64,000 nucleotides of DNA from Verrucomicrobiia bacterium (GTDB taxonomy: Bacteria; Verrucomicrobiota; Verrucomicrobiia; Opitutales; Cerasicoccaceae). Positions 1 to 64,000 of this stretch are shown in pieces. The DNA is taken from contig JAUIHT010000004.1 in NCBI GenBank assembly GCA_030432235.1, forward strand, positions 124,001 to 188,000. The letters are read 5' to 3'. Position 1 is the stretch's first letter, and each line of letters opens with the position of its first letter. The translations under genes and the position numbers were made by a program. The notes under the pieces were generated by a model. It had not been told where the DNA came from. It saw nothing but the letters and a program-made list of their open reading frames with translations, and made no database searches.

Positions 1-1571
1 TTCCGGCTCCGAAAATCGTCGATGAACTCCCCGCTTCGCAGGGCGAGCTGAACCTGCTTATCCTTGTCTGAAAAATTCTCCAGAGCCACGGAAACCACCC
101 CCGGAGAATTCTCCGAAAGGAAGAACGATTGAGCCTGCGGGTCGTTCAAACGAGGATACTCATCCGGCTCCGGCCATTGCAACGTTGCCTCAGAGCTTGC
201 CGTTGCGATGGCACTCGAAGCTAAGTTCTCCGAATCGCTGCAACTGACTCCGGGGATGTAGCATCCCTGGCGCAGCAGGTTCTGCTGTAACTCAGCCATG
301 TGTGTCTCCCCCACTCCACGCACATCACAATGATGTTTCAGGCAAAGAGCCGCGGCGTTTCCTACCGCCTGCCCCATCACTGCGCAGGTGGCCATGACCC
401 GGGTCGTGCCCATCGCCACATGGCTCGCACTGATATTTCGCCCGGCTAGCAGCAGGTTATCAAAGTCCCTGCTATAGAGGCTGCGATAAGGAATTCCGTA
501 ACGACCGGGAAGCAAAATGCCCACCCAATAATCGTCGTTAGACGACACCCCCAAGGGATTATGGACATCCACGTGCCAGCCGCCGTAGGCGACCGCGTCC
601 GGGAAGGATTTCAGGGATTCCACATCATCCTGAACCATCATGTAGTCACCCATAAACCGCCGCGACTCGCGCTTGCCGGGAACCGTACCGACCCATTCGA
701 GTGCGTAGTTATCGGCCCCATGCTCGCCACGATTCTTGATGTGGTCCCAAACGCCCAGAGCGAAACGAAACAGCTCATCGCGTATTGCCTCGCCCTTATG
801 GATGGTGCCAACGGTGCCTCCGTATTCGATCCACCAATACCCTCCCGTAGGCGTGGTCAGGGACTTGACGCCATGCGGAGCATGCTTCCCCTTCCCGGGC
901 AGGTCCTCGTCAGTTTCGAAACGATGGGCCCAGCTCGGGGGATCAAAAGGCACCGGCCTGCCCATATCCCGGGCACGGAAATATACCGTATTGCCCATAG
1001 TCAGATCGTCCGGGCTCTCGGGGGCAAGCGTTTCGCCGAAAGCACTGTTGGCTTCACGTCCATAGAACGTTTCCGCTCCTGCTTCATAGGGAATTCTACC
1101 ATCCCCGGAACAGTCGATGAAGACCTTGCCGGAAATCTGGATATCGCGCTCCGTGGTCGGCTGCTCCACAAGGACTGAAACGATGCGGCTACCCTTAACC
1201 TGAGGGTCCCGTGCAAATGCATTCAGGTATAAGGTCAACCCAGCCTGCTCGCGGCAAGCCTGCCACAGAACGAGGCTAAAGACCGAGGGCGATTGAGCAG
1301 GATTGGGAAACCTGACATTCTCGGCCCACAGTTCATCAAGGATACCAGTCTCACGAGAAAAGCGGTAGCGGCCTGCTTCGTCCGCACCATGGACCGGCAC
1401 GCCAATTTCCGCACTGGCATTTCCACCCAAGACGGAACGATCCTGAATCAACACCGTATTGGCGCCTTCTCGGGCAGCGGATAGAGCGGCACAGACGCCC
1501 GCAAGGCCTCCGCCAATCACAACGACGTCATAGGATTCTTCTTCGATTTTTCGTTTACGGGGTTGAGGCAT
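1..1571 (-). CDS. FAD-dependent oxidoreductase (FAD_oxidored type), C-terminus cut by window edge
   Basis: The reading frame runs from an ATG at 1571 to the window edge without a stop, about 523 codons. Residues 13 onward show a Rossmann dinucleotide-binding motif (VVVIGGGLAGVCAALSAARE), and there is a later flavoprotein motif, GKVFIDCSGDG. Together these are typical of the pfam FAD_oxidored group found near glycosidases and sulfatases in Verrucomicrobiota and Planctomycetota. It is clearly a paralogue of the oxidoreductase at 23960-26194, sharing blocks such as GEHGADNYALE and NLLLAGRNISA. No signal peptide is visible, so it is probably cytoplasmic. Its substrate is unknown; oxidation of a sugar or sugar derivative is an inference from context. 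No clear Shine-Dalgarno sequence precedes the ATG. The missing end lies left of the window. Confidence 0.85.
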   Translation of the reverse strand, partial: MPQPRKRKIEEESYDVVVIGGGLAGVCAALSAAREGANTVLIQDRSVLGGNASAEIGVPVHGADEAGRYRFSRETGILDELWAENVRFPNPAQSPSVFSLVLWQACREQAGLTLYLNAFARDPQVKGSRIVSVLVEQPTTERDIQISGKVFIDCSGDGRIPYEAGAETFYGREANSAFGETLAPESPDDLTMGNTVYFRARDMGRPVPFDPPSWAHRFETDEDLPGKGKHAPHGVKSLTTPTGGYWWIEYGGTVGTIHKGEAIRDELFRFALGVWDHIKNRGEHGADNYALEWVGTVPGKRESRRFMGDYMMVQDDVESLKSFPDAVAYGGWHVDVHNPLGVSSNDDYWVGILLPGRYGIPYRSLYSRDFDNLLLAGRNISASHVAMGTTRVMATCAVMGQAVGNAAALCLKHHCDVRGVGETHMAELQQNLLRQGCYIPGVSCSDSENLASSAIATASSEATLQWPEPDEYPRLNDPQAQSFFLSENSPGVVSVALENFSDKDKQVQLALRSGEFIDDFRSR

Positions 1572-1649
1572 AGCTAAGCGCTTAAAAATGTTTAAGAGGA
1601 TTCAAGGGGACTGTTCGTCTGGAAAATCTCTGGACGACCTAAAAACAGA

Positions 1650-3800
1650 TCACTCCACCTTCGCGCCCAACTCCATAAGTTGGTAAAGGAATTCGGGCGC
1701 CAGTTCGCTCAAATATTTGTTGGAGTAGGCCTTCGGGTCGCCCGAACGGGCTGCCCAAGGATCCCCCAGACGTTCCATATAGGCGCCAGCCCAATCGCCC
1801 TCCGTGACTACAGCGTGAAAAGCCTGCCGGAGCAGGAAGCGCGCTTCCTTATCAAAGAACGGCAAACCCGCAGCTTGCGCCGTTCTGTGCTGATAAATGG
1901 ATTTAAAGCACCAATAGCTGTAGAGGGAAAATTGCGGGAAGTGCGTCTGCTCGCTCGTGCAGCCTTGAGTCGGGTTCGAGACCCATGATATCTGCTTCGG
2001 GCAACGCCAGAAAAACGCCGTCGACTGTAGATACACCGCAAGCTCCAGATAGTGTTCGTCCTGAGTGTCGGCGTATTTTTCCAGAAAGTAGCGAGCCACG
2101 TTGTGAATGCTGCCCTCCTCGTATTGCTTGGGCTGGAGGTCCGGATGCGCCCCGATGAAGTGAAGCGGCTCCACGCAGTTCTGCATCGTCCAGGCCTCCG
2201 CTTTGGCCACGGCGTCCTGCCAGGTTTTTTCACCCGTTAACTTGGCCGCCAGATAGAAAGCGTTCAGTGTGTGCGCGGGCGTCACTGCCTCCGAATACTG
2301 ACCTCCGGTCGTAAGCCGCTGGGGAATGGAGCCATCCGGCTGCTGATGCTTTAGGATACCCTTGAGCGTACGGAAGACAAGGGCCTCCAGCTCGGCGGCC
2401 GCGGGCAAGGCAGAAAGCCGTGAATCCTTCTCGGCTCCGCGCATGAGTTCCAAGGCGCGCAACAGCCAGTAGGCGCCCAACGCGTTCACCTCGATTTCAT
2501 ATTCCTTATTCTGGTAGAACCCGGGCTCGCTGCCCTTGCGGATTACCGGGCAGTACAATCCGCTGGCGACATGATCCGGTTCGGTAATCTGCATGCGCTC
2601 CAGCCATCGTATCTGTGTGGCCGCGCGCTCAAACCAAATCGCGTCACCGAACTTGAGGCCGAGATAGAGGTCGAGGAATACGTTGAAGCCGGTATTGGCC
2701 GGATAAGTACCAAAACGATCGATACGATGCTCGTCCGTGGCATAAGTTGCATTTTCGAAAAAGAACGGCGTGCCCTTGCGCTTTTCCACCAGGAACGAGG
2801 CAACCGCATCCTCCGTCTTAAAGTTTTCGCAGGGCGTCGGTTCGGCAGTGTAATGATTCAGTTGGCACCAGTCTTCCAGCAGATCGTATGGCTGCCGATA
2901 GTGGTTTTCGTTACCGGAAACTACGAGCTGAACGGGCATCTCGCACAGGGCTCCGGCATGGATGTACCCGCTCGGAATGCCCGATACAATCTGTGGCGCG
3001 CCACCTGGCTTCAGACCGATATTGACGCCGCCGCGCCAATCCACGGGATGCCCGTAATCGAAGTCCTTGGCCACACCATAGAGGCAGGCAATAGAGCGAT
3101 CCGTGCGACGCAGCAGCGCAGCCGGGATGCCCGCATAGCAGAACAATTTATTCTGGTAACGTGTACTCGGCACCATCGGATGACGATTCATTTTATCGTC
3201 GATTCCGTCCTGAGGCAACGAACGTGAGTTCTCGGCCCACGGATAGATATTCGCCTCCCAGCCACCATCCGGATCGGGTGCATCAAAGGTAAACTCAATG
3301 CGCCCGGCGATGTCATGGTCAGTCTCAAAACGCACCAGGAATTCGACTGCGTTGAGCGAATCCCGGATGCGGATGCCAAGTCCGCACTCAATTCGGGCGA
3401 AGTCGGTTTCAACCACTCCGGACAGATCCAGTTCAATGCCGTTGTCCGTACGTCTCTCTTCCAGATGAGGCAACCGAACGCCCAGGACAAACGGACGCAG
3501 GCCAGTAAAGGAGAGATTGAATATGTCTCCTCGCTTCGGCCGTCCGACGGATCGTTCGTTCAAGGTAATCTGCTCAATGCCGTATCCTCGAGCATCTTGA
3601 TTCAACGTGAGTGAAAGTCCGCGCTTATTCGTGTAAGAGACGAAAGTTCTCTTGGCACTGGACTCAGGCGTTGATTCGGCGCTGTCAGCTTCGGGCGACA
3701 ATACGGGGCTGGTGCTTTGGGGGGTCATTGGTAAATAAAAGGCCTCGTTGGGCTCACACGCATTTTGAAATGAGGTTCTGGTCGAGGCCAGAATTTTCAT
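1650..3800 (-). CDS. Putative (alpha/alpha)-barrel glycosidase-like protein of unknown family
   Basis: A 716-residue protein. The N-terminal third looks like a beta-sandwich (an FTFDAPDPDGGWEANIYPW stretch), and the C-terminal two thirds are helical with spaced Trp/Tyr/His-rich blocks (NALGAYWLLRALELM, HTLNAFYLAAKLTG, EEGSIHNVARYFLEKYAD), as in (alpha/alpha)6-toroid glycosidases and lyases. I cannot place it in a named CAZy family. It lies between an FAD oxidoreductase and a sulfatase on the same strand, with one of the two duplicated promoter modules about 130 bases upstream. Two starts are possible: ATG 3800, or ATG 3728, which removes 24 residues; neither has a strong ribosome site. No convincing signal peptide from either start. 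The barrel assignment is inference. Confidence 0.75.
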   Translation of the reverse strand: MKILASTRTSFQNACEPNEAFYLPMTPQSTSPVLSPEADSAESTPESSAKRTFVSYTNKRGLSLTLNQDARGYGIEQITLNERSVGRPKRGDIFNLSFTGLRPFVLGVRLPHLEERRTDNGIELDLSGVVETDFARIECGLGIRIRDSLNAVEFLVRFETDHDIAGRIEFTFDAPDPDGGWEANIYPWAENSRSLPQDGIDDKMNRHPMVPSTRYQNKLFCYAGIPAALLRRTDRSIACLYGVAKDFDYGHPVDWRGGVNIGLKPGGAPQIVSGIPSGYIHAGALCEMPVQLVVSGNENHYRQPYDLLEDWCQLNHYTAEPTPCENFKTEDAVASFLVEKRKGTPFFFENATYATDEHRIDRFGTYPANTGFNVFLDLYLGLKFGDAIWFERAATQIRWLERMQITEPDHVASGLYCPVIRKGSEPGFYQNKEYEIEVNALGAYWLLRALELMRGAEKDSRLSALPAAAELEALVFRTLKGILKHQQPDGSIPQRLTTGGQYSEAVTPAHTLNAFYLAAKLTGEKTWQDAVAKAEAWTMQNCVEPLHFIGAHPDLQPKQYEEGSIHNVARYFLEKYADTQDEHYLELAVYLQSTAFFWRCPKQISWVSNPTQGCTSEQTHFPQFSLYSYWCFKSIYQHRTAQAAGLPFFDKEARFLLRQAFHAVVTEGDWAGAYMERLGDPWAARSGDPKAYSNKYLSELAPEFLYQLMELGAKVE

Positions 3801-3930
3801 CCCGAATGCCCTTGGTGAAAGGTAACGAGGGGATGTTGAGTAAGGATGTTTCTGCTAAATTGAGTTAGCGCTGGGTCATCTAAAACCTGGATTCACAGCA
3901 TAGGATCAGAACTTGTTCACCTTGACCGCC

Positions 3931-3992
3931 TTGTCAATACCTATACAGAAAAAGATTTTATTTTTAAGTTTTATACCAATTTGGAATATTAA
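3931..3992 (-). promoter_or_regulatory. Duplicated AT-rich promoter/operator module, copy 1
   Basis: On the minus strand the core reads TTCCAAATTGGTATA; the plus-strand core TATACCAATTTGGAA starts at 3972. The imperfect dyad CCAATTTGG is followed about 40 bases later by ATTGACAAG. A near copy lies at 5606-5666 with the same order and spacing; the 21-base core matches at 19 positions. The minus-strand stretch AAATTGGTATA matches the left part of the known UxuR/ExuR (GntR family) operator consensus AAATTGGTATACCAATTT. It lies upstream of the gene at 1650-3800, and an inverted repeat TTGAC-N6-GTCAA (3922-3937) abuts it. The regulator identity is inference. Confidence 0.5.
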
Positions 3993-4056
3993 ACCGGCTG
4001 TTTGTAGACCCATTCACGATAAGTGATATGCCCTCGCCTGGGTTGCTGCTTATTGT

Positions 4057-5574
4057 TCAGCGATGCTTGGCTTTTCCCAACCAATGCGTAGACGGCAAGT
4101 CCTTGGGAGCGTATTCGCCCAACTGGTCCAGAATCTCACGGATGTTTTTCGGATACTGCACTAGCAAGCCTGCATCCGGGTTGGCGGGAAGCTCTCGTCT
4201 GCCAAAATCACGCCACCCCTGCTCATCCAGAGGGCTGGTGTACCCGTCACGCCGATAGCGTTCCTGCAAGGCAGAAGACAAGTCGACGAGATCTTTCTGG
4301 TAGTAGCTGTTGTAGGCAAAGTCATGCGCTTCAGTCGGGTCTGCTTCGAGGTCAAATAGCCATTCACGCTGGTCCGCCGCAGAAAAAACGTACTTACGCG
4401 TCTTGGTAACCGCCATGTGCAAGCCGACGGCATCCGTCTGGAGTTGGCTGTAAACACAGGTACGCCCGGTCTCCCCGCGGGCAACCGTAGCCAGGTCGTG
4501 GCCCTCATCACATACTTGTGGTTGCTCCTCACCGCTTGCTGCCAACAAAGTCGGGTACACATCCAGCAAACTTGCGACCTCATCGCAACGCCCTCCGGCA
4601 TTCCGTGCATCCGGCCAGCGTACGATCAGAGGGACCCGGGCGGAGGCGTCCAGCATACTGCGCTTTCCATAACATCCGTAGTCACCGAGCAGCTCTCCGT
4701 GATCGCTTGCGAAGAGGATCAAGGTATTGTCCAGCTCATCTCCCAACGCATCCAGAATACGCCCAATCTGGTAATCTACGAAGGAGATGGACGCATAGTA
4801 AATAGCCTTGATGGTCCGTGCCAGCATGACATCAAAACCTTGCCCGTGATATTTAGACCGGTTCTGGAGATGATTCCAGTAGGTGAGCATGTCCTCATAA
4901 CCGTCCGGACGAAACGGCGGTGGCATCCGCCCTGCCCAATAAATAAGATTCCAGGGAGTCGGCGCATTGAATGGTGGATGCGGGCTGAAAAAACTCGACC
5001 ACAGAAAGAAGGGGCGATCCGTGTCACGTCGGTTCAGGAAGTCGATGGAGCAGTCCGCCACCCAGGCACTCTCGTGTAAATGAGCGGGCATCTGCGAGAT
5101 CTGCGGAACATGGTACATCTCGCTCAAAGCCCCGTGCACGTCCATGACATGGCTATAGCCGTTCGCATCCAAAAAGGCTCGGTAATCATCGTTCCCGCGC
5201 TCGCTGACATCTCTGGATTCGAAGCCCCATAGACGCTCACGCCGGGGCGTAAAATGCATCTTCCCCACCCCGTGAGTCTGGTAGCCGCGTTCGCCCAGGC
5301 GTTGCATGAAGCTGGGAAGCTCTTCGGTGACATTGGTGCCGTTATCCCAGCAACGCGTCCGATGCGGTGGCAATCCGCTGACCATAGAAGCTCTCGCCGG
5401 CACGCAGACCGGAGACGGAGTATAACAGCGAGTAAAAACCGTCCCCTCAGCACACAAACGATCCATGTTCGGGGTCCGAATAATCGAGTTTCCTAAGGCA
5501 TGAATCGTATCCAGGCGCTGCTGATCGGTAAATAGCAGCAAAATGTTCGGCTTGGTACGCGAGGTAGTCACCAT
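4057..5574 (-). CDS. Type I sulfatase (formylglycine-dependent), cytoplasmic form
   Basis: Hydrolyses sulfate esters, probably on a sulfated oligosaccharide. From the ATG at 5574 (505 residues) the protein opens with KPNILLLFTDQQR, the Asp-containing metal site of the alkaline-phosphatase/sulfatase fold. The signature SPVCVPAR follows; Cys57 is the residue converted to formylglycine (C-x-P-x-R). LFASDHGELLGDYG supplies the second metal site. No signal peptide is present. Upstream in-frame starts exist (ATG 5598, TTG 5622), but AGGAGG directly abuts ATG 5598, and 5574 aligns with the paralogue at 30975-32498, with which it shares long near-identical blocks. It needs a formylglycine-generating enzyme, which is not in this window. 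Confidence 0.92.
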   Translation of the reverse strand: MVTTSRTKPNILLLFTDQQRLDTIHALGNSIIRTPNMDRLCAEGTVFTRCYTPSPVCVPARASMVSGLPPHRTRCWDNGTNVTEELPSFMQRLGERGYQTHGVGKMHFTPRRERLWGFESRDVSERGNDDYRAFLDANGYSHVMDVHGALSEMYHVPQISQMPAHLHESAWVADCSIDFLNRRDTDRPFFLWSSFFSPHPPFNAPTPWNLIYWAGRMPPPFRPDGYEDMLTYWNHLQNRSKYHGQGFDVMLARTIKAIYYASISFVDYQIGRILDALGDELDNTLILFASDHGELLGDYGCYGKRSMLDASARVPLIVRWPDARNAGGRCDEVASLLDVYPTLLAASGEEQPQVCDEGHDLATVARGETGRTCVYSQLQTDAVGLHMAVTKTRKYVFSAADQREWLFDLEADPTEAHDFAYNSYYQKDLVDLSSALQERYRRDGYTSPLDEQGWRDFGRRELPANPDAGLLVQYPKNIREILDQLGEYAPKDLPSTHWLGKAKHR

Positions 5575-5605
5575 AAGCCAATGATCTTGACTGAGCATCC
5601 TCCTC

Positions 5606-5666
5606 TTGTCAATTTTATACAATTAATAGATTAAATTTTTATTTCTATACCATTTTGGAACATTAA
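5606..5666. promoter_or_regulatory. Duplicated AT-rich promoter/operator module, copy 2 (divergent)
   Basis: Plus-strand core TATACCATTTTGGAAC begins at 5646, and TTGTCAATTTTATACAA lies at 5606-5622, giving the same architecture as copy 1 at 3931-3992 (40 against 41 bases between the two elements). It sits between the divergent sulfatase (minus) and the GH-A-like glycosidase starting at 5708 (plus), so one site could control both directions. The TTGT...ACAA ends also form an imperfect inverted repeat of a kind seen with GntR-family regulators. No regulator gene of that family is in the window. Confidence 0.5.
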
Positions 5667-5707
5667 TATTGACTGTTGTTATCCTCACACCCAAGTAAGA
5701 ATACCAT

Positions 5708-7396
5708 ATGCCCGCACTCATAAGACCCCTCCTGGCAAGCGCCTTTCTGCTGAATCTCGGCTCTCTAACCGCCGAAAGCCAGCCCGAGGATGCGGCCAAC
5801 CAGCGAAACATATCCTGGCAATCATCCGCTGGCACTCACTACCGTCTAGCCACTGATAGCTGGATCGGCACCACACGCGGCTATCCACGATGGGGAGACG
5901 TCGCCTTCAAGCCCGACGTAAGCTTTCTAAAGCCCCAGAATATAGAGCCCGTCACGGGTCGCTTCAGTGGAGAGCCACGCTACTTCTGTTTCCGTGCCGG
6001 TCCCGTGATTGTCGGTGACGTTGACTACGTCAAAGACGAGCCTGGCCAGGAAAGCGAAGGCGAAATCATGGAGCGCCTGGACCCGGATGCACGTGATGCA
6101 CGCGAGGCCCAGAAATCAGGGGGGAAAAATCCAAAAAAGAAGAAACAGAATCTACCGAACCCCGGAGAAACCTGGACTTTCAGCAAGGATTACATTGCCG
6201 ACGCTTTGGAGGCGGATGCACTGGGCATCGACCTGGTCTGGGTCGCGGGGCAGATTTCCCCCTACCAGGGACTGATTCCCGACAAAGTGGACTACGTAAT
6301 GGCCAAAAAAGGCGCCTACCTCAAGGACACTCTCTACGCTACCTATGTCGCGGTGAACACAGGCGAAGCCGCAAACCGGAAGAATACCATCTATTGGGAG
6401 ATCGGCAATGAAGTGAACAGCAGCCATCGCTTCTCCCTACGTGACCTGACTGATGGCGAACATGTTTCGGGGCACCCCGAACATGCCAAAGACTACGTTG
6501 AATTCTACCTAGCCCCCTCGGTTGAAGCCCTTCGCACCGCAGCGCAGGAGGTTTACGGGGATCCCGAACGCGTAAAGATTCTTATGGGTTCCGTATCCGG
6601 CATCCTTAAAGAAGAGAACCAGGAATTCCTGGATATCATCCTGGAATCGACCATCGAGGGAACCCATGCACCCACGCTGGCCGGCAAGAAAGTGTCGGAT
6701 GTCGTGGACGCGGCCGTCGTTCACTACAGCAACGGGGAGCGGCGCATTCTTCAAAATATCTATGACAAGTGGGTCGCCACGGGTAAGGTTCCTACTCTGT
6801 GGACCACGGAGGAGCTAGGAGTTCGCGGCCGTGGCGATTATAATGTCGCGCTCGTGTCCTATCGCTGGCTCGACTTCATCTTGGACAATCCATGGACCGA
6901 TGGCCAACCCGGGCGCTTCGTCTTCTGGGGAGACGCAAAAACCGGGCACCCGGGAGAGAAAACCGTGGGAGCAGCTGCCTTGAAAATCATCGGTGAACGT
7001 CTCAAGGACTACCCACTATCCAATGCACAGGCAGAAGTGGTACCTGATATGCGCGCCGATCTGGAGTGGTATGCCTTCCGTGCCGACGCTCCCGATGGAG
7101 CACGCATCTATACATTCTACGCGACACCCTATAAAGTTTCAGCCCCCGCCTTGATAAAACTCAGGATCAAGCCGGAGTCCGTAGACGGAGGCTTGGACTT
7201 GGACTTGGATGCGGTTTCTGTTGAAGCTTTCTCCATTGCCACGGGTAAAGAAACCGTCGAAGTCGATGCTACCGCAAAAGTCGAAGACGAAGGCCTCGTC
7301 ATCACCTGGGATGCGGAAACAGCCCCGGTAATGCCACTGGGCGAATCCTTACTGGTTTTTGTTACGCTCTCTCCGGCGGCAACTCCGATGCCATAA
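5708..7396 (+). CDS. Exported clan GH-A-like glycosidase (first of tandem pair)
   Basis: A 562-residue protein with an N-terminal signal peptide (hydrophobic residues 5-20, likely cleavage near SLTAES). IYWEIGNEVN at 228-237 is the strand-4 motif of clan GH-A, making Asn234-Glu235 the candidate acid/base. LWTTEELG near 364-371 offers Glu368 as nucleophile, a normal spacing for the clan. A C-terminal beta domain follows. I cannot name the family. An odd feature is a charged, Lys-rich insertion at about residues 130-152 containing KNPKKKKQN, absent from the downstream paralogue. The ATG at 5708 starts just after the divergent promoter module. Its neighbours are sulfatases and a second GH-A-like enzyme, so it probably attacks a sulfated polymer in the periplasm or outside. 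Confidence 0.85.
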   Translation: MPALIRPLLASAFLLNLGSLTAESQPEDAANQRNISWQSSAGTHYRLATDSWIGTTRGYPRWGDVAFKPDVSFLKPQNIEPVTGRFSGEPRYFCFRAGPVIVGDVDYVKDEPGQESEGEIMERLDPDARDAREAQKSGGKNPKKKKQNLPNPGETWTFSKDYIADALEADALGIDLVWVAGQISPYQGLIPDKVDYVMAKKGAYLKDTLYATYVAVNTGEAANRKNTIYWEIGNEVNSSHRFSLRDLTDGEHVSGHPEHAKDYVEFYLAPSVEALRTAAQEVYGDPERVKILMGSVSGILKEENQEFLDIILESTIEGTHAPTLAGKKVSDVVDAAVVHYSNGERRILQNIYDKWVATGKVPTLWTTEELGVRGRGDYNVALVSYRWLDFILDNPWTDGQPGRFVFWGDAKTGHPGEKTVGAAALKIIGERLKDYPLSNAQAEVVPDMRADLEWYAFRADAPDGARIYTFYATPYKVSAPALIKLRIKPESVDGGLDLDLDAVSVEAFSIATGKETVEVDATAKVEDEGLVITWDAETAPVMPLGESLLVFVTLSPAATPMP

Positions 7397-7444
7397 CCTG
7401 CTGTGCGCCGTATTACCGGAATGACCTGGGCGAATCTCAATCCC

Positions 7445-9388
7445 ATGAATGCATACCATCTTCCCGCTATCGCCAGTCTGCTGGCCCTACCCTTTGTATC
7501 CGCGGTAAGCGCTACCGCGAACGCCGAGACGATCGTCCTGGGGACAGCGGATAACCAGTCCATCACCCTCACCCCCTCTATTGAGGCTCCTTGCAGCCTG
7601 GCGTTTGCTCTAACACCGGACGACATGACCCAGCAAGGCAAGCTGGAGATGCGCTTCAATGGCTGGTCAACCGCTAATGGCTCACCGTTGGTGCTAACGC
7701 TCGACATGGATAAACATGTCCTCCGAAGCGACAGCCTGAGTGCAGATTGGAAATCGGTTTTCGAGGACGCCGGAGACGCACAACGCTTCTCTTTTGATTT
7801 CTCACGAGCCCCGGATGAGGTGCGTATATTCATGGCCGGCGACCGCTTGGCCACCATTCCACTACGTTACTCATCGCCACAAGCCGATCTCACCTTTACC
7901 GCGTGGAAGAGCGCTGGAATTGCCCTTTCGGATCTTCACTGGGGGCAGGATTCATCACTAAAGCAAGAGTACGATCTTCCCGACCAAACAATAAACCTGA
8001 ACGCTGCTGGTTGGTTGCCTCTGGCTTCTCCGTGGTCCGGATATTTTGGCATTCACTACAGCAAGGAAGACCCCGAAGACCGTTGGGGGACCGTCCGCGG
8101 CTTTGGCGCGCCCGCGATCAGGCCGCCCGCACCCGAAGAAGAGCGCCCCGATGCCACCGAACGCCACGGGCCTTTTGATGACGAAACGGTTCACTTCGAT
8201 CTAGAAGACTTTCGTCGACACAAGGCCAAACAAAATACAGGTGGTGGCCTGGATGAGGTTCTCCCTCTGCTCTACAGTTACGATATCGATGCCATCTATC
8301 AGGCTCCCTTCATCCTCTCTCCCTATCCCGAGCTGAAGATGAACAAAAATCTCGCCTACTGGGCCATGCGGCTTGCCCACGAAACCGATCCCGAGGCGTC
8401 GGCCGAACATCTCTATTGGCAATGGGGCAACGAGGTCAACGGCCTCCACCTCGACCTCGAAGGCTACCGCAAAGTCATCAAGGAAAAGAAAGTCTCTCCC
8501 TGGGGCTTTGTGAATCGCCCCGAGAAGGCAGACCTCTACGCCGAGCGCGTACTTGCCCCCGGCGCGGAGGTAGTCCAGCGCGTCAGCCAGGACGTCTATG
8601 GCGATCCGGAGCGTATCAAGGTGGTCATCGGCAGCATCGGCAATATCTACAACCCAGCCTCCCGGGCATGGCTCGAAAGGGTCATGAATCATAAAGTCAG
8701 CGGTGATGCCGCCCCCACCCTCAAAGGCAAAAAGGTAGCAGAATTTGTAGACATTATATGCGTCCACTACGGCTGGGCTCACGATGGACAGATCGAAGTC
8801 ATACAGAGTCTCTACGAGCAATATGTCACCTCCGGCCATGCTCAAGGCATCTGGATGACCGAAGACCATGGCCTGAAAGGACTGGGGCCGGTGACGGTCG
8901 TAGATCGCGGATTGCGCTTTCTATACTGGGTAGCGACCAACCATTTATCCTCGGATCAGGCACGCATGTGCTGGTGGGGCATTGACCGGCCCAAGCAAGG
9001 AGGTCCGGCCATGCTGGCCATCGATCTCATTGGCAGTTTTTTCGGTAAATCAGCACTCGATTTTTACCGTACGCAATTGGATGGCACCATCGTCACGGTA
9101 CTTGCCACCCGGGAAGAGCCCAAGCGCCTGATGATCGCTATTGTACCTGACAAGGAAGAGGTCTTCGAGACTGGCATGTTGGAACTCCACTGGGATACGT
9201 TTAAAGCTGGCGCAGCATGGAGCGGCTCATTGACGCGTTACTCGGCATCTTCGCCTTCTCTTGAGACCGCGATTACTGCTTCGGCCAAAACCGGTAAACT
9301 CACGATACCACTGATGGCAACCATATCGGAACCGGCAATCGTATTGCTGGAACAAACCGGCCCCCTGCCTACTTCATCGGAGCAGTAA
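7445..9388 (+). CDS. Exported clan GH-A-like glycosidase with N-terminal beta domain (second of tandem pair)
   Basis: The frame is open from a GTG at 7403, but the ATG at 7445 (647 residues) gives a clean signal peptide (hydrophobic LPAIASLLALPFVSAVSA, cleavage near ANAET). About 170 residues of beta-rich sequence precede the barrel. YWQWGNEVNGLH holds the acid/base Asn-Glu (Glu330), and GIWMTEDHGLKG holds the nucleophile candidate (Glu473). Shared blocks such as VYGDPERIKV, LKGKKV and the two catalytic motifs show it is a diverged paralogue of the preceding gene, which ends about 50 bases upstream; both are probably in one operon with the sulfatase at 9434. Family and substrate are not recognised; a sulfated-glycan role is inferred from context. 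Confidence 0.83.
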   Translation: MNAYHLPAIASLLALPFVSAVSATANAETIVLGTADNQSITLTPSIEAPCSLAFALTPDDMTQQGKLEMRFNGWSTANGSPLVLTLDMDKHVLRSDSLSADWKSVFEDAGDAQRFSFDFSRAPDEVRIFMAGDRLATIPLRYSSPQADLTFTAWKSAGIALSDLHWGQDSSLKQEYDLPDQTINLNAAGWLPLASPWSGYFGIHYSKEDPEDRWGTVRGFGAPAIRPPAPEEERPDATERHGPFDDETVHFDLEDFRRHKAKQNTGGGLDEVLPLLYSYDIDAIYQAPFILSPYPELKMNKNLAYWAMRLAHETDPEASAEHLYWQWGNEVNGLHLDLEGYRKVIKEKKVSPWGFVNRPEKADLYAERVLAPGAEVVQRVSQDVYGDPERIKVVIGSIGNIYNPASRAWLERVMNHKVSGDAAPTLKGKKVAEFVDIICVHYGWAHDGQIEVIQSLYEQYVTSGHAQGIWMTEDHGLKGLGPVTVVDRGLRFLYWVATNHLSSDQARMCWWGIDRPKQGGPAMLAIDLIGSFFGKSALDFYRTQLDGTIVTVLATREEPKRLMIAIVPDKEEVFETGMLELHWDTFKAGAAWSGSLTRYSASSPSLETAITASAKTGKLTIPLMATISEPAIVLLEQTGPLPTSSEQ

Positions 9389-9433
9389 ACAACCGTATTA
9401 AACTCCAGGCAACCCTCGCTTCGCCATAGTCCC

Positions 9434-10963
9434 ATGCGTATTCTCTATATTGATATCGATAGCCTGCGTCCCGACCACCTCGGCTGCTACGGCTACCATC
9501 GCAACACCAGCCCTACACTAGATCAGATCGCCTCGGAAGGCGTGGTCTTTGAGCGCTGCTATACTCCGGACGCCCCATGCCTTCCTTCCCGCACGGCGTT
9601 TTACTCGGGTCGCTTTGGTATCCATACCGGCGTGGTTGGCCATGGCGGCACTGCAGCCCAGCCAAAAATCGAAGGACCTCTCCGTGACTTTCGCGACGTT
9701 TTCGATAACCAAGGGCTGGCTCGCCAACTCCAGAAACTAGGGCTTCATACTGCGATGATCAGCCCCTTCGGCCAACGTCATGCCGCCTGGCATTTCTATG
9801 CCGGCTTCAATGAAATTCATAACACCGGCGAGGGCGGCATGGAATCAGCCGAGACGGTCCAGCCCATCGTGGATAAGTGGATGGCCGACAACGCAGCCAA
9901 GGATAACTGGTACCTTCATCTCAATTATTGGGATCCACACACGCCCTACCGCGTACCTGTAGACATTGCTAATCCCTTCGAGAAAGAGCCACTGCCTGCA
10001 TGGCTGGACAACGACGAGCTCATCACCCGCCACAATAAGATCGTCGGTCCGCACACCTCACTTGAGATCGGTATGTACAATGACAAGGTAAGCCCGGAAT
10101 ACCCGCGCCATCCAGGCAAGGTCACAGACAGAGCCTCCATGCGCCGCATGATAGATGGCTACGACATGGCTGTGCGTTATGTCGACGACCAGATCGCCAA
10201 AATCGTCGACGCCCTCAAGAAAGCCGGAGTGTACGACGACACCGCCATTATCATCTCAGCCGATCATGGCGAGAACCTGGGCGAGCTGGGTATCTACGGA
10301 GACCATGGCACCGCCGACGACACCACTTGCCGCGTCCCTATGATCATCAAATATCCCGGTGGAGCCGAGGGTGTGCGCAATACACAGTTCCACTATAATC
10401 TCGACCTCGCCCCCACCCTCATGGAACTCCTCGGTGGTGAAAAGCAGCCGCTTTGGGACGGTGAATCCTACGCCGATGCCATCGCCCGGGGTAAGGACAT
10501 CGGACGCGACGAGGTCGTCTTCAGCCAATGTGCTCACATCTGCCAACGTTCCGTACGCTGGGGCAAGTGGCTCTACATGCGTACCTACCACGATGGTTTT
10601 CGCCTCTTTCCCCAAGAGATGCTCTACGATCTCGAAACGGATCCACACGAGCAAAACAATCTCGCGGAGTCCCACCCGGAGATCTGCCGCGAGGGCCTGT
10701 GGCGCCTCTCACGTTGGCACGATGCTCAAATGCAGAAGATGGCCGTCGAAAGCAACGACACCGTCGATCCGCTCTGGACAGTCATCCGCGAAGGAGGGCC
10801 TTACTACGCCCGCCTCGCCCCCGATAGCAGCCCGGGCTATCCCCGCATCTCCGGCTTCGAAAAATACATGAAGCACCTCAATGCCACCGAACGCAAAGAG
10901 GGCGCTGATGCGCTACGCAAGAAGTATGCGCAAAGAATCGCTGGACTCTCTCCTACAAAGTAA
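9434..10963 (+). CDS. Type I sulfatase, cytoplasmic form
   Basis: A 509-residue sulfatase. LYIDIDSLRPDHLG gives the N-terminal metal-binding Asp residues; APCLPSRTAF carries the formylglycine site (Cys49-Leu-Pro-Ser-Arg53); IISADHGENLGELG is the later metal site. There is no signal peptide. It follows the tandem GH-A-like glycosidases on the plus strand with a gap of 45 bases, so it is likely the last gene of that operon. It is not closely similar to the other four sulfatases here, so it probably removes sulfate from a different position on the glycan. The precise S1 subfamily cannot be assigned by eye. Confidence 0.92.
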   Translation: MRILYIDIDSLRPDHLGCYGYHRNTSPTLDQIASEGVVFERCYTPDAPCLPSRTAFYSGRFGIHTGVVGHGGTAAQPKIEGPLRDFRDVFDNQGLARQLQKLGLHTAMISPFGQRHAAWHFYAGFNEIHNTGEGGMESAETVQPIVDKWMADNAAKDNWYLHLNYWDPHTPYRVPVDIANPFEKEPLPAWLDNDELITRHNKIVGPHTSLEIGMYNDKVSPEYPRHPGKVTDRASMRRMIDGYDMAVRYVDDQIAKIVDALKKAGVYDDTAIIISADHGENLGELGIYGDHGTADDTTCRVPMIIKYPGGAEGVRNTQFHYNLDLAPTLMELLGGEKQPLWDGESYADAIARGKDIGRDEVVFSQCAHICQRSVRWGKWLYMRTYHDGFRLFPQEMLYDLETDPHEQNNLAESHPEICREGLWRLSRWHDAQMQKMAVESNDTVDPLWTVIREGGPYYARLAPDSSPGYPRISGFEKYMKHLNATERKEGADALRKKYAQRIAGLSPTK

Positions 10964-11043
10964 ATAACAGCCGGGGCTAGAAAGCCTCTGCCTCAGCAAC
11001 AATCGCGTCATTCATCACGGCAACTTAAACGTGCCCAGACAGA

Positions 11044-11074
11044 TAAAAAAAGCCGCCACGATCCCGTGGCGGCT
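11044..11074 (-). terminator. Rho-independent terminator
   Basis: A perfect 10-bp stem, AGCCGCCACG / CGTGGCGGCT, with a 4-base loop at 11051-11074. On the minus strand it is followed by a run of T residues. It lies about 40 bases after the stop of the PEP-CTERM gene at 11116-11916 and probably also slows transcription arriving from the plus-strand sulfatase. Confidence 0.85.
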
Positions 11075-11115
11075 GAAGCTTTTATACACTTCTGTGACAG
11101 TACCGTTGAGGCGGC

Positions 11116-11916
11116 TCAACTCCGTTTGCGGCGCTGTAGCACGAGCAGGAGTACGGCCACCAAGCCAAAGGCAACAGCATAGGAAGCCGGTTCAGGAACA
11201 GGCGTAACGGTGCCATCAATGACGATATTGTCGAAGCGGTGGAGCAGTTTTTCGCTGCCCGCATTCACACCGTCATTCATATACAAACGGAAGATGGTCG
11301 TCCCCGTTAGAGCATCGTAATTACTATCGAGCGTTGCCACGACATTGTTGGGACCGGAAGAACCGGTATCGGCAGCTATCGTACCAGCGACGTCCGTAAA
11401 AGTGTAGGACGTCAGTGTCTCCGTGTAAGAGTCAACATCGGAACGCAGAAACGACTTAAAGAAGGCTACCGGGCCTTTGTTAACCTCGACGTCCACCGCG
11501 GTGTAGTCATAGCTGACGGAAGTGATGTCCAACTGGAACCCATCGTCAACCGTGACGGTAAACTGGAAGTAATCGTCCACCGCCAGTACACTGGCTTCAT
11601 TGTCGGCATCGGTATAGTCACCTGCCGTCACCACCGGGCCGTTGAACCCAGTATTAGTGCGCACGAATAGATCTTCGCCTGTGGAACTGCGCCCTGCACC
11701 GTTCGTCATCGAGATACCCGCGCCTTTCGTCATGTCGCTGGCGGCAAGATTGGCCGTGGACACTGTGGGACTGGTGTCAGTGGCGAAGTCCCAGGTGACA
11801 ATCGGAGCCGCCGTGACAAAACTTGAAAAAGAGACCAGCGCCAACAGGGACACGGAAAGCTTGAGGAACCGCAACGGGTGGAGTGAACGTGATGAGGGTA
11901 GATTATGTATGCTCAT
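11116..11916 (-). CDS. PEP-CTERM sorting domain protein
   Basis: A 266-residue exported protein. The signal peptide spans about residues 17-37 (LKLSVSLLALVSFSSFVTAA). The body is beta-rich, Asp/Thr/Ser-rich and low in Cys, and the end carries VPEPAS, a hydrophobic segment and an RRKRS tail, the classic PEP-CTERM anchor handled by exosortase. Such proteins sit in the outer envelope or extracellular matrix. No enzymatic motif is seen; a carbohydrate-binding fold is possible but not shown. It stands alone, with its own terminator and about 148 AT-rich bases upstream. The exosortase is not in the window. Confidence 0.85.
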   Translation of the reverse strand: MSIHNLPSSRSLHPLRFLKLSVSLLALVSFSSFVTAAPIVTWDFATDTSPTVSTANLAASDMTKGAGISMTNGAGRSSTGEDLFVRTNTGFNGPVVTAGDYTDADNEASVLAVDDYFQFTVTVDDGFQLDITSVSYDYTAVDVEVNKGPVAFFKSFLRSDVDSYTETLTSYTFTDVAGTIAADTGSSGPNNVVATLDSNYDALTGTTIFRLYMNDGVNAGSEKLLHRFDNIVIDGTVTPVPEPASYAVAFGLVAVLLLVLQRRKRS

Positions 11917-12064
11917 GGTAGAATCATAGGGCTGAGGTTTACAATTTTGGTATTTTTTGTCGATTTATTTATCAAAGGTCAATGTTTTTTTGTTCTGTCT
12001 AAACCAAGTTTTCGCCGATTTTGCGCTAAAGGATGAGACGTAGGGCCCAACTTTCTTCCCGCAT

Positions 12065-12823
12065 TTAATCCAAACCCAATCGTAAGAGGTCCAAGCCCGG
12101 CCCCTCCAAAGTCCTGGGATAGATGAAAAATAGAGTATTCTTGTTTTTGAAGCGCTTATACTTACGAAACAGCTCCCTTCGCCAGCGACTCTCATCGGTC
12201 TGCTTTGCGATGACAATAGCCTCCAGATGATTGTCTATAATCTTGGGTGTGCGGACCGCCGAGGCGCCGGGTTGCAATTCAAACACATCTCCCCCGAGTG
12301 AACATCTCACCACCGACGACGAGAGATTCATCACCAAGGCATCGTCATTTGATATACCGTCAAAGGGATAGGGAACCGCCGCAACCTTATAGCGAACGCC
12401 ATCCAATGGAAAGAGGACAAAAAGAAATTCCTTCACTCCTCTTGGTAAAGTTAGCGTTGCGGCTACGGGGCTTGCTGCCTCCTCACCCCCTATCCTCTCG
12501 CCCGCATAAAGCATGAACTCGGGCACACCGGAATACTTATACCAATCCGAAAACATGCCTTCCTGCAGCTCAACAGTGGCTGGTGTCATTCCGCTGTTCA
12601 GGTAGTAAAGAGAAAAAGTCCCCTCTTCCTTGTCAACGGACCCCATTTCCTCACCGTGATCGGGACCCGTTCTGGAAGGCCCTTGGTAATAAGGCGAAAA
12701 TTGTTGCGGCCAGCTAAACACACGAAAGCGGACGCTAATGATTTCCTCATCCTCTTTTGCCCCAGCAACTACAGCACAGAGCCAGACGCAGAAGAATGTG
12801 ATGTATGCCTTCGGGAAAATCAT
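12065..12823 (-). CDS. Exported hypothetical protein coupled to the Verru_Chthon A-like gene
   Basis: A 252-residue protein with a signal peptide (residues 5-22, ending AVVAGAKE). The rest is a mostly beta sequence with no recognised motif and a basic stretch near the C-terminus (RWRRELFRKYKRFKNK). Its ATG overlaps the stop of the 1087-residue upstream gene by four bases (ATGA), so translation is probably coupled and the product may act with that prepilin-like protein. No function can be assigned from sequence. Confidence 0.8.
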   Translation of the reverse strand: MIFPKAYITFFCVWLCAVVAGAKEDEEIISVRFRVFSWPQQFSPYYQGPSRTGPDHGEEMGSVDKEEGTFSLYYLNSGMTPATVELQEGMFSDWYKYSGVPEFMLYAGERIGGEEAASPVAATLTLPRGVKEFLFVLFPLDGVRYKVAAVPYPFDGISNDDALVMNLSSSVVRCSLGGDVFELQPGASAVRTPKIIDNHLEAIVIAKQTDESRWRRELFRKYKRFKNKNTLFFIYPRTLEGPGLDLLRLGLD

Positions 12824-15800
12824 ATCTCGTCATCCTCCAGCCAGCGAAAATCAACCAGCTCAAAACGGCGGCCAAAAATCCGGTTTTCATCGGTGAGGTC
12901 CGCATCACCGTCTTCCGGCGCATTCATGGAGGCATCCGTGTATTCGGGAACGCGTTGAATGATGGCTTCGCAACGGGCAGCCACCACCTCGCCGGTAATC
13001 GGCGCAATCCCCTCACCGTAGGCACGTATGCGGAAGGTATCGGACCGAGCACTGATTGAACCGCCTATGCGCGATAGAATATCGACCTGGCTAAGCCACC
13101 CGGGCAGGTCCTCGGTGCGCCAGCCTGCATGGGCTTCTTCATTGAGCTTGCTGACATTATGCTGCGACTCGAGCAATGACGCTTTGAGGTGGTCGTTGAC
13201 CGATGATTTATCAATGGCCGCAGTCAACGCGCCCTTGAGCCTGAATGCATTCTCGGATTCAGAAAAAGTGCCGTCACGGTAAGGCATACGGTTTACAAAT
13301 TCGGCCAGACTGCCGAAAGGCCCCCGCAACTTGATTTCCTCCACGATATGCTGAGCCAATTCCTGAATCTGGGCAGCACTTAGCCGTCGATAACCCTGAT
13401 AATTTACCTCATCCGTCCAGTGTGTAGTTTCGGTAACCGGCCCTCCGAACGGGGTATCATGACGTAAATAGGGCGATTGAGGATTCTCGCTGTCATGAGC
13501 ATCCATGCTTCCGTCCTGGCGCTCAATGTCCGATGCGTAGAATGAAGCCAGCATCGCCTTCCATGCCTCGACCGAAGTACTATTGATGTTAAACGCTCCG
13601 TCCAAAAGGAGATTTGCCGCCGAGGTGGTTGCATTGAGCGTTTGAGATGCAGACTGGTACGGTAGCAAGCGTGAGTTTGCCGGGTCTGGCAAGGTGGCAT
13701 TGGCTGGCAGGGTCGAGAAAAACCAGTCATCCCAGAGCGCCTCGTTCATCTTGTACACATAATCATAATGCATGCCTTTGAAGGTGAAATTTTCGGGCTG
13801 ACTTGTTGTATAAGCTCCATCCCAGTCCCGGTACAGCTCGTCTAACTCAATACTCGGATCGGCGCGTCCATTGCCAATGACATAAGTGGGAATCAAATTA
13901 TCAAAGCGCGAGTAGCGCACTGTCGCCTCAAAACTACCACCGTTATTAAACAAGGGAGCCTGGCTGAGCTGCCCGATGGAACGGAGTTGCTCACGTTCCG
14001 GTGCCGCTTCAAACAATACCGTCTGGTAATTTCCGACAATGCCATTCTCCACCTGATTGGACGCATTATCCGAAAACCCTATGGTATAGGAACTGCCTGA
14101 ACGGGAAAAATTCGTCGCATAACTGGGGTTTTGACTAACCGTGTCTCTCACGAAATCTTCAAAAATGAATGGGTTCGGGCCAAACAGTCGCGCCCTTGGA
14201 TTATGAGCCCCCACCCATTTCCAGGACTCTGGTGGCACCTCAGCATCAACCGGCCAGAATTCATCATTTTCGGAGAACAGCATGATCGACTTTAAACCGA
14301 TCGTGTATTCTAAATCCAAATCATCACTGGTTTCCTCCATGTCCACTAGGCCAACCGTGTAATTGGAAAATGGAGTATCATTCATGTAAACGGCTCGTTG
14401 CAAAACTTCGGAAGAATTGTAATCGGTGCCCAGCAATAGCTGCATCGAATGAATCCGGCTAATATTAACATCCCGAAAAAAGAACTGTATATCTCCCGAG
14501 AAGTCCGGAGGTAGCGCGACCCTAAATGGAGTCTCAAAACGAAAGCCGCCGAAACCGGGGCGAAACCCTCGCTCCAGGCGTGAAATCGCAGGTGAGGGGT
14601 TCGCGATATCGTAATCCACAAACCCCTCCTCAGGACTGTATACGATAGCTTCTCCAGGCTCCAGCCTACCACTCGTAAGATAGAAATCCGCCCTGTTTTG
14701 ATAGCCTTGCAACAGAAATGGAGGCAGCTTCACTCCTGATACTTTTACCTCTAACCGGTAAAGAATGTACTGCCAGAATTTCCACATGTTAGTAAAGCTG
14801 TTAGGATTGCTCTTAGTCTCAGTACGCGCCATCGAGACGATGTAATCCTCGCTCTCGATTGGCTCGTTGTAGGGATTCCAAAGAATCACTGCCGGGAATA
14901 GATTATAATAAATCTGAGCTTCCGCACCTTCTACGGTGTAAGTAGGAATAATGTAAATCTGAGCCCCGGCCAGTACTGGATACAGGCCTGCTTTCGTTGT
15001 GGTAGCTGCTTGCACAGGCAGCTCTCCCGTGGCGGCATCGGCCTGAAGCGCCACCCAGGAGCGCAACTGGTCCCAGTACGGACCACCGGGATCGAGAGCG
15101 GTAACGGTACCGCCCACCGGCTCGAACATGAGTCCGTCCGGTTGCGTGGACGAATCGTAGAGTGCTTTCGTTAAATCATTGCGCAGGCCCCCATCGACGG
15201 AGTTGGAGAGAACTCCCGCGCTGTAAAATGTCAGATCATGAAATCGGCTCTCGCTCTTATCACTGGCAATCGTACCGCCCTGACGCTCGGCAAAGGTCTG
15301 AAAGCTCGAAAAACCCAACGTGTTTTCCGCCATATCTGGGTTACCAGCCAACCAGCTGATATCCGTCATCGCTTCAATACCAAACCTTCCCGCGGACTGG
15401 CCGTCGTCGGTTTCCGGGGAAGCCAGATTGGCCTTGGCCTTCACCCCTTCGTCACCAACCCAATAGGCGTACTTACCGCTAAGCTGGCCATCAGTATATA
15501 GTGAAACCTTACCCGCCTCGACGGTCGTCGTGTCGCTAATCAAGTCCACCGGATCACTGAAAGCAGTCGCCCCGGATGCCACGTCACTCTCCGTGAAAGT
15601 ATGGGTGTCTGAGAATCCGGACACCAGCCACTTCCGAAAGGCAACCGAGGTTTTGCCATCAGCATCACGCTCTGAATCCCACACACCGGTCCAAAGCTGG
15701 CGCTTTCCACTCAGCCCATCCGTAAGCAATGCGCCAGAATCCGTATTCAAGTCATCGGTGTCATAAGGATTTGTGTCCTTGATTGTGGCCACAGCGCTGA

Positions 15801-16083
15801 TGCGGTTATCCGGGCCGAGGCTTTGTTGGACCTCGCCGATGGCTATTTGCATGCCTAACAATGCATTCTGGCGAGCCTGCTTCAGCATTCGGGTCTGCTG
15901 TACGGAGGCACTCTCAAGGCCAACCAACGCGGCCAAAGAGAGGATCATAAGGAGGATAAACGCCATCAGCCCAAGCGCTACAATCATGGCAAAACCTCTC
16001 GGATTGGAGCTACAACCAAGACGGCAACGGGTGCCCCTAAAATAGTTACCGACTGGGGACGACTGGAGGCTTAATCCTGACAT
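12820..16083 (-). CDS. Verru_Chthon cassette protein A-like, prepilin-like large protein
   Basis: A 1087-residue protein. Residues 28-60 carry a prepilin-like leader and membrane helix (RGFAMIVALGLMAFILLMIL), though the Glu usually found five residues after the cleavage site is missing. After it comes QNALLGMQIAIGEVQQSLGPDNR, the arrangement I associate with the Verru_Chthon cassette A family; the long remainder looks extracellular. The family was defined as the first of a four-gene cassette (A to D) in Verrucomicrobiota with type II secretion or pilus-like features. Here no B, C or D follows; the only partner is the small exported protein overlapping its stop. Its job is unknown, perhaps a pseudopilus or surface structure. 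The family call rests on motif memory. Confidence 0.78.
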   Translation of the reverse strand: MSGLSLQSSPVGNYFRGTRCRLGCSSNPRGFAMIVALGLMAFILLMILSLAALVGLESASVQQTRMLKQARQNALLGMQIAIGEVQQSLGPDNRISAVATIKDTNPYDTDDLNTDSGALLTDGLSGKRQLWTGVWDSERDADGKTSVAFRKWLVSGFSDTHTFTESDVASGATAFSDPVDLISDTTTVEAGKVSLYTDGQLSGKYAYWVGDEGVKAKANLASPETDDGQSAGRFGIEAMTDISWLAGNPDMAENTLGFSSFQTFAERQGGTIASDKSESRFHDLTFYSAGVLSNSVDGGLRNDLTKALYDSSTQPDGLMFEPVGGTVTALDPGGPYWDQLRSWVALQADAATGELPVQAATTTKAGLYPVLAGAQIYIIPTYTVEGAEAQIYYNLFPAVILWNPYNEPIESEDYIVSMARTETKSNPNSFTNMWKFWQYILYRLEVKVSGVKLPPFLLQGYQNRADFYLTSGRLEPGEAIVYSPEEGFVDYDIANPSPAISRLERGFRPGFGGFRFETPFRVALPPDFSGDIQFFFRDVNISRIHSMQLLLGTDYNSSEVLQRAVYMNDTPFSNYTVGLVDMEETSDDLDLEYTIGLKSIMLFSENDEFWPVDAEVPPESWKWVGAHNPRARLFGPNPFIFEDFVRDTVSQNPSYATNFSRSGSSYTIGFSDNASNQVENGIVGNYQTVLFEAAPEREQLRSIGQLSQAPLFNNGGSFEATVRYSRFDNLIPTYVIGNGRADPSIELDELYRDWDGAYTTSQPENFTFKGMHYDYVYKMNEALWDDWFFSTLPANATLPDPANSRLLPYQSASQTLNATTSAANLLLDGAFNINSTSVEAWKAMLASFYASDIERQDGSMDAHDSENPQSPYLRHDTPFGGPVTETTHWTDEVNYQGYRRLSAAQIQELAQHIVEEIKLRGPFGSLAEFVNRMPYRDGTFSESENAFRLKGALTAAIDKSSVNDHLKASLLESQHNVSKLNEEAHAGWRTEDLPGWLSQVDILSRIGGSISARSDTFRIRAYGEGIAPITGEVVAARCEAIIQRVPEYTDASMNAPEDGDADLTDENRIFGRRFELVDFRWLEDDEI

Positions 16084-16369
16084 AAATTGGGGTATGGTGG
16101 ATGTATAGCTAACCTAAACTGAACACAAATGAAACTATTTTTGTCTACTTATTATATTTTTATGCCAATAATGTAAACATCTTTGCGATCTCATGAAAGT
16201 AATCAAAATAAGAACCTAACATGCCATATCGGACGCCAGCCTACTAAGTTGCGCAGTAAAATCGCTCTCAATATCATGTATTCAGGAGCAAATCTCGCTT
16301 ACATCTGACTGAACAACGAAACGTCCTGCCCTCCTCGTGGCGATGTCCCGGCTAACCTAGAAGGCCCAT

Positions 16370-16433
16370 TGCGAGCTCGGGGAATCGAACCCAAAGCTGA
16401 CATCCCGTAACCCGTTGACCACCAAAAAAGTGT
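16370..16433 (-). other. tRNA 3'-end-like fragment (possible attachment-site remnant)
   Basis: On the minus strand GGGTTCGATTCCC (16380-16392 on the plus strand) matches the T-arm consensus of tRNA and is followed by an acceptor-like GAGCTCGCA. No 5' acceptor half able to pair with it lies upstream, so this is not an intact tRNA. Such 3' fragments are what integrases leave at att sites. An IS3-type transposase remnant is next to it. The bases from 16084 to 16369 show no gene or clear signal. Confidence 0.4.
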
Positions 16434-16474
16434 CTTCCCAAATAGCCCCACCGAACGCACACATATGCCCGACA

Positions 16475-16600
16475 GCGCCTGTGCGGGTGATGGCGGTTGC
16501 GTTTACGCCGCCAGTTTTCGATGATGACACGTGCTTCGGTAACTGAGAGGAACCACTCCTGCTTGAAGCACTCTTTTAATCGAACTTTTCCAAGTTTGAA
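16475..16600 (-). pseudogene. IS3-family transposase C-terminal remnant
   Basis: Translating the minus strand gives a short stretch containing GKVRLKECFKQEWFLSV followed by TEARVIIENWRRKRNRHHPH. This fits the conserved end of IS3-group OrfB integrases (pattern LRDECLN-x-HWF, then a run ending W-R-x-x-YN-x-x-RPH). No start, no upstream catalytic DDE region and no terminal repeats remain, and the frame merges into unrelated sequence on both sides. It marks an old insertion and decay event between the Verru_Chthon A-like unit and the degradation locus. Confidence 0.7.
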
Positions 16601-16632
16601 CCTTCCACCTGACCCGAGGAATCGCTTCTGAA

Positions 16633-18210
16633 TTAGCGAGTCAGGGTGTTGAATGGAGACGCAGGCAGCCCCTCCGCATTGTATAGGTTGGGCAAGGGGT
16701 CAGGCCAGGCAGCCCAAGCGTAACGCACGGCGACCGGCTCCGGTATCGAGGGCGCCTCAACCACGACCGTGTCTCCTTCGATCGAAGCCTGGGCCGAAAC
16801 GAACTTACCGTCTGCCCCCGCAACTTCAAAGCCCTGCAAGGAATCGGCAGGTTCCAGTGACTTCTGACCAACCCGAATCGGTGGCGGCGCTCCAATGACC
16901 AAGCCACCACCCACATCATCAAAGGTCAAAAATACTTTGGAGTCTTCGATCTGCATCGATTGAAAAATAGGGCCGGAATAGACGATGTCCTCGCCGTAAG
17001 CTAGGTGACGCGCGGCCAGGGCCAGACGCTGACCAACATCCACCTTGTTTTTAGGATGAGCATCGTATTGTTCTCCAATATCGATAGTGACCGCCATCGC
17101 CGTATTGGGGACTGATAGCGACCGCAATTGGGAATCACGCAACGTAGGCCAATCATTTTCCGACTTCTTGGTTTGATAGCTGGTCAATTGAACATAGAGG
17201 AAGGGAAAATCTCCCTGTCCCCACCGGCTTCGCCAATCCGCAATCATGGCAGGAAACAAAACCGCATACTCCTGCGCCCGCTCTGTACTCTGCCCGTTGT
17301 TTTCGCCCTGATACCAGATGACTCCCTTAATTCCGAAAGGGATCAAAGGATGGATCATGCCGTTGAAGAGTACCACCGGCTGACGCGGATTCGCGACGGG
17401 ACTCAGTGGCCAACGAGGCTTGGGGCCCTTCGGCTCCGGCTTTGCATTCCATTCCTTCATCGCGCGGGTCCAATCCGGCAGGGTCTCATTTTGATAGGTG
17501 TCGAGCAGCTCAGACAAATGCCCGTGCGTGTGCTCGAAGTCATCTGCGTAATGCTGAAACACGGAGGCCGACTGCAGCCCAGATAGGCTGGTCCAGGCTT
17601 CGGCGGGCGAGCCACCGCGATAAGCACCAATCAAACCCACCGGCAGCCCCTGAGTTTCATGAATCTCCTTTCCGAAAAAGTAGGCTACCGCGGAAAACTC
17701 CTTTAATTCAGGAGAGCCCGGTGCGCAAACCACCCAACGACCCTCGCAATCGTCTTGCGGGTCGAAAGAGATTTTCCGTTTCACCTGGAAAAACCGTATC
17801 TGCGGGAAATCCGCCCCCGCCAAGGCCTCTTTGGCATTGTGCGCCTGTAGCACGGTTCGCTCCATATTTGATTGACCGGCACAGAGCCAGACATCACCCA
17901 CCAGCACGTCACGAAGCACAATGCGGTTTTTGCCCGTCACTGTCATTTCCATCGGCTCTGATGAGGCTTTAAGTGCGGGTAGCGTGACACGCCACTGACC
18001 ATTTTCGTTGGCCGCTGTGCTTGCCTCATCGTCCCCGATTGAAACCTGGATTTCTTCGCCGGGCTCCGCCCAGCCCCACACCGGCAATTCCATGTCTCGT
18101 TGCAAGACCATATGGTCGCCAAAGATTGCAGGCAGGCGTACCTCCGCCCCGGCCCAACGTGGCAGGAGAAGTAACGGGCTGAAGAGGATAGCTGCAAAGA
18201 TATGCTTCAT
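16633..18210 (-). CDS. Sialate O-acetylesterase-like SGNH esterase
   Basis: Removes ester groups, probably acetyl, from a glycan. The protein (525 residues from ATG 18210; a GTG at 18216 is in frame) has a signal peptide ending WAGAEVRLP. VRLPAIFGDHMVLQRD and WLCAGQSNME are hallmarks of the sialate 9-O-acetylesterase family; Ser114 in GQSNM is the nucleophile, and an Asp-x-x-His-like element (YDAHPKNK) follows later. Length is usual for bacterial members, which often act on xylan or other acetylated polymers rather than sialic acid. It starts only 24 bases after the stop of the GH2 gene, consistent with one operon. Confidence 0.9.
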   Translation of the reverse strand: MKHIFAAILFSPLLLLPRWAGAEVRLPAIFGDHMVLQRDMELPVWGWAEPGEEIQVSIGDDEASTAANENGQWRVTLPALKASSEPMEMTVTGKNRIVLRDVLVGDVWLCAGQSNMERTVLQAHNAKEALAGADFPQIRFFQVKRKISFDPQDDCEGRWVVCAPGSPELKEFSAVAYFFGKEIHETQGLPVGLIGAYRGGSPAEAWTSLSGLQSASVFQHYADDFEHTHGHLSELLDTYQNETLPDWTRAMKEWNAKPEPKGPKPRWPLSPVANPRQPVVLFNGMIHPLIPFGIKGVIWYQGENNGQSTERAQEYAVLFPAMIADWRSRWGQGDFPFLYVQLTSYQTKKSENDWPTLRDSQLRSLSVPNTAMAVTIDIGEQYDAHPKNKVDVGQRLALAARHLAYGEDIVYSGPIFQSMQIEDSKVFLTFDDVGGGLVIGAPPPIRVGQKSLEPADSLQGFEVAGADGKFVSAQASIEGDTVVVEAPSIPEPVAVRYAWAAWPDPLPNLYNAEGLPASPFNTLTR

Positions 18211-18234
18211 GGTCACACAGGCTGAGGATATGAA

Positions 18235-21200
18235 TCAGTCATAAGCCAGCTCCGACTCACGGTAACTGATAGAGAGCAGCGCTGGGGCGTAGGCAGGATG
18301 TTGCTCAGCCACCACCTCGAGAGCTTCGATTTTTTCTTCCGGATGCGGATTTTTCCAGCGCTGCAGATAGTAGGTGCTTCCAGAACCACCGGATTCCTCA
18401 GTAGTAAATGCCGGTTTACCCTCCGGCATGGGTCCGATCCGACCATCCGTCAGATGCCTGATTTGTTCACCGTCGCGCACCGGAATATCGACGACCCGGC
18501 CGGTATCGTAAAAGACACGGTAAGTCATCACCGTGGACGGTGGTGACGGCGGCTCATAGGGCTCATCCCACAGACGCAGGTAACCATGAACGAAAGCCAA
18601 CTCAGCAGCATTGATCCGCCGCATGGGGATTCGCAACTTGGCCGGACCTCCGGGAAACGTCTCCAGCCGCTCAGCACCCGGAAGCGCACGTCGCGTGTTC
18701 AAACGAATCAGGCATTTTTCCCCATCCACCGGGTCCGGCAGGATAACATCCACTCCATCAATACGCTGCCGACCCCGTGGCCACTGTCCCGACAAAATCG
18801 ACACGACGCTTTTTCCATCCGGACTGGTCTTCGGCAATGTCATGGTAGCCCCCGCATTGAAAAACAACGTAAGATCGAGCGGTATCCACGGCGCTCCTTT
18901 TTCACCCGCCACTCCGAGCGACACCATTGGAACGCCCAGGTTGTTCATCAAGGCAACTCCAAAACGCCGGGCCTTTGTCACCTCCCCGGCCTCCCGATCC
19001 CATTGCACCTGATCAAAGACCACCTCACCCTGGCCATACTGTGCCGTCCCCAGCAACATCGGTGTTGTCGCGGGCTGAATATTCTCGGACGCAGCGGAAC
19101 GGACTTCAATCGGACTGGCGGAGAGCGGCCATGTCTTTTTGCCGAAGGATAGCAGGTAGGGGCTCATGCCCCGATCCAAAGGACTATCCAGCAAACGTAC
19201 GCGTTCTTGAGGTACTCCCGCCTCAACAGGAAGTGAAAGAAGCTCTGCGACCTGGGCAATTTGCACGTCAGTGAGATCATGCAATACAATCCGGCCACCG
19301 TCTCGCACCCACTTCCGTAAGGCAACAAGCTCCGCCAGGTTTACCGTAGCAGCATCGATGAGAACCTGATCGATTTCACCCAAAGCCGGACCCGGCACCT
19401 GGGTTGAACGCCCCTTCAGCTCCACCCCGATTTCATCCAGTGCTTCAGCGTAACGGCTCCCAGGGCCAGCCCACAAATGAGTTGTCCTCACGGGAGCCAA
19501 TTCAACCGTGTCCAAGTAATGGAGCAGACTTTTCAAAACCTCGCGCGCCATCGGCTCAAGTCCCAGTTTTTCCTGCACCAAAGTCTGCGAAAGCACATAG
19601 AGACCCTCTCCGTAACGAAGCTGGATTACCGAGGTACTGGGAAAATCCGCCAGGACTGTGACAGGCCCCGAAAGCGGTTCCGCGAAAGGTTTCCGTACCA
19701 CACGATGGTCCTGCTGCCAGTAGGTCAGGGCATCACTGGGAAGCGAGCTAAAGGCTCCTCCTGATGTCCCGGCGAAAAGTGTGTTTTGCGCATCCTCAAG
19801 AAGCGTCACTCCTACGGGCAGCCAAGTTTCCGGCATCGTATCCTGCTCCAGAACGAGGACGCGACCGCCACGCTTGACGAAACCGGCCAGAGGTTTCGCC
19901 AATGCCGTCTGCGCTTTGGCGAACAATCCGCCCGGCAACACCACGATGCTGACCGCGGGGTCAAGCGTCCCGATGGAGCGCACCGATTGCAGAAAGCTTG
20001 CCCCCTCGATGAGTGCCAGCAAAGCCGCGGCGGCCTCACTATCCTGGCCGTCGTTCCAAACATACACTTTGCGCCGCAAAGACTCAATAGGCTTCTCTTT
20101 GGGCAGTATGCGCAAAGGCTGCTCGATGTAGGTATCGACGGTCTCACTGCCGACGACGCCAGAGACCTGGGCCGAGAGCAGCGCTTCCACACCAGACTTG
20201 TAAGTCCCGGAAAGAACTGTGGTCTCCACAGGCAGCTTTGCCGTCCCACCCTGGTCAATCACAAGAGGTCGGCGCTCCTCGTAAAGAACGTGCCCTCCTT
20301 GTTTCAGGTAAAAAGTAACCTCGCCCTCAAAGTCCTCCAGGCCGATGTTGGAAAGCCACAACTCATAGCGAATGGGCTTGCCCTCGTACCAATGGCGAGT
20401 CCACGGATAAAACAATCCTGCAACAGTCGCGTAGGCTTCTTCCGCAATACGCTGCTTCATGGGATTATCCACATAACCCGAGCCACCAATAGACTGCCCC
20501 AAATGCATGACGTCCAGCATCCGGTAAATAAGCGCGACCTTGGCGTACAAAGCAGGCTTTTGCTCCAGATCCAAGGCCAGCTGCTCTTGCTCTGTTAGCG
20601 TAAAATAGTCCTGCCCATAGCCAGTTGCATATTTTATTTTCCAGGGAGGCAGAACCTCTCCCAGCATGAGCGGCTTATCCTGATTCCAGTCCTCGAGATA
20701 TGTTTTTATCTTGTCGCGACGGCACTCATCCTTGTCCAACGGCCAGAAAAGTTCGTTAGGCATGTACTGCGGGCTCATGAGCGTCGGATAATGGTAATTC
20801 ATTACGTCATCGTTCTCGTCGGCCACTCCAAAGCCTGAATGCGAAACCGGACGGGTTGGGTCGACTTCGTGCATGGCATCCCGAACCTTAGCCATAAACT
20901 GACGATAGGGCGGAGACTGGGGCGCCATCCATAAGTAGAATTCATTGGACCCCGACCACATGACGACGCTGGGGTGATTGCGATCACGCTTCACGTAGTT
21001 GACGGCGTGCTCAAGAGCCTCCGGCGTACGGGGGCGATGGTCAATGGCCGTCTCGGCAATCAGGAGAATGCCCTGCCTGTCAGCTGCATCCAGATATGCT
21101 TTCGGTACCGGCTGGCAATGCAGGCGTACGACATTGATGCCGCCACGCTCCTGAGTGGCCGGCCAGATGGTTTCGGGAGTCAGGTACTCCCCGCCCTGGG

Positions 21201-22236
21201 GCATGGTAAAACGACCATCGAAATAGGGCTCCGCATCCGGCGGATACAATCGAGCGCGGTAGAACGAAGGCGCATGTGTCCAACGCCCGTAAAGGTGGAG
21301 CTTCTTTCCATTGAGATAAAACCCCGTACCCTCGATCCACACCTCACGGAAACCAAAGGGCTGGTCGAACGAATCCAAGACCGAGCCATCGGCGGTCAGC
21401 AGTTCCGTACGCAGAACATACAAGTAAGGTGAGTCGGGCCACCAGAGCGTTGGATTTTCAAAGCCAAAACTACTCGAGAGTGCATCAGCAAGTGGCAATG
21501 TCTCCTCCGTGACTGGCTGTCCGTCATCCAGGAGAATGTAACGAACGGCCCGTACCTTACCCTTGTCCCCGCCAACAGTCAGGTCGACCTTGAGTTGTTT
21601 TTCACGGACAGAGGGTTGCACGAAAATGTCCTCTACGTACGCCGGACCACGCGTTTCAAGGTAGGCCGGCTGCCAGATGCCACCATGCTGCTTGAAGGTG
21701 TTGCCGACTGGAGCTCCCAGCTCCTGGGCGACCTGATAAGTCCCGACCCGTAGCTCGAGGGTATTCTCCCCCGTTACGTTCACCAGTTGCGTGACATCAT
21801 ACTCGAATGGCAGAAAACCGTCGATGCTCTGTCCGAGATGATGGCCATTCAGGTAGGCGTCAGTAACGAATGCCACCGCATCAAAGTGAATAAAGACGCG
21901 CCTGCCTGCCTCCACCTCACGTTGCATGGCCGTCGGCAGAACAAAGCGTTTTCGGTACCAGACATAGCGGACCTTACTCGCGTCCACATCGAACTTCAAA
22001 CCGTGCAACGGCCCTTTGTAGTCCTTTCCCTGTGTCAGGTACGTCTGATCTTCGGGAATATCGATAGTTTTCCATGGCCCCTCAGGCGGATGATCTGACG
22101 GCGTTTGCCCAGGCAGAACCGGCGTAATCGCCCACTCCCCCAACAGGGACATACGATCACGCTCGATCGCCCATCCAACATTAACACACAACAGGCACAA
22201 GACACCTGTTATCCACCCTATCGTCGCCTGTCGCAT
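18235..22236 (-). CDS. Exported GH2-family glycosidase, very long form
   Basis: A 1333-residue GH2-like enzyme, probably a beta-galactosidase or related exo-glycosidase. The signal peptide is at 1-23. The GH2 sugar-binding domain spans about 85-200 (FDAVAFVTDAYLNGHHLG, HGGIWQPAYLET), followed by an immunoglobulin-like domain and a TIM barrel from about 300. VVMWSGSNEF contains the acid/base Glu432, and PLMLGEVLPPW contains nucleophile candidate Glu527. The last ~650 residues go beyond a normal GH2 and include two blocks that look like ThuA/amidotransferase-type folds (LAGFVKRGGRVLVLEQD, LRKWVRDGGRIVLHDL). Its paralogue is at 33536-38212. It lies in series with the esterase downstream. Confidence 0.88.
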   Translation of the reverse strand: MRQATIGWITGVLCLLCVNVGWAIERDRMSLLGEWAITPVLPGQTPSDHPPEGPWKTIDIPEDQTYLTQGKDYKGPLHGLKFDVDASKVRYVWYRKRFVLPTAMQREVEAGRRVFIHFDAVAFVTDAYLNGHHLGQSIDGFLPFEYDVTQLVNVTGENTLELRVGTYQVAQELGAPVGNTFKQHGGIWQPAYLETRGPAYVEDIFVQPSVREKQLKVDLTVGGDKGKVRAVRYILLDDGQPVTEETLPLADALSSSFGFENPTLWWPDSPYLYVLRTELLTADGSVLDSFDQPFGFREVWIEGTGFYLNGKKLHLYGRWTHAPSFYRARLYPPDAEPYFDGRFTMPQGGEYLTPETIWPATQERGGINVVRLHCQPVPKAYLDAADRQGILLIAETAIDHRPRTPEALEHAVNYVKRDRNHPSVVMWSGSNEFYLWMAPQSPPYRQFMAKVRDAMHEVDPTRPVSHSGFGVADENDDVMNYHYPTLMSPQYMPNELFWPLDKDECRRDKIKTYLEDWNQDKPLMLGEVLPPWKIKYATGYGQDYFTLTEQEQLALDLEQKPALYAKVALIYRMLDVMHLGQSIGGSGYVDNPMKQRIAEEAYATVAGLFYPWTRHWYEGKPIRYELWLSNIGLEDFEGEVTFYLKQGGHVLYEERRPLVIDQGGTAKLPVETTVLSGTYKSGVEALLSAQVSGVVGSETVDTYIEQPLRILPKEKPIESLRRKVYVWNDGQDSEAAAALLALIEGASFLQSVRSIGTLDPAVSIVVLPGGLFAKAQTALAKPLAGFVKRGGRVLVLEQDTMPETWLPVGVTLLEDAQNTLFAGTSGGAFSSLPSDALTYWQQDHRVVRKPFAEPLSGPVTVLADFPSTSVIQLRYGEGLYVLSQTLVQEKLGLEPMAREVLKSLLHYLDTVELAPVRTTHLWAGPGSRYAEALDEIGVELKGRSTQVPGPALGEIDQVLIDAATVNLAELVALRKWVRDGGRIVLHDLTDVQIAQVAELLSLPVEAGVPQERVRLLDSPLDRGMSPYLLSFGKKTWPLSASPIEVRSAASENIQPATTPMLLGTAQYGQGEVVFDQVQWDREAGEVTKARRFGVALMNNLGVPMVSLGVAGEKGAPWIPLDLTLFFNAGATMTLPKTSPDGKSVVSILSGQWPRGRQRIDGVDVILPDPVDGEKCLIRLNTRRALPGAERLETFPGGPAKLRIPMRRINAAELAFVHGYLRLWDEPYEPPSPPSTVMTYRVFYDTGRVVDIPVRDGEQIRHLTDGRIGPMPEGKPAFTTEESGGSGSTYYLQRWKNPHPEEKIEALEVVAEQHPAYAPALLSISYRESELAYD

Positions 22237-22298
22237 TCAACTATTATTTACCGCGCTCCACGCCAGAAAATTCCTGCCATTTTGCCGCCACTTCCTAT

Positions 22299-23006
22299 CT
22301 AGTCCTTCTTATCCGCCTCGCTCACTATCCAAGTGTCTTTCTTATTCCATTCATACTTCTCGTCATTGTCACGAGACTCCACATGCCCGTCGAAGAAAAG
22401 GATGTTGGCGTGTCCATTGTGGCGAAAATCAATATCACTCTTACCTCCCCATACCGGATACAAAGCCAGAGCCCAGTCTTCATTACCCACAACCGAATCT
22501 GCTGCTAAAACTTTTTTAGACGGTTCCAGAAGCTCAGAGATACTGATTCCTCCAGCCCACCAATTCATCGCATAGCTGCGCTTATTATCCACCGTGGGGC
22601 AGACGAATAAATCGGACTTCCACCACCAATTTTCGTGTCCTCCTGAAAACTCAGGCATCAGGCGTGCCAGGTAACGCGGCCAGGGGTTGAAGTCCTTGTT
22701 GGGGCCATCACCATCCCTGTCCCACATACAGGGAGGCAACTTCCCATCGTACTCGGTCGTATAGAGGCCAAAATAGACCCCAATCTGGCGCAGGTTACTG
22801 GCACATTGAGAAGCATGGGCGGATTCCCGGGTGCTCCGAATAACCGGAATCAGAATCGCTGCCAGTACGGCCACTATGGCTATTGATACCAGCAGTTCGG
22901 TCAGGGAAAACCCACGAGAAACCGCCCTTTTCAAGTACGCCCCGCCCCTAAACCGACGCTCAAACCCGAAGGCGTCGGAATCGGCTTTATTAGAGAGGTA
23001 GTTCAT
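22299..23006 (-). CDS. Prepilin-type N-terminal domain protein (DUF1559-like pseudopilin)
   Basis: A 235-residue protein with a type IV prepilin leader: RGFSLTELL, with cleavage expected after Gly32 and the conserved Glu at position 5 of the mature protein. A hydrophobic helix follows, then SNLRQIGVYFGLY. The C-terminal block DFRHNGHANILFFDGHVES is typical of the H-x-G DUF1559-type pseudopilins abundant in Verrucomicrobiota and Planctomycetota. These are processed by PilD and sit in type II secretion-like pseudopili. It lies between the GH2 gene and a PEP-CTERM gene, suggesting a role in surface handling or secretion of the polysaccharide machinery. A second such protein is at 63257. Confidence 0.88.
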   Translation of the reverse strand: MNYLSNKADSDAFGFERRFRGGAYLKRAVSRGFSLTELLVSIAIVAVLAAILIPVIRSTRESAHASQCASNLRQIGVYFGLYTTEYDGKLPPCMWDRDGDGPNKDFNPWPRYLARLMPEFSGGHENWWWKSDLFVCPTVDNKRSYAMNWWAGGISISELLEPSKKVLAADSVVGNEDWALALYPVWGGKSDIDFRHNGHANILFFDGHVESRDNDEKYEWNKKDTWIVSEADKKD

Positions 23007-23034
23007 CGATTGTACTTCTGCATCGGGGCATACC

Positions 23035-23056
23035 CCACCTGCACCCTACCAGGTGG
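23035..23056 (-). other. Intercistronic hairpin
   Basis: CCACCTG (23035-23041) and CAGGTGG (23050-23056) form a 7-bp stem between the PEP-CTERM gene and the pseudopilin start. There is no T-run, so it is more likely a processing or attenuating hairpin than a full terminator. It lies 29 bases upstream of the pseudopilin start codon. Confidence 0.35.
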
Positions 23057-23088
23057 AGGGCTGCACTTCATGCATAAATAATCAAAAG

Positions 23089-23865
23089 TTATTTCCGGCG
23101 CAAACGCTTAACGAAAATGCCTAGAAACAATAGCAACGCGCCGCCGGCATAGCCGATGGTGGCGGGCTCAGGGATGGCCGTCAGCGGCGCGGAGGTATCC
23201 GTGACGCCGGTGTATATACGCAACCAACTGAGCTCCAAGGTGGACTGGGCACCGCCGGAGCCCGAGGTAAAGACCAGAATCTCACCGGCACTGGCAGCAC
23301 CACCAATGGATGAAGTCGTGCTATCTGTACTAAGGCCCAGAAGCGCAGCGTTCGTCGGGCTGCCGCTGTTGACCGCTGTTCCCGTCATACGCAACACCGT
23401 CTGTGTATCCTGAGGGAAGGCCAGGCTACTGGAGGCATTGTCCTTGCCGTACAGTTCATCGGTAGGATTGTGCCATGCGATATAGTTGTAGGTTGCTCCG
23501 GGATTAGAACCGACAAGAAATTGCAGCGAAAATTCGCTCCCCGTATTCGGAGTCGACCAGCCATTGATACCTACATCGATGACGTAGCTTTGGGTATTGA
23601 TGTCGAGTATACTGGTCAAATCCAGCGTTGTATTGGTCGGTGCATCCAACTGAAAGCTGATGTATTCACTCTGGGTGGAAAGCAGCTGGTCAACATCCAG
23701 GCTACCACTTCCGTCGCGACCGGATCCGTTACCGTAAAATTCTTCGAAGACCAAAGTGCCGCTCGCAGGCGCATTGTATTCGGTGTCCGGTGGCACCTGC
23801 GCATGAAGCGAGGAAATGAAGAGCAACGAGGAGAAGAGTAAGGAGGATGTGGGTATGGTTTTCAT
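23089..23865 (-). CDS. PEP-CTERM sorting domain protein under LacI-type operator
   Basis: A 258-residue exported protein. The signal peptide spans residues 1-22 (ending SLHAQ), a beta-rich Ser/Thr/Gly body follows, and the end carries IPEPAT, a hydrophobic stretch and a KRLRRK tail, an exosortase-type sorting signal. The body (INGWSTPNTGSEFSLQF, ELSWLRIY) looks like a concanavalin/laminin-G-type beta sandwich, as in glycan-binding surface proteins, but this is inference. A perfect 16-bp LacI-type palindrome lies 26 bases upstream of the ATG, matching those in front of the GH2 and GH110-like genes, so it is probably co-induced with degradation. Confidence 0.86.
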   Translation of the reverse strand: MKTIPTSSLLFSSLLFISSLHAQVPPDTEYNAPASGTLVFEEFYGNGSGRDGSGSLDVDQLLSTQSEYISFQLDAPTNTTLDLTSILDINTQSYVIDVGINGWSTPNTGSEFSLQFLVGSNPGATYNYIAWHNPTDELYGKDNASSSLAFPQDTQTVLRMTGTAVNSGSPTNAALLGLSTDSTTSSIGGAASAGEILVFTSGSGGAQSTLELSWLRIYTGVTDTSAPLTAIPEPATIGYAGGALLLFLGIFVKRLRRK

Positions 23866-23890
23866 AGGTTTCGGGTTATGGGTGTAATTA

Positions 23891-23906
23891 TGGAAAACGT
23901 TTTCCA
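23891..23906. promoter_or_regulatory. LacI-family operator TGGAAAACGTTTTCCA
   Basis: A perfect 16-bp palindrome with the central CG typical of LacI-family sites. The same 16 bases occur at 38270-38285, and a 13-base core match occurs at 38319-38334. It lies 26 bases upstream of the PEP-CTERM start (minus strand), where a bound repressor would block the promoter. The likely ligand protein is the LacI homologue at 40150-41184. Confidence 0.75.
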
Positions 23907-23959
23907 GTTTAGCTGGTGACTATGGGATTACAAGAAAATTCTTTGTCTCCTTCGGACGA

Positions 23960-26194
23960 TTATTTGGGGACCTCAAACGGCTTGGTGCGTATCTCAAAAA
24001 TGCGTGCCTGAGGCAGCCCCCATGTATTGGTGACTTCCACACGCAGAGCCGTAATCGGCTTCCCCGAGAGCTCATGAACACGCCGACGCTGCCGGTTATC
24101 CGCCACATCCATGCGCTCAACCTCGTCGCTGCCTCTCAAGCACAGTACGGTATAATCGCGCACGAGACAAGGCGGCTGCCCTTGTTGACACCACTTGGCG
24201 ATGGTGCGGTCGAGTCCGTTGTCAAAAGTCAATTGCACGGCGCTCAACTCGACCGGCTCAACCCAGGACAGCTCGATCCACTGAGGCAAGCCCTCGCCGC
24301 TAATCCATTCATTCGCGGCCACTTCCGGTCGCGTAATGCCCGACACGATCTGCCCCACCCCATAACAATGGCTGGCAGGCCTCAAGGTAAAGCCGAGTGT
24401 GCCGCGCTCGCGGTGCATCAGGCACTCCGTTCCCGGTTCTGTGAAATACTGGTCCTTGCGCGCGGCTGCCTGGGTAGCCGGTTCTTCTTTTTTAGAAGCC
24501 CCCCATGCCAGATTTTTCGTGGCGGACAAGAGCACCCAGTAAGGACGGTTTCCCTCAGGCAGTTCACAATCAAAGACGAAGTTTACTTCATGTCGGCCCG
24601 GCTCAACCTGAGCTACGGCCACGGCCAGATCCTCTTCGGACGAGAAATCGTCGAGCCGTTTACCCGCACGCAAGACGGCGCGTACTTCGCATTGCTTGTC
24701 ACCGGTGTTTTCGAGTGGCAAGGTGACACTCTCCAAGTGTTTCTCCGACAAGACAAACATCTGTGCGCGATCAACCGTCAGCGGCAAGTAGTCTTCCACC
24801 GGTGGCGCGGATAATATACGTTCCGAGGAAGCGCGAATGGACGCCTGCGGCGCTAGGTCCGCTTCGCATTTCCCGGCCACACCCGGCAGGAAGCAATCCT
24901 GCTCAAGCAGGCGTTGCTGCAACTCACGAATATGCTGGGCCCCGACCTCGCGTGGCGAGCAATTCTGCTCCAGGCAAAGCGTGGCGGCGTTGCCCACGGC
25001 CTGCCCCATCACCGCACAAGTCAGCATGACACGCGCACTGGCAAAGGCCACATGCGTGGCGCTGATGTTACGTCCGGCAAAGAGCAGATTGTCGATGTTG
25101 CGCGAGTAGAGGGCGCGGTACGGGATGGTATAGATGCCATTGAGGAGGCGACCCTTCCAGTAAATCTTGCCGGCCATGCCATCCGGCTGGTGTACATCAA
25201 TGTGCCAACCTCCGTAAGCCACCGCATCCTCAAAAATACGCCCGCCTTCGACATCGTGCTGGGTCATGACGTAATCCCCATAAAAGCGACGCGAGTCGCG
25301 CTTGCCCGGCAAGGCCACGATCGACTCCAGAACGTAGTTTTCCGCACCGTGCTCGCCACGGTTCTTAAGGTGATCCCACACCCCGATAGCGTAGCGAAAA
25401 AGCTCATCGCGGATGGTCTCGGCGTCAGCGATGGTATCGAGCCGCCCGCCGGTTTCGATCCACCACCAGCCACCGCGCGGCTTCGTCAGCGCTTCAACCG
25501 GATGCGGACAACTACGCCCCCCTTGCGGCAGACTGTCATCGCCAGGGATAACGTGTACCCAGTCCGGAGTCTCGAAAGGCACGGGTTGCTCCACCTTTTT
25601 CGCGCGCATGTAAACGCTGTTGCCCATGCGATACTCATCGGCCTTTTCCTGGGCCATAGGCTCCCCGTAGGCATCCTTGCCCTCTCGGCCCGTCATAAAG
25701 TCTGCCCCCGCCCGGTAACCCAGCACACCGTCTCCGGAGCAATCAATGAAAACCTGGCCGGTAAAGCGAAAGCGCTTTTCCGTGGTCTGCTGCTCGGCCA
25801 TGACGGATACAATGCGCGTGCCGTCCATCTCGACCTCAGCCGCGTGGGCATTCAAATGCACGGTGAGATTCTCCTGCTCGCGGCAGAAGGCCCACAGGAC
25901 GAGGCTCCACACCGATGGCGAATCCAAGTGGTTGGGGAAGGCGGCGTTGGCGGCTGCTATTTCATCGATGATACCGGTTTCGCGAACATGGCGATAGGAG
26001 CCGGCCTGGTCGGCTCCGTGTGGCGGCACACCGATTTCCGCGCTGGAGTTGCCACCCAGCACCGGGCGGTTTTGCACTAGCACGGTGGTCTGCCCCTGTC
26101 GGGCCGCAGCCACCGCCGCGCAGATGCCCGCCAAGCCGCCGCCGATGACAACCACGGCATAGTTTTCCTCAATGACTTCAATCTCTCTAAGCAT
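23960..26194 (-). CDS. FAD-dependent oxidoreductase (FAD_oxidored type)
   Basis: A 744-residue flavoprotein. Start ATG 26194 is chosen because it sits 8 bases after the stop of the upstream sulfatase, whereas the frame further upstream overlaps that gene's end. Near the N-terminus AVVVIGGGLAGICAAVAAAR binds the FAD ADP moiety; GQVFIDCSGDG and LLFAGRNISATHVA are later family motifs. The C-terminal ~250 residues form a beta-rich extra region (REVLVLR-like and VELSAVQLTFDNGLD stretches) that looks like a galactose-binding-type sandwich. No signal peptide. It is paralogous to the truncated gene at 1-1571. A role in oxidising a sugar intermediate is inferred from location only. Confidence 0.9.
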   Translation of the reverse strand: MLREIEVIEENYAVVVIGGGLAGICAAVAAARQGQTTVLVQNRPVLGGNSSAEIGVPPHGADQAGSYRHVRETGIIDEIAAANAAFPNHLDSPSVWSLVLWAFCREQENLTVHLNAHAAEVEMDGTRIVSVMAEQQTTEKRFRFTGQVFIDCSGDGVLGYRAGADFMTGREGKDAYGEPMAQEKADEYRMGNSVYMRAKKVEQPVPFETPDWVHVIPGDDSLPQGGRSCPHPVEALTKPRGGWWWIETGGRLDTIADAETIRDELFRYAIGVWDHLKNRGEHGAENYVLESIVALPGKRDSRRFYGDYVMTQHDVEGGRIFEDAVAYGGWHIDVHQPDGMAGKIYWKGRLLNGIYTIPYRALYSRNIDNLLFAGRNISATHVAFASARVMLTCAVMGQAVGNAATLCLEQNCSPREVGAQHIRELQQRLLEQDCFLPGVAGKCEADLAPQASIRASSERILSAPPVEDYLPLTVDRAQMFVLSEKHLESVTLPLENTGDKQCEVRAVLRAGKRLDDFSSEEDLAVAVAQVEPGRHEVNFVFDCELPEGNRPYWVLLSATKNLAWGASKKEEPATQAAARKDQYFTEPGTECLMHRERGTLGFTLRPASHCYGVGQIVSGITRPEVAANEWISGEGLPQWIELSWVEPVELSAVQLTFDNGLDRTIAKWCQQGQPPCLVRDYTVLCLRGSDEVERMDVADNRQRRRVHELSGKPITALRVEVTNTWGLPQARIFEIRTKPFEVPK

Positions 26195-26201
26195 AATAAT
26201 A

Positions 26202-27692
26202 TTAGTTGGATTTTGCGTTGCCGCGCGCGACCCACCACTGGCAAGGGTCGTTCGACTTAGTGCGTGGCTTGCGGATGTCCTCCTTGGGCCACACGCGCCA
26301 ACGGCGTGGCCCGCTCTCCAGTACCGCATGCTGGCCGGTGGATTCCAAATAATCAAACAGAGCATCCCGCAGACGCTGTAGGTTGCCCTCATGCGCTGGA
26401 TTGGTGGCCAGGTTGAGGTCCTCGCGCGGGTCCTCCTTCAGGTCGAAAAGCTGCTCGGTGCCGTCAGCGGCGCTATGGATGTATTTGAACCGTCCGTCGG
26501 TACTCAGGTAAAGCGCCCGATCGGGGTTGAAAACCTGCGAAAAAACAATGCGCCCATCAAAACGCTCAGGCATCACCGCGACCTCAGCCAGGTTCACACC
26601 GTCGAAGTCTACGGGCGGCTCCAGGCCGGCAGCGCGCAGGATGGTCGGACCGATGTCCACCAGCGTGACCGGAGTATCGACACGCTGCCCGGAATGGCGG
26701 CCATCCCCCCAACGCATCAGCAGTGGCACGCGGGCAGCAGCTTCATACATGTTACCCTTCCCGATAAGACCCAGGTCACCGAGCATCTCGCCGTGGTCCG
26801 AACTGAACAGGATGAGCGTGTTTTCCAACTGTCCGTTCTCTTCCAGCGCAGCGCGGATGCGCCCGACCTGATGATCGACAAAGGACACGCAGGCGTAGTA
26901 GCGCGCCTTGACCATGCGCCAGAGCGTATCGCTGACGGGTGGGTCGAAGTAATACTCGTGCAGCCCCGCGCGAAGGAAGGCCGGCTGGCGCTGGACCAAA
27001 TCCTCTGGCAAATAGGGACCCGGTAAATCATCGGGCCGGTAAAGCATATCCCAGGGGGCCGGCGGTGCGTAGGGCGGATGCGGATGGATGAAACTGCAGA
27101 AAGCGAACCACGGTTTCCCTCCCCCGGCCTGCTCCTGGATAAAGTCGATGCAGCGGTCACCGACCCACTGCGTCGGATGATGAGCCTCGTCCAGCGGCGA
27201 TGTCTGCGGCATGTAGATCATCTCGCGCCAAGTCCCGTGCACATCGCGTACTTCCTTGTAGGGACTGTCTTGCAGGAACTGCAGATAGTCATCGTCCTCA
27301 ATGCGGCGCGGCGATTCCTCCTGAGTCAACCGCCGCTTAAAACCGCGACGGGCCTGGCGATCCGGCACAAAATGACACTTGCCGATACCCATGGTCTCGT
27401 ATCCGCCACGCGAGAGAATATCCACAAAGGAATCGCGGTCATCCGTGGTCGTCGGGTGGATGTTACCCAGGCAACCGGTCTTGCCTGGATACTGCCCGTA
27501 GTGCAGACAGGAGCGGGCCGGCACGCAGACTGGCGACGGCGAATAGGCGCTCGTAAAGGCTGTCCCCTCACTTGCCAGGCGATCCAAGTGCGGTGTACGA
27601 ATATGATCGTTACCGAGAGCGGCAATCGTGTCAGCCCGCTGCTGATCGGTCAGGATCAGCAGGATATTCGGACGGTTGGAGGAATCGGACAT
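26202..27692 (-). CDS. Type I sulfatase, cytoplasmic form
   Basis: A 496-residue sulfatase. RPNILLILTDQQR supplies the N-terminal metal ligands; SPVCVPARS has the formylglycine Cys56; LFSSDHGEMLGDLG is the second metal motif. There is no signal peptide. It starts 7 bases after the Gfo/Idh/MocA gene's stop and ends 8 bases before the FAD oxidoreductase start, so all are probably one transcript. It resembles the sulfatases at 4057 and 30975 in the first 70 residues but diverges in the substrate-binding middle, suggesting a different sulfate position. Confidence 0.93.
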   Translation of the reverse strand: MSDSSNRPNILLILTDQQRADTIAALGNDHIRTPHLDRLASEGTAFTSAYSPSPVCVPARSCLHYGQYPGKTGCLGNIHPTTTDDRDSFVDILSRGGYETMGIGKCHFVPDRQARRGFKRRLTQEESPRRIEDDDYLQFLQDSPYKEVRDVHGTWREMIYMPQTSPLDEAHHPTQWVGDRCIDFIQEQAGGGKPWFAFCSFIHPHPPYAPPAPWDMLYRPDDLPGPYLPEDLVQRQPAFLRAGLHEYYFDPPVSDTLWRMVKARYYACVSFVDHQVGRIRAALEENGQLENTLILFSSDHGEMLGDLGLIGKGNMYEAAARVPLLMRWGDGRHSGQRVDTPVTLVDIGPTILRAAGLEPPVDFDGVNLAEVAVMPERFDGRIVFSQVFNPDRALYLSTDGRFKYIHSAADGTEQLFDLKEDPREDLNLATNPAHEGNLQRLRDALFDYLESTGQHAVLESGPRRWRVWPKEDIRKPRTKSNDPCQWWVARGNAKSN

Positions 27693-27699
27693 GACGGGG

Positions 27700-28728
27700 T
27701 CAAACTTTGCTCAAAGGCAGCGTCTTGCCTTGGTCAGAGGAACGGTACGCGGCTTCCGCGATCTGCATGGCGCGCACACCGTCTTCCACCGAGGCGATGG
27801 AGTCGTCCGGAGCGCCGCCGTTGGTCAGGTAGCGCACGAAGGCCTGGGAACCGCGCGGGATGGGGTCCCAGCCGACCGGCGAGTGGTAGCGGTAAATGCG
27901 CTCGCCGTATTGACGTACCTCGATGAGCTTGTCCCCGGATACGGAAATGACGCAGGTATCGGTGATAATGTCGAAGTGCATGCCCCACTGCCCGCCCGGA
28001 TTGCTGCCGTTGGCCAATACGGTGATGCCGCCGTCGGCATGTTGCAGCGTGGCCACACCGAGGTTTTCCGAATTCGGCGTATCGTTCTTCAAACGCTCGG
28101 CGTAGTGCTTGATGGGCAGTGTTGCGATTGTACCGGTGACGGACTTGACCGGCCCCATCAACTCGCAGATGAGGTCGAAGGCGTGCCCGGCATTTTCGCA
28201 AAGGTGGCCGCCACTGAGTTCCTTTTTCCAGAACCATCCCGGCGGCATGAAGCGCTTGGGGTTGCAGACCAGAAAGTACTTATACCAAATGAACTGGGGC
28301 TTGCCGTATTTCCCGGAAGCCACCAGGGCACGCAGCTTTTTATAGGTCGGCAAATTGCGGGTGCCGAAGTTCACCATCGCGCGCACCTTGTGCTTCTTCG
28401 CCGCGGCAGCCATGTCACGGGCTTCCTGCAGCGAAACCCCGAACGGTTTCTCCGCGAGGATATCCTTGCCGGCCTCCGCCGCGGCCAGGAACATCTCCCG
28501 TCGCATGAAAGGCGGAGTGGCCAGGATGACGGCATCGACATCCGGATCCGCGATAAGGTCGCGCCAATTTTCATAGGCACGTGAGACCTTGCTCTCCCGC
28601 GCCACTTTTTTAAGCAGCTTGGTATCGATATCCGAAACGGCCACGGCATTGGCCATGGGGTTTTTCGCCTGCGTGCGTACGTGGTTGGCCCCGCCATTAC
28701 CGAGACCGATAACTCCTATATTGATCAT
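27700..28728 (-). CDS. Gfo/Idh/MocA family NAD(P)-dependent oxidoreductase
   Basis: Start ATG 28728 (342 residues) puts the Rossmann motif INIGVIGLGNGGANH at the N-terminus; an open extension upstream overlaps the preceding gene and is not used. AEKPFG is the family EKP motif, whose Lys takes part in catalysis, and WFWKKELSGGHLCENAGHAFD contains the family's HxxD-like element. These enzymes oxidise or reduce sugars and cyclitols, and some act as glycosidases through redox steps. It follows the TIM-barrel isomerase with a 5-base gap and precedes a sulfatase, consistent with processing of an unusual sugar released from the glycan. Confidence 0.92.
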   Translation of the reverse strand: MINIGVIGLGNGGANHVRTQAKNPMANAVAVSDIDTKLLKKVARESKVSRAYENWRDLIADPDVDAVILATPPFMRREMFLAAAEAGKDILAEKPFGVSLQEARDMAAAAKKHKVRAMVNFGTRNLPTYKKLRALVASGKYGKPQFIWYKYFLVCNPKRFMPPGWFWKKELSGGHLCENAGHAFDLICELMGPVKSVTGTIATLPIKHYAERLKNDTPNSENLGVATLQHADGGITVLANGSNPGGQWGMHFDIITDTCVISVSGDKLIEVRQYGERIYRYHSPVGWDPIPRGSQAFVRYLTNGGAPDDSIASVEDGVRAMQIAEAAYRSSDQGKTLPLSKV

Positions 28729-28733
28729 AACCG

Positions 28734-29558
28734 TTATGCGATGAGGTTTTTCATGAAGGCCACCGTTTGCGGCAGCACGGTTTCCGAGTCGCCTTTGGCA
28801 AAGCATTCCAGAGACAGATTCCCGCTGTAGCCTACTTCCTTGAGCGCTTTCATAGACGGGCCAAAATCCGTATGCCCCTGTCCCGGCAGGAAGCGGTTCG
28901 AATCCACCATGTGGACGTGTCCGATAAGGTGTCCATACTGCCGGATACTCTCCGCCATATCGGCCTCTTCGAGATTCATGTGGAAAAAGTCTGCCGTGAT
29001 GCGCAGGGCATCCGAACCGACCACCTCGATGTATTCGGCAGCGTCCTGCAGGGTCTTCACCACATGTGTTTCGTAGCGGTTAACCGGCTCGAGGAAAAGT
29101 TTTACCCCAAGTGATTCGGCGCGCTGTGTGAGCTTGCCCAGCATATCGATGAAGACCTCCTTCTGCACCTCGTAAGGATCCCAGAGCGGGCTAAGGTCCG
29201 GCATCTGCGGACGCTTATCAAAGAGCGGTACGAAGACCATGCCCGTGGTCTCAAGCTTGGCGGCCAGCTCCAGCAGGTCGTGAAAATCCTGAAAGCAGAT
29301 CATGCGTTCTTCGCGATCGCCCGCCAGGAGGTTTCCGCGGAAGCCGGAGCAGATGTTACCGCAGGGCACGCTCTCGGCCTTGAGCGCGGCTTGCACCGAG
29401 TCGAGGTCCTCCTTGAGCCACTTGCCCCAGATTTCGACGGCGTCGAAACCAAAGCGCTTGAGCGAAACCAGACGCTCACGAAAAGTCGCGCCCGGCAGTA
29501 TATCCGGGAAGAAGAAGCCTCCCCGCAATGTGGATACGATGGATAATTTCATTGGCAT
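28734..29558 (-). CDS. Sugar phosphate isomerase/epimerase-like TIM barrel
   Basis: A 274-residue (or 272 from ATG 29552) AP_endonuc_2-type TIM barrel. FLEPVNRYETH, ADFFHMNLEE, GHVHMVDSNR and LSLECF give the Glu, Asp/His, His and Glu ligands of the divalent metal centre found in hydroxypyruvate, tagatose and xylose isomerase-like enzymes. It has no signal peptide. The gene lies directly upstream of the Gfo/Idh/MocA dehydrogenase; this pair is common in carbohydrate clusters, where they act in sequence on an oxidised or ketose sugar. Substrate is unknown. Confidence 0.9.
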   Translation of the reverse strand: MPMKLSIVSTLRGGFFFPDILPGATFRERLVSLKRFGFDAVEIWGKWLKEDLDSVQAALKAESVPCGNICSGFRGNLLAGDREERMICFQDFHDLLELAAKLETTGMVFVPLFDKRPQMPDLSPLWDPYEVQKEVFIDMLGKLTQRAESLGVKLFLEPVNRYETHVVKTLQDAAEYIEVVGSDALRITADFFHMNLEEADMAESIRQYGHLIGHVHMVDSNRFLPGQGHTDFGPSMKALKEVGYSGNLSLECFAKGDSETVLPQTVAFMKNLIA

Positions 29559-29562
29559 AAAT

Positions 29563-30978
29563 CTAGTGGTTGATGGTCGCGCATGTACTTTCAGCGCTGC
29601 ATAGGCCTCGAGGCACGTTCCAGGAACGCCCCGGCAAGGAGTCGCGGAAATTTTTCGGCAAACGGTCCTGCTGGTAGTCCAGCTCCAGCCAGGGATCGCG
29701 TGTACGCAGGCGCCATTCTGTCATGGTGTGGCGGAACTGCTCCACCGTTTCGAATAGTTCCGGCTGCCCAATCAGGTTAACCGTCTCCATGGGGTCGTTT
29801 TCGAGATCGTAAAGCGCTTCCTCCGGCCGAAAAAGCACATCGTGGGTGCAACGCTTCCCCATGTACTCCAGGGCATCCCGGCGAATAACTTGCCAGGTGG
29901 CCGAGTCATAGAGGTCCGTCCCCAGAGGCATCGGCTCACGATGGACCAGGTGCCGCACGTATTTATAGCGCCGATTCAGCACGGCACGGTAGGGATAGTA
30001 GTTGGTGACCTCGTGGAAGCTGTGGGAGAAAAAAGTTTGGTCAAAACCCGGTGCATCTGGGTCTTCCAGCAACGGTAACAGTGAGCGCCCTGTCCACTCG
30101 GCTGGATATGCCTCGGGCGCGACTCCCAGGAAGTCCGCCACCGTCGGGGCCAGGTCGGTCCAGTTGACCAGAGCATCCGTCTCGCCGCAATAATTCGACG
30201 GATGCCGGATAATCAGCGGACAATGATGGCCTGTATTGTATGACGATGCCTTGGCCCCCGGGAACGGCATGCCGTGGTCGGACAGAATCAGGACGAGTGT
30301 ATCCTCGGCACGACCAGCGCGCTCGAGTTCACGCAACATGTCTCCGACAAAACGATCGAAGCGAGTCACGAAGCGGTAGTAGTCCGCCAAATCACGTCGC
30401 ACCCCCGGGCAATCCGGCAGGAAGTCCGGCACGACAATATCCTCTGGTCGATATGACACATCCGGCTCGTGCCCGTCGCCCACGGCGGAATCAAAGTCAC
30501 CGCCCGTACGGTGCGGGTACATGGACGCGACTTGCAGGTAAAAGCTTTGCCTATCGGCGTCTTTAAAGAATCGACGTGCCGAAGCGGCCAAATCATCAGT
30601 CCGCCACGGCAGGGAGCGATCATAATGTTGAAATGGATAAACCGACGGCGGCGCGATATGGTCCTTGCCTATCATACCTGTACGCACACCGGCGTCGTTC
30701 AACAAAGCCGGCAGCGAACGAACGTGCTCATGCGTGGCAAAATGATGCACGCCGTGCGGATGTCCATATTGCCCATGCTGGTGACTGTAGAGGCCAGTAA
30801 GGATATTGGCCCGCGATGCAGCGCAGGATGGCGTGGTGCAATAGGCACGGCGAAAAACCATCCCCTGCCCCGCTACGGCATCGATATGCGGCGTACGCAC
30901 GACGGCATTGCCATAGCAGCGCGCCAGCGGCGACCAGTCGTCGGCGATAAGCAGGAGGACTGACGGTGATGAACTCAT
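29563..30978 (-). CDS. Type I sulfatase with variant C-x-A-x-R signature
   Basis: A 471-residue sulfatase from ATG 30978, which overlaps the stop of the upstream sulfatase by four bases (ATGA). The frame is open further up but inside that gene. SVLLLIADD provides the N-terminal Asp pair. The signature reads SCAASR: Cys52 followed by Ala rather than Pro at the third position, an accepted variant ([CS]-x-[PA]-x-R) known from N-sulfoglucosamine sulfohydrolase-type members. ILSDHGMPFPGAK carries the second metal site. There is no signal peptide. It is the most divergent of the five sulfatases here. Confidence 0.9.
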   Translation of the reverse strand: MSSSPSVLLLIADDWSPLARCYGNAVVRTPHIDAVAGQGMVFRRAYCTTPSCAASRANILTGLYSHQHGQYGHPHGVHHFATHEHVRSLPALLNDAGVRTGMIGKDHIAPPSVYPFQHYDRSLPWRTDDLAASARRFFKDADRQSFYLQVASMYPHRTGGDFDSAVGDGHEPDVSYRPEDIVVPDFLPDCPGVRRDLADYYRFVTRFDRFVGDMLRELERAGRAEDTLVLILSDHGMPFPGAKASSYNTGHHCPLIIRHPSNYCGETDALVNWTDLAPTVADFLGVAPEAYPAEWTGRSLLPLLEDPDAPGFDQTFFSHSFHEVTNYYPYRAVLNRRYKYVRHLVHREPMPLGTDLYDSATWQVIRRDALEYMGKRCTHDVLFRPEEALYDLENDPMETVNLIGQPELFETVEQFRHTMTEWRLRTRDPWLELDYQQDRLPKNFRDSLPGRSWNVPRGLCSAESTCATINH

Positions 30979-32498
30979 GAGGATTGAGCGGTCGTGGGCT
31001 TGCCCATCCACCAAGTGGATGGCAGCGTTTCCGGTGCGTAAGGGCCAAGCTCGGCCAACAGTGTCTCAATGCCTTTGGGGTGCTGGACCAGTACTCCCGC
31101 ATCGGGATGGTCCGGTAAGGCTTGTTTGCCGAAGTGACGCCAGCCGGAGCCATTGAGTGACGAGGTGTAGCCGTCGCGACGATAACGTTCGATGAGCAAA
31201 TCACGCAACCCGACCCGGTCTTCCTCGTAAGCACAATTGCCGGCGAAGTCATACGACTCGTGAGGGTCGGACTCCAGATCGAAGAGCCACTCCCTCTCAT
31301 CGGCGGCGGAGAAAACATATTTGCGGCGCTCAGTAACCGCCATATGCAAACCAACGCCATCGGTTTGGAGCTGGCTGAAAACCGTTCGCGGGCCGATTTT
31401 GCCATCCGCGACTTCGGACAAATCCTTCCCCTCCTCACAGACTGGCTCCCACGTATCACCCGCAGCGGCGAGGAATGTGGGATGCAGATCGAGCAGGCTG
31501 GTCACGCCTTCATGGCGTGTACCCGCTCGCTCGCCACCGGGCCAACGTACGACCAGCGGCACCCGCGCTGAGGCATCGAGCATGGAGCGCTTACCGATAC
31601 AGCCGTAGTCGCCCAGTAGCTCGCCATGGTCGCTGGCAAAGACGACAAAGGTATTTTCGATGTCGTCTCCCAGCGATTCGAGGATACGCCCGATATGATA
31701 ATCGACGAAAGAAATCGAGGCATAGTAAATCGCCTTGATGGTACGCATGAGCCAGACGTCGTAACCTTGATCGCGGTACTTGGCACGCATCTGGCGATGG
31801 TTCCAATACGTCAGCAAATCCTCATAACCCTCGGGACGAAACGGCGGCGGCATTTGCCCAGCCCAATAGATGAGATTCCAGGGCGTGGGCGCATTGAAGG
31901 GCGGATGCGGACTGAAGAAACTCGACCAGAGGAAAAACGGCTGCTCGCGGTCGCGCTCCTCCAGGAAGGCGATGGAACGGTCCGCCACCCAAGCCGTCTC
32001 GTGCAGGTGAGCCGGCATTTGCGAAACCTGCGGAACACAATACATCTCGCGTAACGCACCGTGGACATCCAGCACGTGATCGTAACCGTGCGCGTCGAGA
32101 AACGCACGATAGTCGTCCTGTCCGCGCTCGCTCACCTCACGCGTCTCAAAGCCCCAAAGGCGTTCACGCTGTGGCGTGAAGTGCATCTTGCCAATGCCGT
32201 GGGTACGGTAGCCCAACTCCGTCAGCCGGGCCATGAAACTCGGGACATCCTCCCCGATGTTCGTGCCATTGTCCCAGCAGCCCGTTTGGTGTGGCGGCAG
32301 TCCGCTGCATAATGCCGCCCTCGCCGGCACACAGACCGGCGAAGGCGTATAGCAACGCGAGAACACCGTTCCTTCGGCGCAGAGACGGTCAAGGTTGGGC
32401 GTGCGCAGAATGGGATTACCCGATGCTCCGAGCGCGTCGAAGCGCTGCTGGTCGGTAAAGAGCAGCAGAATATTCGGCTTGGACGCACCCGAGGACAT
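30975..32498 (-). CDS. Type I sulfatase, near-duplicate of the one at 4057
   Basis: A 507-residue sulfatase: KPNILLLFTDQQR at the N-terminus, SPVCVPARA with formylglycine Cys56, and FASDHGELLGDYG. There is no signal peptide. It is very similar to the sulfatase at 4057-5574 along its whole length, including long identical runs such as SSFFSPHPPFNAPTPWN, so the two probably share specificity or arose by recent duplication. Its ATG overlaps the stop of the beta-propeller gene by one base (TGATG), and its own stop overlaps the next sulfatase start, so the three genes are translationally coupled. Confidence 0.93.
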   Translation of the reverse strand: MSSGASKPNILLLFTDQQRFDALGASGNPILRTPNLDRLCAEGTVFSRCYTPSPVCVPARAALCSGLPPHQTGCWDNGTNIGEDVPSFMARLTELGYRTHGIGKMHFTPQRERLWGFETREVSERGQDDYRAFLDAHGYDHVLDVHGALREMYCVPQVSQMPAHLHETAWVADRSIAFLEERDREQPFFLWSSFFSPHPPFNAPTPWNLIYWAGQMPPPFRPEGYEDLLTYWNHRQMRAKYRDQGYDVWLMRTIKAIYYASISFVDYHIGRILESLGDDIENTFVVFASDHGELLGDYGCIGKRSMLDASARVPLVVRWPGGERAGTRHEGVTSLLDLHPTFLAAAGDTWEPVCEEGKDLSEVADGKIGPRTVFSQLQTDGVGLHMAVTERRKYVFSAADEREWLFDLESDPHESYDFAGNCAYEEDRVGLRDLLIERYRRDGYTSSLNGSGWRHFGKQALPDHPDAGVLVQHPKGIETLLAELGPYAPETLPSTWWMGKPTTAQSS

Positions 32499-33502
32499 CA
32501 GCTTACCACTCCTTGGGGATCTACGCCGTTGCGCGGCGCAACGGCCAGGCCGATGCGCTCAATGCCAACTTCCCATCCTTCGCGGGAGTTGTAATAGAGC
32601 CGCCATTCGTCACCATGCGCGGCCAGGCAAAGTTGGTAGACGAGCGAGGACTTCCAACTGTCCGGCTCCGGCGCGATGATGGGGTTGTTGGGCGTGTCAA
32701 ACCAATCGAGGCCGTCCTCGGAGAGGAGCACATGAATGGCGGAGCGGCTGTGCTCAACCTCCTTGTCCCAGTAGACACCGTTGTTGAAGCCGACATACAA
32801 CCCGTAGGCCTCAAGGTAATATACCTTCATCGCGCCCGCACCGATGTTACGGTATGGGTCGTCTTCGTCCGGTGCGATCAACGGCTCGGTATGTTTGACG
32901 TAAGGCCCGTCGATTTTGTCCGCATAGGCCACGCCGATATTAGCCGGCTCCTCGAAGCCCAGGTCCGGAATACGCTTCACGCCACCGCTGTAATAAAGCG
33001 CGAAGCGACCGTCCGGCATGGGCGTAAGGCAGGCGTTGCGGCAAGTAGGGCGGAACTCCATATCCTCCCAAGGCAGGTCGGGCTCCAGCAATGTCTTCGG
33101 CTCAGACCAGTTTTTCAGATCGTCGCTGTGACGCATAACGATCCAGCAACGCTCGGGAAAGTTGTTCATCTGGTAGAACAGGTAGTAGCGCCCATCCATG
33201 GGATAAACGAAGGGCGAGAAGCCATCCCACTCGTGGAATGCATAGCGCTCCCAGGCCAGACCGTCCGGCGAGGTCCACTGCGCCAAGGTACCATAAGTGC
33301 CACAGGTGATAAGGTGCCACTGCCCATCCGGAGAGAGCGACGGTGTGATGACCGTCGGATCGGCGATGACATTCTTGAGGAAGGGTTCGATAACCGGACT
33401 CTGTGGATGGTCGCTCCACTTCGTATCGATCAGGGCCTTCAGGCGCTCGTTCAAGGCCGGGTTATAACGGCCCCAGATGGTTTTCTTTTCGGTGACGTTC
33501 AT
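32498..33502 (-). CDS. Five-bladed beta-propeller glycosidase-like protein
   Basis: A 334-residue protein without signal peptide. Repeated blade-like units (IADPTVITPSLSPDGQWHLI, SPFVYPMDGRYYLFYQ, CLTPMPDGRFALYYSG, YLEAYGLYVGFNNG, YQLCLAAHGDEWRLYYNS) resemble GH43, GH32 and GH117-type glycosidases or phosphorylases of the GH130 fold. Acidic residues placed at blade starts (Asp in IADPTV, Glu in EDMEF) are catalytic candidates. I cannot choose a family. It begins a tightly coupled unit with two sulfatases and lies just downstream of the giant GH2, so it probably trims an oligosaccharide in the cytoplasm. Confidence 0.82.
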   Translation of the reverse strand: MNVTEKKTIWGRYNPALNERLKALIDTKWSDHPQSPVIEPFLKNVIADPTVITPSLSPDGQWHLITCGTYGTLAQWTSPDGLAWERYAFHEWDGFSPFVYPMDGRYYLFYQMNNFPERCWIVMRHSDDLKNWSEPKTLLEPDLPWEDMEFRPTCRNACLTPMPDGRFALYYSGGVKRIPDLGFEEPANIGVAYADKIDGPYVKHTEPLIAPDEDDPYRNIGAGAMKVYYLEAYGLYVGFNNGVYWDKEVEHSRSAIHVLLSEDGLDWFDTPNNPIIAPEPDSWKSSLVYQLCLAAHGDEWRLYYNSREGWEVGIERIGLAVAPRNGVDPQGVVS

Positions 33503-33535
33503 AGGTGATGTGTGTGGATGGTTTAAATAATGGGT

Positions 33536-36500
33536 TTAATCGAAGCCGGACTCGGACTCGGCATAACTGATGGCGAGCACTACCGGCATATGGGCGGACT
33601 GCTCCGAGGCCTCGATTTCGACGGCCTTGATCTTTTCTTCGGGATGCGGATTACGCCAACGCATCAGGTAGTAAGCACTGGTTTCGCCGACATCCTCGCC
33701 GTCCGTCTCCTGCGATTGGAAAGCCAGCTCCGCCATGGGCAGGGGTTGCACGCTGGCCCGAATGGGCCGAACCTGCTGCCCGGAGTAGACCGGGATATCG
33801 ATTTGGCGGCCACTCTCGTAGATGACATGGTAAGTCATCACCAGCGGGCCAGGCTGCGGCGGACGGTAGGGCTCTCCCCACAGTCGCAAATAGCCCTGCA
33901 CGAAGGCCAGCTCATCCGCGTTGACGCGCGGCACAGGAACGGTGACGGTGGATGGCCCACCGGGAAAAGTCTCTACCCAGGTACCGTCAGCATCTTGCCG
34001 CCTCGCGTTGACACGGATAATGGCGGGGGCCGACTCCGTTACTGGATCGGGCATGAGAAACTCGACGCCGTCTAAAGTCTGTCGACCGCGAGGCCAGTCC
34101 CCGCGCAGCAGCTTACCGGCATCGATATTTTTCCCGTCGGGATTGCGCTTGTTGAACTCCGTGGTCAGCGGCGCGTTGTAAACCTTTTCGAGGGAAACGG
34201 GCTTCCAATGCTGCTCCGAACCACCGGTAACCGGCAATGAACCAGCCAGCACGCCCAGGTTTGTCATGAAAACCTTGCCGAACTGCCGTGCCTGCTCGAA
34301 ATCCTTATTTTCAAATTCCCACTGCGTTTGATCAAAGACAATGTCACCTTCACCGTAGCGCGCCGTGCCCCAGAGCATCGGCTCGGTGGCGGGTGTGACC
34401 GCGCCGCTTTCCTCGATGATCGGCACATTGGCCCGCGGCCAGTTGTCCTGACCAAAAGCCACCGAGTAAGGACTCAGCCCTGCGTTCAGCGCATCCGGGA
34501 GCAACGTGATACGCTCCGCGGATTTGCCTGCCTGCAGATCGAAGCCGTAAATTTTTCCAGCTTCCGTAATCTGCCCGGGGCTCAGGTTGTGCAGAATCAA
34601 ACGACCACCACGCCGCACCCATTCCTTCAAAGGTCGGAGAGTGGCGATGTCCACCGTGGAGCCGTCCACCAGGATTTGCTCAACAGCCCCGCGCCCTGCG
34701 GTGTCCGGCAAATCAATCCCCTTCCCCGCCAGCTCGATGCCGGCGGCAGACAGCTCCGCGGCAAAACGACTGCCCGAGCCACAGAGCAGGTAGGTCGCAC
34801 GTTGGGCGGGCACAGTCATCGTGTCGAGATAGACCAGCAACGCATTCAACAGCCGTGCAGCCATCGGATCGACATCCAGCTTCTCCTGCACGAGCACCTG
34901 GCAAAAGAGGTAAACGCCATTGCCGTAGAAAGTTTCAACCATACCGGTAACCGGGAAGTCGACCAGCGGACGACTGCGTGCCGCTCCTGTGGCAACCAGC
35001 GGACGACGCACCACGCGATGATCGTCCTGCCAGTAATGCAGGCCCGCCTCCGGCAGACCGGAGAAAACCTTGTTGCCTGGTGTGCCCGGATAAAGCGTGT
35101 TGCTGGGGTTTTCGGTCAGGCGGATATCGACGGGGAGCCAGCCGTCGGCCCAACCCTCCTGGTCGAGTACCAACACCCGGCCCCCGCGCTGGACAAAACC
35201 GGCCAAAGGCTTTGCCAGATCCTGCTGCGTGGCCGTGTCTATTCCACCAGGCAGAATCAGGATGGTTTGCTCAGCATCAAGCTCAGCCAAGACGGCAACA
35301 TCCGCAACCGGGACAGCATACGGCAAGTGATTCAAAAGCGCGTCCGAGGACTCCTCCTGATCTTCTCCACGCCAGACAAGAACGCGACGCCCTAGGTTCA
35401 GTAACGGGACTTCCCGGTCAAAAATCAGCAAGGGCTGCTCCACGTTCAACGTCGCCTCTTCGTCACCAAGCGTGCCGGATAATCGGGCCTCCCAGCGTGC
35501 TGTTTGCCAGCCCGGTGACGATGGTTTCATCTCGACGCGAGCACTGAGCGGCAGCTTCTCCGTACCGCCCTGCTCAATGGCCAACGGCTGCTCGCCTCGC
35601 GCCAGGACGCTGCCATCCGCTTCAACCAGTTGCCAGCTTAGCGTACCGTTAAAATCTTCCAGATCATCGTTGCTCAACCACAGTTCAGTCTCGATGGGAG
35701 CATCCGACCAGACGTTTTGTGTCCATGGGTAAAACATACCAACTAGAGGAGCATAGGCGAGGCGTGCCATCTCCTTCTTCATCGGATTATCCACATAGCC
35801 ACTACCACCGATGGACTGGCCGACATGGAGAATGTTCAGCATGCGATAAAGGATGAGCGCGCGCGAAAACCAGAAAGGCTTTTGCTCCAGGTCGAGCTCC
35901 TCGCGTTCGTCCGGGGTGAGAGTGAAATAGTCCTGCCCGTAGCCTTCAGCATAATCCAACCGCCAAGGCGGCAACATCTCGCCAATCATGATTGGCTTGT
36001 TCCGGTCTTTATCCGTCAGATAGTTGCCCGTGGTTTCACGCTTCACACAAACCGATGCATCAAGCGGCCAAAAAAGCTCGTTGGGCCAATTGTTGACATA
36101 AGGCCGCATGCGCTCGGGGTAGTGGTAGTTGATGACATCGTCACGGCCATCGGTGGGACCATAGGCACTGTGCGATACCGGACGGGTCGGGTCGGCTTCG
36201 CGCATGGTATCACGCACCAGGGCCAGAAAGCGGCTGGTCACCTCGCTACGCGGCACCTTCCAGTGTTCGAACTCGTTCGACCCCGACCACATCACGACGC
36301 TCGGGTGATTACGGTCTCGCTCGATCAAGCGAACGGCGTGCTCAACGGCCGCCGGGGATATCGGCCGATGGTTGAGTGCGGTCTCCGGAATCAGCAGAAA
36401 GCCCTGGCGGTCCGCCTCGTCCAGAAATACTTCCGGCAGAGGTTGGCAATGCAGACGCACCGTCTCGATACCGGCTTCCTTATGCGCCGTCCACAACTCC

Positions 36501-38212
36501 TCGGGGGCAAGATAGCCTCCCTCATAATGACGGGCCGCATAATACTGCCCGGTATGGCCCCAACGTCCGTACAAATGAATTTTTTTGCCGTTGAGGTAGA
36601 AGCTGTTGCCGTCGATCCAGACTTCTCGAAAACCAAAGGTCGTATCGGTACGGTCCAGTGTCCGACCGTTCTCGTCAAGCAGCTCGACCCTTACTTGATA
36701 CAGCTTAGGATGCTCTGGCCACCACAGTTCAGGATTTTCCCAGGGGATGGTCAGACGAATCGCGGCCTCATCCACCGCAGGGAAATCCGCACTGTCGAGC
36801 ACCTGGCCTTCGTCGAGTATTGACAGGCGAATGCCAGCGACATCTTTCGCTGTGCCGGCCACTTCGACGTCCACCGTGAGTTGCTTTTCCCGCACGGAGG
36901 GTTGAACGAAAACCGAATCGACATAGGCCGTGCCACGAGTCTCCAGGTAAGCGGGCTGCCAAATACCACCGTGCTGGTCGAACATCGCGCCGATGGGCGC
37001 CCCTAGCTCCTGTGCTTTACGATAAGACCCCACACGCAACAGCAGTTCGTTGTCCTGCCCCGGCTTCACCTTATCCGTAATGTCGAACTCGAAGGGCAGG
37101 AATCCGTCAATATTGCGCCCCAGATGCTCCCCATTCAGATAGACGTCACTGACAAAAGCCACGGCGTCGAAGTGCAGGAATAAACGGCGATCCGGTGGTA
37201 AATCTTCGGGGATGGCCAGCTCTTTACGATACCACACCGTGTCGATATCGCGGGCTTTCAGATCGCCGAGTTCTACACCGTAGCGCCACCAGGGCTTCGC
37301 ATAGAGTCGCTCTCCATCCAGATAGATGGGGCTCCAATCCGTGGGTGGATGAACCTCATCGACACCTGGAGGCACAAAGGCAAAGTCCCATCGTCCCAGC
37401 AAAGAAACTTGGGCACGCTCCCCACCATCGAGTCTAGAAAGCTCTCCAAGGCCGGTTGCTTCCAGAGTCGTAATATTATCACCCGCGAACGCGCGCTGGA
37501 TCGTGTTTTCGTCGAGCACTTCGTTGGTGATCAACAAATCGTCGATGAGCCCCGAGAAGCCTTGCTTCGAAGGGGTACGGTCTCCCCCCAGCAGCCAACG
37601 CGAGCGCTGGTAAGCACTGACGCCCTCCAAGTCCGTCCAGGAGCCGAGATTGTTGCCCTCGGTGATTTCCGCTGCCTGTTTTCCGTTCAGGTAAATCACG
37701 GGCTGCTTGCCGTCCTGCACCAGCGCCACCTGAGTCCATTTTCCTACAGGCACACTGCCCGGCAACGTACTCCCCCGCCAATGGTAGGGGAAAGGTTCAC
37801 CTTTCCAGCGATTTTCAACGACTAGGGATTCAGTCGCCGCGTCGTAAGAGACCGACAGATGATTATTGGCGAAATGAATACCTCCCGCTGACAGAGCCAG
37901 CACGTTACCGCTCTGCCCTGTTGGCTTTAGCCACAAAAGCACCGAACCTTGCTCAGAAAAACCGTCCTTCCACGGCACCCCGACTGCCTCATTGTCTCCG
38001 CCAAACCGAAGCGCTCGTCCGTCTTCACGCCCCTGGCCGAATTGCTCTTCCGCAAACTGAATGACTGTTCCATTGACCGACTCCAGAATCACAGAACTCC
38101 CACCTTCCATATCCAGCCACAATACTGGATCGACTGGAGCGCCCGTCGCTGCCAGGCGAAAAGCTAACATAGCGCCGCAGAAAACGGCCATGGCTGCACG
38201 GGAGACAAACAT
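33536..38212 (-). CDS. Exported GH2-family glycosidase with N-terminal laminin-G-like domain
   Basis: About 1558 residues from ATG 38212 (a TTG codon directly before is also in frame). The signal peptide ends near LAATGAPVD. Residues 30-250 form a LamG/concanavalin-type sandwich (VLWLDMEGG, GSVLLWLKPTG, FSGLIDDLLITNEVL), likely glycan-binding. The GH2 core follows: FDAVAFVSDVYLNGEHLG, HGGIWQPAYLET, acid/base Glu647 in VVMWSGSNEF and nucleophile candidate Glu745 in PIMIGEMLPPW. The long C-terminal part matches the paralogue at 18235, including LAGFVQRGGRVLVLDQ and LKEWVRRGGRLILHNL, which look like ThuA/amidotransferase-type domains. A LacI operator lies 58 bases upstream. Confidence 0.9.
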   Translation of the reverse strand: MFVSRAAMAVFCGAMLAFRLAATGAPVDPVLWLDMEGGSSVILESVNGTVIQFAEEQFGQGREDGRALRFGGDNEAVGVPWKDGFSEQGSVLLWLKPTGQSGNVLALSAGGIHFANNHLSVSYDAATESLVVENRWKGEPFPYHWRGSTLPGSVPVGKWTQVALVQDGKQPVIYLNGKQAAEITEGNNLGSWTDLEGVSAYQRSRWLLGGDRTPSKQGFSGLIDDLLITNEVLDENTIQRAFAGDNITTLEATGLGELSRLDGGERAQVSLLGRWDFAFVPPGVDEVHPPTDWSPIYLDGERLYAKPWWRYGVELGDLKARDIDTVWYRKELAIPEDLPPDRRLFLHFDAVAFVSDVYLNGEHLGRNIDGFLPFEFDITDKVKPGQDNELLLRVGSYRKAQELGAPIGAMFDQHGGIWQPAYLETRGTAYVDSVFVQPSVREKQLTVDVEVAGTAKDVAGIRLSILDEGQVLDSADFPAVDEAAIRLTIPWENPELWWPEHPKLYQVRVELLDENGRTLDRTDTTFGFREVWIDGNSFYLNGKKIHLYGRWGHTGQYYAARHYEGGYLAPEELWTAHKEAGIETVRLHCQPLPEVFLDEADRQGFLLIPETALNHRPISPAAVEHAVRLIERDRNHPSVVMWSGSNEFEHWKVPRSEVTSRFLALVRDTMREADPTRPVSHSAYGPTDGRDDVINYHYPERMRPYVNNWPNELFWPLDASVCVKRETTGNYLTDKDRNKPIMIGEMLPPWRLDYAEGYGQDYFTLTPDEREELDLEQKPFWFSRALILYRMLNILHVGQSIGGSGYVDNPMKKEMARLAYAPLVGMFYPWTQNVWSDAPIETELWLSNDDLEDFNGTLSWQLVEADGSVLARGEQPLAIEQGGTEKLPLSARVEMKPSSPGWQTARWEARLSGTLGDEEATLNVEQPLLIFDREVPLLNLGRRVLVWRGEDQEESSDALLNHLPYAVPVADVAVLAELDAEQTILILPGGIDTATQQDLAKPLAGFVQRGGRVLVLDQEGWADGWLPVDIRLTENPSNTLYPGTPGNKVFSGLPEAGLHYWQDDHRVVRRPLVATGAARSRPLVDFPVTGMVETFYGNGVYLFCQVLVQEKLDVDPMAARLLNALLVYLDTMTVPAQRATYLLCGSGSRFAAELSAAGIELAGKGIDLPDTAGRGAVEQILVDGSTVDIATLRPLKEWVRRGGRLILHNLSPGQITEAGKIYGFDLQAGKSAERITLLPDALNAGLSPYSVAFGQDNWPRANVPIIEESGAVTPATEPMLWGTARYGEGDIVFDQTQWEFENKDFEQARQFGKVFMTNLGVLAGSLPVTGGSEQHWKPVSLEKVYNAPLTTEFNKRNPDGKNIDAGKLLRGDWPRGRQTLDGVEFLMPDPVTESAPAIIRVNARRQDADGTWVETFPGGPSTVTVPVPRVNADELAFVQGYLRLWGEPYRPPQPGPLVMTYHVIYESGRQIDIPVYSGQQVRPIRASVQPLPMAELAFQSQETDGEDVGETSAYYLMRWRNPHPEEKIKAVEIEASEQSAHMPVVLAISYAESESGFD

Positions 38213-38269
38213 CAATTATTTACGAATACGGGGTGGATCAAAAGGGGCTGCTTAATCAGCATATCAATA

Positions 38270-38285
38270 TGGAAAACGTTTTCCA
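38270..38285. promoter_or_regulatory. LacI-family operator, copy 2
   Basis: The perfect palindrome TGGAAAACGTTTTCCA, identical to 23891-23906. It lies in the divergent promoter region between the GH2 giant (minus) and the GH110-like gene (plus), 58 bases upstream of the GH2 ATG. Together with the site at 38319 it brackets the -35-like element. Confidence 0.78.
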
Positions 38286-38289
38286 TTTT

Positions 38290-38303
38290 TTGACATATGT
38301 CAA
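38290..38303. promoter_or_regulatory. Palindrome TTGACATATGTCAA, overlapping divergent -35-like elements
   Basis: A perfect 14-bp palindrome that presents TTGACA on both strands. On the plus strand a weak -10 (TTGATT) follows at 38312-38317 and overlaps the edge of the third operator. It could therefore be the -35 pair of the divergent promoters or a binding site of the TTGAC-N4-GTCAA form; the same form occurs at 55040-55053. Confidence 0.5.
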
Positions 38304-38318
38304 CCGGAAATTTGATTT

Positions 38319-38334
38319 CGGAAAACGTTTTCTT
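38319..38334. promoter_or_regulatory. LacI-family operator, copy 3
   Basis: CGGAAAACGTTTTCTT shares a 13-base core (GGAAAACGTTTTC) with the two perfect operators. It lies 35 bases upstream of the chosen start (38369) of the GH110-like gene, just after the predicted -10, a position where binding would block transcription of that gene and of the LacI gene coupled to it. Confidence 0.72.
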
Positions 38335-38368
38335 GATCTCGGCTGAAAACGGCGGGATAAGCATAAAC

Positions 38369-40153
38369 ATGCACGCGGTTACCCGCATCGCTCCGAAAGC
38401 ATCCGATTCCCCTCTAGCCGAGCCATCGGATGAACAGGCCAACAATGCCCCCGGCGTCCATACTTTCATGGATGATGCGGGGAACCTGAGCGCACGGCTA
38501 CGGGAGTTACTGCGCTCCCACCCCAAGTCACAGCCGCTGGAGATTCATTTCCAACCCAAGACTTACCACTTTTACCCCGATGATGCGGAAGAGCTCTTCT
38601 GCTTCGTAGCGAATAACGACTCCGGCCTCCGGCGCATCGCCTTTGCCTTAACGGAGCTCCGGGACGTGCTCCTTGATGGCCACGGCGCCACCTTTCTCTT
38701 TCACGGCCGCATCTGCCCCTTTCTTCTACGTCAGTGCAAGCGTGTCGTCATCCGCAATCTGCGGATCGATTTTGTCCGTCCAAGCCTTAGTCAGGCAGAG
38801 ATACTTGAAGCCGACGCCAGCGCGATCACGGTCCGTCTGGATGAGAGATACCCCTATGAATTAGCCGCCGGACAGCTCTGGTTCACTGGCGACGAGTACG
38901 AAAGCAGGGGCTGTAGTGACGGGCCACGTGCCAAGCGCGGAAGCTACGTGCGCGCCCTCGAATTTGACGCTAAACGACGCGAGCCCGCCTTCATGGCACA
39001 GGATCATTCCTGGCTATCAACCGCCCATGTCGAAGAAACCGCACCTCGTACTCTACGCTTCCATACCGCCTATCCCGAGCCCCGGGCTAAACCGGGCAAT
39101 TGGCTGGTGCTGATGCATGACCGCCGCGAGATGTTCGGCTTCTGCCTGGATCGTTCAGCGGATGTAACGTTGGAAAACACTACGCTTCATCATGCCGGGG
39201 CCATGGGCATCATCGCCCAGCATTCCACCAATGTTCGCCTGGACCGCGTCCGGGTTATTCCGGACGCCGCGCAAGACCGCGTCTTTTCCACCTACGCGGA
39301 CGCCGCCCATTTAGTCTGTTGCGCCGGGCGCATCGAGTTGAAGCACTGTTGCTTCGAAGGCATGATGGACGATCCGCTCAATGTCCACGGTATCTATACA
39401 CCGGTCGCGTGCGTCGTCGATACCCACCACCTCGACGTGCAAACCGGCCACTATCAACAAGCCGGTGTTTGTCCGCTTGTACCCGGCCCGGCAACAGTCA
39501 TCGACCCGCAAACACTATTGAGCAAAGCACAAGTGGACATCGAATCAGTCGAAGCGATTAATAGCAACCGGTGGCGCATCCGTCTGGCCTCATCGCCCCC
39601 CTGCCCCATTCAGCCTGGAGACTGCCTGGAGGCCCTGCACTGGCGCCCCGATCTCTATGTCACGGGCTGTGACATGGGCCGTAACCGCGCACGCGGGCTG
39701 CTGATTTCCACCGCCGGGTCTGTCCTCATCGAAAACAATCGCTTCCACCATGCGGGCTCCGCCATAAAAATCTCCGGCGATGCACGCTCCTGGTTCGAGT
39801 CCGGTGCCGTACGTGACGTGCTCATCCGGAACAACCAATTTGAGAGCTGCGGATATGGCCCCTGGGGGCGCGGTATCATCGCCATCGACCCGGAAATTGA
39901 ACGCCAATCCTTCCGTTCGGAGAAATACCACCGGAACATCCGCATCGAGGGCAACCACTTCACCACCTTCCACCGGGATTTGCTTTATGCACGATGCACG
40001 GATGGGTTGAGCTTCATCAACAACACGGCAATATCCAGCCATGAATATCCCGCCAACCTTGACACAGGTCCGTGGTTTGAGCTCGAAAATTGCTCCAACA
40101 CGACAGTACAGCCACCGGCCATAGCCAAATCAATCATTCCTCCAAAAACGTGA
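38369..40153 (+). CDS. GH110-like alpha-galactosidase, right-handed beta-helix
   Basis: Probably cleaves alpha-1,3-linked galactose. From ATG 38369 (594 residues) there is a right-handed beta-helix with GH110-like motifs: LLDGHGATFLFHGR, VVIRNLRIDFVRP, then TYADAAHLVCCAG and EGMMDDPLNVHG (around residue 334), where the paired Asp residues fit the inverting catalytic acids of that family. Marine GH110 enzymes act on alpha-1,3-galactobiose from carrageenan-type galactans. No signal peptide is seen. An in-frame ATG at 38297 would bury the third LacI operator in the coding region, so 38369 is preferred. Its stop overlaps the GTG of the LacI gene. The family call is from motifs only. Confidence 0.78.
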   Translation: MHAVTRIAPKASDSPLAEPSDEQANNAPGVHTFMDDAGNLSARLRELLRSHPKSQPLEIHFQPKTYHFYPDDAEELFCFVANNDSGLRRIAFALTELRDVLLDGHGATFLFHGRICPFLLRQCKRVVIRNLRIDFVRPSLSQAEILEADASAITVRLDERYPYELAAGQLWFTGDEYESRGCSDGPRAKRGSYVRALEFDAKRREPAFMAQDHSWLSTAHVEETAPRTLRFHTAYPEPRAKPGNWLVLMHDRREMFGFCLDRSADVTLENTTLHHAGAMGIIAQHSTNVRLDRVRVIPDAAQDRVFSTYADAAHLVCCAGRIELKHCCFEGMMDDPLNVHGIYTPVACVVDTHHLDVQTGHYQQAGVCPLVPGPATVIDPQTLLSKAQVDIESVEAINSNRWRIRLASSPPCPIQPGDCLEALHWRPDLYVTGCDMGRNRARGLLISTAGSVLIENNRFHHAGSAIKISGDARSWFESGAVRDVLIRNNQFESCGYGPWGRGIIAIDPEIERQSFRSEKYHRNIRIEGNHFTTFHRDLLYARCTDGLSFINNTAISSHEYPANLDTGPWFELENCSNTTVQPPAIAKSIIPPKT

Positions 40154-41184
40154 ACAAACCCGTTCCTACTATCAAGGATATCGCCGCACGTTGCGGGGTA
40201 TCCGTCTCTACCGTCAGTAAGGCGCTGAACCCACAATTCCGTAGTGGTGTGCGGGATAAGCTGCGCAAGCGCATCCTGCGCGAAGCGGAGAAAGCCGGCT
40301 ATCGCCCCAATTGGATGGCTCGCGCCATGATCAAGCGGCGAAAACATATTATCGGCTTGATTTACAGTGGCGACTTTCCGCTCCAGGAAGGCAATTTCCA
40401 CGAAATGGTCTCCGCCCTCAGCGCGGAGCTCCAACGAGCTCAATACTACCTCCTGTTCTTGCCCAGCCGGCTACTGCTGGAGGATAGCAGTGCCGTCTTC
40501 GAGCGAGTAGACGGCTTTGTCCTGCTAAATGGAAAATGCGAAAAGGAAGTCTTGCAGGAAATCGAGGAGCGCGAGTTCCCGATGGTTGTCCTCAACGGCA
40601 CCGTGCCTACTACCAGCATCAAAATAGAGAACGATGATGAGTATGGCGCCAAAATCCTGACCGAACATTTCATCGAAAACCGTCATCGGAAAATCGCCTA
40701 CTATATCGGACCGGTCTACTCCGAAAAGCTTCACTACAGTGTGAAGCGTCGACAACTCGGCTATGAAGAGGCCATGAAGCAGGCAGGATTGAGTAGGAAT
40801 ATCCAGATCATCACTGACACATATAATCACCTGGCCGAAGTCATTGAGCAGGGCGGCAAATCCGTGCCCACAGCGCTGATGATACATTCCCACGTTCTGG
40901 CCATCAACCTGGTTGGTGAATTAGCCCGCCGCGGGGTGCGGATTCCCCAGCAAATCGCCATTGCCACCTTTAACGATATTTATCCCATCGATCACCTGGT
41001 ACCGCCCCTGACCGCAGTCGCGATCCCCGCCGAGGAAATGGGGAAGGTCGCGGCCGAACAAATACTCGGCTGGATAGACACCCCCGACTCCGTCAACAAG
41101 GGGCAGTCCGTCACTTTCCAACCGACCTTGAAGTTGAGAAAATCCTCCGATTATCCGCTCAACCCTTCCGTAAAAAGAAAATGA
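40150..41184 (+). CDS. LacI-family transcriptional repressor
   Basis: A 344-residue regulator. The GTG at 40150 overlaps the TGA of the GH110-like gene by four bases (GTGA), implying coupled translation. Residues 6-27 (PTIKDIAARCGVSVSTVSKALN) are the LacI helix-turn-helix; a hinge follows (RPNWMARAMIKRRKHIIGLIYSG), then the periplasmic-binding-like sugar domain, ending with VPPLTAVAIPAEEMGKVAAEQIL. Three operators of typical LacI form lie upstream of this operon, of the divergent GH2 gene and of the PEP-CTERM gene at 23089. The simplest model is an autoregulated repressor released by a galactan-derived sugar. Confidence 0.93.
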   Translation: MNKPVPTIKDIAARCGVSVSTVSKALNPQFRSGVRDKLRKRILREAEKAGYRPNWMARAMIKRRKHIIGLIYSGDFPLQEGNFHEMVSALSAELQRAQYYLLFLPSRLLLEDSSAVFERVDGFVLLNGKCEKEVLQEIEEREFPMVVLNGTVPTTSIKIENDDEYGAKILTEHFIENRHRKIAYYIGPVYSEKLHYSVKRRQLGYEEAMKQAGLSRNIQIITDTYNHLAEVIEQGGKSVPTALMIHSHVLAINLVGELARRGVRIPQQIAIATFNDIYPIDHLVPPLTAVAIPAEEMGKVAAEQILGWIDTPDSVNKGQSVTFQPTLKLRKSSDYPLNPSVKRK

Positions 41185-41468
41185 TATAGCTACGAAACCC
41201 TGATTGGGCCATTTTCTTCGGCAAAGCCAGTTCTCGTTAACCAGAAGCTTAAGGCAGGAAAGCTTGGCGATTCCAGGACCAATCTCCGATTCGTTTGGTG
41301 TCCTCATCTCGATCCTGGGTCTCGCCAGCATTTTCAACCAACGAGCTGCGGAATACTCACTGCTCATAGTCAGAGAAATGAGGCCACTAATAAAACGTTG
41401 GCCAGGTGGCACTTTCGTTCGCACGCATTCTACACAAAAGCCACAAGGCATGGCTATGACAGGCGAAT

Positions 41469-42419
41469 CTATGAAGAGGGCATTTCTTTGAGGACAAGCG
41501 CATCGGTCCATTCCCGGATGCGTTTTCTGCCCTCTCCACTAAGACCATGGCCGTCAGTAGGCATGGCGATAAAAGTCAAATCAGCCCGGGAGCCTTTAAT
41601 GGCCTCATTGAATCCTTTCTGCCAACCGTATGCCGGGGATTTTTCACCGTAGATGACTAAAACGGGCTTACGCTTGGCCGCATCATAATCCTTCTTAGGC
41701 GCGTAACCCCCTTCGTGCAAAACATAGGCCGTAAAGTAATCGGAAAAATCGTCCCACTCTTGACAAATACCGGAGCCGACCAGATGAGCACCACTACTGG
41801 TACCTCCGGCAATTCGAACGGTTTCGCTGATATTCGGCACGCGCTTTTTCACCTCTTCCAGCATGGGAGCGAGGTATTCCCAATGCGCATCTATGGTACC
41901 GTCGTTAACCGCAAGCCGAGGCAAGCGTCCACCCGGATAAGGAAGCGCAACGACTATAAAGCGCTCAAAGTCCACCAGCTCATTCGCCCCGCCGACTTTG
42001 TAAGAGCCTTTGCCACCGGCAAACCATACGAACAAAGGATAGGTATTTTGCGGATTATAGCTGTCGGGAATCCGTACCTCGCACTTGCTTGACTGGTTAC
42101 CCGCCATTGCCGGCAGATCCGGGAAATCCAAGGTGATGACTTCCCCCGGCTTCAAGCGTGGAGTATCGGGACTAAGAATGTCTGGCGAATCCTGAGAAAA
42201 CTGCTGCAGCAAATAGTCTCGGTCCGGCTCTATAAGACGCGTTAAACTAAAGGTAAACTGCCGTCCATCGTCGCGCAAAATGGTTACTTCGTCGCCATCA
42301 AGGCCCAGCGCCTTGGCACGGATTGCCCGCCCTTCTACATCTGTATAGACCCGATAATCCTCGGCGTGCAGCAAGGAGTGACAACTCAACAGTAAGGAAA
42401 TAGCGATGGCCAACTTCAC
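41469..42419 (-). CDS. Exported esterase-like alpha/beta hydrolase with SHD1-like N-terminal domain
   Basis: A 316-residue protein from a GTG at 42419 preceded by GAGCGG. It has a signal peptide (ending SLLHAE). Residues 20-70 (YRVYTDVEGRAIRAKALG, ..FSLTRLIEPDRDYL) resemble the SHD1-like domain common in exported verrucomicrobial and planctomycetal hydrolases. The hydrolase part has AGGTSSGAHL with a G-x-S-x-G nucleophile elbow and a late TDGHGLS His. It is the last gene of the minus-strand series running down from 54912. The 284 bases between it and the convergent LacI gene contain nothing I can identify. Confidence 0.85.
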   Translation of the reverse strand: MKLAIAISLLLSCHSLLHAEDYRVYTDVEGRAIRAKALGLDGDEVTILRDDGRQFTFSLTRLIEPDRDYLLQQFSQDSPDILSPDTPRLKPGEVITLDFPDLPAMAGNQSSKCEVRIPDSYNPQNTYPLFVWFAGGKGSYKVGGANELVDFERFIVVALPYPGGRLPRLAVNDGTIDAHWEYLAPMLEEVKKRVPNISETVRIAGGTSSGAHLVGSGICQEWDDFSDYFTAYVLHEGGYAPKKDYDAAKRKPVLVIYGEKSPAYGWQKGFNEAIKGSRADLTFIAMPTDGHGLSGEGRKRIREWTDALVLKEMPSS

Positions 42420-42428
42420 CGCTCGTCA

Positions 42429-44417
42429 CTATTGTAGTGCAACCTCTGTCTCAGTTTTTCCCGGGCTCGCCTTCTCCCTCAGCAATTCCGTAACGGACAG
42501 ATCAATCCCCTCCTGAGCAAAGAAGCTAGCCGGATAGAGTTCCTTGGCCTGCAAATAGCCCATAAGCGCTTTGGAGTAGTCACCATCTCGGCGGGCTCCC
42601 TCGGCCTGGGATACGGCGGCGGCGAATTGTGAAGCCTTGACCGCAAAATCGCCACGCATACGATTGAGGTCCTGGTCTTCGGGATACTCGCGGTATACAC
42701 GCTCCAGAACCTCCCAAGCGCCGTACTCGTTTTTAATTCGAGAAAGTTCTTTGGCCTGTGCCATGGCCGTCTCAATCTTCTCCATGCGTTTCATGATATC
42801 GAGAAACTGTTCGTTGCGCTCCTCGTCCATGGACAAGGCGGCAGCAAAGCGGAAACGGTCGTTGAAGATGGCCCGATAATCCCTTTGCCGCTGAAAGCGG
42901 TCAAAGTCCAACGCAGCCATATCCTTGACGTCGGTCTTTTCCAGCAGCTTTTCGGAGAATTTGGATATTTCAGGATTGGTCGGCCAGTACTCCACAGCTT
43001 CCTGAAGGGCTGTCTCAATGCCTTTCCGGTCCTGGTCATAGGCCGCGGTCAATGCCTTCTGGACAGCTAGGTTGCTCAACTGCTTGGATGTCTGAATAAA
43101 TGCGTCGGCTTTGCCCGGATCGAAATCATGCACGGACCCGGTGACACGCCCCAGGTACTCTTCAGCGCGGTCAAAGTTCTTCACTTCCAGCGCGTTGGCC
43201 AAACTGCTTAAGTTACGCATGTATTGGAGGACGATGCGCTTTTTCTCCAAGGGAAATGTCTTCACTGGAGGCAGATACTCACCCAAGTAAAATGCCTCCA
43301 TCAGTCGCTGGGCCGCCATATGGATTTCACCGCGCTCTAAAAGAAAATCCACGGTCTGGATGCTCTCATTGACATCCGCGATAGCTTCCTTGGCGAGGGC
43401 ATCCACGGTAGATGTGGTAATTTTCACATCCAAGTCCCCAAAGACCTGTCCCTTGAGAGCATCCGCGCCTTCCAGTGTATTATCCTCGGCACTGAAAACA
43501 TACCGGTAAAAATCGTTGGCGATAAGCGTGTGCTGAAACCGGCGCTGGATAAAAAACTGCAATATCATGCTCTGGAACTCCAGCTTTTGATTTATCCGGG
43601 AAGTTACCTCGTAGGTCTTGTTTTCCTCCAGCTTCTGCTCAGTCTCCTCCAAGCGCTTTCGCTCGGGTTCCAACAAGTAATCCATCGAAGGAGGGGCCGG
43701 GTTGTCACGCCCCGTGGTTCCGCGTGTCATATCGATAAACTCGCGCCGGTCACGGTTGTTGATGATACGCATATTGGCTTCCGTAGCTTGTCTGTCTTTT
43801 TCAAGCCGCTCATTCTCCAACAGAAGCATTTGGATCTTTTTACTGGTCTGCCAAAAGCTGATCACGCGGTCGGCCAAGGTTTCACTCAAGCCGCTGTCCA
43901 TCGGAAACTCAGCAGCCTGGTAAAGCATGCGCCAAGCTTCGGCCACGCGGATCGATTCGCTGCCACCACCTCTTCCGATTAAGCGCTGATTGATGTCATC
44001 CAGAATCTTGTCGTATTCAAGGTCCTCGGTCGAGGTCGCCGGCGGAGCGTTCAGGTATTTTTCAAAACGCGCTCGAGCCATTTCCGTATCACCCAGATCG
44101 AAAGACTTTCCTCTCCAGTTGAAGGCGCTGTTACGCAGGTCAAAACCTTCCAAGACCTCGCGCACTCCGGCCGTATTGCTCGGCTCGCCGTTGCCCGCGG
44201 GTGGCTTTGCGTTCCCAAAATTGGGCGCTCTTGGAGTCGATGAGCGGGTCGGCTGCGCGTTGGAGCTCGGTGCCGCGCTGTCGGTGGGCATTGACGTTGT
44301 ATCAGGCTGCGTTTGAGAGCCATCCGGCGAATGGCTTCCACCAGGCATCTGGCCGTGAAGCGGGTGAAGGAAGAAAGCGGCCAGAAAGCACAGAAGAGAA
44401 TAAAGTCTATTTTTCAT
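42429..44417 (-). CDS. Exported TPR-like helical repeat protein
   Basis: A 662-residue protein with a signal peptide (residues 1-22, ending HPLHGQ), then a 60-residue Pro/Ser/Thr-rich linker (MPGGSHSPDGSQTQPDT..). The remainder is charged and strongly helical, with repeated paired-helix units such as VEYWPTNPEISKFSEKLL, VYREYPEDQDLNRMRGDF and LMGYLQAKELYPASFFAQEG, fitting TPR/Sel1-type solenoids. Probably a periplasmic scaffold. Nine bases separate its stop from the esterase start, and the upstream membrane protein is 18 bases away. No enzymatic motif is visible and no family name can be given. Confidence 0.78.
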   Translation of the reverse strand: MKNRLYSLLCFLAAFFLHPLHGQMPGGSHSPDGSQTQPDTTSMPTDSAAPSSNAQPTRSSTPRAPNFGNAKPPAGNGEPSNTAGVREVLEGFDLRNSAFNWRGKSFDLGDTEMARARFEKYLNAPPATSTEDLEYDKILDDINQRLIGRGGGSESIRVAEAWRMLYQAAEFPMDSGLSETLADRVISFWQTSKKIQMLLLENERLEKDRQATEANMRIINNRDRREFIDMTRGTTGRDNPAPPSMDYLLEPERKRLEETEQKLEENKTYEVTSRINQKLEFQSMILQFFIQRRFQHTLIANDFYRYVFSAEDNTLEGADALKGQVFGDLDVKITTSTVDALAKEAIADVNESIQTVDFLLERGEIHMAAQRLMEAFYLGEYLPPVKTFPLEKKRIVLQYMRNLSSLANALEVKNFDRAEEYLGRVTGSVHDFDPGKADAFIQTSKQLSNLAVQKALTAAYDQDRKGIETALQEAVEYWPTNPEISKFSEKLLEKTDVKDMAALDFDRFQRQRDYRAIFNDRFRFAAALSMDEERNEQFLDIMKRMEKIETAMAQAKELSRIKNEYGAWEVLERVYREYPEDQDLNRMRGDFAVKASQFAAAVSQAEGARRDGDYSKALMGYLQAKELYPASFFAQEGIDLSVTELLREKASPGKTETEVALQ

Positions 44418-44435
44418 AACAAGAGAGGGCAGAGA

Positions 44436-44828
44436 TTAAATCTTTTGCATCTTTTCCACCACCAGGACCCCATCGCCATCAATGGTCAGCGTGAAGCGGT
44501 ACACTTGGCCCGAATAGGCGCTCATGTCCCCGATACTCACGGGCACAAATACCGGAACGGGTTGACCGCTCTCCAGCGTGCGGGTCAGCAACACTTTGCC
44601 AACCGCTTCGTCATAGCCAAGCTGCGAGTCTATACGGCTTTCCAATTGATAGGTGTTGCCTGCGAAGGATTTTGGCTGCGCTGCGAATTCACTCACCGGA
44701 AGGGCTTGGTATTGTTCCCCACCGGAAAGCCGGATAAGAAAAAAAGCAAGCAGGCCTAGAAGAACAATGCCTGCCATGGTGCCGAGGAGGATGACGTTTG
44801 CTTTGCCGCTACGATAGGTATGTTTCAT
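44436..44828 (-). CDS. Single-span membrane protein with small periplasmic domain
   Basis: A 130-residue protein. Residues 11-33 form a transmembrane helix (VILLGTMAGIVLLGLLAFFLI) preceded by a basic N-terminus, so the rest is periplasmic. That domain (about 90 residues, beta pattern, no Cys) could be a small OB-like fold by the look of its alternating strands, as in CcmE-type proteins, but this is a weak inference. Its ATG overlaps the stop of the MauE-like gene by four bases (ATGA), so the two are translationally coupled and probably work together in the membrane. Confidence 0.8.
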   Translation of the reverse strand: MKHTYRSGKANVILLGTMAGIVLLGLLAFFLIRLSGGEQYQALPVSEFAAQPKSFAGNTYQLESRIDSQLGYDEAVGKVLLTRTLESGQPVPVFVPVSIGDMSAYSGQVYRFTLTIDGDGVLVVEKMQKI

Positions 44829-45316
44829 GATGCCTCCGGTTTGAATGAAAGTGATTGAGAATGGGCGTGCTCATCAATTTGGGGCGTAGCAACCCGTTTT
44901 CGAGAAGCTGACAGTTTCACTATTATCAGCAATGCCGCCAGCATAAGGCAATCCCGAAGCATCAGCCACGGGTAGTTCGTCTTAGCTTCTGTTGCACCAA
45001 AACAGCCACAGGAAATATCCAGTCCGCGCGCCCAAGCAGATATGATTGCTACGAGGAATACCGTCATGAGTCCCGCCAGCAAACCAGCCGAAGCGCGGCT
45101 CCAGGAGGGAAGCAATAACGCCAGCCCCGCGGTGATTTCCAGCCAAGGCAAATAAAGCGCGACGAGTAGGGAAGCCTGGTACGGCAGAAGACGGTAGCTT
45201 TCGATATCCCGCAAGAAAATGTCCGGTTGCATTGCCTTGACGAACCCTGCATAGAGAAACAGCCCAGCCATGATAACCCGCAGACTCCAGGAAATTACTG
45301 TCTTGAATCGAGCCAT
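44825..45316 (-). CDS. MauE/DoxX-type membrane protein
   Basis: A 163-residue protein with about four transmembrane helices (SLRVIMAGLFLYAGFVKAM, ASLLVALYLPWLEITAGLALLL, LLAGLMTVFLVAIISAW, MLRDCLMLAALLIIVKL). GLDISCGCFG between helices three and four is the hallmark of the MauE group, whose Cys pair is linked to disulfide or electron handling at the membrane. It starts inside the rhodanese gene (22-base overlap) and ends overlapping the next gene. MauE-like, DUF1573 and rhodanese proteins together point to thiol or sulfur chemistry in the envelope. Confidence 0.9.
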   Translation of the reverse strand: MARFKTVISWSLRVIMAGLFLYAGFVKAMQPDIFLRDIESYRLLPYQASLLVALYLPWLEITAGLALLLPSWSRASAGLLAGLMTVFLVAIISAWARGLDISCGCFGATEAKTNYPWLMLRDCLMLAALLIIVKLSASRKRVATPQIDEHAHSQSLSFKPEAS

Positions 45317-45723
45317 TCCTGCCAGCCTCCTTTCAATACATACACGTTCTCGATGCCCATCTCCTCACGCAGACGGCTGGCCACTTCCTTGCTGGCCCCG
45401 CACTGACGGCTGTCACAGTAGACCACCACTTTTTGCCCTGGCTGCCAGACATCGAGGAAGTCCAACATCTGCCCGTCAAAGCCTTCCATGCTCAGATTAA
45501 CCGCACGCGAAATATGCTTCTTCTCAAAAGTATCAGGTGTACGGGCATCCACCCAAAGTACAGATTCCGGCCATCCAGAAACAATGGATAAGTTCACCTC
45601 GCCGTTAGCCAAAACCGTAGACTCCCATGGCGGCATCGTCGGGTTTAGCCATGCATTCAATGCCGCAGGCAAAAGCGGTATGGCCAGCATAAGGATGATT
45701 TTTGAGAAAGCGGAATGTATCAT
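45295..45723 (-). CDS. Exported rhodanese-domain protein
   Basis: From ATG 45723 the protein has a hydrophobic N-terminus (SKIILMLAIPLLPAALNAW) acting as signal or anchor, then a single rhodanese domain: VLWVDARTPDTFEKKHISRAVN and VVVYCDSRQCGAS, where the Cys of VVYC is the expected persulfide-carrying residue, and LKGGWQEW at the end. A second Cys lies four residues later. A TTG codon at 45729 is also in frame. It is tightly packed between the O-antigen-ligase-like gene (2 bases) and the MauE-like gene (overlap). Its likely role is sulfur transfer or thiol relay in the periplasm. Confidence 0.9.
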   Translation of the reverse strand: MIHSAFSKIILMLAIPLLPAALNAWLNPTMPPWESTVLANGEVNLSIVSGWPESVLWVDARTPDTFEKKHISRAVNLSMEGFDGQMLDFLDVWQPGQKVVVYCDSRQCGASKEVASRLREEMGIENVYVLKGGWQEWLDSRQ

Positions 45724-45725
45724 CG

Positions 45726-47174
45726 TCAAAAGGCTTTATCCTGATGAACAACCACGGCGACCTCACCGCTTGTCCGGTCTGATATGTCTCCGGCTCGCTC
45801 AATTAAATATTTAGGCCAATTCGGGATGAATTCCGCTGCTCCGGGAACAGTTACCAAATGGATATTGCCATGTTCCTCCGCGACAGCAGACCAGATTCGC
45901 TCCTGCCTCCAATCCCCCAAATCACCGAGAATAATAGTGGCATCCCTTTCTCCAAGAGCTTCAATCATCGGATCTACGTTCTCGATACCAGGGTTGAACA
46001 ACAGGACGCGGGTTGACGTTACAGTCTGCAAGTTCTCCAGACCACCCTCTCCGGATAGCACCAAACTCTCAGTTGTGTAGGCACTCGCTCCTTCATGGAA
46101 AATAATGACTTCGCCCAATTCAGCGGCGTATTCACGAAGGGAATGTCCATATTTACCACCTAAAGAGCCAAGGCTCGGCTGTACAATGACCATCTTTGGA
46201 GTGGCACCTGTATTGAGAACCACTTGGTCGGGTGATGCCGCAAGCCGATTGCTCGATGGCAGCAGGAAGGCCGCGGCATAGAGCATGAGCAACCCAGCAT
46301 AGCCCAAGCCTAACCAGCCAACCACGGCCCGCTTCTTCGGCCACCGCTTGAAACGATAGTTCTGCGCGAAGACAGCCATAAGTAGCAAAGCAGGCAGGAG
46401 ACACAACCACCAGAGAGTCAATACAGAGCTAAAGACGGCAGCCATGCTCAGCGTCACCCAGACCGCAAATGCGGTTACCTTCAGTGGTGTATAAGGTCGC
46501 GGAAAACAGATGCACAAAACAAAGGCCCAAGCACCAACGTAAACAATTTGAAAAGGCAGACCATAATCCACCATCCAAGTCAGGTGGGAATTCAGCAGAG
46601 AGAGGTAGTCACCGGTCTTCCCAAGGGGCTGATACCAATTGTTGAACGCGTAACCCGCTCGGCCCCCGCCCCATCCCAACGGAGCATCCTTCATCATTTG
46701 TAGACCGGAGGTGTAGATTTCCAAACGCACATTGGCCGAGGAATCTTGGCCCGCGATACCGCTGGCCACACGCTCACCCACGCTAAGATGCTTGCCATAA
46801 TAAAATAACAAGCCACTCGTGAGCACCAACGCCAAGAGTTGAGGCCAAAGACGCCACGTATAATTTCCGTTGGACTTGTTGCCCCGGAAACTATTGTAAG
46901 CTTTGTGAAGGCCAAAGGCGGCAATGATACAAAGGCCAATCATCGCGGCTAAGATGCCTCCGCGAGAAGCTGACTGTAAAAGCAAGCCTCCGAAAAGAAA
47001 TGAAATCAGTAGGCTGAGCCAGAAGCCCCATCTGCGAAAGCGAAGCGCGAACCACCAGGAGACAACAATCAAAGTGGCAAGCAGGGCTCCAGTCTTATTG
47101 ACCGAGCCCGGCCCGAGGCCAAACCAGTCCAGGCGATATTCGGGAAACAATAACTGTTCGAGGCCTTGCATCAT
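45726..47174 (-). CDS. O-antigen ligase/polymerase-like membrane protein with extra C-terminal domain
   Basis: From ATG 47174, which overlaps the upstream hydrolase stop by four bases, the protein has about 482 residues. Roughly nine transmembrane helices fill the first 310 residues. SASRGGILAAMIGL and NVRLEIYTSGLQMMKDAPLGWGGGRAGYAFN are typical of the Wzy_C/O-antigen ligase superfamily. The final ~160 residues (MVIVQPSLGSLGGKYGHSLR ... TIILGDLGDWRQERIW) are soluble and look like an alpha/beta-hydrolase-type fold, an unusual fusion. Normal ligases have 11-12 helices, so the N-terminus may be shortened. It could join a glycan or peptide chain at the membrane. Confidence 0.75.
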   Translation of the reverse strand: MMQGLEQLLFPEYRLDWFGLGPGSVNKTGALLATLIVVSWWFALRFRRWGFWLSLLISFLFGGLLLQSASRGGILAAMIGLCIIAAFGLHKAYNSFRGNKSNGNYTWRLWPQLLALVLTSGLLFYYGKHLSVGERVASGIAGQDSSANVRLEIYTSGLQMMKDAPLGWGGGRAGYAFNNWYQPLGKTGDYLSLLNSHLTWMVDYGLPFQIVYVGAWAFVLCICFPRPYTPLKVTAFAVWVTLSMAAVFSSVLTLWWLCLLPALLLMAVFAQNYRFKRWPKKRAVVGWLGLGYAGLLMLYAAAFLLPSSNRLAASPDQVVLNTGATPKMVIVQPSLGSLGGKYGHSLREYAAELGEVIIFHEGASAYTTESLVLSGEGGLENLQTVTSTRVLLFNPGIENVDPMIEALGERDATIILGDLGDWRQERIWSAVAEEHGNIHLVTVPGAAEFIPNWPKYLIERAGDISDRTSGEVAVVVHQDKAF

Positions 47175-48235
47175 TCCCAGACGGTTCCCCAAGCTTGTGC
47201 GATATCCTTGGTCGGCAAGGCCACCATGAATTGTGGTTCAATATATTTCTCCGCCCAATCTACGTGAAAAGCCTCCTGATTAAAGTAATCCCCAACATAT
47301 ATGGGATGACGCATCAGATAGAATTTATCGATCGGAGGTTGTTGCCAGTTATCATCTGTCGGATCTGGGATAAATTTGAGGCAGTATTCGAAGAACTCGA
47401 CGCCTAGTTTGTTTATCTCCGGGCTGGAAGAATGGCCTAAGTTCTCCTGTGCCTTAAAAATCATATGAAAACCCAATTCCAGGGCCTGCCGATAAAAGCG
47501 CTGCCCTGCAGGATAACCATATTCCCGTGTTCCCGTAGAAACCAACCAAAGGATTTTCTCTGCTCCCGGCTTGGGAACATCGTAGCTACTATTTACATGA
47601 ATATGTACCCCGGCGAAATACTGCGGCTTGCGCAGAGCAAGACGGTGGCCCATCTGCCCTCCACCGCTTAGGCCGTAGTAGAGTAGATTGCCTTCCGGAA
47701 GTGAAAATTTATTGCAGATACGTTTATAGCCGTTCTCCCACTCACGAGCACGGTCATCGAACTGTCGATCGTAGCTCTCGTAGCGTTCTTCATCCATTTC
47801 ATCACCACTGATACCTGTCTTGTAACCCTTGAAGTTAGTCCAAGTTAGCATGGCCAGATTGTTCTCATCAGCGAACTTGACTAAATGCGGAAAACGACCG
47901 CCTTTATCTTTTACGTTTTTTAGTACCTCCTCCGCTTCAGACGACCATGTTCCTATTGCCAGCACCCCACGCACCGCTGGGTTAGGCTTACCAAAAAAGT
48001 CTTTCGGTTGCGCCTCCTGGCCGTTCCACAACTTCGGCATGCGCAGGTAAAAGGTGATGTCCGAATATTCCGAAAGTTTAGTGGGTTCTACAATCCTGAA
48101 GGTGCGTTGAACTTCATTTACATATCCTGAATTCAATGCCAGCAAGTTCTCGCCTGTGATTTGCCCCAGAGACAAGCTGCTAAAACCCCAAAAAAATAAT
48201 GAAATAAAATTCCATATGTAAAATAGATTCCTCAT
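47171..48235 (-). CDS. Exported alpha/beta hydrolase
   Basis: A 354-residue protein with an N-terminal signal (LFYIWNFISLFFWGFSSLSLG). LLYYGLSGGGQMGHRLAL is a nucleophile elbow (G-x-S-x-G), and the catalytic His candidate lies in AQENLGHSSS. NLAMLTWTNFKGYKTG and the overall order resemble the esterase at 53305. It is translationally coupled to the O-antigen-ligase-like gene by a 4-base overlap. Upstream of it is a 266-base AT-rich gap. Substrate unknown; with two other hydrolases in the same series, ester cleavage of a common envelope substrate is a reasonable guess. Confidence 0.85.
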   Translation of the reverse strand: MRNLFYIWNFISLFFWGFSSLSLGQITGENLLALNSGYVNEVQRTFRIVEPTKLSEYSDITFYLRMPKLWNGQEAQPKDFFGKPNPAVRGVLAIGTWSSEAEEVLKNVKDKGGRFPHLVKFADENNLAMLTWTNFKGYKTGISGDEMDEERYESYDRQFDDRAREWENGYKRICNKFSLPEGNLLYYGLSGGGQMGHRLALRKPQYFAGVHIHVNSSYDVPKPGAEKILWLVSTGTREYGYPAGQRFYRQALELGFHMIFKAQENLGHSSSPEINKLGVEFFEYCLKFIPDPTDDNWQQPPIDKFYLMRHPIYVGDYFNQEAFHVDWAEKYIEPQFMVALPTKDIAQAWGTVWE

Positions 48236-48449
48236 CGTATCTTCAGACTTTGAATACGCACCACATACCTCACGCTATGCTTATTTGAAGCGACATGAAA
48301 AACTTGTCATACACTATTAGCATGCATCCAAACAATTAAATGTTTATTCCCATTTTCCCTATTGATTAAAATTAGTTGGAATAAACCCATAGTCCGCATA
48401 TAATAAGCATCAATACGCATTCATATTATACATACGTAAATACTCTTAA

Positions 48450-48481
48450 GCAGGCCAAAGGATTAGAACCACTAAGCCTGC
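48450..48481. other. Hairpin with tRNA T-arm-like core in AT-rich gap
   Basis: GCAGGC (48450-48455) pairs with GCCTGC (48476-48481), enclosing TTAG-AACCA-CTAA. On the minus strand the interior reads TGGTTCTAATCC, close to a tRNA T-arm. It lies 20 bases after the stop of the Cys-rich gene and has no T-run. It could be an RNA end structure for that gene or the trace of an integration site. The rest of the gap (48236-48449) is AT-rich with no gene. Confidence 0.3.
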
Positions 48482-48501
48482 AAGCTGAAAAACAGAGCTA
48501 G

Positions 48502-49017
48502 CTAACAAGAATCTCCGGCCCCTCTTTGGCGAGTCCCATTTGAAAATTCTTCCGGTGTAGCCTTGAGGCACCTATAGCTATCATCTCCTTCAGGGTCTGC
48601 CGATTGTAAAGTCCAAACACATTGAGCCTGCTCCCACTTGTAACAGAACCACGGATTGAGAATTGCATCGGCACCGTCCTTACTATCAATCACGTCATCA
48701 GGGGACTGCGCTACTAATTGCTTCACGTACATTCCAGAACATCCAACAGTCGGTTTCGGATTGCCATGAGGCACTGTTGTCGTATGGCCCGAGCAAGAAC
48801 TTGCAGATGGCGGAGGGTTATTATAGCTATCACGCGGATCACAATTTGCCCCATCACCGGCCTTCCAACATGTGTCCGTGCATTCATAGTCCGCCTGCCC
48901 ATACATAAACGAATATGTATCCACATCAGCTTTATTAGCAGAACCCTCAACGATAAATACAGACGCTATAACGCCTGCAGCCAATCCATATATTTTGTAT
49001 ATTTTTTTACTTTTCAT
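48502..49017 (-). CDS. Exported Cys-rich protein of unknown function
   Basis: A 171-residue protein. A basic start and hydrophobic stretch (YGLAAGVIASVFIVEGSA) act as signal or leader. The mature part holds nine cysteines (for example YECTDTCWKAG, GANCDPRD, FCYKWEQAQC) with Pro/Ser/Gly-rich spacers, suggesting a disulfide-stabilised secreted product. The N-terminal layout is loosely like leader-bearing exported peptides of Bacteroidota (NVEALA type), but the motif itself is absent, so I do not assign it. It starts 4 bases after the stop of the C39-like gene and lies at the AT-rich core of the series. Confidence 0.75.
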   Translation of the reverse strand: MKSKKIYKIYGLAAGVIASVFIVEGSANKADVDTYSFMYGQADYECTDTCWKAGDGANCDPRDSYNNPPPSASSCSGHTTTVPHGNPKPTVGCSGMYVKQLVAQSPDDVIDSKDGADAILNPWFCYKWEQAQCVWTLQSADPEGDDSYRCLKATPEEFSNGTRQRGAGDSC

Positions 49018-49021
49018 TTTA

Positions 49022-50323
49022 TTATTGGTTAATCAAAAACCCCCTTAAACTTGAACGAAATTCATCTCCGGAACCATTAAAAGAAAAATCAATATTTGTA
49101 TTAAAATAACCTCTATCCAAAAAATCAATAGAGACTGTTAATACCAATACCCTAAAAAAACGATTTCCAATTTCAATCATACCTATGTCAGAATAAGAAT
49201 AATCATACAGACGTTTTTCTTCATATCCGTTCCGCGCCCGCTGAACAATCTCTATTTCGCCATGATTTTGATCTGAAATTAACGCATGATTTCTCTCAAA
49301 TAAAAAAACAAAATCTTCCCTTACGGGTAATTTTTGTACTATTCCCAAATTGCGTTCAGCCCCTAGCATAAGCGAATCATAGCCATTTTTCGGGTATTCA
49401 ATCTGAACTAAGACTTGTATACTATTTACCTCCGCATCCTCAAATTTCCCATAGATTTCCAACAAACTATTTTTAACGTTAGCTACTTTTACGTCTTCCG
49501 GTTCATGTCTAAAATAGCATGAAAGCAAAGAACCCGCATCAGGACTAATTACTAATGGTAATTCAACCTCCATTCCAATGAAGCAGTCGCAACTACCACG
49601 AACTTTTTCTATAAATAGCTTTTTGCTTCTACTATTATTTTGAACGGGAATTCCGATTTCAATAATTTCTCCAGGTATACCTGAAGTTGTAATTTTCGAA
49701 GGAATTCCTAATTCATTTTCCCACTGCCACTTGGGCTCATCTAAAAGGCCTTTTGCACTATTAATTAGCTGCAATGACTGACTATCGCTTATAAAAATAG
49801 CCCGCTCACTGACACGCATTTCAGCAAGCGCTTCAGCAACTTCAGAAACATTCCTATAAGCGGAATGCCGCCCCACGTCAATTTCAAGAGAAAATCCATT
49901 TTTAGGCTCATAAATTAAAGGGAAAAAATGGCCTACATTCTGTGAAGTATGCACTATCATAGCATAGGATTCATTTTCAAATACTTCCGCATATTTTGGG
50001 AAGTGCATGAGATTAATTTTCTCTGTTATTAAGTCCGCACGCTGAAGATACTCCTGCAATTGGCTGAACGAAAGAAACCCTCCACTTTCTGCCGAAATCG
50101 CCTTCAGAGAAGCCAACTGTAAATTAGCGTCGAAATAATCACTAACACGCGCAATTGCCCTTACCCCGCAACTATTAGAATCAGAAGCAATGCTTCCCCG
50201 TGTTGTATGTTCTTCTACGTAGCAGTCTTCATCTATTAAACTAAATGGATTCGATTTCAGTAGAATCGAAACACATAAGACTGATACCACTCCAATAATA
50301 AAATATATTATAAATCCCCTCAT
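49022..50323 (-). CDS. C39-peptidase-like domain fused to DUF1573-like domain
   Basis: A 433-residue membrane-anchored protein. Residues 3-22 are a transmembrane or signal helix. Residues 45-150 resemble a papain-like C39 domain: SNSCGVRAI with candidate Cys52, GHFFPLIYEP with His132, and Asp149 in SLEIDVG, at spacings normal for C39. C39 domains usually cut double-Gly leaders of exported peptides inside ABC transporters; here no transporter is attached. Residues ~215-300 (KKLFIEKVRGSCDCFIG) match the DUF1573 Cys pattern seen at 54214. Directly downstream is a Cys-rich exported protein, a plausible substrate. DNA here is AT-rich. No other example of this fusion is known to me. Confidence 0.7.
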   Translation of the reverse strand: MRGFIIYFIIGVVSVLCVSILLKSNPFSLIDEDCYVEEHTTRGSIASDSNSCGVRAIARVSDYFDANLQLASLKAISAESGGFLSFSQLQEYLQRADLITEKINLMHFPKYAEVFENESYAMIVHTSQNVGHFFPLIYEPKNGFSLEIDVGRHSAYRNVSEVAEALAEMRVSERAIFISDSQSLQLINSAKGLLDEPKWQWENELGIPSKITTSGIPGEIIEIGIPVQNNSRSKKLFIEKVRGSCDCFIGMEVELPLVISPDAGSLLSCYFRHEPEDVKVANVKNSLLEIYGKFEDAEVNSIQVLVQIEYPKNGYDSLMLGAERNLGIVQKLPVREDFVFLFERNHALISDQNHGEIEIVQRARNGYEEKRLYDYSYSDIGMIEIGNRFFRVLVLTVSIDFLDRGYFNTNIDFSFNGSGDEFRSSLRGFLINQ

Positions 50324-50336
50324 TAAAGGTAAATAT

Positions 50337-51398
50337 TTAATTTTTAGTACGCTTCAGAGACTCAATAAAATCACTTGTATTGGCAGATGTTTTATATTCT
50401 AACCCCAAACGTCTATCAAACACCTTAACCCCCTCGGGAATACTCATTTTAAAATTTGGTATATTGTTAATCAATTTATAAGTTAATTCGGCATTTACCT
50501 CCTGCTCAACATCTTTAGTATTCATAGGACCACTAGCTTTCCACGTTTTGACGGTTACTTTACTAGGCAGGGTTACTGTCTCATTTATATTTACAACATC
50601 CTCGACGATGTACTCTAATGTTGCCACAATTTCGCTATCCGACCCATTAAACTCATTAGATTTATAATAGCTTATTAATGGAAACGGGACTAACTCAATT
50701 TCTACAACCTCGTCCGGCATTTTTCCCCTGCCGACATCAGCCATATTATAATACACACTTATCCTAATTTTATCTTTAGCAATAGTCTTAACACTCATGT
50801 GCTTCCCCAATAAATTATTCCAATTGCCATTGGGCAAGTGCTTGAATGAAAATGCTCCAGGGAGAAAGCTCAGAACAGGGAAATGATTCAGAACCGATCC
50901 CCATTGAGAAGTTGATGTTATTTCATTAACATCTAGAATCTCCGCTTCATTAACAACTCTTAAAGGCAAGCCATATGGACCACCTAAAATCTCATATAAT
51001 ATTAATTTCTCTCCATCATATAATATGTCTTTTTTTGCCGCGAAAAGCTCTTCCGCACCCGAAAACCATATAGTTAAATCAGGATCTAATGCCACCTTAA
51101 ACCTACCACCTCTTATGGACTCAAATACCCCTTCGGCGTTAACATTATTGGCCGCATACTTACTACCTTTACCCCAATAATTTTTAAAACTCATACTAGT
51201 CTTGGATGTAACTTCCAAAAACGGAGCTATTATTGTCGCATTTTCTAGCTTCGATTGAATTGAATCCATTATGTCATATTCGTCCAAAGCAGTATCTTTG
51301 GTATTATTTTGAATCGCATTTTGCCCATTAACAGTACTCATTGAGAAAGTGATAAATAAGGCAATAAATGCTAAAAGTCTTTGGGTAGATTTATTCAT
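50337..51398 (-). CDS. Exported hypothetical protein
   Basis: A 353-residue protein with a signal peptide (LLAFIALFITFSMSTVNGQ). The rest is a beta-rich sequence without cysteines in the mature part or recognisable motif; ESIRGGRFKVALDPDLTIWFSG and VEIELVPFPLISYYKS suggest a lipoprotein-carrier-like (LolA/DUF-type) sheet, a weak inference. It overlaps the YD-repeat gene by eight bases and is followed 13 bases later by the C39-like gene, so all three are likely expressed as a unit. DNA is AT-rich. Confidence 0.75.
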   Translation of the reverse strand: MNKSTQRLLAFIALFITFSMSTVNGQNAIQNNTKDTALDEYDIMDSIQSKLENATIIAPFLEVTSKTSMSFKNYWGKGSKYAANNVNAEGVFESIRGGRFKVALDPDLTIWFSGAEELFAAKKDILYDGEKLILYEILGGPYGLPLRVVNEAEILDVNEITSTSQWGSVLNHFPVLSFLPGAFSFKHLPNGNWNNLLGKHMSVKTIAKDKIRISVYYNMADVGRGKMPDEVVEIELVPFPLISYYKSNEFNGSDSEIVATLEYIVEDVVNINETVTLPSKVTVKTWKASGPMNTKDVEQEVNAELTYKLINNIPNFKMSIPEGVKVFDRRLGLEYKTSANTSDFIESLKRTKN

Positions 51399-53100
51399 TT
51401 GATTTATATATTGAGGTCTCTAACACTTTTTCTATACTTTCAATATCATTAGGATTGAAATCTCCTTCTTTTATTTTTATAAATGTTTTTGATTCGGGAT
51501 ATTTCTTATATACATAGCCATTATCATAGGCATATTTTTCAACCACATTACCATTATGCTCAACAAAAAGCTTTTTCCCATGGCCATCATATACAGTTCT
51601 TCGTATATTGTCATTGTCCGTTCGAATTTCTTCAACTAAAGTATGCCTTAAGGGATCGTAAACTCTTTGCTCCACCGAACCGGAGCCATAGTGAAATGTC
51701 TCGACTATGAAATTTTTCGAATCCCTCTCTTTTGAATAATATAAACTATTTCCAATCAGAGCTTTTTCACTAATACCATCTGCTGCATAATAAAATCTCA
51801 CAACTTCTTTTGTCTTGCCATCAATCTCCCTAACCAGCCGTCCCTTCTCGTTATATGAATAATGCGAGAGAAGCATCCAACTTTTAGCGTCCAAAGGCAT
51901 TTCTTCTACTCTTCTCAAGTTGCCATATGCTGGCCCTTCCGCAATAATCCATGTTCGCCTGTAAACGTTCCCAAAAGAGTCAGTAAAGGTTTCGATGCCC
52001 TTTGACCAATCACGCGACCAGAACTGTTTAGGTGTCCCATCCATAGGTAAGCGCTGTATGTTTACAGCATCTGGAGATATCTTTCCTTTGCTACTTTTAT
52101 CAGCAATGTGCGGGTCATAGGCGTCATTCCGAATCTGGTATTCGCCCCCGGAATCAGCAGCTATAAAGCCGCTTTGAGCTTCATAGTTCACCCAGCTTTC
52201 CGTACCATTAGTATCCATCAAGGTTAATTGGTTAACTGGTACGGTGGTATTTTGAGTTAAAAACGTTTCTGGATCATCCTTACTGGGAATTTGCATAGTA
52301 CGTTCTTTCCGCTTTCCCTTGCTGTAGACATAGCTCTCGGCCTTCTCGCCCGGAAACGATAGGGATGTCAAATACTTCACTCGGTAGTCCTGATAATCCG
52401 ATTTGCCATCCGGGGCCGTCCAATCGCCATCTCCCAATTCTATTTCAATGCTCTTACCCATTATTTCTATTCTTTCTGGAGTCGCACCACTGTAATCGAT
52501 CTTGAGCAAAATATCCCTGGCACCGACGGTTAGGCTACGCGGATAGCCACGGGCGGTGTAGTTAACACTCACTACCTCGGAACCCCCTCCCAACTGAAAA
52601 CTAACAAGACGCCCATTCCGATATTCAAAGTAAGCATGGGGGCCATCAAGGCCCTCTATTCGTACCGTTCCGCGACGCTCATTGGTAATGGCCCGCCATT
52701 CAGCAGCCTGGTGCTTATAAGCTTTCTCACCACTGCGTAGGTCGACGTCAGCATCACGCACAAAGAAACGACGGTATTCGTCCGGGGCCTCCCACACTAG
52801 CACACCTTGCCGCGAAGGATACACTGTCGAAGAGAATAGAGGAAAATGCCAGCCCGGCCCAAACATACTCGGTTCGATTTTAGGATCACTAGAGAAAACC
52901 AAGGCCAAAGATAAAACCTGATTCCCCACAGGCAACTGCCCTAGCTCCCTAACTATACGAACGTAGCCAAACTGGTCCGCATTACCAAGCTTGTTATTGC
53001 GAGTCCCAAAGCGAAAGTCCTGAGCAACAGCAGAGGTCATCCCCATCAGCACCAACAGGAAACTGATGAGGAATATAAACCTCTGTTTTACAATGTTCAT
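51391..53100 (-). CDS. Exported YD/RHS-repeat-like protein, short form
   Basis: A 569-residue protein with a signal peptide (FLISFLLVLMGMTSAVAQ). Several RHS/YD-type repeat units are visible: YNEKGRLVREIDGKTKEVVRFYY, YDPLRHTLVEEIRTD, YDGHGKKLFVEHNGNVVEKYAYDNG. The N-terminal half (ARDILLKIDYSGATPERIEI, FEYRNGRLVSF) fits the wrapping beta-shell region. It is far shorter than typical RHS toxins (>1000 residues), has no C-terminal core motif and no toxin domain, so it may be a structural surface protein. Its neighbours are a 51-residue Cys-containing peptide upstream and the exported protein downstream. Confidence 0.75.
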   Translation of the reverse strand: MNIVKQRFIFLISFLLVLMGMTSAVAQDFRFGTRNNKLGNADQFGYVRIVRELGQLPVGNQVLSLALVFSSDPKIEPSMFGPGWHFPLFSSTVYPSRQGVLVWEAPDEYRRFFVRDADVDLRSGEKAYKHQAAEWRAITNERRGTVRIEGLDGPHAYFEYRNGRLVSFQLGGGSEVVSVNYTARGYPRSLTVGARDILLKIDYSGATPERIEIMGKSIEIELGDGDWTAPDGKSDYQDYRVKYLTSLSFPGEKAESYVYSKGKRKERTMQIPSKDDPETFLTQNTTVPVNQLTLMDTNGTESWVNYEAQSGFIAADSGGEYQIRNDAYDPHIADKSSKGKISPDAVNIQRLPMDGTPKQFWSRDWSKGIETFTDSFGNVYRRTWIIAEGPAYGNLRRVEEMPLDAKSWMLLSHYSYNEKGRLVREIDGKTKEVVRFYYAADGISEKALIGNSLYYSKERDSKNFIVETFHYGSGSVEQRVYDPLRHTLVEEIRTDNDNIRRTVYDGHGKKLFVEHNGNVVEKYAYDNGYVYKKYPESKTFIKIKEGDFNPNDIESIEKVLETSIYKSNE

Positions 53101-53124
53101 TTGTTTAGTTCGAGGCAGATCTCC

Positions 53125-53280
53125 CTACTCGATAATATCACTGGGCATAGAGTCACAATCACAAGGATTGTTTGGGTCATTTTCATCGCAAGGCGGCGGG
53201 CAAGACTCTTCATCTGCATATGCAGACAATGATACAAAGCCCGCGATAATAAGCATCAATATTAGTTTTTTCATTTTCAT
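53125..53280 (-). CDS. 51-residue exported Cys-containing micropeptide
   Basis: A complete small gene: ATG 53280, stop TAG ending at 53125. It has a signal peptide (KKLILMLIIAGFVSLSAYA, cleavage before DEES) and then a ~28-residue mature part with four cysteines (SCPPPC, NPCDCD) rich in Pro, Asp and Asn. It lies 24 bases before the YD-repeat start and after the hydrolase at 53305, in the same direction and spacing, which supports a real gene despite its size. The mature peptide is acidic and could bind metal or form two disulfides. No homologue is known to me. Confidence 0.65.
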   Translation of the reverse strand: MKMKKLILMLIIAGFVSLSAYADEESCPPPCDENDPNNPCDCDSMPSDIIE

Positions 53281-53304
53281 GATTGTACTAGGTTCTAGTT
53301 TACT

Positions 53305-54165
53305 TTATGGATTATGGAGTTTACGCCAGCTTTCAGCTAACGATTGGTTTGGTAGCCATGAAAGTAATTCTGGCTGGAAAATAGTATCCTGCAATTCAAT
53401 GAGCTCTTCCGTACTAATATCGACAAAAATCGAAGCGGGTAATTCACCTTGAGATAAGACAGCGTCGAAATAATCTCTTACAAATCGCTCAAAAGCACCT
53501 TTGCGAAAATGCCCGGTTTCCTTGATGCTCACCCAAGTCCAAGGCTTCCCAAGCTCACGTCCTTGATAAAAATATGCATAAGAAGGAAACCATCGAGCCC
53601 CGTCGTATTCACCGCAAGCGACAATTCCCGGAGGCGTAATATCGGAAGGCCTGGGCGCATCCCAGAATTGGGCGGAATAGGCCGCCCAGACCTTGATACG
53701 CTCCGGCTTCCATTCAACAAATCGGCTGGCAAACTGCGCTCCGCCGGAGAATCCATAGATGAGAATGGGTTGATTCTCGCCAAAAAAGGCGTTGACCGCA
53801 TCAAGGAGGGCTTTGCCCGAACCCTGATCAGGCCAGTAATAGCCTTCCTTTTCCTCCCCGTACATCAACTCAGGGTCGGAGCTGAAATTCAGGGCAATGA
53901 CCCCGAGATTGTGCTTGTCGGCAAACTCCATCCATGGCTCCTCCCCAAGGAAGTGCGAGCCATCACTGTTCATGCCCGGACAAAGCACTAAAACACCGTC
54001 CACTTCGCCCAACTGAGGGCGAATAGAAACGTCAAAAATGTCCTCTGCTGCAACTGTAGAGGTGGCAAAACAGGTCAGCACTGCTAGACAAGTCACCAAA
54101 ACAAACCCAACCGAATGCATGCTATGTGCATGCCGTGGGTTGTCAATCTGGCTGGTTAGCTTCAT
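53305..54165 (-). CDS. Exported alpha/beta hydrolase
   Basis: A 286-residue protein. The ATG at 54165 is used; ATG 54120 would start directly at the hydrophobic signal (GFVLVTCLAVLTCFATST). ILIYGFSGGAQFAS is the G-x-S-x-G nucleophile elbow, and KETGHFRK provides the His. It resembles the enzyme at 47171 in fold and motif order (esterase/PHB depolymerase-like). It follows the DUF1573 gene by 48 bases and precedes the micropeptide. Confidence 0.85.
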   Translation of the reverse strand: MKLTSQIDNPRHAHSMHSVGFVLVTCLAVLTCFATSTVAAEDIFDVSIRPQLGEVDGVLVLCPGMNSDGSHFLGEEPWMEFADKHNLGVIALNFSSDPELMYGEEKEGYYWPDQGSGKALLDAVNAFFGENQPILIYGFSGGAQFASRFVEWKPERIKVWAAYSAQFWDAPRPSDITPPGIVACGEYDGARWFPSYAYFYQGRELGKPWTWVSIKETGHFRKGAFERFVRDYFDAVLSQGELPASIFVDISTEELIELQDTIFQPELLSWLPNQSLAESWRKLHNP

Positions 54166-54213
54166 CGTTGGTTGCTTGTTAGGTCAGAAAGGGTGAATTC
54201 CGTTCGGCAAAGG

Positions 54214-54912
54214 TCATTTAACAAGAGCGTGGGCGAAGTAGGTACGCTCGAAGCCGTTACCATCAGACGCCGCGATTTTTATAAGTGCCCGCTCTGGGGT
54301 AGCCGTGTCTTTGGGAGACACGAGGATTTCCCGAGTATGTTTCTGTGTCTTATCTAACACTCCGGCCTCATCAGAAACGAGTTCGACAGAAAATCCTTCC
54401 GAGGCTGATTCAACAGAAGTAATTTGAATTCCTAAGGTTTCATTAGTATCGACGAAAATGGATTTAGGCTCCGGCTCGCTGCCCTGACGCCAAAGCAAAA
54501 GACCCGGTTTTAGCGAGAGTAGTTGCGGAATATCTACTCTAATGCCCAGCTTGATTTCCGACTGCCCTAAATCACTTGTATGGACTGTCACCGTCTTCTT
54601 TTGAAATCCTTGGCGACTACCCAGATTGAAAGTACCTGTAATTTCGCCTTCTTCACCCGGCAGATAGACCTTTTTATCCAGCTTAGCCGTAGTACAGCCA
54701 CAACTGGTCTTCACCGATGTGATTTCCACCGGCTGCTCTCCGGCATTCTTAAAGGGAAAGGCAAAATCGACATTTTCCGTGCCGGGGCTAACCGTCTCCT
54801 CAATAGCGGTTTTCTCAAACTGCAACTCTCCCCGAACGAGGGCGACAGTCATCGCTACAAGCAGCGTGACAAGCACACGGACAGAGAACTTAACTGGCGG
54901 AAATGACTTCAT
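54214..54912 (-). CDS. DUF1573 exported protein
   Basis: A 232-residue protein with a signal peptide (SVRVLVTLLVAMTVALVRG). KNAGEQPVEITSVKTSCGCTTA is the DUF1573 signature, an immunoglobulin-like beta sandwich with a SCGCT motif whose Cys pair may be redox active or bind metal. A second sandwich domain follows. It is the first gene of the minus-strand series; three inverted repeats lie in the ~210 bases upstream. DUF1573 proteins often pair with MauE-like proteins, which occurs here about 9 kb downstream in the same direction. Confidence 0.9.
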   Translation of the reverse strand: MKSFPPVKFSVRVLVTLLVAMTVALVRGELQFEKTAIEETVSPGTENVDFAFPFKNAGEQPVEITSVKTSCGCTTAKLDKKVYLPGEEGEITGTFNLGSRQGFQKKTVTVHTSDLGQSEIKLGIRVDIPQLLSLKPGLLLWRQGSEPEPKSIFVDTNETLGIQITSVESASEGFSVELVSDEAGVLDKTQKHTREILVSPKDTATPERALIKIAASDGNGFERTYFAHALVK

Positions 54913-54960
54913 AATTCGATGGCGATCAAAACAGCGGCGATGAAAACGCTACAAAGAACA

Positions 54961-54974
54961 ATTCACAAGTGAAT
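54961..54974. promoter_or_regulatory. Inverted repeat ATTCAC-AA-GTGAAT
   Basis: Six-base arms around two bases, 48 bases upstream of the DUF1573 ATG. The position suits an operator or activator site for the minus-strand series. Regulator unknown. Confidence 0.45.
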
Positions 54975-55039
54975 AATTATCACAAATGCGTTACATAAAC
55001 TTAAAATAGACCAGCATCATGAGTGCCAGTTAGCATTGA

Positions 55040-55053
55040 TTGACATCAGTCAA
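55040..55053. promoter_or_regulatory. TTGAC-N4-GTCAA dyad (CRP/FNR-like form)
   Basis: TTGACATCAGTCAA lies about 128 bases upstream of the DUF1573 start. The arms and 4-base gap match the general form of CRP/FNR-family sites, though FNR prefers TTGAT. The same form occurs at 38290-38303. Confidence 0.4.
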
Positions 55054-55105
55054 AGACAGCAAAAGCCTTCAAACTCGTCTCTTTATGCGATTTTCAGTTT
55101 TTTAA

Positions 55106-55121
55106 TACCTAAATTTAGGTA
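55106..55121. promoter_or_regulatory. Perfect 16-bp palindrome TACCTAAATTTAGGTA
   Basis: A perfect AT-centred palindrome about 194 bases upstream of the DUF1573 ATG. Its symmetry and isolation suggest an operator; no other copy was found by eye. No regulator can be named. Confidence 0.45.
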
Positions 55122-55510
55122 ATGATTTTTAGATTTTTACCCTGGCCCAAGCGACAAAGATTGCGCTGAGTGCTCTTCGCCTATGAGGACGTAGCACAAT
55201 TTTGTAACCTTGCTGGCCAGTTCTGTCCAAAAACCATATCCTAACCTACCGGCCATCGCTTTGGACGGCTCCGCATTAGCCAAGGACTTAAGAAAAGCGA
55301 GCGACTGGACGCTTATGTGGTACTCTTCTGTACAGTTTTTTTCGCGGCATAATAGCACTGAGATGCCAACACGACTGGCGATCTTATCGCGATGGAGATC
55401 GTTCGCGATCTCTGGCTAAAGCTCCAAAAGAGGGTGCTGGTGGGTTCAGGTATTCCGAAGCGGGCGTTGTCACAGAGCCGTCCATACAGAAGGAGAAATT
55501 CTTGGCACGC

Positions 55511-56380
55511 TCACCCAGGCGCTGCTGTTTCATTTTTCAGGGTCGATGGATTGATACCCGTTTTCTGGTGATAGAAGCGTGAAAAATCATGCGAGTGCCT
55601 GTAGCCCATGTCATGGGCGACCATTTTCACCGCATCACCTGACTGCAGGCGCTTCGTCGCCTCGTGTATCTTTCGCTCATTAATGAAGTCCTGAGGCGTG
55701 CGCCCCAAATGCCTGCGAAACAATCTGGCCAGATTGGCAGGGGAAAGTTCCAGCCGGTCGCATAGGTCCGCTACTGGACGCGTGGAGGCATAGTTGTTCT
55801 GTATCCAACCCAGAGCCAGGCGCAAATTCTCCGGTAAGCCCAGGCCAGGCTCAGTCGCTCTGCGTTTTTTGGAGCGAGCCAGTGCGACATCCACATCCGT
55901 CTGTATCTTGCCAATGGCAATCGGGGAATATTTATCCGCTCGTGCGAGCTCGTTACGTGTTGCCCGATGCATGCGCTGGAGCGCCGCAATCGTCTCCGCC
56001 GGAAGTTGCCAGTGCAACCACTGACCACGCCCGGGACGCAGAGAATCAATTCCGGGTGGGGCACGCCAAATCCAACACAGGATTTTTTGCTCAGAACCCG
56101 GGGCAGCGCGCCAGCCCATCATCCGGTCCGGATGAAGGATACAAAAAGTCGAAGGGGTGCAGACAAACTTGCTGCCCTTAAAGCAAAGATGCGCCTCACC
56201 CTTCAGCATAAGAAGGTAGACGTAGCCGGGCTGACGAGCGACCGGAATCGGATCTTCGCCATAGCGACGGCTGCCCCAGGCCAGGTAATGCAAGCCACAG
56301 TTTTCCGGATTTTCCGGAATCCGCCATGGTCGACGCCCACGAGGCGGGTTGAGAAATGTCACATCACCCGAAACAAGCAT
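55511..56380 (-). CDS. AraC-family transcriptional regulator
   Basis: A 289-residue regulator: the N-terminal half is a cupin-like ligand domain (ARQPGYVYLLMLKGEAHLCF, PSTFCILHPDRMMGW), and the C-terminal ~100 residues hold two helix-turn-helix units (VADLCDRLELSPANLARLFRRHLG and AVKMVAHDMGYRHSHDFSRFYHQKTG). It is divergent from the UxaA-type operon with a 70-base intergenic region, so it most likely activates that operon in response to a sugar acid. Confidence 0.92.
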   Translation of the reverse strand: MLVSGDVTFLNPPRGRRPWRIPENPENCGLHYLAWGSRRYGEDPIPVARQPGYVYLLMLKGEAHLCFKGSKFVCTPSTFCILHPDRMMGWRAAPGSEQKILCWIWRAPPGIDSLRPGRGQWLHWQLPAETIAALQRMHRATRNELARADKYSPIAIGKIQTDVDVALARSKKRRATEPGLGLPENLRLALGWIQNNYASTRPVADLCDRLELSPANLARLFRRHLGRTPQDFINERKIHEATKRLQSGDAVKMVAHDMGYRHSHDFSRFYHQKTGINPSTLKNETAAPG

Positions 56381-56450
56381 AATTCATCAATTAAGGAATT
56401 TGCTAGCTTTTTCAAGTGGCATTTCCCATCCCTGCAGTCAGCTTTAGCCT

Positions 56451-56804
56451 ATGGGAATCCTCCAAATGGAAAAGAAAACCAAAGCCATTCAAATACATTG
56501 CGACGACAACGTTGCGACGCTGATCGACGACCTCCCCTCGCCCGGTGCTGTTTCCATCCTGGGCGGCGTTGGCGCTAGAGATGTTATCGGTACGGTTTCT
56601 ATCCAGGCCGGCCATAAAGTCGCCCTCATGCGTATTGCCGAAGGCCAGCCGGTTATGAAATTCGGCATCCCGATCGGGCGAGCCACCCGAACCATCGAGC
56701 CAGGCCAATGGGTCCATCTTCACAACCTTATCAGTAGCCACGATGAACGCTCCGGCACGCTGGATTTGAATACCGGCGTCCCCACGGACAGCGCTTACCG
56801 ATGA
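56451..56804 (+). CDS. uxaA: UxaA-type altronate dehydratase, SAF (N-terminal) subunit
   Basis: A 117-residue protein equal to the SAF domain found at the N-terminus of full-length UxaA (altronate/galactarate dehydratase family): IQIHCDDNVATLIDDLPSPGAV, GHKVALMRIAEGQPVMKFGIPIGRATR, GQWVHLHNLIS. In Escherichia coli both parts are one chain; here they are two genes separated by 9 bases, as in several other bacteria. An in-frame ATG at 56466 is an alternative start. With the next gene it dehydrates a hexonate such as D-altronate to 2-keto-3-deoxygluconate or a similar acid. Confidence 0.88.
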   Translation: MGILQMEKKTKAIQIHCDDNVATLIDDLPSPGAVSILGGVGARDVIGTVSIQAGHKVALMRIAEGQPVMKFGIPIGRATRTIEPGQWVHLHNLISSHDERSGTLDLNTGVPTDSAYR

Positions 56805-56813
56805 CTGTTTTCC

Positions 56814-58058
56814 ATGGGCGAAGATAGCACAAACATGCCGACACAGACTCCAACCGCGCTCACCGAATGGACGGCCTGGCTGCGCCCGGACGGCCGCAAG
56901 GGTATTCGAAACCTGGTACTCGTTATTTATACCGTAGAGTGCGCCCGGTTCGTCGCCCATGAGATTGCGCGAAATGAGCAGGACACACAGGTCATCGGGT
57001 TTTCCGGCTGCTACGACAATGCCTATGCGATTCGGCTGATGCTTGCCCTGGCGCGGCATCCCAATGTCGGAGCCGTGCTCTCAGTCGGCCTCGGCTGTGA
57101 ATACACGCAACCGGGAAAAATCGCGGAAGTCGTCAGGGACTCCGGTCGCCCCGCGGAGCACTTTTTCATTCAGGACCTCGGAGGCACCAGAAAAAGCATC
57201 CAGCAAGGTAAAGAGCTCGTTGCCAAGCTGCGCGATGACATCCGACTGCGCTTCCGCCGTGTAAGCATGACGCCGGGGGACCTGGTGGTCGGCTGTGAAT
57301 GTGGCGGCTCGGACGGCACCAGTGGCCTGGCCGGAAATCCAGTCGTCGGCGCATTCTTTGACAAGCTGGTCGACGCCGGCGGAACCGCCATCTTCGAAGA
57401 GATCGTCGAAATGATCGGGCTCAAACAGGTTATGCATGACCGCGCCGCATCACCAGAGGCCGCTGCCGCTCTCGATGCCGCCTACGAAAAAGCCCTAAGC
57501 TATTGCCAATCCGTCCGCCAGTACTCGACCTCTCCAGGTAACTTCGCGGGAGGGCTAACGACGATCGAGGAAAAGAGCATGGGTGCTTTTGCCAAAAGTG
57601 GCCATCGTCCCATACAGGGTGTTATCAAGGTGGCTGAGCAGCCCCCGGAGCCTGGTCTGTGGCTCCTCGACAGCGTACCGGACCCGCACTTCATGCAGTT
57701 CGGCTATACCAACCCGAACGACACTGAGGGGCTGATGGACCTCATTGCCGCCGGCTCACATGTCATCCTCTTCGTCACTGGGCGTGGCAGCGTGATCGGC
57801 AGCCCCGTTGCACCTTTGATAAAAATCACAGGCAATGCGCAAACCTACCAACGCATGATCGAAGACATGGACTTCGATGCCAGCCCTGTCCTGCACGGTG
57901 AAGCCACTATCGAACAACGGGCGGATGCGTTGATGCAAGAAATCGTCAGCGTGGCTTCGGGTATGGCTTCGAAGCCTGAAAAGCTAGGGCATCGCGAATA
58001 CTTCATCATGTACAAACATCAGGACACGCCAGGCCTCAAGGAGGGTTGTCGTGCCTGA
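56814..58058 (+). CDS. uxaA: UxaA-type altronate dehydratase, catalytic (C-terminal) subunit
   Basis: A 414-residue protein matching the large part of Uxa[14 protein letters not shown]-type start ([21 protein letters not shown]), [27 protein letters not shown] and [21 protein letters not shown]. The conserved Cys and the Cys-Gly-Gly-Ser-Asp block belong to the iron-dependent active site. Its stop overlaps the SDR start by 8 bases, so the three genes form one operon. The substrate may be altronate or a related sugar acid from uronate or hexonate catabolism. Confidence 0.92.
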
Positions 58059-58866
58059 TAGCCAACCAGCAAAAACAAGACTTCTCATGAGCAAAGAAAA
58101 CCTGAAACAAACACCCTTCTCCTTGGCCGGAGAATGCGCACTCATTACCGGAGGCGGCAGTGGACTCGGATATGCCATTGCCCACTGCATGGCACAAGCC
58201 GGGGCCAAGGTCGTTCTTGTCGGACGCCGTGAAGATCAACTGGCGGATGCGGCTAAGGCAATCGGTCAGGCCGCCTCTTTTGTCGTGCATGATGTGAATG
58301 AGCTGGATCGCGCTGAGGACTTGATTGCAAAAGCCAGCGCACAAGCTGGAGGAGAAATCAGTGTGTTGGTCAATAATGCGGGGATACATCTGAAGAAGAC
58401 CATCGAGGAAACGACACCGGAAGCATTCCAATCGGTAATCACAACCCATCTTTGCGCCGCGCATGCACTGAATCGCGCCGTCGTTCCCTCCATGAAGCAA
58501 CGCGGACATGGCTCGATTCTAATGACCGCTTCGATGGCCTCCTTGATGGGCATTCCGCTTGTGGTGGCCTATAGCGCGGCAAAGAGTGCCTACCTCGGGA
58601 TAACACGCTCCATGGCGGCCGAGCTTTCACCCTCAGGGATTCGCGTTAACGCCATCGCACCCGGCTGGATAGAAAGCCCCATGCTGCGCAAAGCCCTGGA
58701 AGGTGATGAGGCCCGGACGCAAAAAATACTGTCGCGCACTCCCATGGCTCGCTTTGGAGAACCCCAGGATATTGGCTGGGCCGCGGTTTATCTTGCCAGC
58801 CCAGCGGCAAAGTTTGTTACCGGCGTCTGCCTGCCAGTGGACGGTGGCGCGAGCATCGGGTTCTAG
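58051..58866 (+). CDS. SDR-family dehydrogenase (sugar-acid type)
   Basis: A 271-residue short-chain dehydrogenase. The GTG at 58051 follows a clear AAGGAGG and overlaps the preceding gene by 8 bases; ATG 58087 is possible. [16 protein letters not shown] binds NAD(P); LVNNAGIH is the structural Asn-Asn-Ala-Gly; the catalytic Ser, Tyr and Lys are in TASMASLMG and AYSAAKSAY. Context with UxaA suggests oxidation or reduction of a hexonate (5-keto-gluconate or fructuronate-like). Confidence 0.92.
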
Positions 58867-58978
58867 GGGCAATCGATATTCAAAAACGATCATCCATACT
58901 ATCTGCCAGGCGAGCAGCCTCCACGGCACTGGCGCAGGATGAACTCATTTCAGTCAAAGCGACCGACCGGATCACAAA

Positions 58979-58995
58979 GCGTTAGCAACGCCTTT
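58979..58995. terminator. Weak bidirectional hairpin between converging genes
   Basis: GCGTT-AGC-AACGC flanked by AAA and CTTT lies between the SDR stop and the symporter stop. The stem is only five pairs and the T-run short, so termination is possible but not certain. Confidence 0.35.
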
Positions 58996-61051
58996 AGTCG
59001 TTCTCCTGCAGGTGCTCATCTCCCCGGACGGAACCATCGTCGGCCGCGTTGCGTTGCATGCTTTTGAGGTGGCGAATAAAATCAATCAAATCGCGGACGC
59101 CTCCAATCAGGAACCACACCGTAGCGATGAGTGAGAGCAGAATCGTGATGACGACTTTGAAACCCCACCAATGAATCCAAACCTCGTCGGAGATCCCGAT
59201 TGTCACGGCGGCGATTGAGCCGATGATAAAAATAGCGAACCAGAACAAGGTGAAGCAGGTAGCAAAGAGATATATGAAGCGGTCGCCTCTGGTGAAATCC
59301 TCATTAATGCCCAGGCGACGATAAAGGCGCTCGCGCCAGCCCGCAGGCGCGGGTTGCTCAAACTGCCCGGGCTGCTCCGCCGACCCGGCCGGATGATGCC
59401 CCGCCTGCTCCACAGTGTATTTGCCACGGTGAAGGAGCTTGTCCATGTTTACCGGCGGCCGTTTTGACAAAAGCGAAAACCCGACATACGCAGCGGCAGA
59501 CACCCCTGCGGCGATGAGCGACATCTGAGTGCCGTTGAGCGGAAACGCTTCTGGCAAAGCCTGCAGCCAGGCCACGCCTGGGCTGCTTAGCTTCCAGTCC
59601 GGCAGCAGGTACGGCCAGACAATGTTGCGCAGCACGATGCCCGTTACCGCCAGGATCGAGCCGATAATCATTGCCGCCCAAGCCCCTTCGACCGAACCGC
59701 GTTTCCAGTACAGCCCGCCTAGAATCACCGCGCCAGCCCCTCCGAGGTAAATCGCTCCGGTTATCTGGAAGTACATGTAAATGTATTCGTTAAGCGGGAA
59801 GAGCAGACTGAAGGTGAAGGCGAACGCCGCCACACCGAAGATGGCTCCGCGCAAAAGCCACATGTGCGCCCTGGGGCTGAGCGGTTTTTTGCGCAGCGGC
59901 ATGACCACGTCCTGAATAAAAATCGAGCCCCAGGAGTGCAGGTAAGTATCGTCCGTCGATACCGCTGCCGAGATGATCATCGCCACGAACAACCCCATCA
60001 CGCCCACGGGCAGCAGCTGGGACAAGCCAGCCGGCACCCGCATCTGGCTCTGGATCTGCGGGTTGTCAATCGTCGCCAGCGTAGCCTGTACCGCGTCGGC
60101 CTGAGATGCCAGTTCAGGCAGGTGCAACATCGCAAAGACAAACAGCGGGCACAGCATGGTGAGCAAAAACAGCACCTGGCCCCGAAACATCCCGAGTATG
60201 TTTGCCATGCGCGCCTCGTGCGGGCTCTTCGGCGCGGCGTTGTAGCCCTGCGACCCCTGCCAGGCTTTGAAGCTGTATATGTTGATGATCGCAACCATCA
60301 CAAAGAACGCCGGATTAAACCCCTTCGTGTCGCCCTGTTTGAACGGGTTGATCCTCGATGCCTGCTCCGGCGCCATTTGCAATCCGCTGATCAGCTCCGA
60401 CCAACTGATCTGCGACAGCAAAACAAAGAAGCATATCAGTATCGTGATCTGCACAAACTGCCCTTGGAAAAAATCCGTGATGATGACCGCGATCTGTCCG
60501 CCCGAAAGGGTCAGTGCCAAGGCCATCGACAACAGCAAGAGCATCACCGGCGCAATCGTCGGAATGGAAAAACCCAGCATCTCAAAACTGGGTGGAAGCC
60601 CGCAGAAGTATACCAGGAAACGCGCCGTCACCGCCGGAAAAATACCGTAGTTAAGCACGCCTGAAAAGAAGGCCAACATCCCGGAGAACACACGAAAACG
60701 GCGGCCATAACGCATTTCAAAAAACTGCGCCATCGTCATCGCACGCGTCTCACGGTACCGGTAAATCACAAATCCGGACAGTGCGAGTATCAAGCCAAGT
60801 GGCGCCAGAATTTGTCCCCACCAGGCTCCTGCAAATCCCGACTCGTAAAACTTTTCAAAGTTGGCCGCTATCGTGATCGCCCCCAGGCCCGCCATCCCGT
60901 CCGCCATCGTCAGCAGATAACGCCCCGCACAACGGTTACCCGCCAGGAAATCGGCCACGCTGCGTGTAAGCAGGCGCGTACGTACCGCGATACCTATCAA
61001 AACACACAATAGCCCGGCAATGATCAGCCAGTCTATAAAGTGGAGGTTCAT
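58994..61051 (-). CDS. SSS-family sodium/solute symporter
   Basis: A 685-residue membrane protein with about 14 transmembrane helices. VADFLAGNRCAGRYLLTMADGMAGLGAITI, YRYRETRAMTMAQFFEMRYG and VSTDDTYLHSWGSIFIQDVV fit the solute:sodium symporter family. The ~120-residue extension after the last core helix (KYTVEQAGHHPAG .. LYRRLGINEDFTRGDRFIYL) ends in two more helices, common in Verrucomicrobiota and Planctomycetota. It follows the GH30-like gene by 48 bases on the same strand and probably imports the sugar or sugar acid handled by this module. Confidence 0.92.
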   Translation of the reverse strand: MNLHFIDWLIIAGLLCVLIGIAVRTRLLTRSVADFLAGNRCAGRYLLTMADGMAGLGAITIAANFEKFYESGFAGAWWGQILAPLGLILALSGFVIYRYRETRAMTMAQFFEMRYGRRFRVFSGMLAFFSGVLNYGIFPAVTARFLVYFCGLPPSFEMLGFSIPTIAPVMLLLLSMALALTLSGGQIAVIITDFFQGQFVQITILICFFVLLSQISWSELISGLQMAPEQASRINPFKQGDTKGFNPAFFVMVAIINIYSFKAWQGSQGYNAAPKSPHEARMANILGMFRGQVLFLLTMLCPLFVFAMLHLPELASQADAVQATLATIDNPQIQSQMRVPAGLSQLLPVGVMGLFVAMIISAAVSTDDTYLHSWGSIFIQDVVMPLRKKPLSPRAHMWLLRGAIFGVAAFAFTFSLLFPLNEYIYMYFQITGAIYLGGAGAVILGGLYWKRGSVEGAWAAMIIGSILAVTGIVLRNIVWPYLLPDWKLSSPGVAWLQALPEAFPLNGTQMSLIAAGVSAAAYVGFSLLSKRPPVNMDKLLHRGKYTVEQAGHHPAGSAEQPGQFEQPAPAGWRERLYRRLGINEDFTRGDRFIYLFATCFTLFWFAIFIIGSIAAVTIGISDEVWIHWWGFKVVITILLSLIATVWFLIGGVRDLIDFIRHLKSMQRNAADDGSVRGDEHLQEND

Positions 61052-61099
61052 GTAGTCTGTTCAAACAACTGGGCCTGGGCCGATCTTGAATCGATGTCT

Positions 61100-63121
61100 C
61101 TAACTCTGGCCAATACCCAAAGGCACATTGGTTAAAGTCAGGATTGAGCCAGGCGCCACTTTAACACAGTCAGGCTGGTCTGGCACGCGAACCGCATCTA
61201 TACCCGCGCAAGTATTCGGGTCATAGGCCGACACTCTTTCAGCCCATTTAAATTCGCTTAGTTCCCATGGCAGGATGCTGACGTGTGCGGCAGCGCTACC
61301 CCGGTTAAGAGCGACCCAGGTTTTCTCACCTGAATCACCCATAAAAGCGGTAACGAAGAGATCCGGATTGTCGCAGCTTGTTTCAAGCCGCTTCATATCC
61401 TTTTTCACCCTCCGGCTCCAAGCGCCGAGCACTCGCAATTGGTGGCTCGTGGGTACGGGCATAGAGCCGTTCTCGCGGTCAACGGTGAATAAAGCCCGTG
61501 TCCAGGCATAGCTGGGCTGCTCGACATTCAACAGCGTCCAGCAATACAAAATGGCTGCGGCATCCAAGTGAACCAGATTTTTGTGGCTCAACTGTCCCAT
61601 GAGAAGCGCAAGCCTGAAGCTACGCATTTGGTAGCGCGGACTATTCACGCAGAGCTCCGTGGATAAAAACGGTTTGCCGTCAATAAGGCGATGAAGCTCC
61701 TGCATGGGTTCATCAAAAGCGTCCGGGTCTTTGAACTTCTCTTGGTAATCATACATATGCGCGGCTGCATAATCGATCTTACTCCAAGTCTCTGCTTTCT
61801 CCGTGAAAGTTTTCGCACGAGTAATTGCGTCGGCGTAAAGCTTACCCCAATGCGTATCGTTCGTCAGCATATTGGCGTCACTCATATGGATGCGCACCTC
61901 CTGAAAGCCGACTTCATCCAGGCCGGACCTCAATGCCGAAACCATCTCGTGATAAGTCGCCTTCGGGTGAGAGTTCTCATTTTGTATCCCCACCACCGCC
62001 GGCGGCTTGCCCGCCTTTTCTTTAGCTATCTGACAATACTTAACGATAGATTGGACATACTTGTCGACCTTGACCGGGTCGCTTCTTTCCACGCCCTTTT
62101 CATCGATAAAAGCCACGCCCGGGGTCACCATCCATTTAGGGAAATGCCAGTACTCAAACCAAACCTGTCCGTTGCGCTTAAGGAATTCCTTGTTTAACGC
62201 AAAGTCGCTGATGTTGCCATTGGGGAAATTATCACCGTAGTAGTGCGGCACCGCAGCACCGAGATCGTCCCAATTATCAGCCGCTTCGTTCAACTCACCT
62301 GCAATCGGGTTTTCTCGTTGGATTAGCAAATTATAATCTTCGATGAACTCCCAAAACTTGGCTTTTCCGGAATCACTTAATTCCGCGTAAGCGGTGGGAA
62401 TGGTTGTGCCGCCAAACCCTATCATAGTCTGACGCACTTCTTTCTCTTTGATGAGAACTTCGGCCGGAACTGGTGCGGTGCCCTTTAGCCCTCCCTTAAA
62501 AAGACCGGAAGCATCAGACAGCTGCAGTTGGTGGTGGTGTAAATCCTGAAGGCAGCTTTGAGCGATTTTGCGCTTACCGTTAACCCAAACCGCCAATTCG
62601 GTGTTATGCGATAGCACAAGCGAAATGGATCTTACAGGTTCAGAAAAAGCGACCGTGCGACTAGGCCATTTCTGCTCCGGGTGGATGTTAATACCCGTTT
62701 CGCCATTGAAACTGGACATGTGGGCCTTAAACCAGCGATTGCTATCCACATCAAAATCCTGATCGAACAACAGGTCGGGAGAATGCAGCCAGAAGGAGTC
62801 GTGAAAACATTGCTGAAAAACCAACTCCGTGGAATCCATCGTAAGCGTGATCTTGCTCTCGGGCCCGGTCAGTATCCATTTCAATTGGGCCTCTCCGGGT
62901 TGCCATTCGTCAAATTCCAGAGTACGCTCAAAACAAGCCGGGAGACGCTCCTTGAAAAAATGCGGCCTTTGCTGCTCCCCACACAACCAGATGTCCATGG
63001 TAGAATCATCCAAAGGAAGGCAAAATGCTTCGAGCACATCATCATTAGCGGTCAAGTTTGAACGGGCTTTTTCTGCCAGGGCTGATGATGACTCAGTATT
63101 GTTTTTTTCGATTTGTTCCAT
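61100..63121 (-). CDS. GH30-like (clan GH-A) glycosidase without signal peptide
   Basis: From ATG 63121 (673 residues; a GTG directly before is also in frame) no signal peptide is seen. About 230 residues of beta-rich sequence precede the barrel. QTMIGFGGTTIPTAYAEL is a GH30-type start, VVGIQNENSHP holds the acid/base Asn-Glu, and KPFLSTELCVNSPR holds the nucleophile Glu. A C-terminal beta domain with VTAFMGDSGEKTWVALNRG closes it, as in GH30 and GH39. Being cytoplasmic and upstream of the symporter, it may hydrolyse an imported oligosaccharide. Exact family not certain. Confidence 0.84.
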   Translation of the reverse strand: MEQIEKNNTESSSALAEKARSNLTANDDVLEAFCLPLDDSTMDIWLCGEQQRPHFFKERLPACFERTLEFDEWQPGEAQLKWILTGPESKITLTMDSTELVFQQCFHDSFWLHSPDLLFDQDFDVDSNRWFKAHMSSFNGETGINIHPEQKWPSRTVAFSEPVRSISLVLSHNTELAVWVNGKRKIAQSCLQDLHHHQLQLSDASGLFKGGLKGTAPVPAEVLIKEKEVRQTMIGFGGTTIPTAYAELSDSGKAKFWEFIEDYNLLIQRENPIAGELNEAADNWDDLGAAVPHYYGDNFPNGNISDFALNKEFLKRNGQVWFEYWHFPKWMVTPGVAFIDEKGVERSDPVKVDKYVQSIVKYCQIAKEKAGKPPAVVGIQNENSHPKATYHEMVSALRSGLDEVGFQEVRIHMSDANMLTNDTHWGKLYADAITRAKTFTEKAETWSKIDYAAAHMYDYQEKFKDPDAFDEPMQELHRLIDGKPFLSTELCVNSPRYQMRSFRLALLMGQLSHKNLVHLDAAAILYCWTLLNVEQPSYAWTRALFTVDRENGSMPVPTSHQLRVLGAWSRRVKKDMKRLETSCDNPDLFVTAFMGDSGEKTWVALNRGSAAAHVSILPWELSEFKWAERVSAYDPNTCAGIDAVRVPDQPDCVKVAPGSILTLTNVPLGIGQS

Positions 63122-63256
63122 CACTATCCAAGCTCGCCAAAAGCATCAACAAGGTCGACAGAATATTACGTGTAAAAAGGATTGCTATTCGCGGAACAAA
63201 ATCAGGAATCCTATATTAGTTACGTAATGAATCTATTACCGCGGGAGCACAAAACA

Positions 63257-63982
63257 ATGCGAACGTCCCCACCAAGACTCAGACATGGTTTTACGTTAGT
63301 CGAGCTGTTGACCGTTATTGCGATTGTAGCAGTGCTGGCCACCATCCTGATCGCCCTTGTCGGCAGCGCCAGAAATCAGGCAATGGTAGTGGAAAACACC
63401 AGCAATATCAGGCAAATCTATACCGCAGGGCAGATGTATGTCAGCGAGAACGATGGCCAAATGCCGGACCACCAGTTCGATAAGTTATTTCCTTGGCGCT
63501 CCTATGCCGTCTTCTGGCCCAGCATCGGCTCTCCTGGTTTAGGGAATTTGCTTATCCAGGGTCAGATCGATGATCCTAAAGTTTTTTACTCACCATTCGT
63601 GGAGAGCGAGCGTCATACCTATGAAGCATTCGCGAATGACTTTGCACAATTCCGTACCAATCAGGACCCGGGCAATTTAGCAGTCCGTTGCGGTTACATG
63701 TACAATCCCGACAGGCTGAGGGATCCACAAACGGGCCAAATAGCAGACCAATTCCGCACCGTACATGACATTGATGATCCCTCTACAACAGTTATGGTCA
63801 TGGACTTGCTTGTCGACCAGACGGTTCAAGGCCAGAAAACCCCGCCGGCCTGGTGCATCGTTATGGCAGATGGCTCTGCCAAGCGCATTGAGTCCGCAGA
63901 AGCTTATCATTCTATTTCGGGTGGGGTCAGCAACGACTACAACTCCTTTCTACAAATTCTGGATGATTTGCTGGACCGCTGA
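63257..63982 (+). CDS. Prepilin-type N-terminal domain protein (pseudopilin)
   Basis: From ATG 63257 (241 residues), with GGGAG 11 bases upstream, the protein has RLRHGFTLVELLTVIAIVAVL, a type IV prepilin leader cut after Gly11 with Glu16 at mature position 5. NTSNIRQIYTAGQMYVSENDG and TVMVMDLL match the same group as the pseudopilin at 22299. A frame open from 63182 (TTG) is less likely. It is divergent from the GH30-like gene over about 135 bases; TTACGTAA (63220-63227) lies between them. A second copy in one locus suggests several minor pseudopilins linked to polysaccharide use. Confidence 0.88.
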   Translation: MRTSPPRLRHGFTLVELLTVIAIVAVLATILIALVGSARNQAMVVENTSNIRQIYTAGQMYVSENDGQMPDHQFDKLFPWRSYAVFWPSIGSPGLGNLLIQGQIDDPKVFYSPFVESERHTYEAFANDFAQFRTNQDPGNLAVRCGYMYNPDRLRDPQTGQIADQFRTVHDIDDPSTTVMVMDLLVDQTVQGQKTPPAWCIVMADGSAKRIESAEAYHSISGGVSNDYNSFLQILDDLLDR

Positions 63983-64000
63983 GGTTACGAATTGCATCTC

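Follow-up and report, generated by a model that had tools for sequence, protein, structure and literature searches.

The genome of the Verrucomicrobiia bacterium studied here encodes 59 LacI-family proteins, and a stretch of 64,000 nucleotides of it (the window) carries one of the corresponding genes within a cluster of carbohydrate enzymes in which three similar palindromes are found. The question raised by this locus is whether these palindromes, here called O1, O2 and O3, are the operators of the adjacent LacI protein or of some other one, and which genes they would place under a common sugar control. Our analysis indicates that they are very probably the operators of the LacI protein encoded at 40150-41184, which would repress three predicted units until a sugar releases it.

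The preliminary description of this DNA had reported two perfect 16-bp palindromes and one 13-base core match, and our scan of the window rendered the same coordinates and sequences. The 14-mer GGAAAACGTTTTCC is found exactly at 23892-23905 and 38271-38284, and with one mismatch (13/14) at O3, whose imperfect sequence, GGAAAACGTTTTCTTGAT, is identical in the genome of another genus of the same family (G004). Flanking T and A make both exact sites 16-bp palindromes, O1 and O2 being the exact copies of the 16-mer TGGAAAACGTTTTCCA in the window, and the O2 copy extends to 18 bp. Three matches with at most two mismatches to the 14-mer were detected in the window versus 0.24 expected, a number that none of 100 shuffles reached. 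In the own genome (5.72 Mb in 42 contigs, 95.9% complete) the exact 14-mer is present only at the two places in the window, and allowing up to two mismatches to the 16-mer adds a single place, C37:256552, which lies within a carbamoyltransferase coding sequence. The many copies in unrelated promoters that, according to the preliminary description, would tell against a regulon were not encountered among exact or two-mismatch copies in this genome-wide search. With three mismatches to the 16-mer there are 46 further places, O3 among them, and the total of 49 places with up to three mismatches is about twice the 24 rendered by a reversed control pattern, which we count against the operator reading. 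Among the first 12 of those 46 places (L006-L017), one is O3 and the remaining 11 are contained in open frames of 100 aa or longer; the criterion is a lax one, and by it O2 and O3 likewise count as lying within open frames. Perfect short palindromes do arise by chance at a low rate, and the sites might be chance or structural repeats without a regulatory role; given the result of the shuffles, the fact that both exact copies in 5.72 Mb sit 14 kb apart in one cluster, and the retention of the three orthologous positions in another genus, this is scarcely conceivable.

The cluster comprises 14 genes in three groups, a leftward group headed by O2, the rightward GH110-lacI pair and a leftward group headed by O1 (Table 1), which, on the basis of gene spacing, are presumably transcription units. 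The preliminary description placed the sites only upstream of three genes; all three do stand before genes, but O2 and O3 share one divergent promoter region and O1 heads a group of four leftward genes, in which the pseudopilin, the second GH2 and the esterase had been missed. The GH110-like assignment was borne out by a full-length match of the putative enzyme to PDB 7jw4 (query 39-581, E 4e-95). The likely GTG start of lacI at 40150 overlaps the GH110 stop codon at 40151-40153 (GTGA). This overlap, together with the conservation of the three positions in another genus, upholds the proposal of a LacI regulon, with putative binding, that contains its cognate repressor gene, and the autoregulation suggested in the preliminary description remains the prediction. 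Two further sulfatases are encoded in the left part of the window, at 4057-5622 and 9434-10963; the first shares 73% identity with the G004 orthologue of the cluster sulfatase at 30975-32498, which therefore has a close paralogue nearby.

Table 1. Predicted operators and genes of the cluster, with window coordinates, strand and basis of each assignment
Feature	Position	Strand	Basis or remark
Operator O1, exact 16-bp palindrome	23891..23906	.	Window and genome scans; kept in G004 at C54:158792-158807
Operator O2, exact palindrome, 18 bp with flanking A/T	38270..38285	.	Scans; kept in G004 at C54:144437-144452
Operator O3, 13/14 match	38320..38333	.	Window scan; imperfect sequence identical in G004
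GH110 (alpha-1,3-galactosidase family), first of rightward pair	38369..40153	+	PF23763/PF23764; ATGCAC start kept in G004
LacI-family repressor gene	40150..41184	+	PF00356 46.7 bits, PF13377 98.9 bits, both over cut-off
Large GH2 with LamG-like domain, first of O2-headed leftward group	33536..38212	-	Start inside ORF 33536-38215
GH43/GH32-like hydrolase	32498..33502	-	94% identical in G004
Sulfatase	30975..32498	-	PF00884
Sulfatase, SGSH/S1_8-like by best solved relatives	29563..31014	-	PF00884; true start probably inside ORF
Xylose-isomerase-like TIM barrel (sugar epimerase/isomerase)	28734..29558	-	PF01261; NF041099 below its cut-off
GFO/IDH/MocA oxidoreductase	27700..28806	-	PF01408
Sulfatase	26202..27692	-	PF00884
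FAD-dependent oxidoreductase, last of O2-headed leftward group	23960..26392	-	PF12831
PEP-CTERM-like protein with IPEP, a predicted C-terminal helix and a basic end; heads the group behind O1	23089..23865	-	Weak PF07589
Pseudopilin-like protein, prepilin N-terminus, DUF1559-like	22299..23006	-	PF07963 28 bits, over cut-off; PF07596 just below cut-off; TIGR02532
Second GH2	18235..22236	-	Domain match
SASA-type carbohydrate esterase, last of O1 group	16633..18216	-	PF03629; 549-bp gap to next leftward ORF

The likely starts of GH2 and GH110 are ca. 57 and ca. 83 bp away from O2, respectively, and O3 precedes the likely ATG of GH110 (38369) by ca. 35 bp. The centres of O2 and O3 are 49 bp apart in the window and 53 bp apart in G004, a change that loses helical phase, so that looping between the two sites was considered but is disfavoured, and independent binding at each would be preferred. 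The 94-bp gap that separates the two leftward groups holds O1, ca. 25 bp ahead of the ATG at 23865. Promoter scans detected no sigma-70-like promoter at either operator region, a result that we count against the operator reading, an overlap of operator and promoter being only hypothetical. One terminator-like site was detected, at 38388-38373 of the minus strand, where it falls within the beginning of GH110. No terminator was found by the terminator scan between the two leftward groups, and O1 could therefore sit inside one 12-gene leftward transcript starting at O2, where the same LacI would act on a secondary promoter or as a road-block, the stop codon of the FAD-oxidoreductase and the next ATG being only those 94 bp apart. 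A perfect palindrome placed just upstream of a start codon and kept there in G004 is, on the other hand, what a promoter-proximal operator would be expected to look like, so that we consider the single long transcript possible but rather unlikely and prefer O1 as the operator of its own four-gene group.

With at most 37 candidates scored per genome, a close orthologue of the LacI protein was found in one of 53 relatives, G004, with 80% identity; the next match has 32%. Exact peptide patterns were also run against genome contigs and rendered five loci, of which one is close (81%); it lies on JAUIAM010000003.1 of a Verrucomicrobiia MAG ('Verrucomicrobiia bacterium isolate 5_bin.45'), the same contig as C54 of G004. 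The exact 16-mer occurs in two of the 372 genomes of the order, a set drawn from a larger group and including the own genome, namely the own one and G004 (one of 371 others). All 14 genes are present in G004 in unchanged order, with identities of 59-94%, although the second GH2 is split there into two overlapping frames, owing to a frameshift or an assembly error, and lacI starts 21 bp behind GH110 with no overlap. The GH43-like hydrolase at 32498-33502 is unusually strongly conserved between the two genera (94% identity, versus 59-86% for the other cluster proteins). When the intergenic regions of both genomes were aligned, O1, O2 and O3 appeared as conserved islands amid diverged flanks, a footprint that rests on two genomes because only one orthologous cluster was found.

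On C54 the 16-mer is exact at 140036, 144437 and 158792, has one mismatch at 167557 and two at 144384, and all G004 sites with up to two mismatches fall within one stretch of 28 kb that holds the orthologous cluster, save the two-mismatch site C24:45803. At three mismatches the G004 total is 22 versus 23 for the reversed control, that is, with no excess. Two of the putative operators in G004 are additional to those of the window, an exact one upstream of an MFS_2 transporter gene and a one-mismatch one where a sulfatase gene begins. This last site and O1 (ca. 25 bp from its ATG) are nearer to the gene starts than most LacI-family sites, and we count this against the operator assignment. The best homologues of the G004 transporter in the own genome are 58-59% identical, with none in the window; the two closest (L153 and L154, at C42:175631 and C37:650424) each have another LacI gene no more than 5 kb away.

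The protein encoded beside the operators has both the HTH and the periplasmic-binding-like sensor domain, and its recognition helix is identical to that of the G004 orthologue (79-80% protein identity). The palindromes could instead belong to a different LacI paralogue encoded elsewhere, with the local protein acting on another target. The number of paralogues, 58, counts against the local protein as the binder, as does its hinge residue, a Met in place of Leu, and the LacI protein at C15:74007 shares the start of the recognition helix, VSVSTVS. Among all 59 LacI-family helices, V-S at the two recognition positions is found in the local LacI and C15:74007 only, and its combination with an ARAM hinge in the local LacI alone. 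Moreover, lacI and operators co-occur, the close LacI copy being present in one of 53 relatives (up to 37 candidates scored in each) and the exact 16-mer, outside the own genome, in that same genome alone of the 372. The LacI genes listed for the contig of the additional place C37:256552 are all over 100 kb away from it, though most LacI regulators autoregulate according to the available text of PMC4052901. Regulation by a paralogue is thus improbable, and the distinctive recognition helix and hinge, taken with the co-occurrence, make the local LacI, and not one of the 58 others, the likely binder as far as the sequences permit us to infer. In many of the LacI paralogues the hinge follows the pattern GYxPDPxLSxL in place of the ARxL form, and these may therefore recognise DNA differently.

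A search for paired, near-identical, CG-centred palindromes near LacI genes was carried out on 53 stretches of 10.9-20 kb, some of them overlapping, of which 52 cover the 59 LacI genes and one extra lies left of the window. It rendered four within-stretch pairs versus 0.6 expected from between-stretch pairs. Besides the pair of the window, C3:265748/266579 and C7:379220/380314 are plausible operator pairs; in the latter (L125), the perfect palindrome CCTACACGTGTAGG flanks the helix region of another LacI gene, a second possible private operator pair. Since few plausible pairs were found, a clean private operator set does not appear to be general for the other LacI genes at this sensitivity.

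These results would be explained if a LacI dimer bound each of the three sites, O1 controlling the group of PEP-CTERM-like protein, pseudopilin, GH2 and esterase, and O2 and O3 the divergent region from which both the GH2-to-FAD-oxidoreductase group and the GH110-lacI pair would be expressed. Bound LacI would block transcription until released by a sugar that derives from the polymer and is probably a mono- or disaccharide of the galactose type, so that the repressor itself would be made along with the hydrolases, the sulfatases and the two proteins that are likely secreted or at the surface. The substrate is probably a sulfated galactose polymer. The most likely reading of the locus is thus a LacI regulon that is local, dedicated and autoregulated and comprises some 14 genes, including GH110, two GH2, the GH43-like hydrolase, three sulfatases, oxidoreductases and the esterase.

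The mechanism is likely the ordinary one for a local LacI repressor, a switch of a well-known kind. The protein resembles E. coli repressors of the MalI, PurR and GalR types in domain order and in the position of the recognition helix, but its matches to the PurR, GalR, CcpA and MalI models are all below the curated cut-offs, and no named LacI-family model was over its cut-off for this protein. The core AAAACGTTTT presumably resembles the site of MalI. Galactan utilization loci typically carry an endo-acting galactanase, and loci with GH110 and S1 sulfatases use carrageenan. Such galactan loci (solved relatives 7jw4, 9beh and 9bb9) and the present one have in common GH110 and S1-type sulfatases in one cluster; here, however, the regulator is of the LacI type, and Pfam recognised no endo-hydrolase among the cluster genes, the neighbouring 41469-42419 and 42429-44417 being without a Pfam match.

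In the available text of PMC4052901, which describes more than 1300 LacI regulators, 1251 of 1303 motifs are even palindromes and 1173 are centred on CG; sites located 140 to 30 bp upstream make up more than 75%, nearly 90% of the regulators are local, and 72% autoregulate. The sites described here are likewise few and local, even, CG-centred palindromes upstream of target operons (O3 off by one base), adjoining the repressor gene at short distances from the gene starts and kept with the repressor in a related genome (one other genome), and they share with the local regulons of PMC4052901, as far as its available text goes, carbohydrate enzymes as targets and predicted autoregulation. What sets the predicted regulon apart from those, within the same text, is the inclusion of sulfatases and of two proteins that are likely secreted or at the surface; the main text of PMC4052901 contains neither the word Verrucomicrobia nor Planctomycet. 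No published description of this regulon was found in the open-access literature among the matches listed (titles and abstract openings).

The preliminary description had also tied a surface-sorting PEP-CTERM protein to polysaccharide induction, and this could be sustained in part. The own genome has an exosortase match, TIGR02602, with 150.4 bits at C42:292890 (the only one of six matches to exceed the cut-off), so that sorting of the PEP-CTERM-like protein by exosortase is possible. The PEP-CTERM assignment of the protein itself is weak: PF07589 scores 13.2 bits on it, with a cut-off of 20.7, no NCBIfam match to it was found, and its G004 orthologue has IPEV where the window has IPEP, that is, it lacks the second proline of PEP. 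Its predicted terminal helix, residues 237-257, comes from an otherwise poor single-sequence model, the mean pLDDT being 38 for this protein and 40 for the pseudopilin. The surface link is nevertheless real in one sense, since at the level of the DNA the conserved O1 stands before the PEP-CTERM-like gene and the pseudopilin, whose products are likely secreted or surface proteins.

A general linkage of PEP-CTERM to LacI genes was rejected: the own genome has 64 other PEP-CTERM matches at E <=0.01, the protein of the window being below that threshold and outside the 64, and 11 of these 64 genes have a LacI gene within 5 kb versus 8.1 expected, a count reached by 358 of 2000 shifts with estimated contig extents and by 412 of 3000 in a repeat with stated extents. 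A pseudopilin gene is located directly downstream on the same strand, as in the window, in 5 of the 64. Prepilin-type genes, on the other hand, are within 2.5 kb of 15 of the 59 LacI genes of the own genome versus 4.1 expected, which none of 3000 circular shifts reached; with the limit set at 1.5, 5 or 10 kb, 6, 20 and 24 LacI genes qualify, numbers reached by 107, 1 and 10 of 3000 shifts, respectively. At the same distance of 2.5 kb the counts are 11 of 54 versus 2.5 expected in G002 (8 of 3000 shifts reaching it) and 5 of 34 versus 1.2 expected in G001 (27 of 3000), and LacI genes near prepilin-type genes were thus above expectation in the three family genomes tested. The lacI gene of the window, 17 kb from its pseudopilin, is outside the 15. 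This is co-location and by itself no sign of regulation; perhaps both kinds of genes simply belong to sugar loci. At the end of the window another pseudopilin-like gene (63182-63982, TIGR02532 match at C3:187281) lies beside a LacI gene just outside it (C3:188197).

Capture of polysaccharides by pilus-type structures is not a new idea, being treated already, in the available parts of these sources, by PMC13174399, which discusses pilin-like glycan attachment for Akkermansiaceae (MUL2) of the Verrucomicrobiota, by PMC5394234, on dextran-binding or polysaccharide-binding fibres in Planctomycetes, and by PMC12078418, which reviews pili as 'fishing rods' for polysaccharides. The present locus shares with MUL2 and with the Planctomycetes fibres, as these appear in the same parts of PMC13174399 and PMC5394234, the link of a pilin-like protein or fibre to glycan use and the superphylum, and differs from them in that its pseudopilin is DUF1559-like and stands behind a LacI-type operator, with a hypothetical role in capture. 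It could be speculated, as a doubtful extension of our data, that many polysaccharide loci in this Verrucomicrobiota family carry their own DUF1559-type pseudopilin under a private LacI, here with a PEP-CTERM-like partner, so that a substrate-specific capture or surface apparatus would be built only when the polymer is present, the O1 group being the clearest case.

The locus provides, among 59 LacI paralogues in one genome, a clearly bounded set of operators, in which conserved DNA sites tie a pseudopilin and a PEP-CTERM-like protein to what would be sugar-controlled galactan use. It thereby gives a direct experimental entry to how these bacteria capture large sulfated polysaccharides, and a private sugar switch on a pilin-like capture gene, if true, would be a useful handle.
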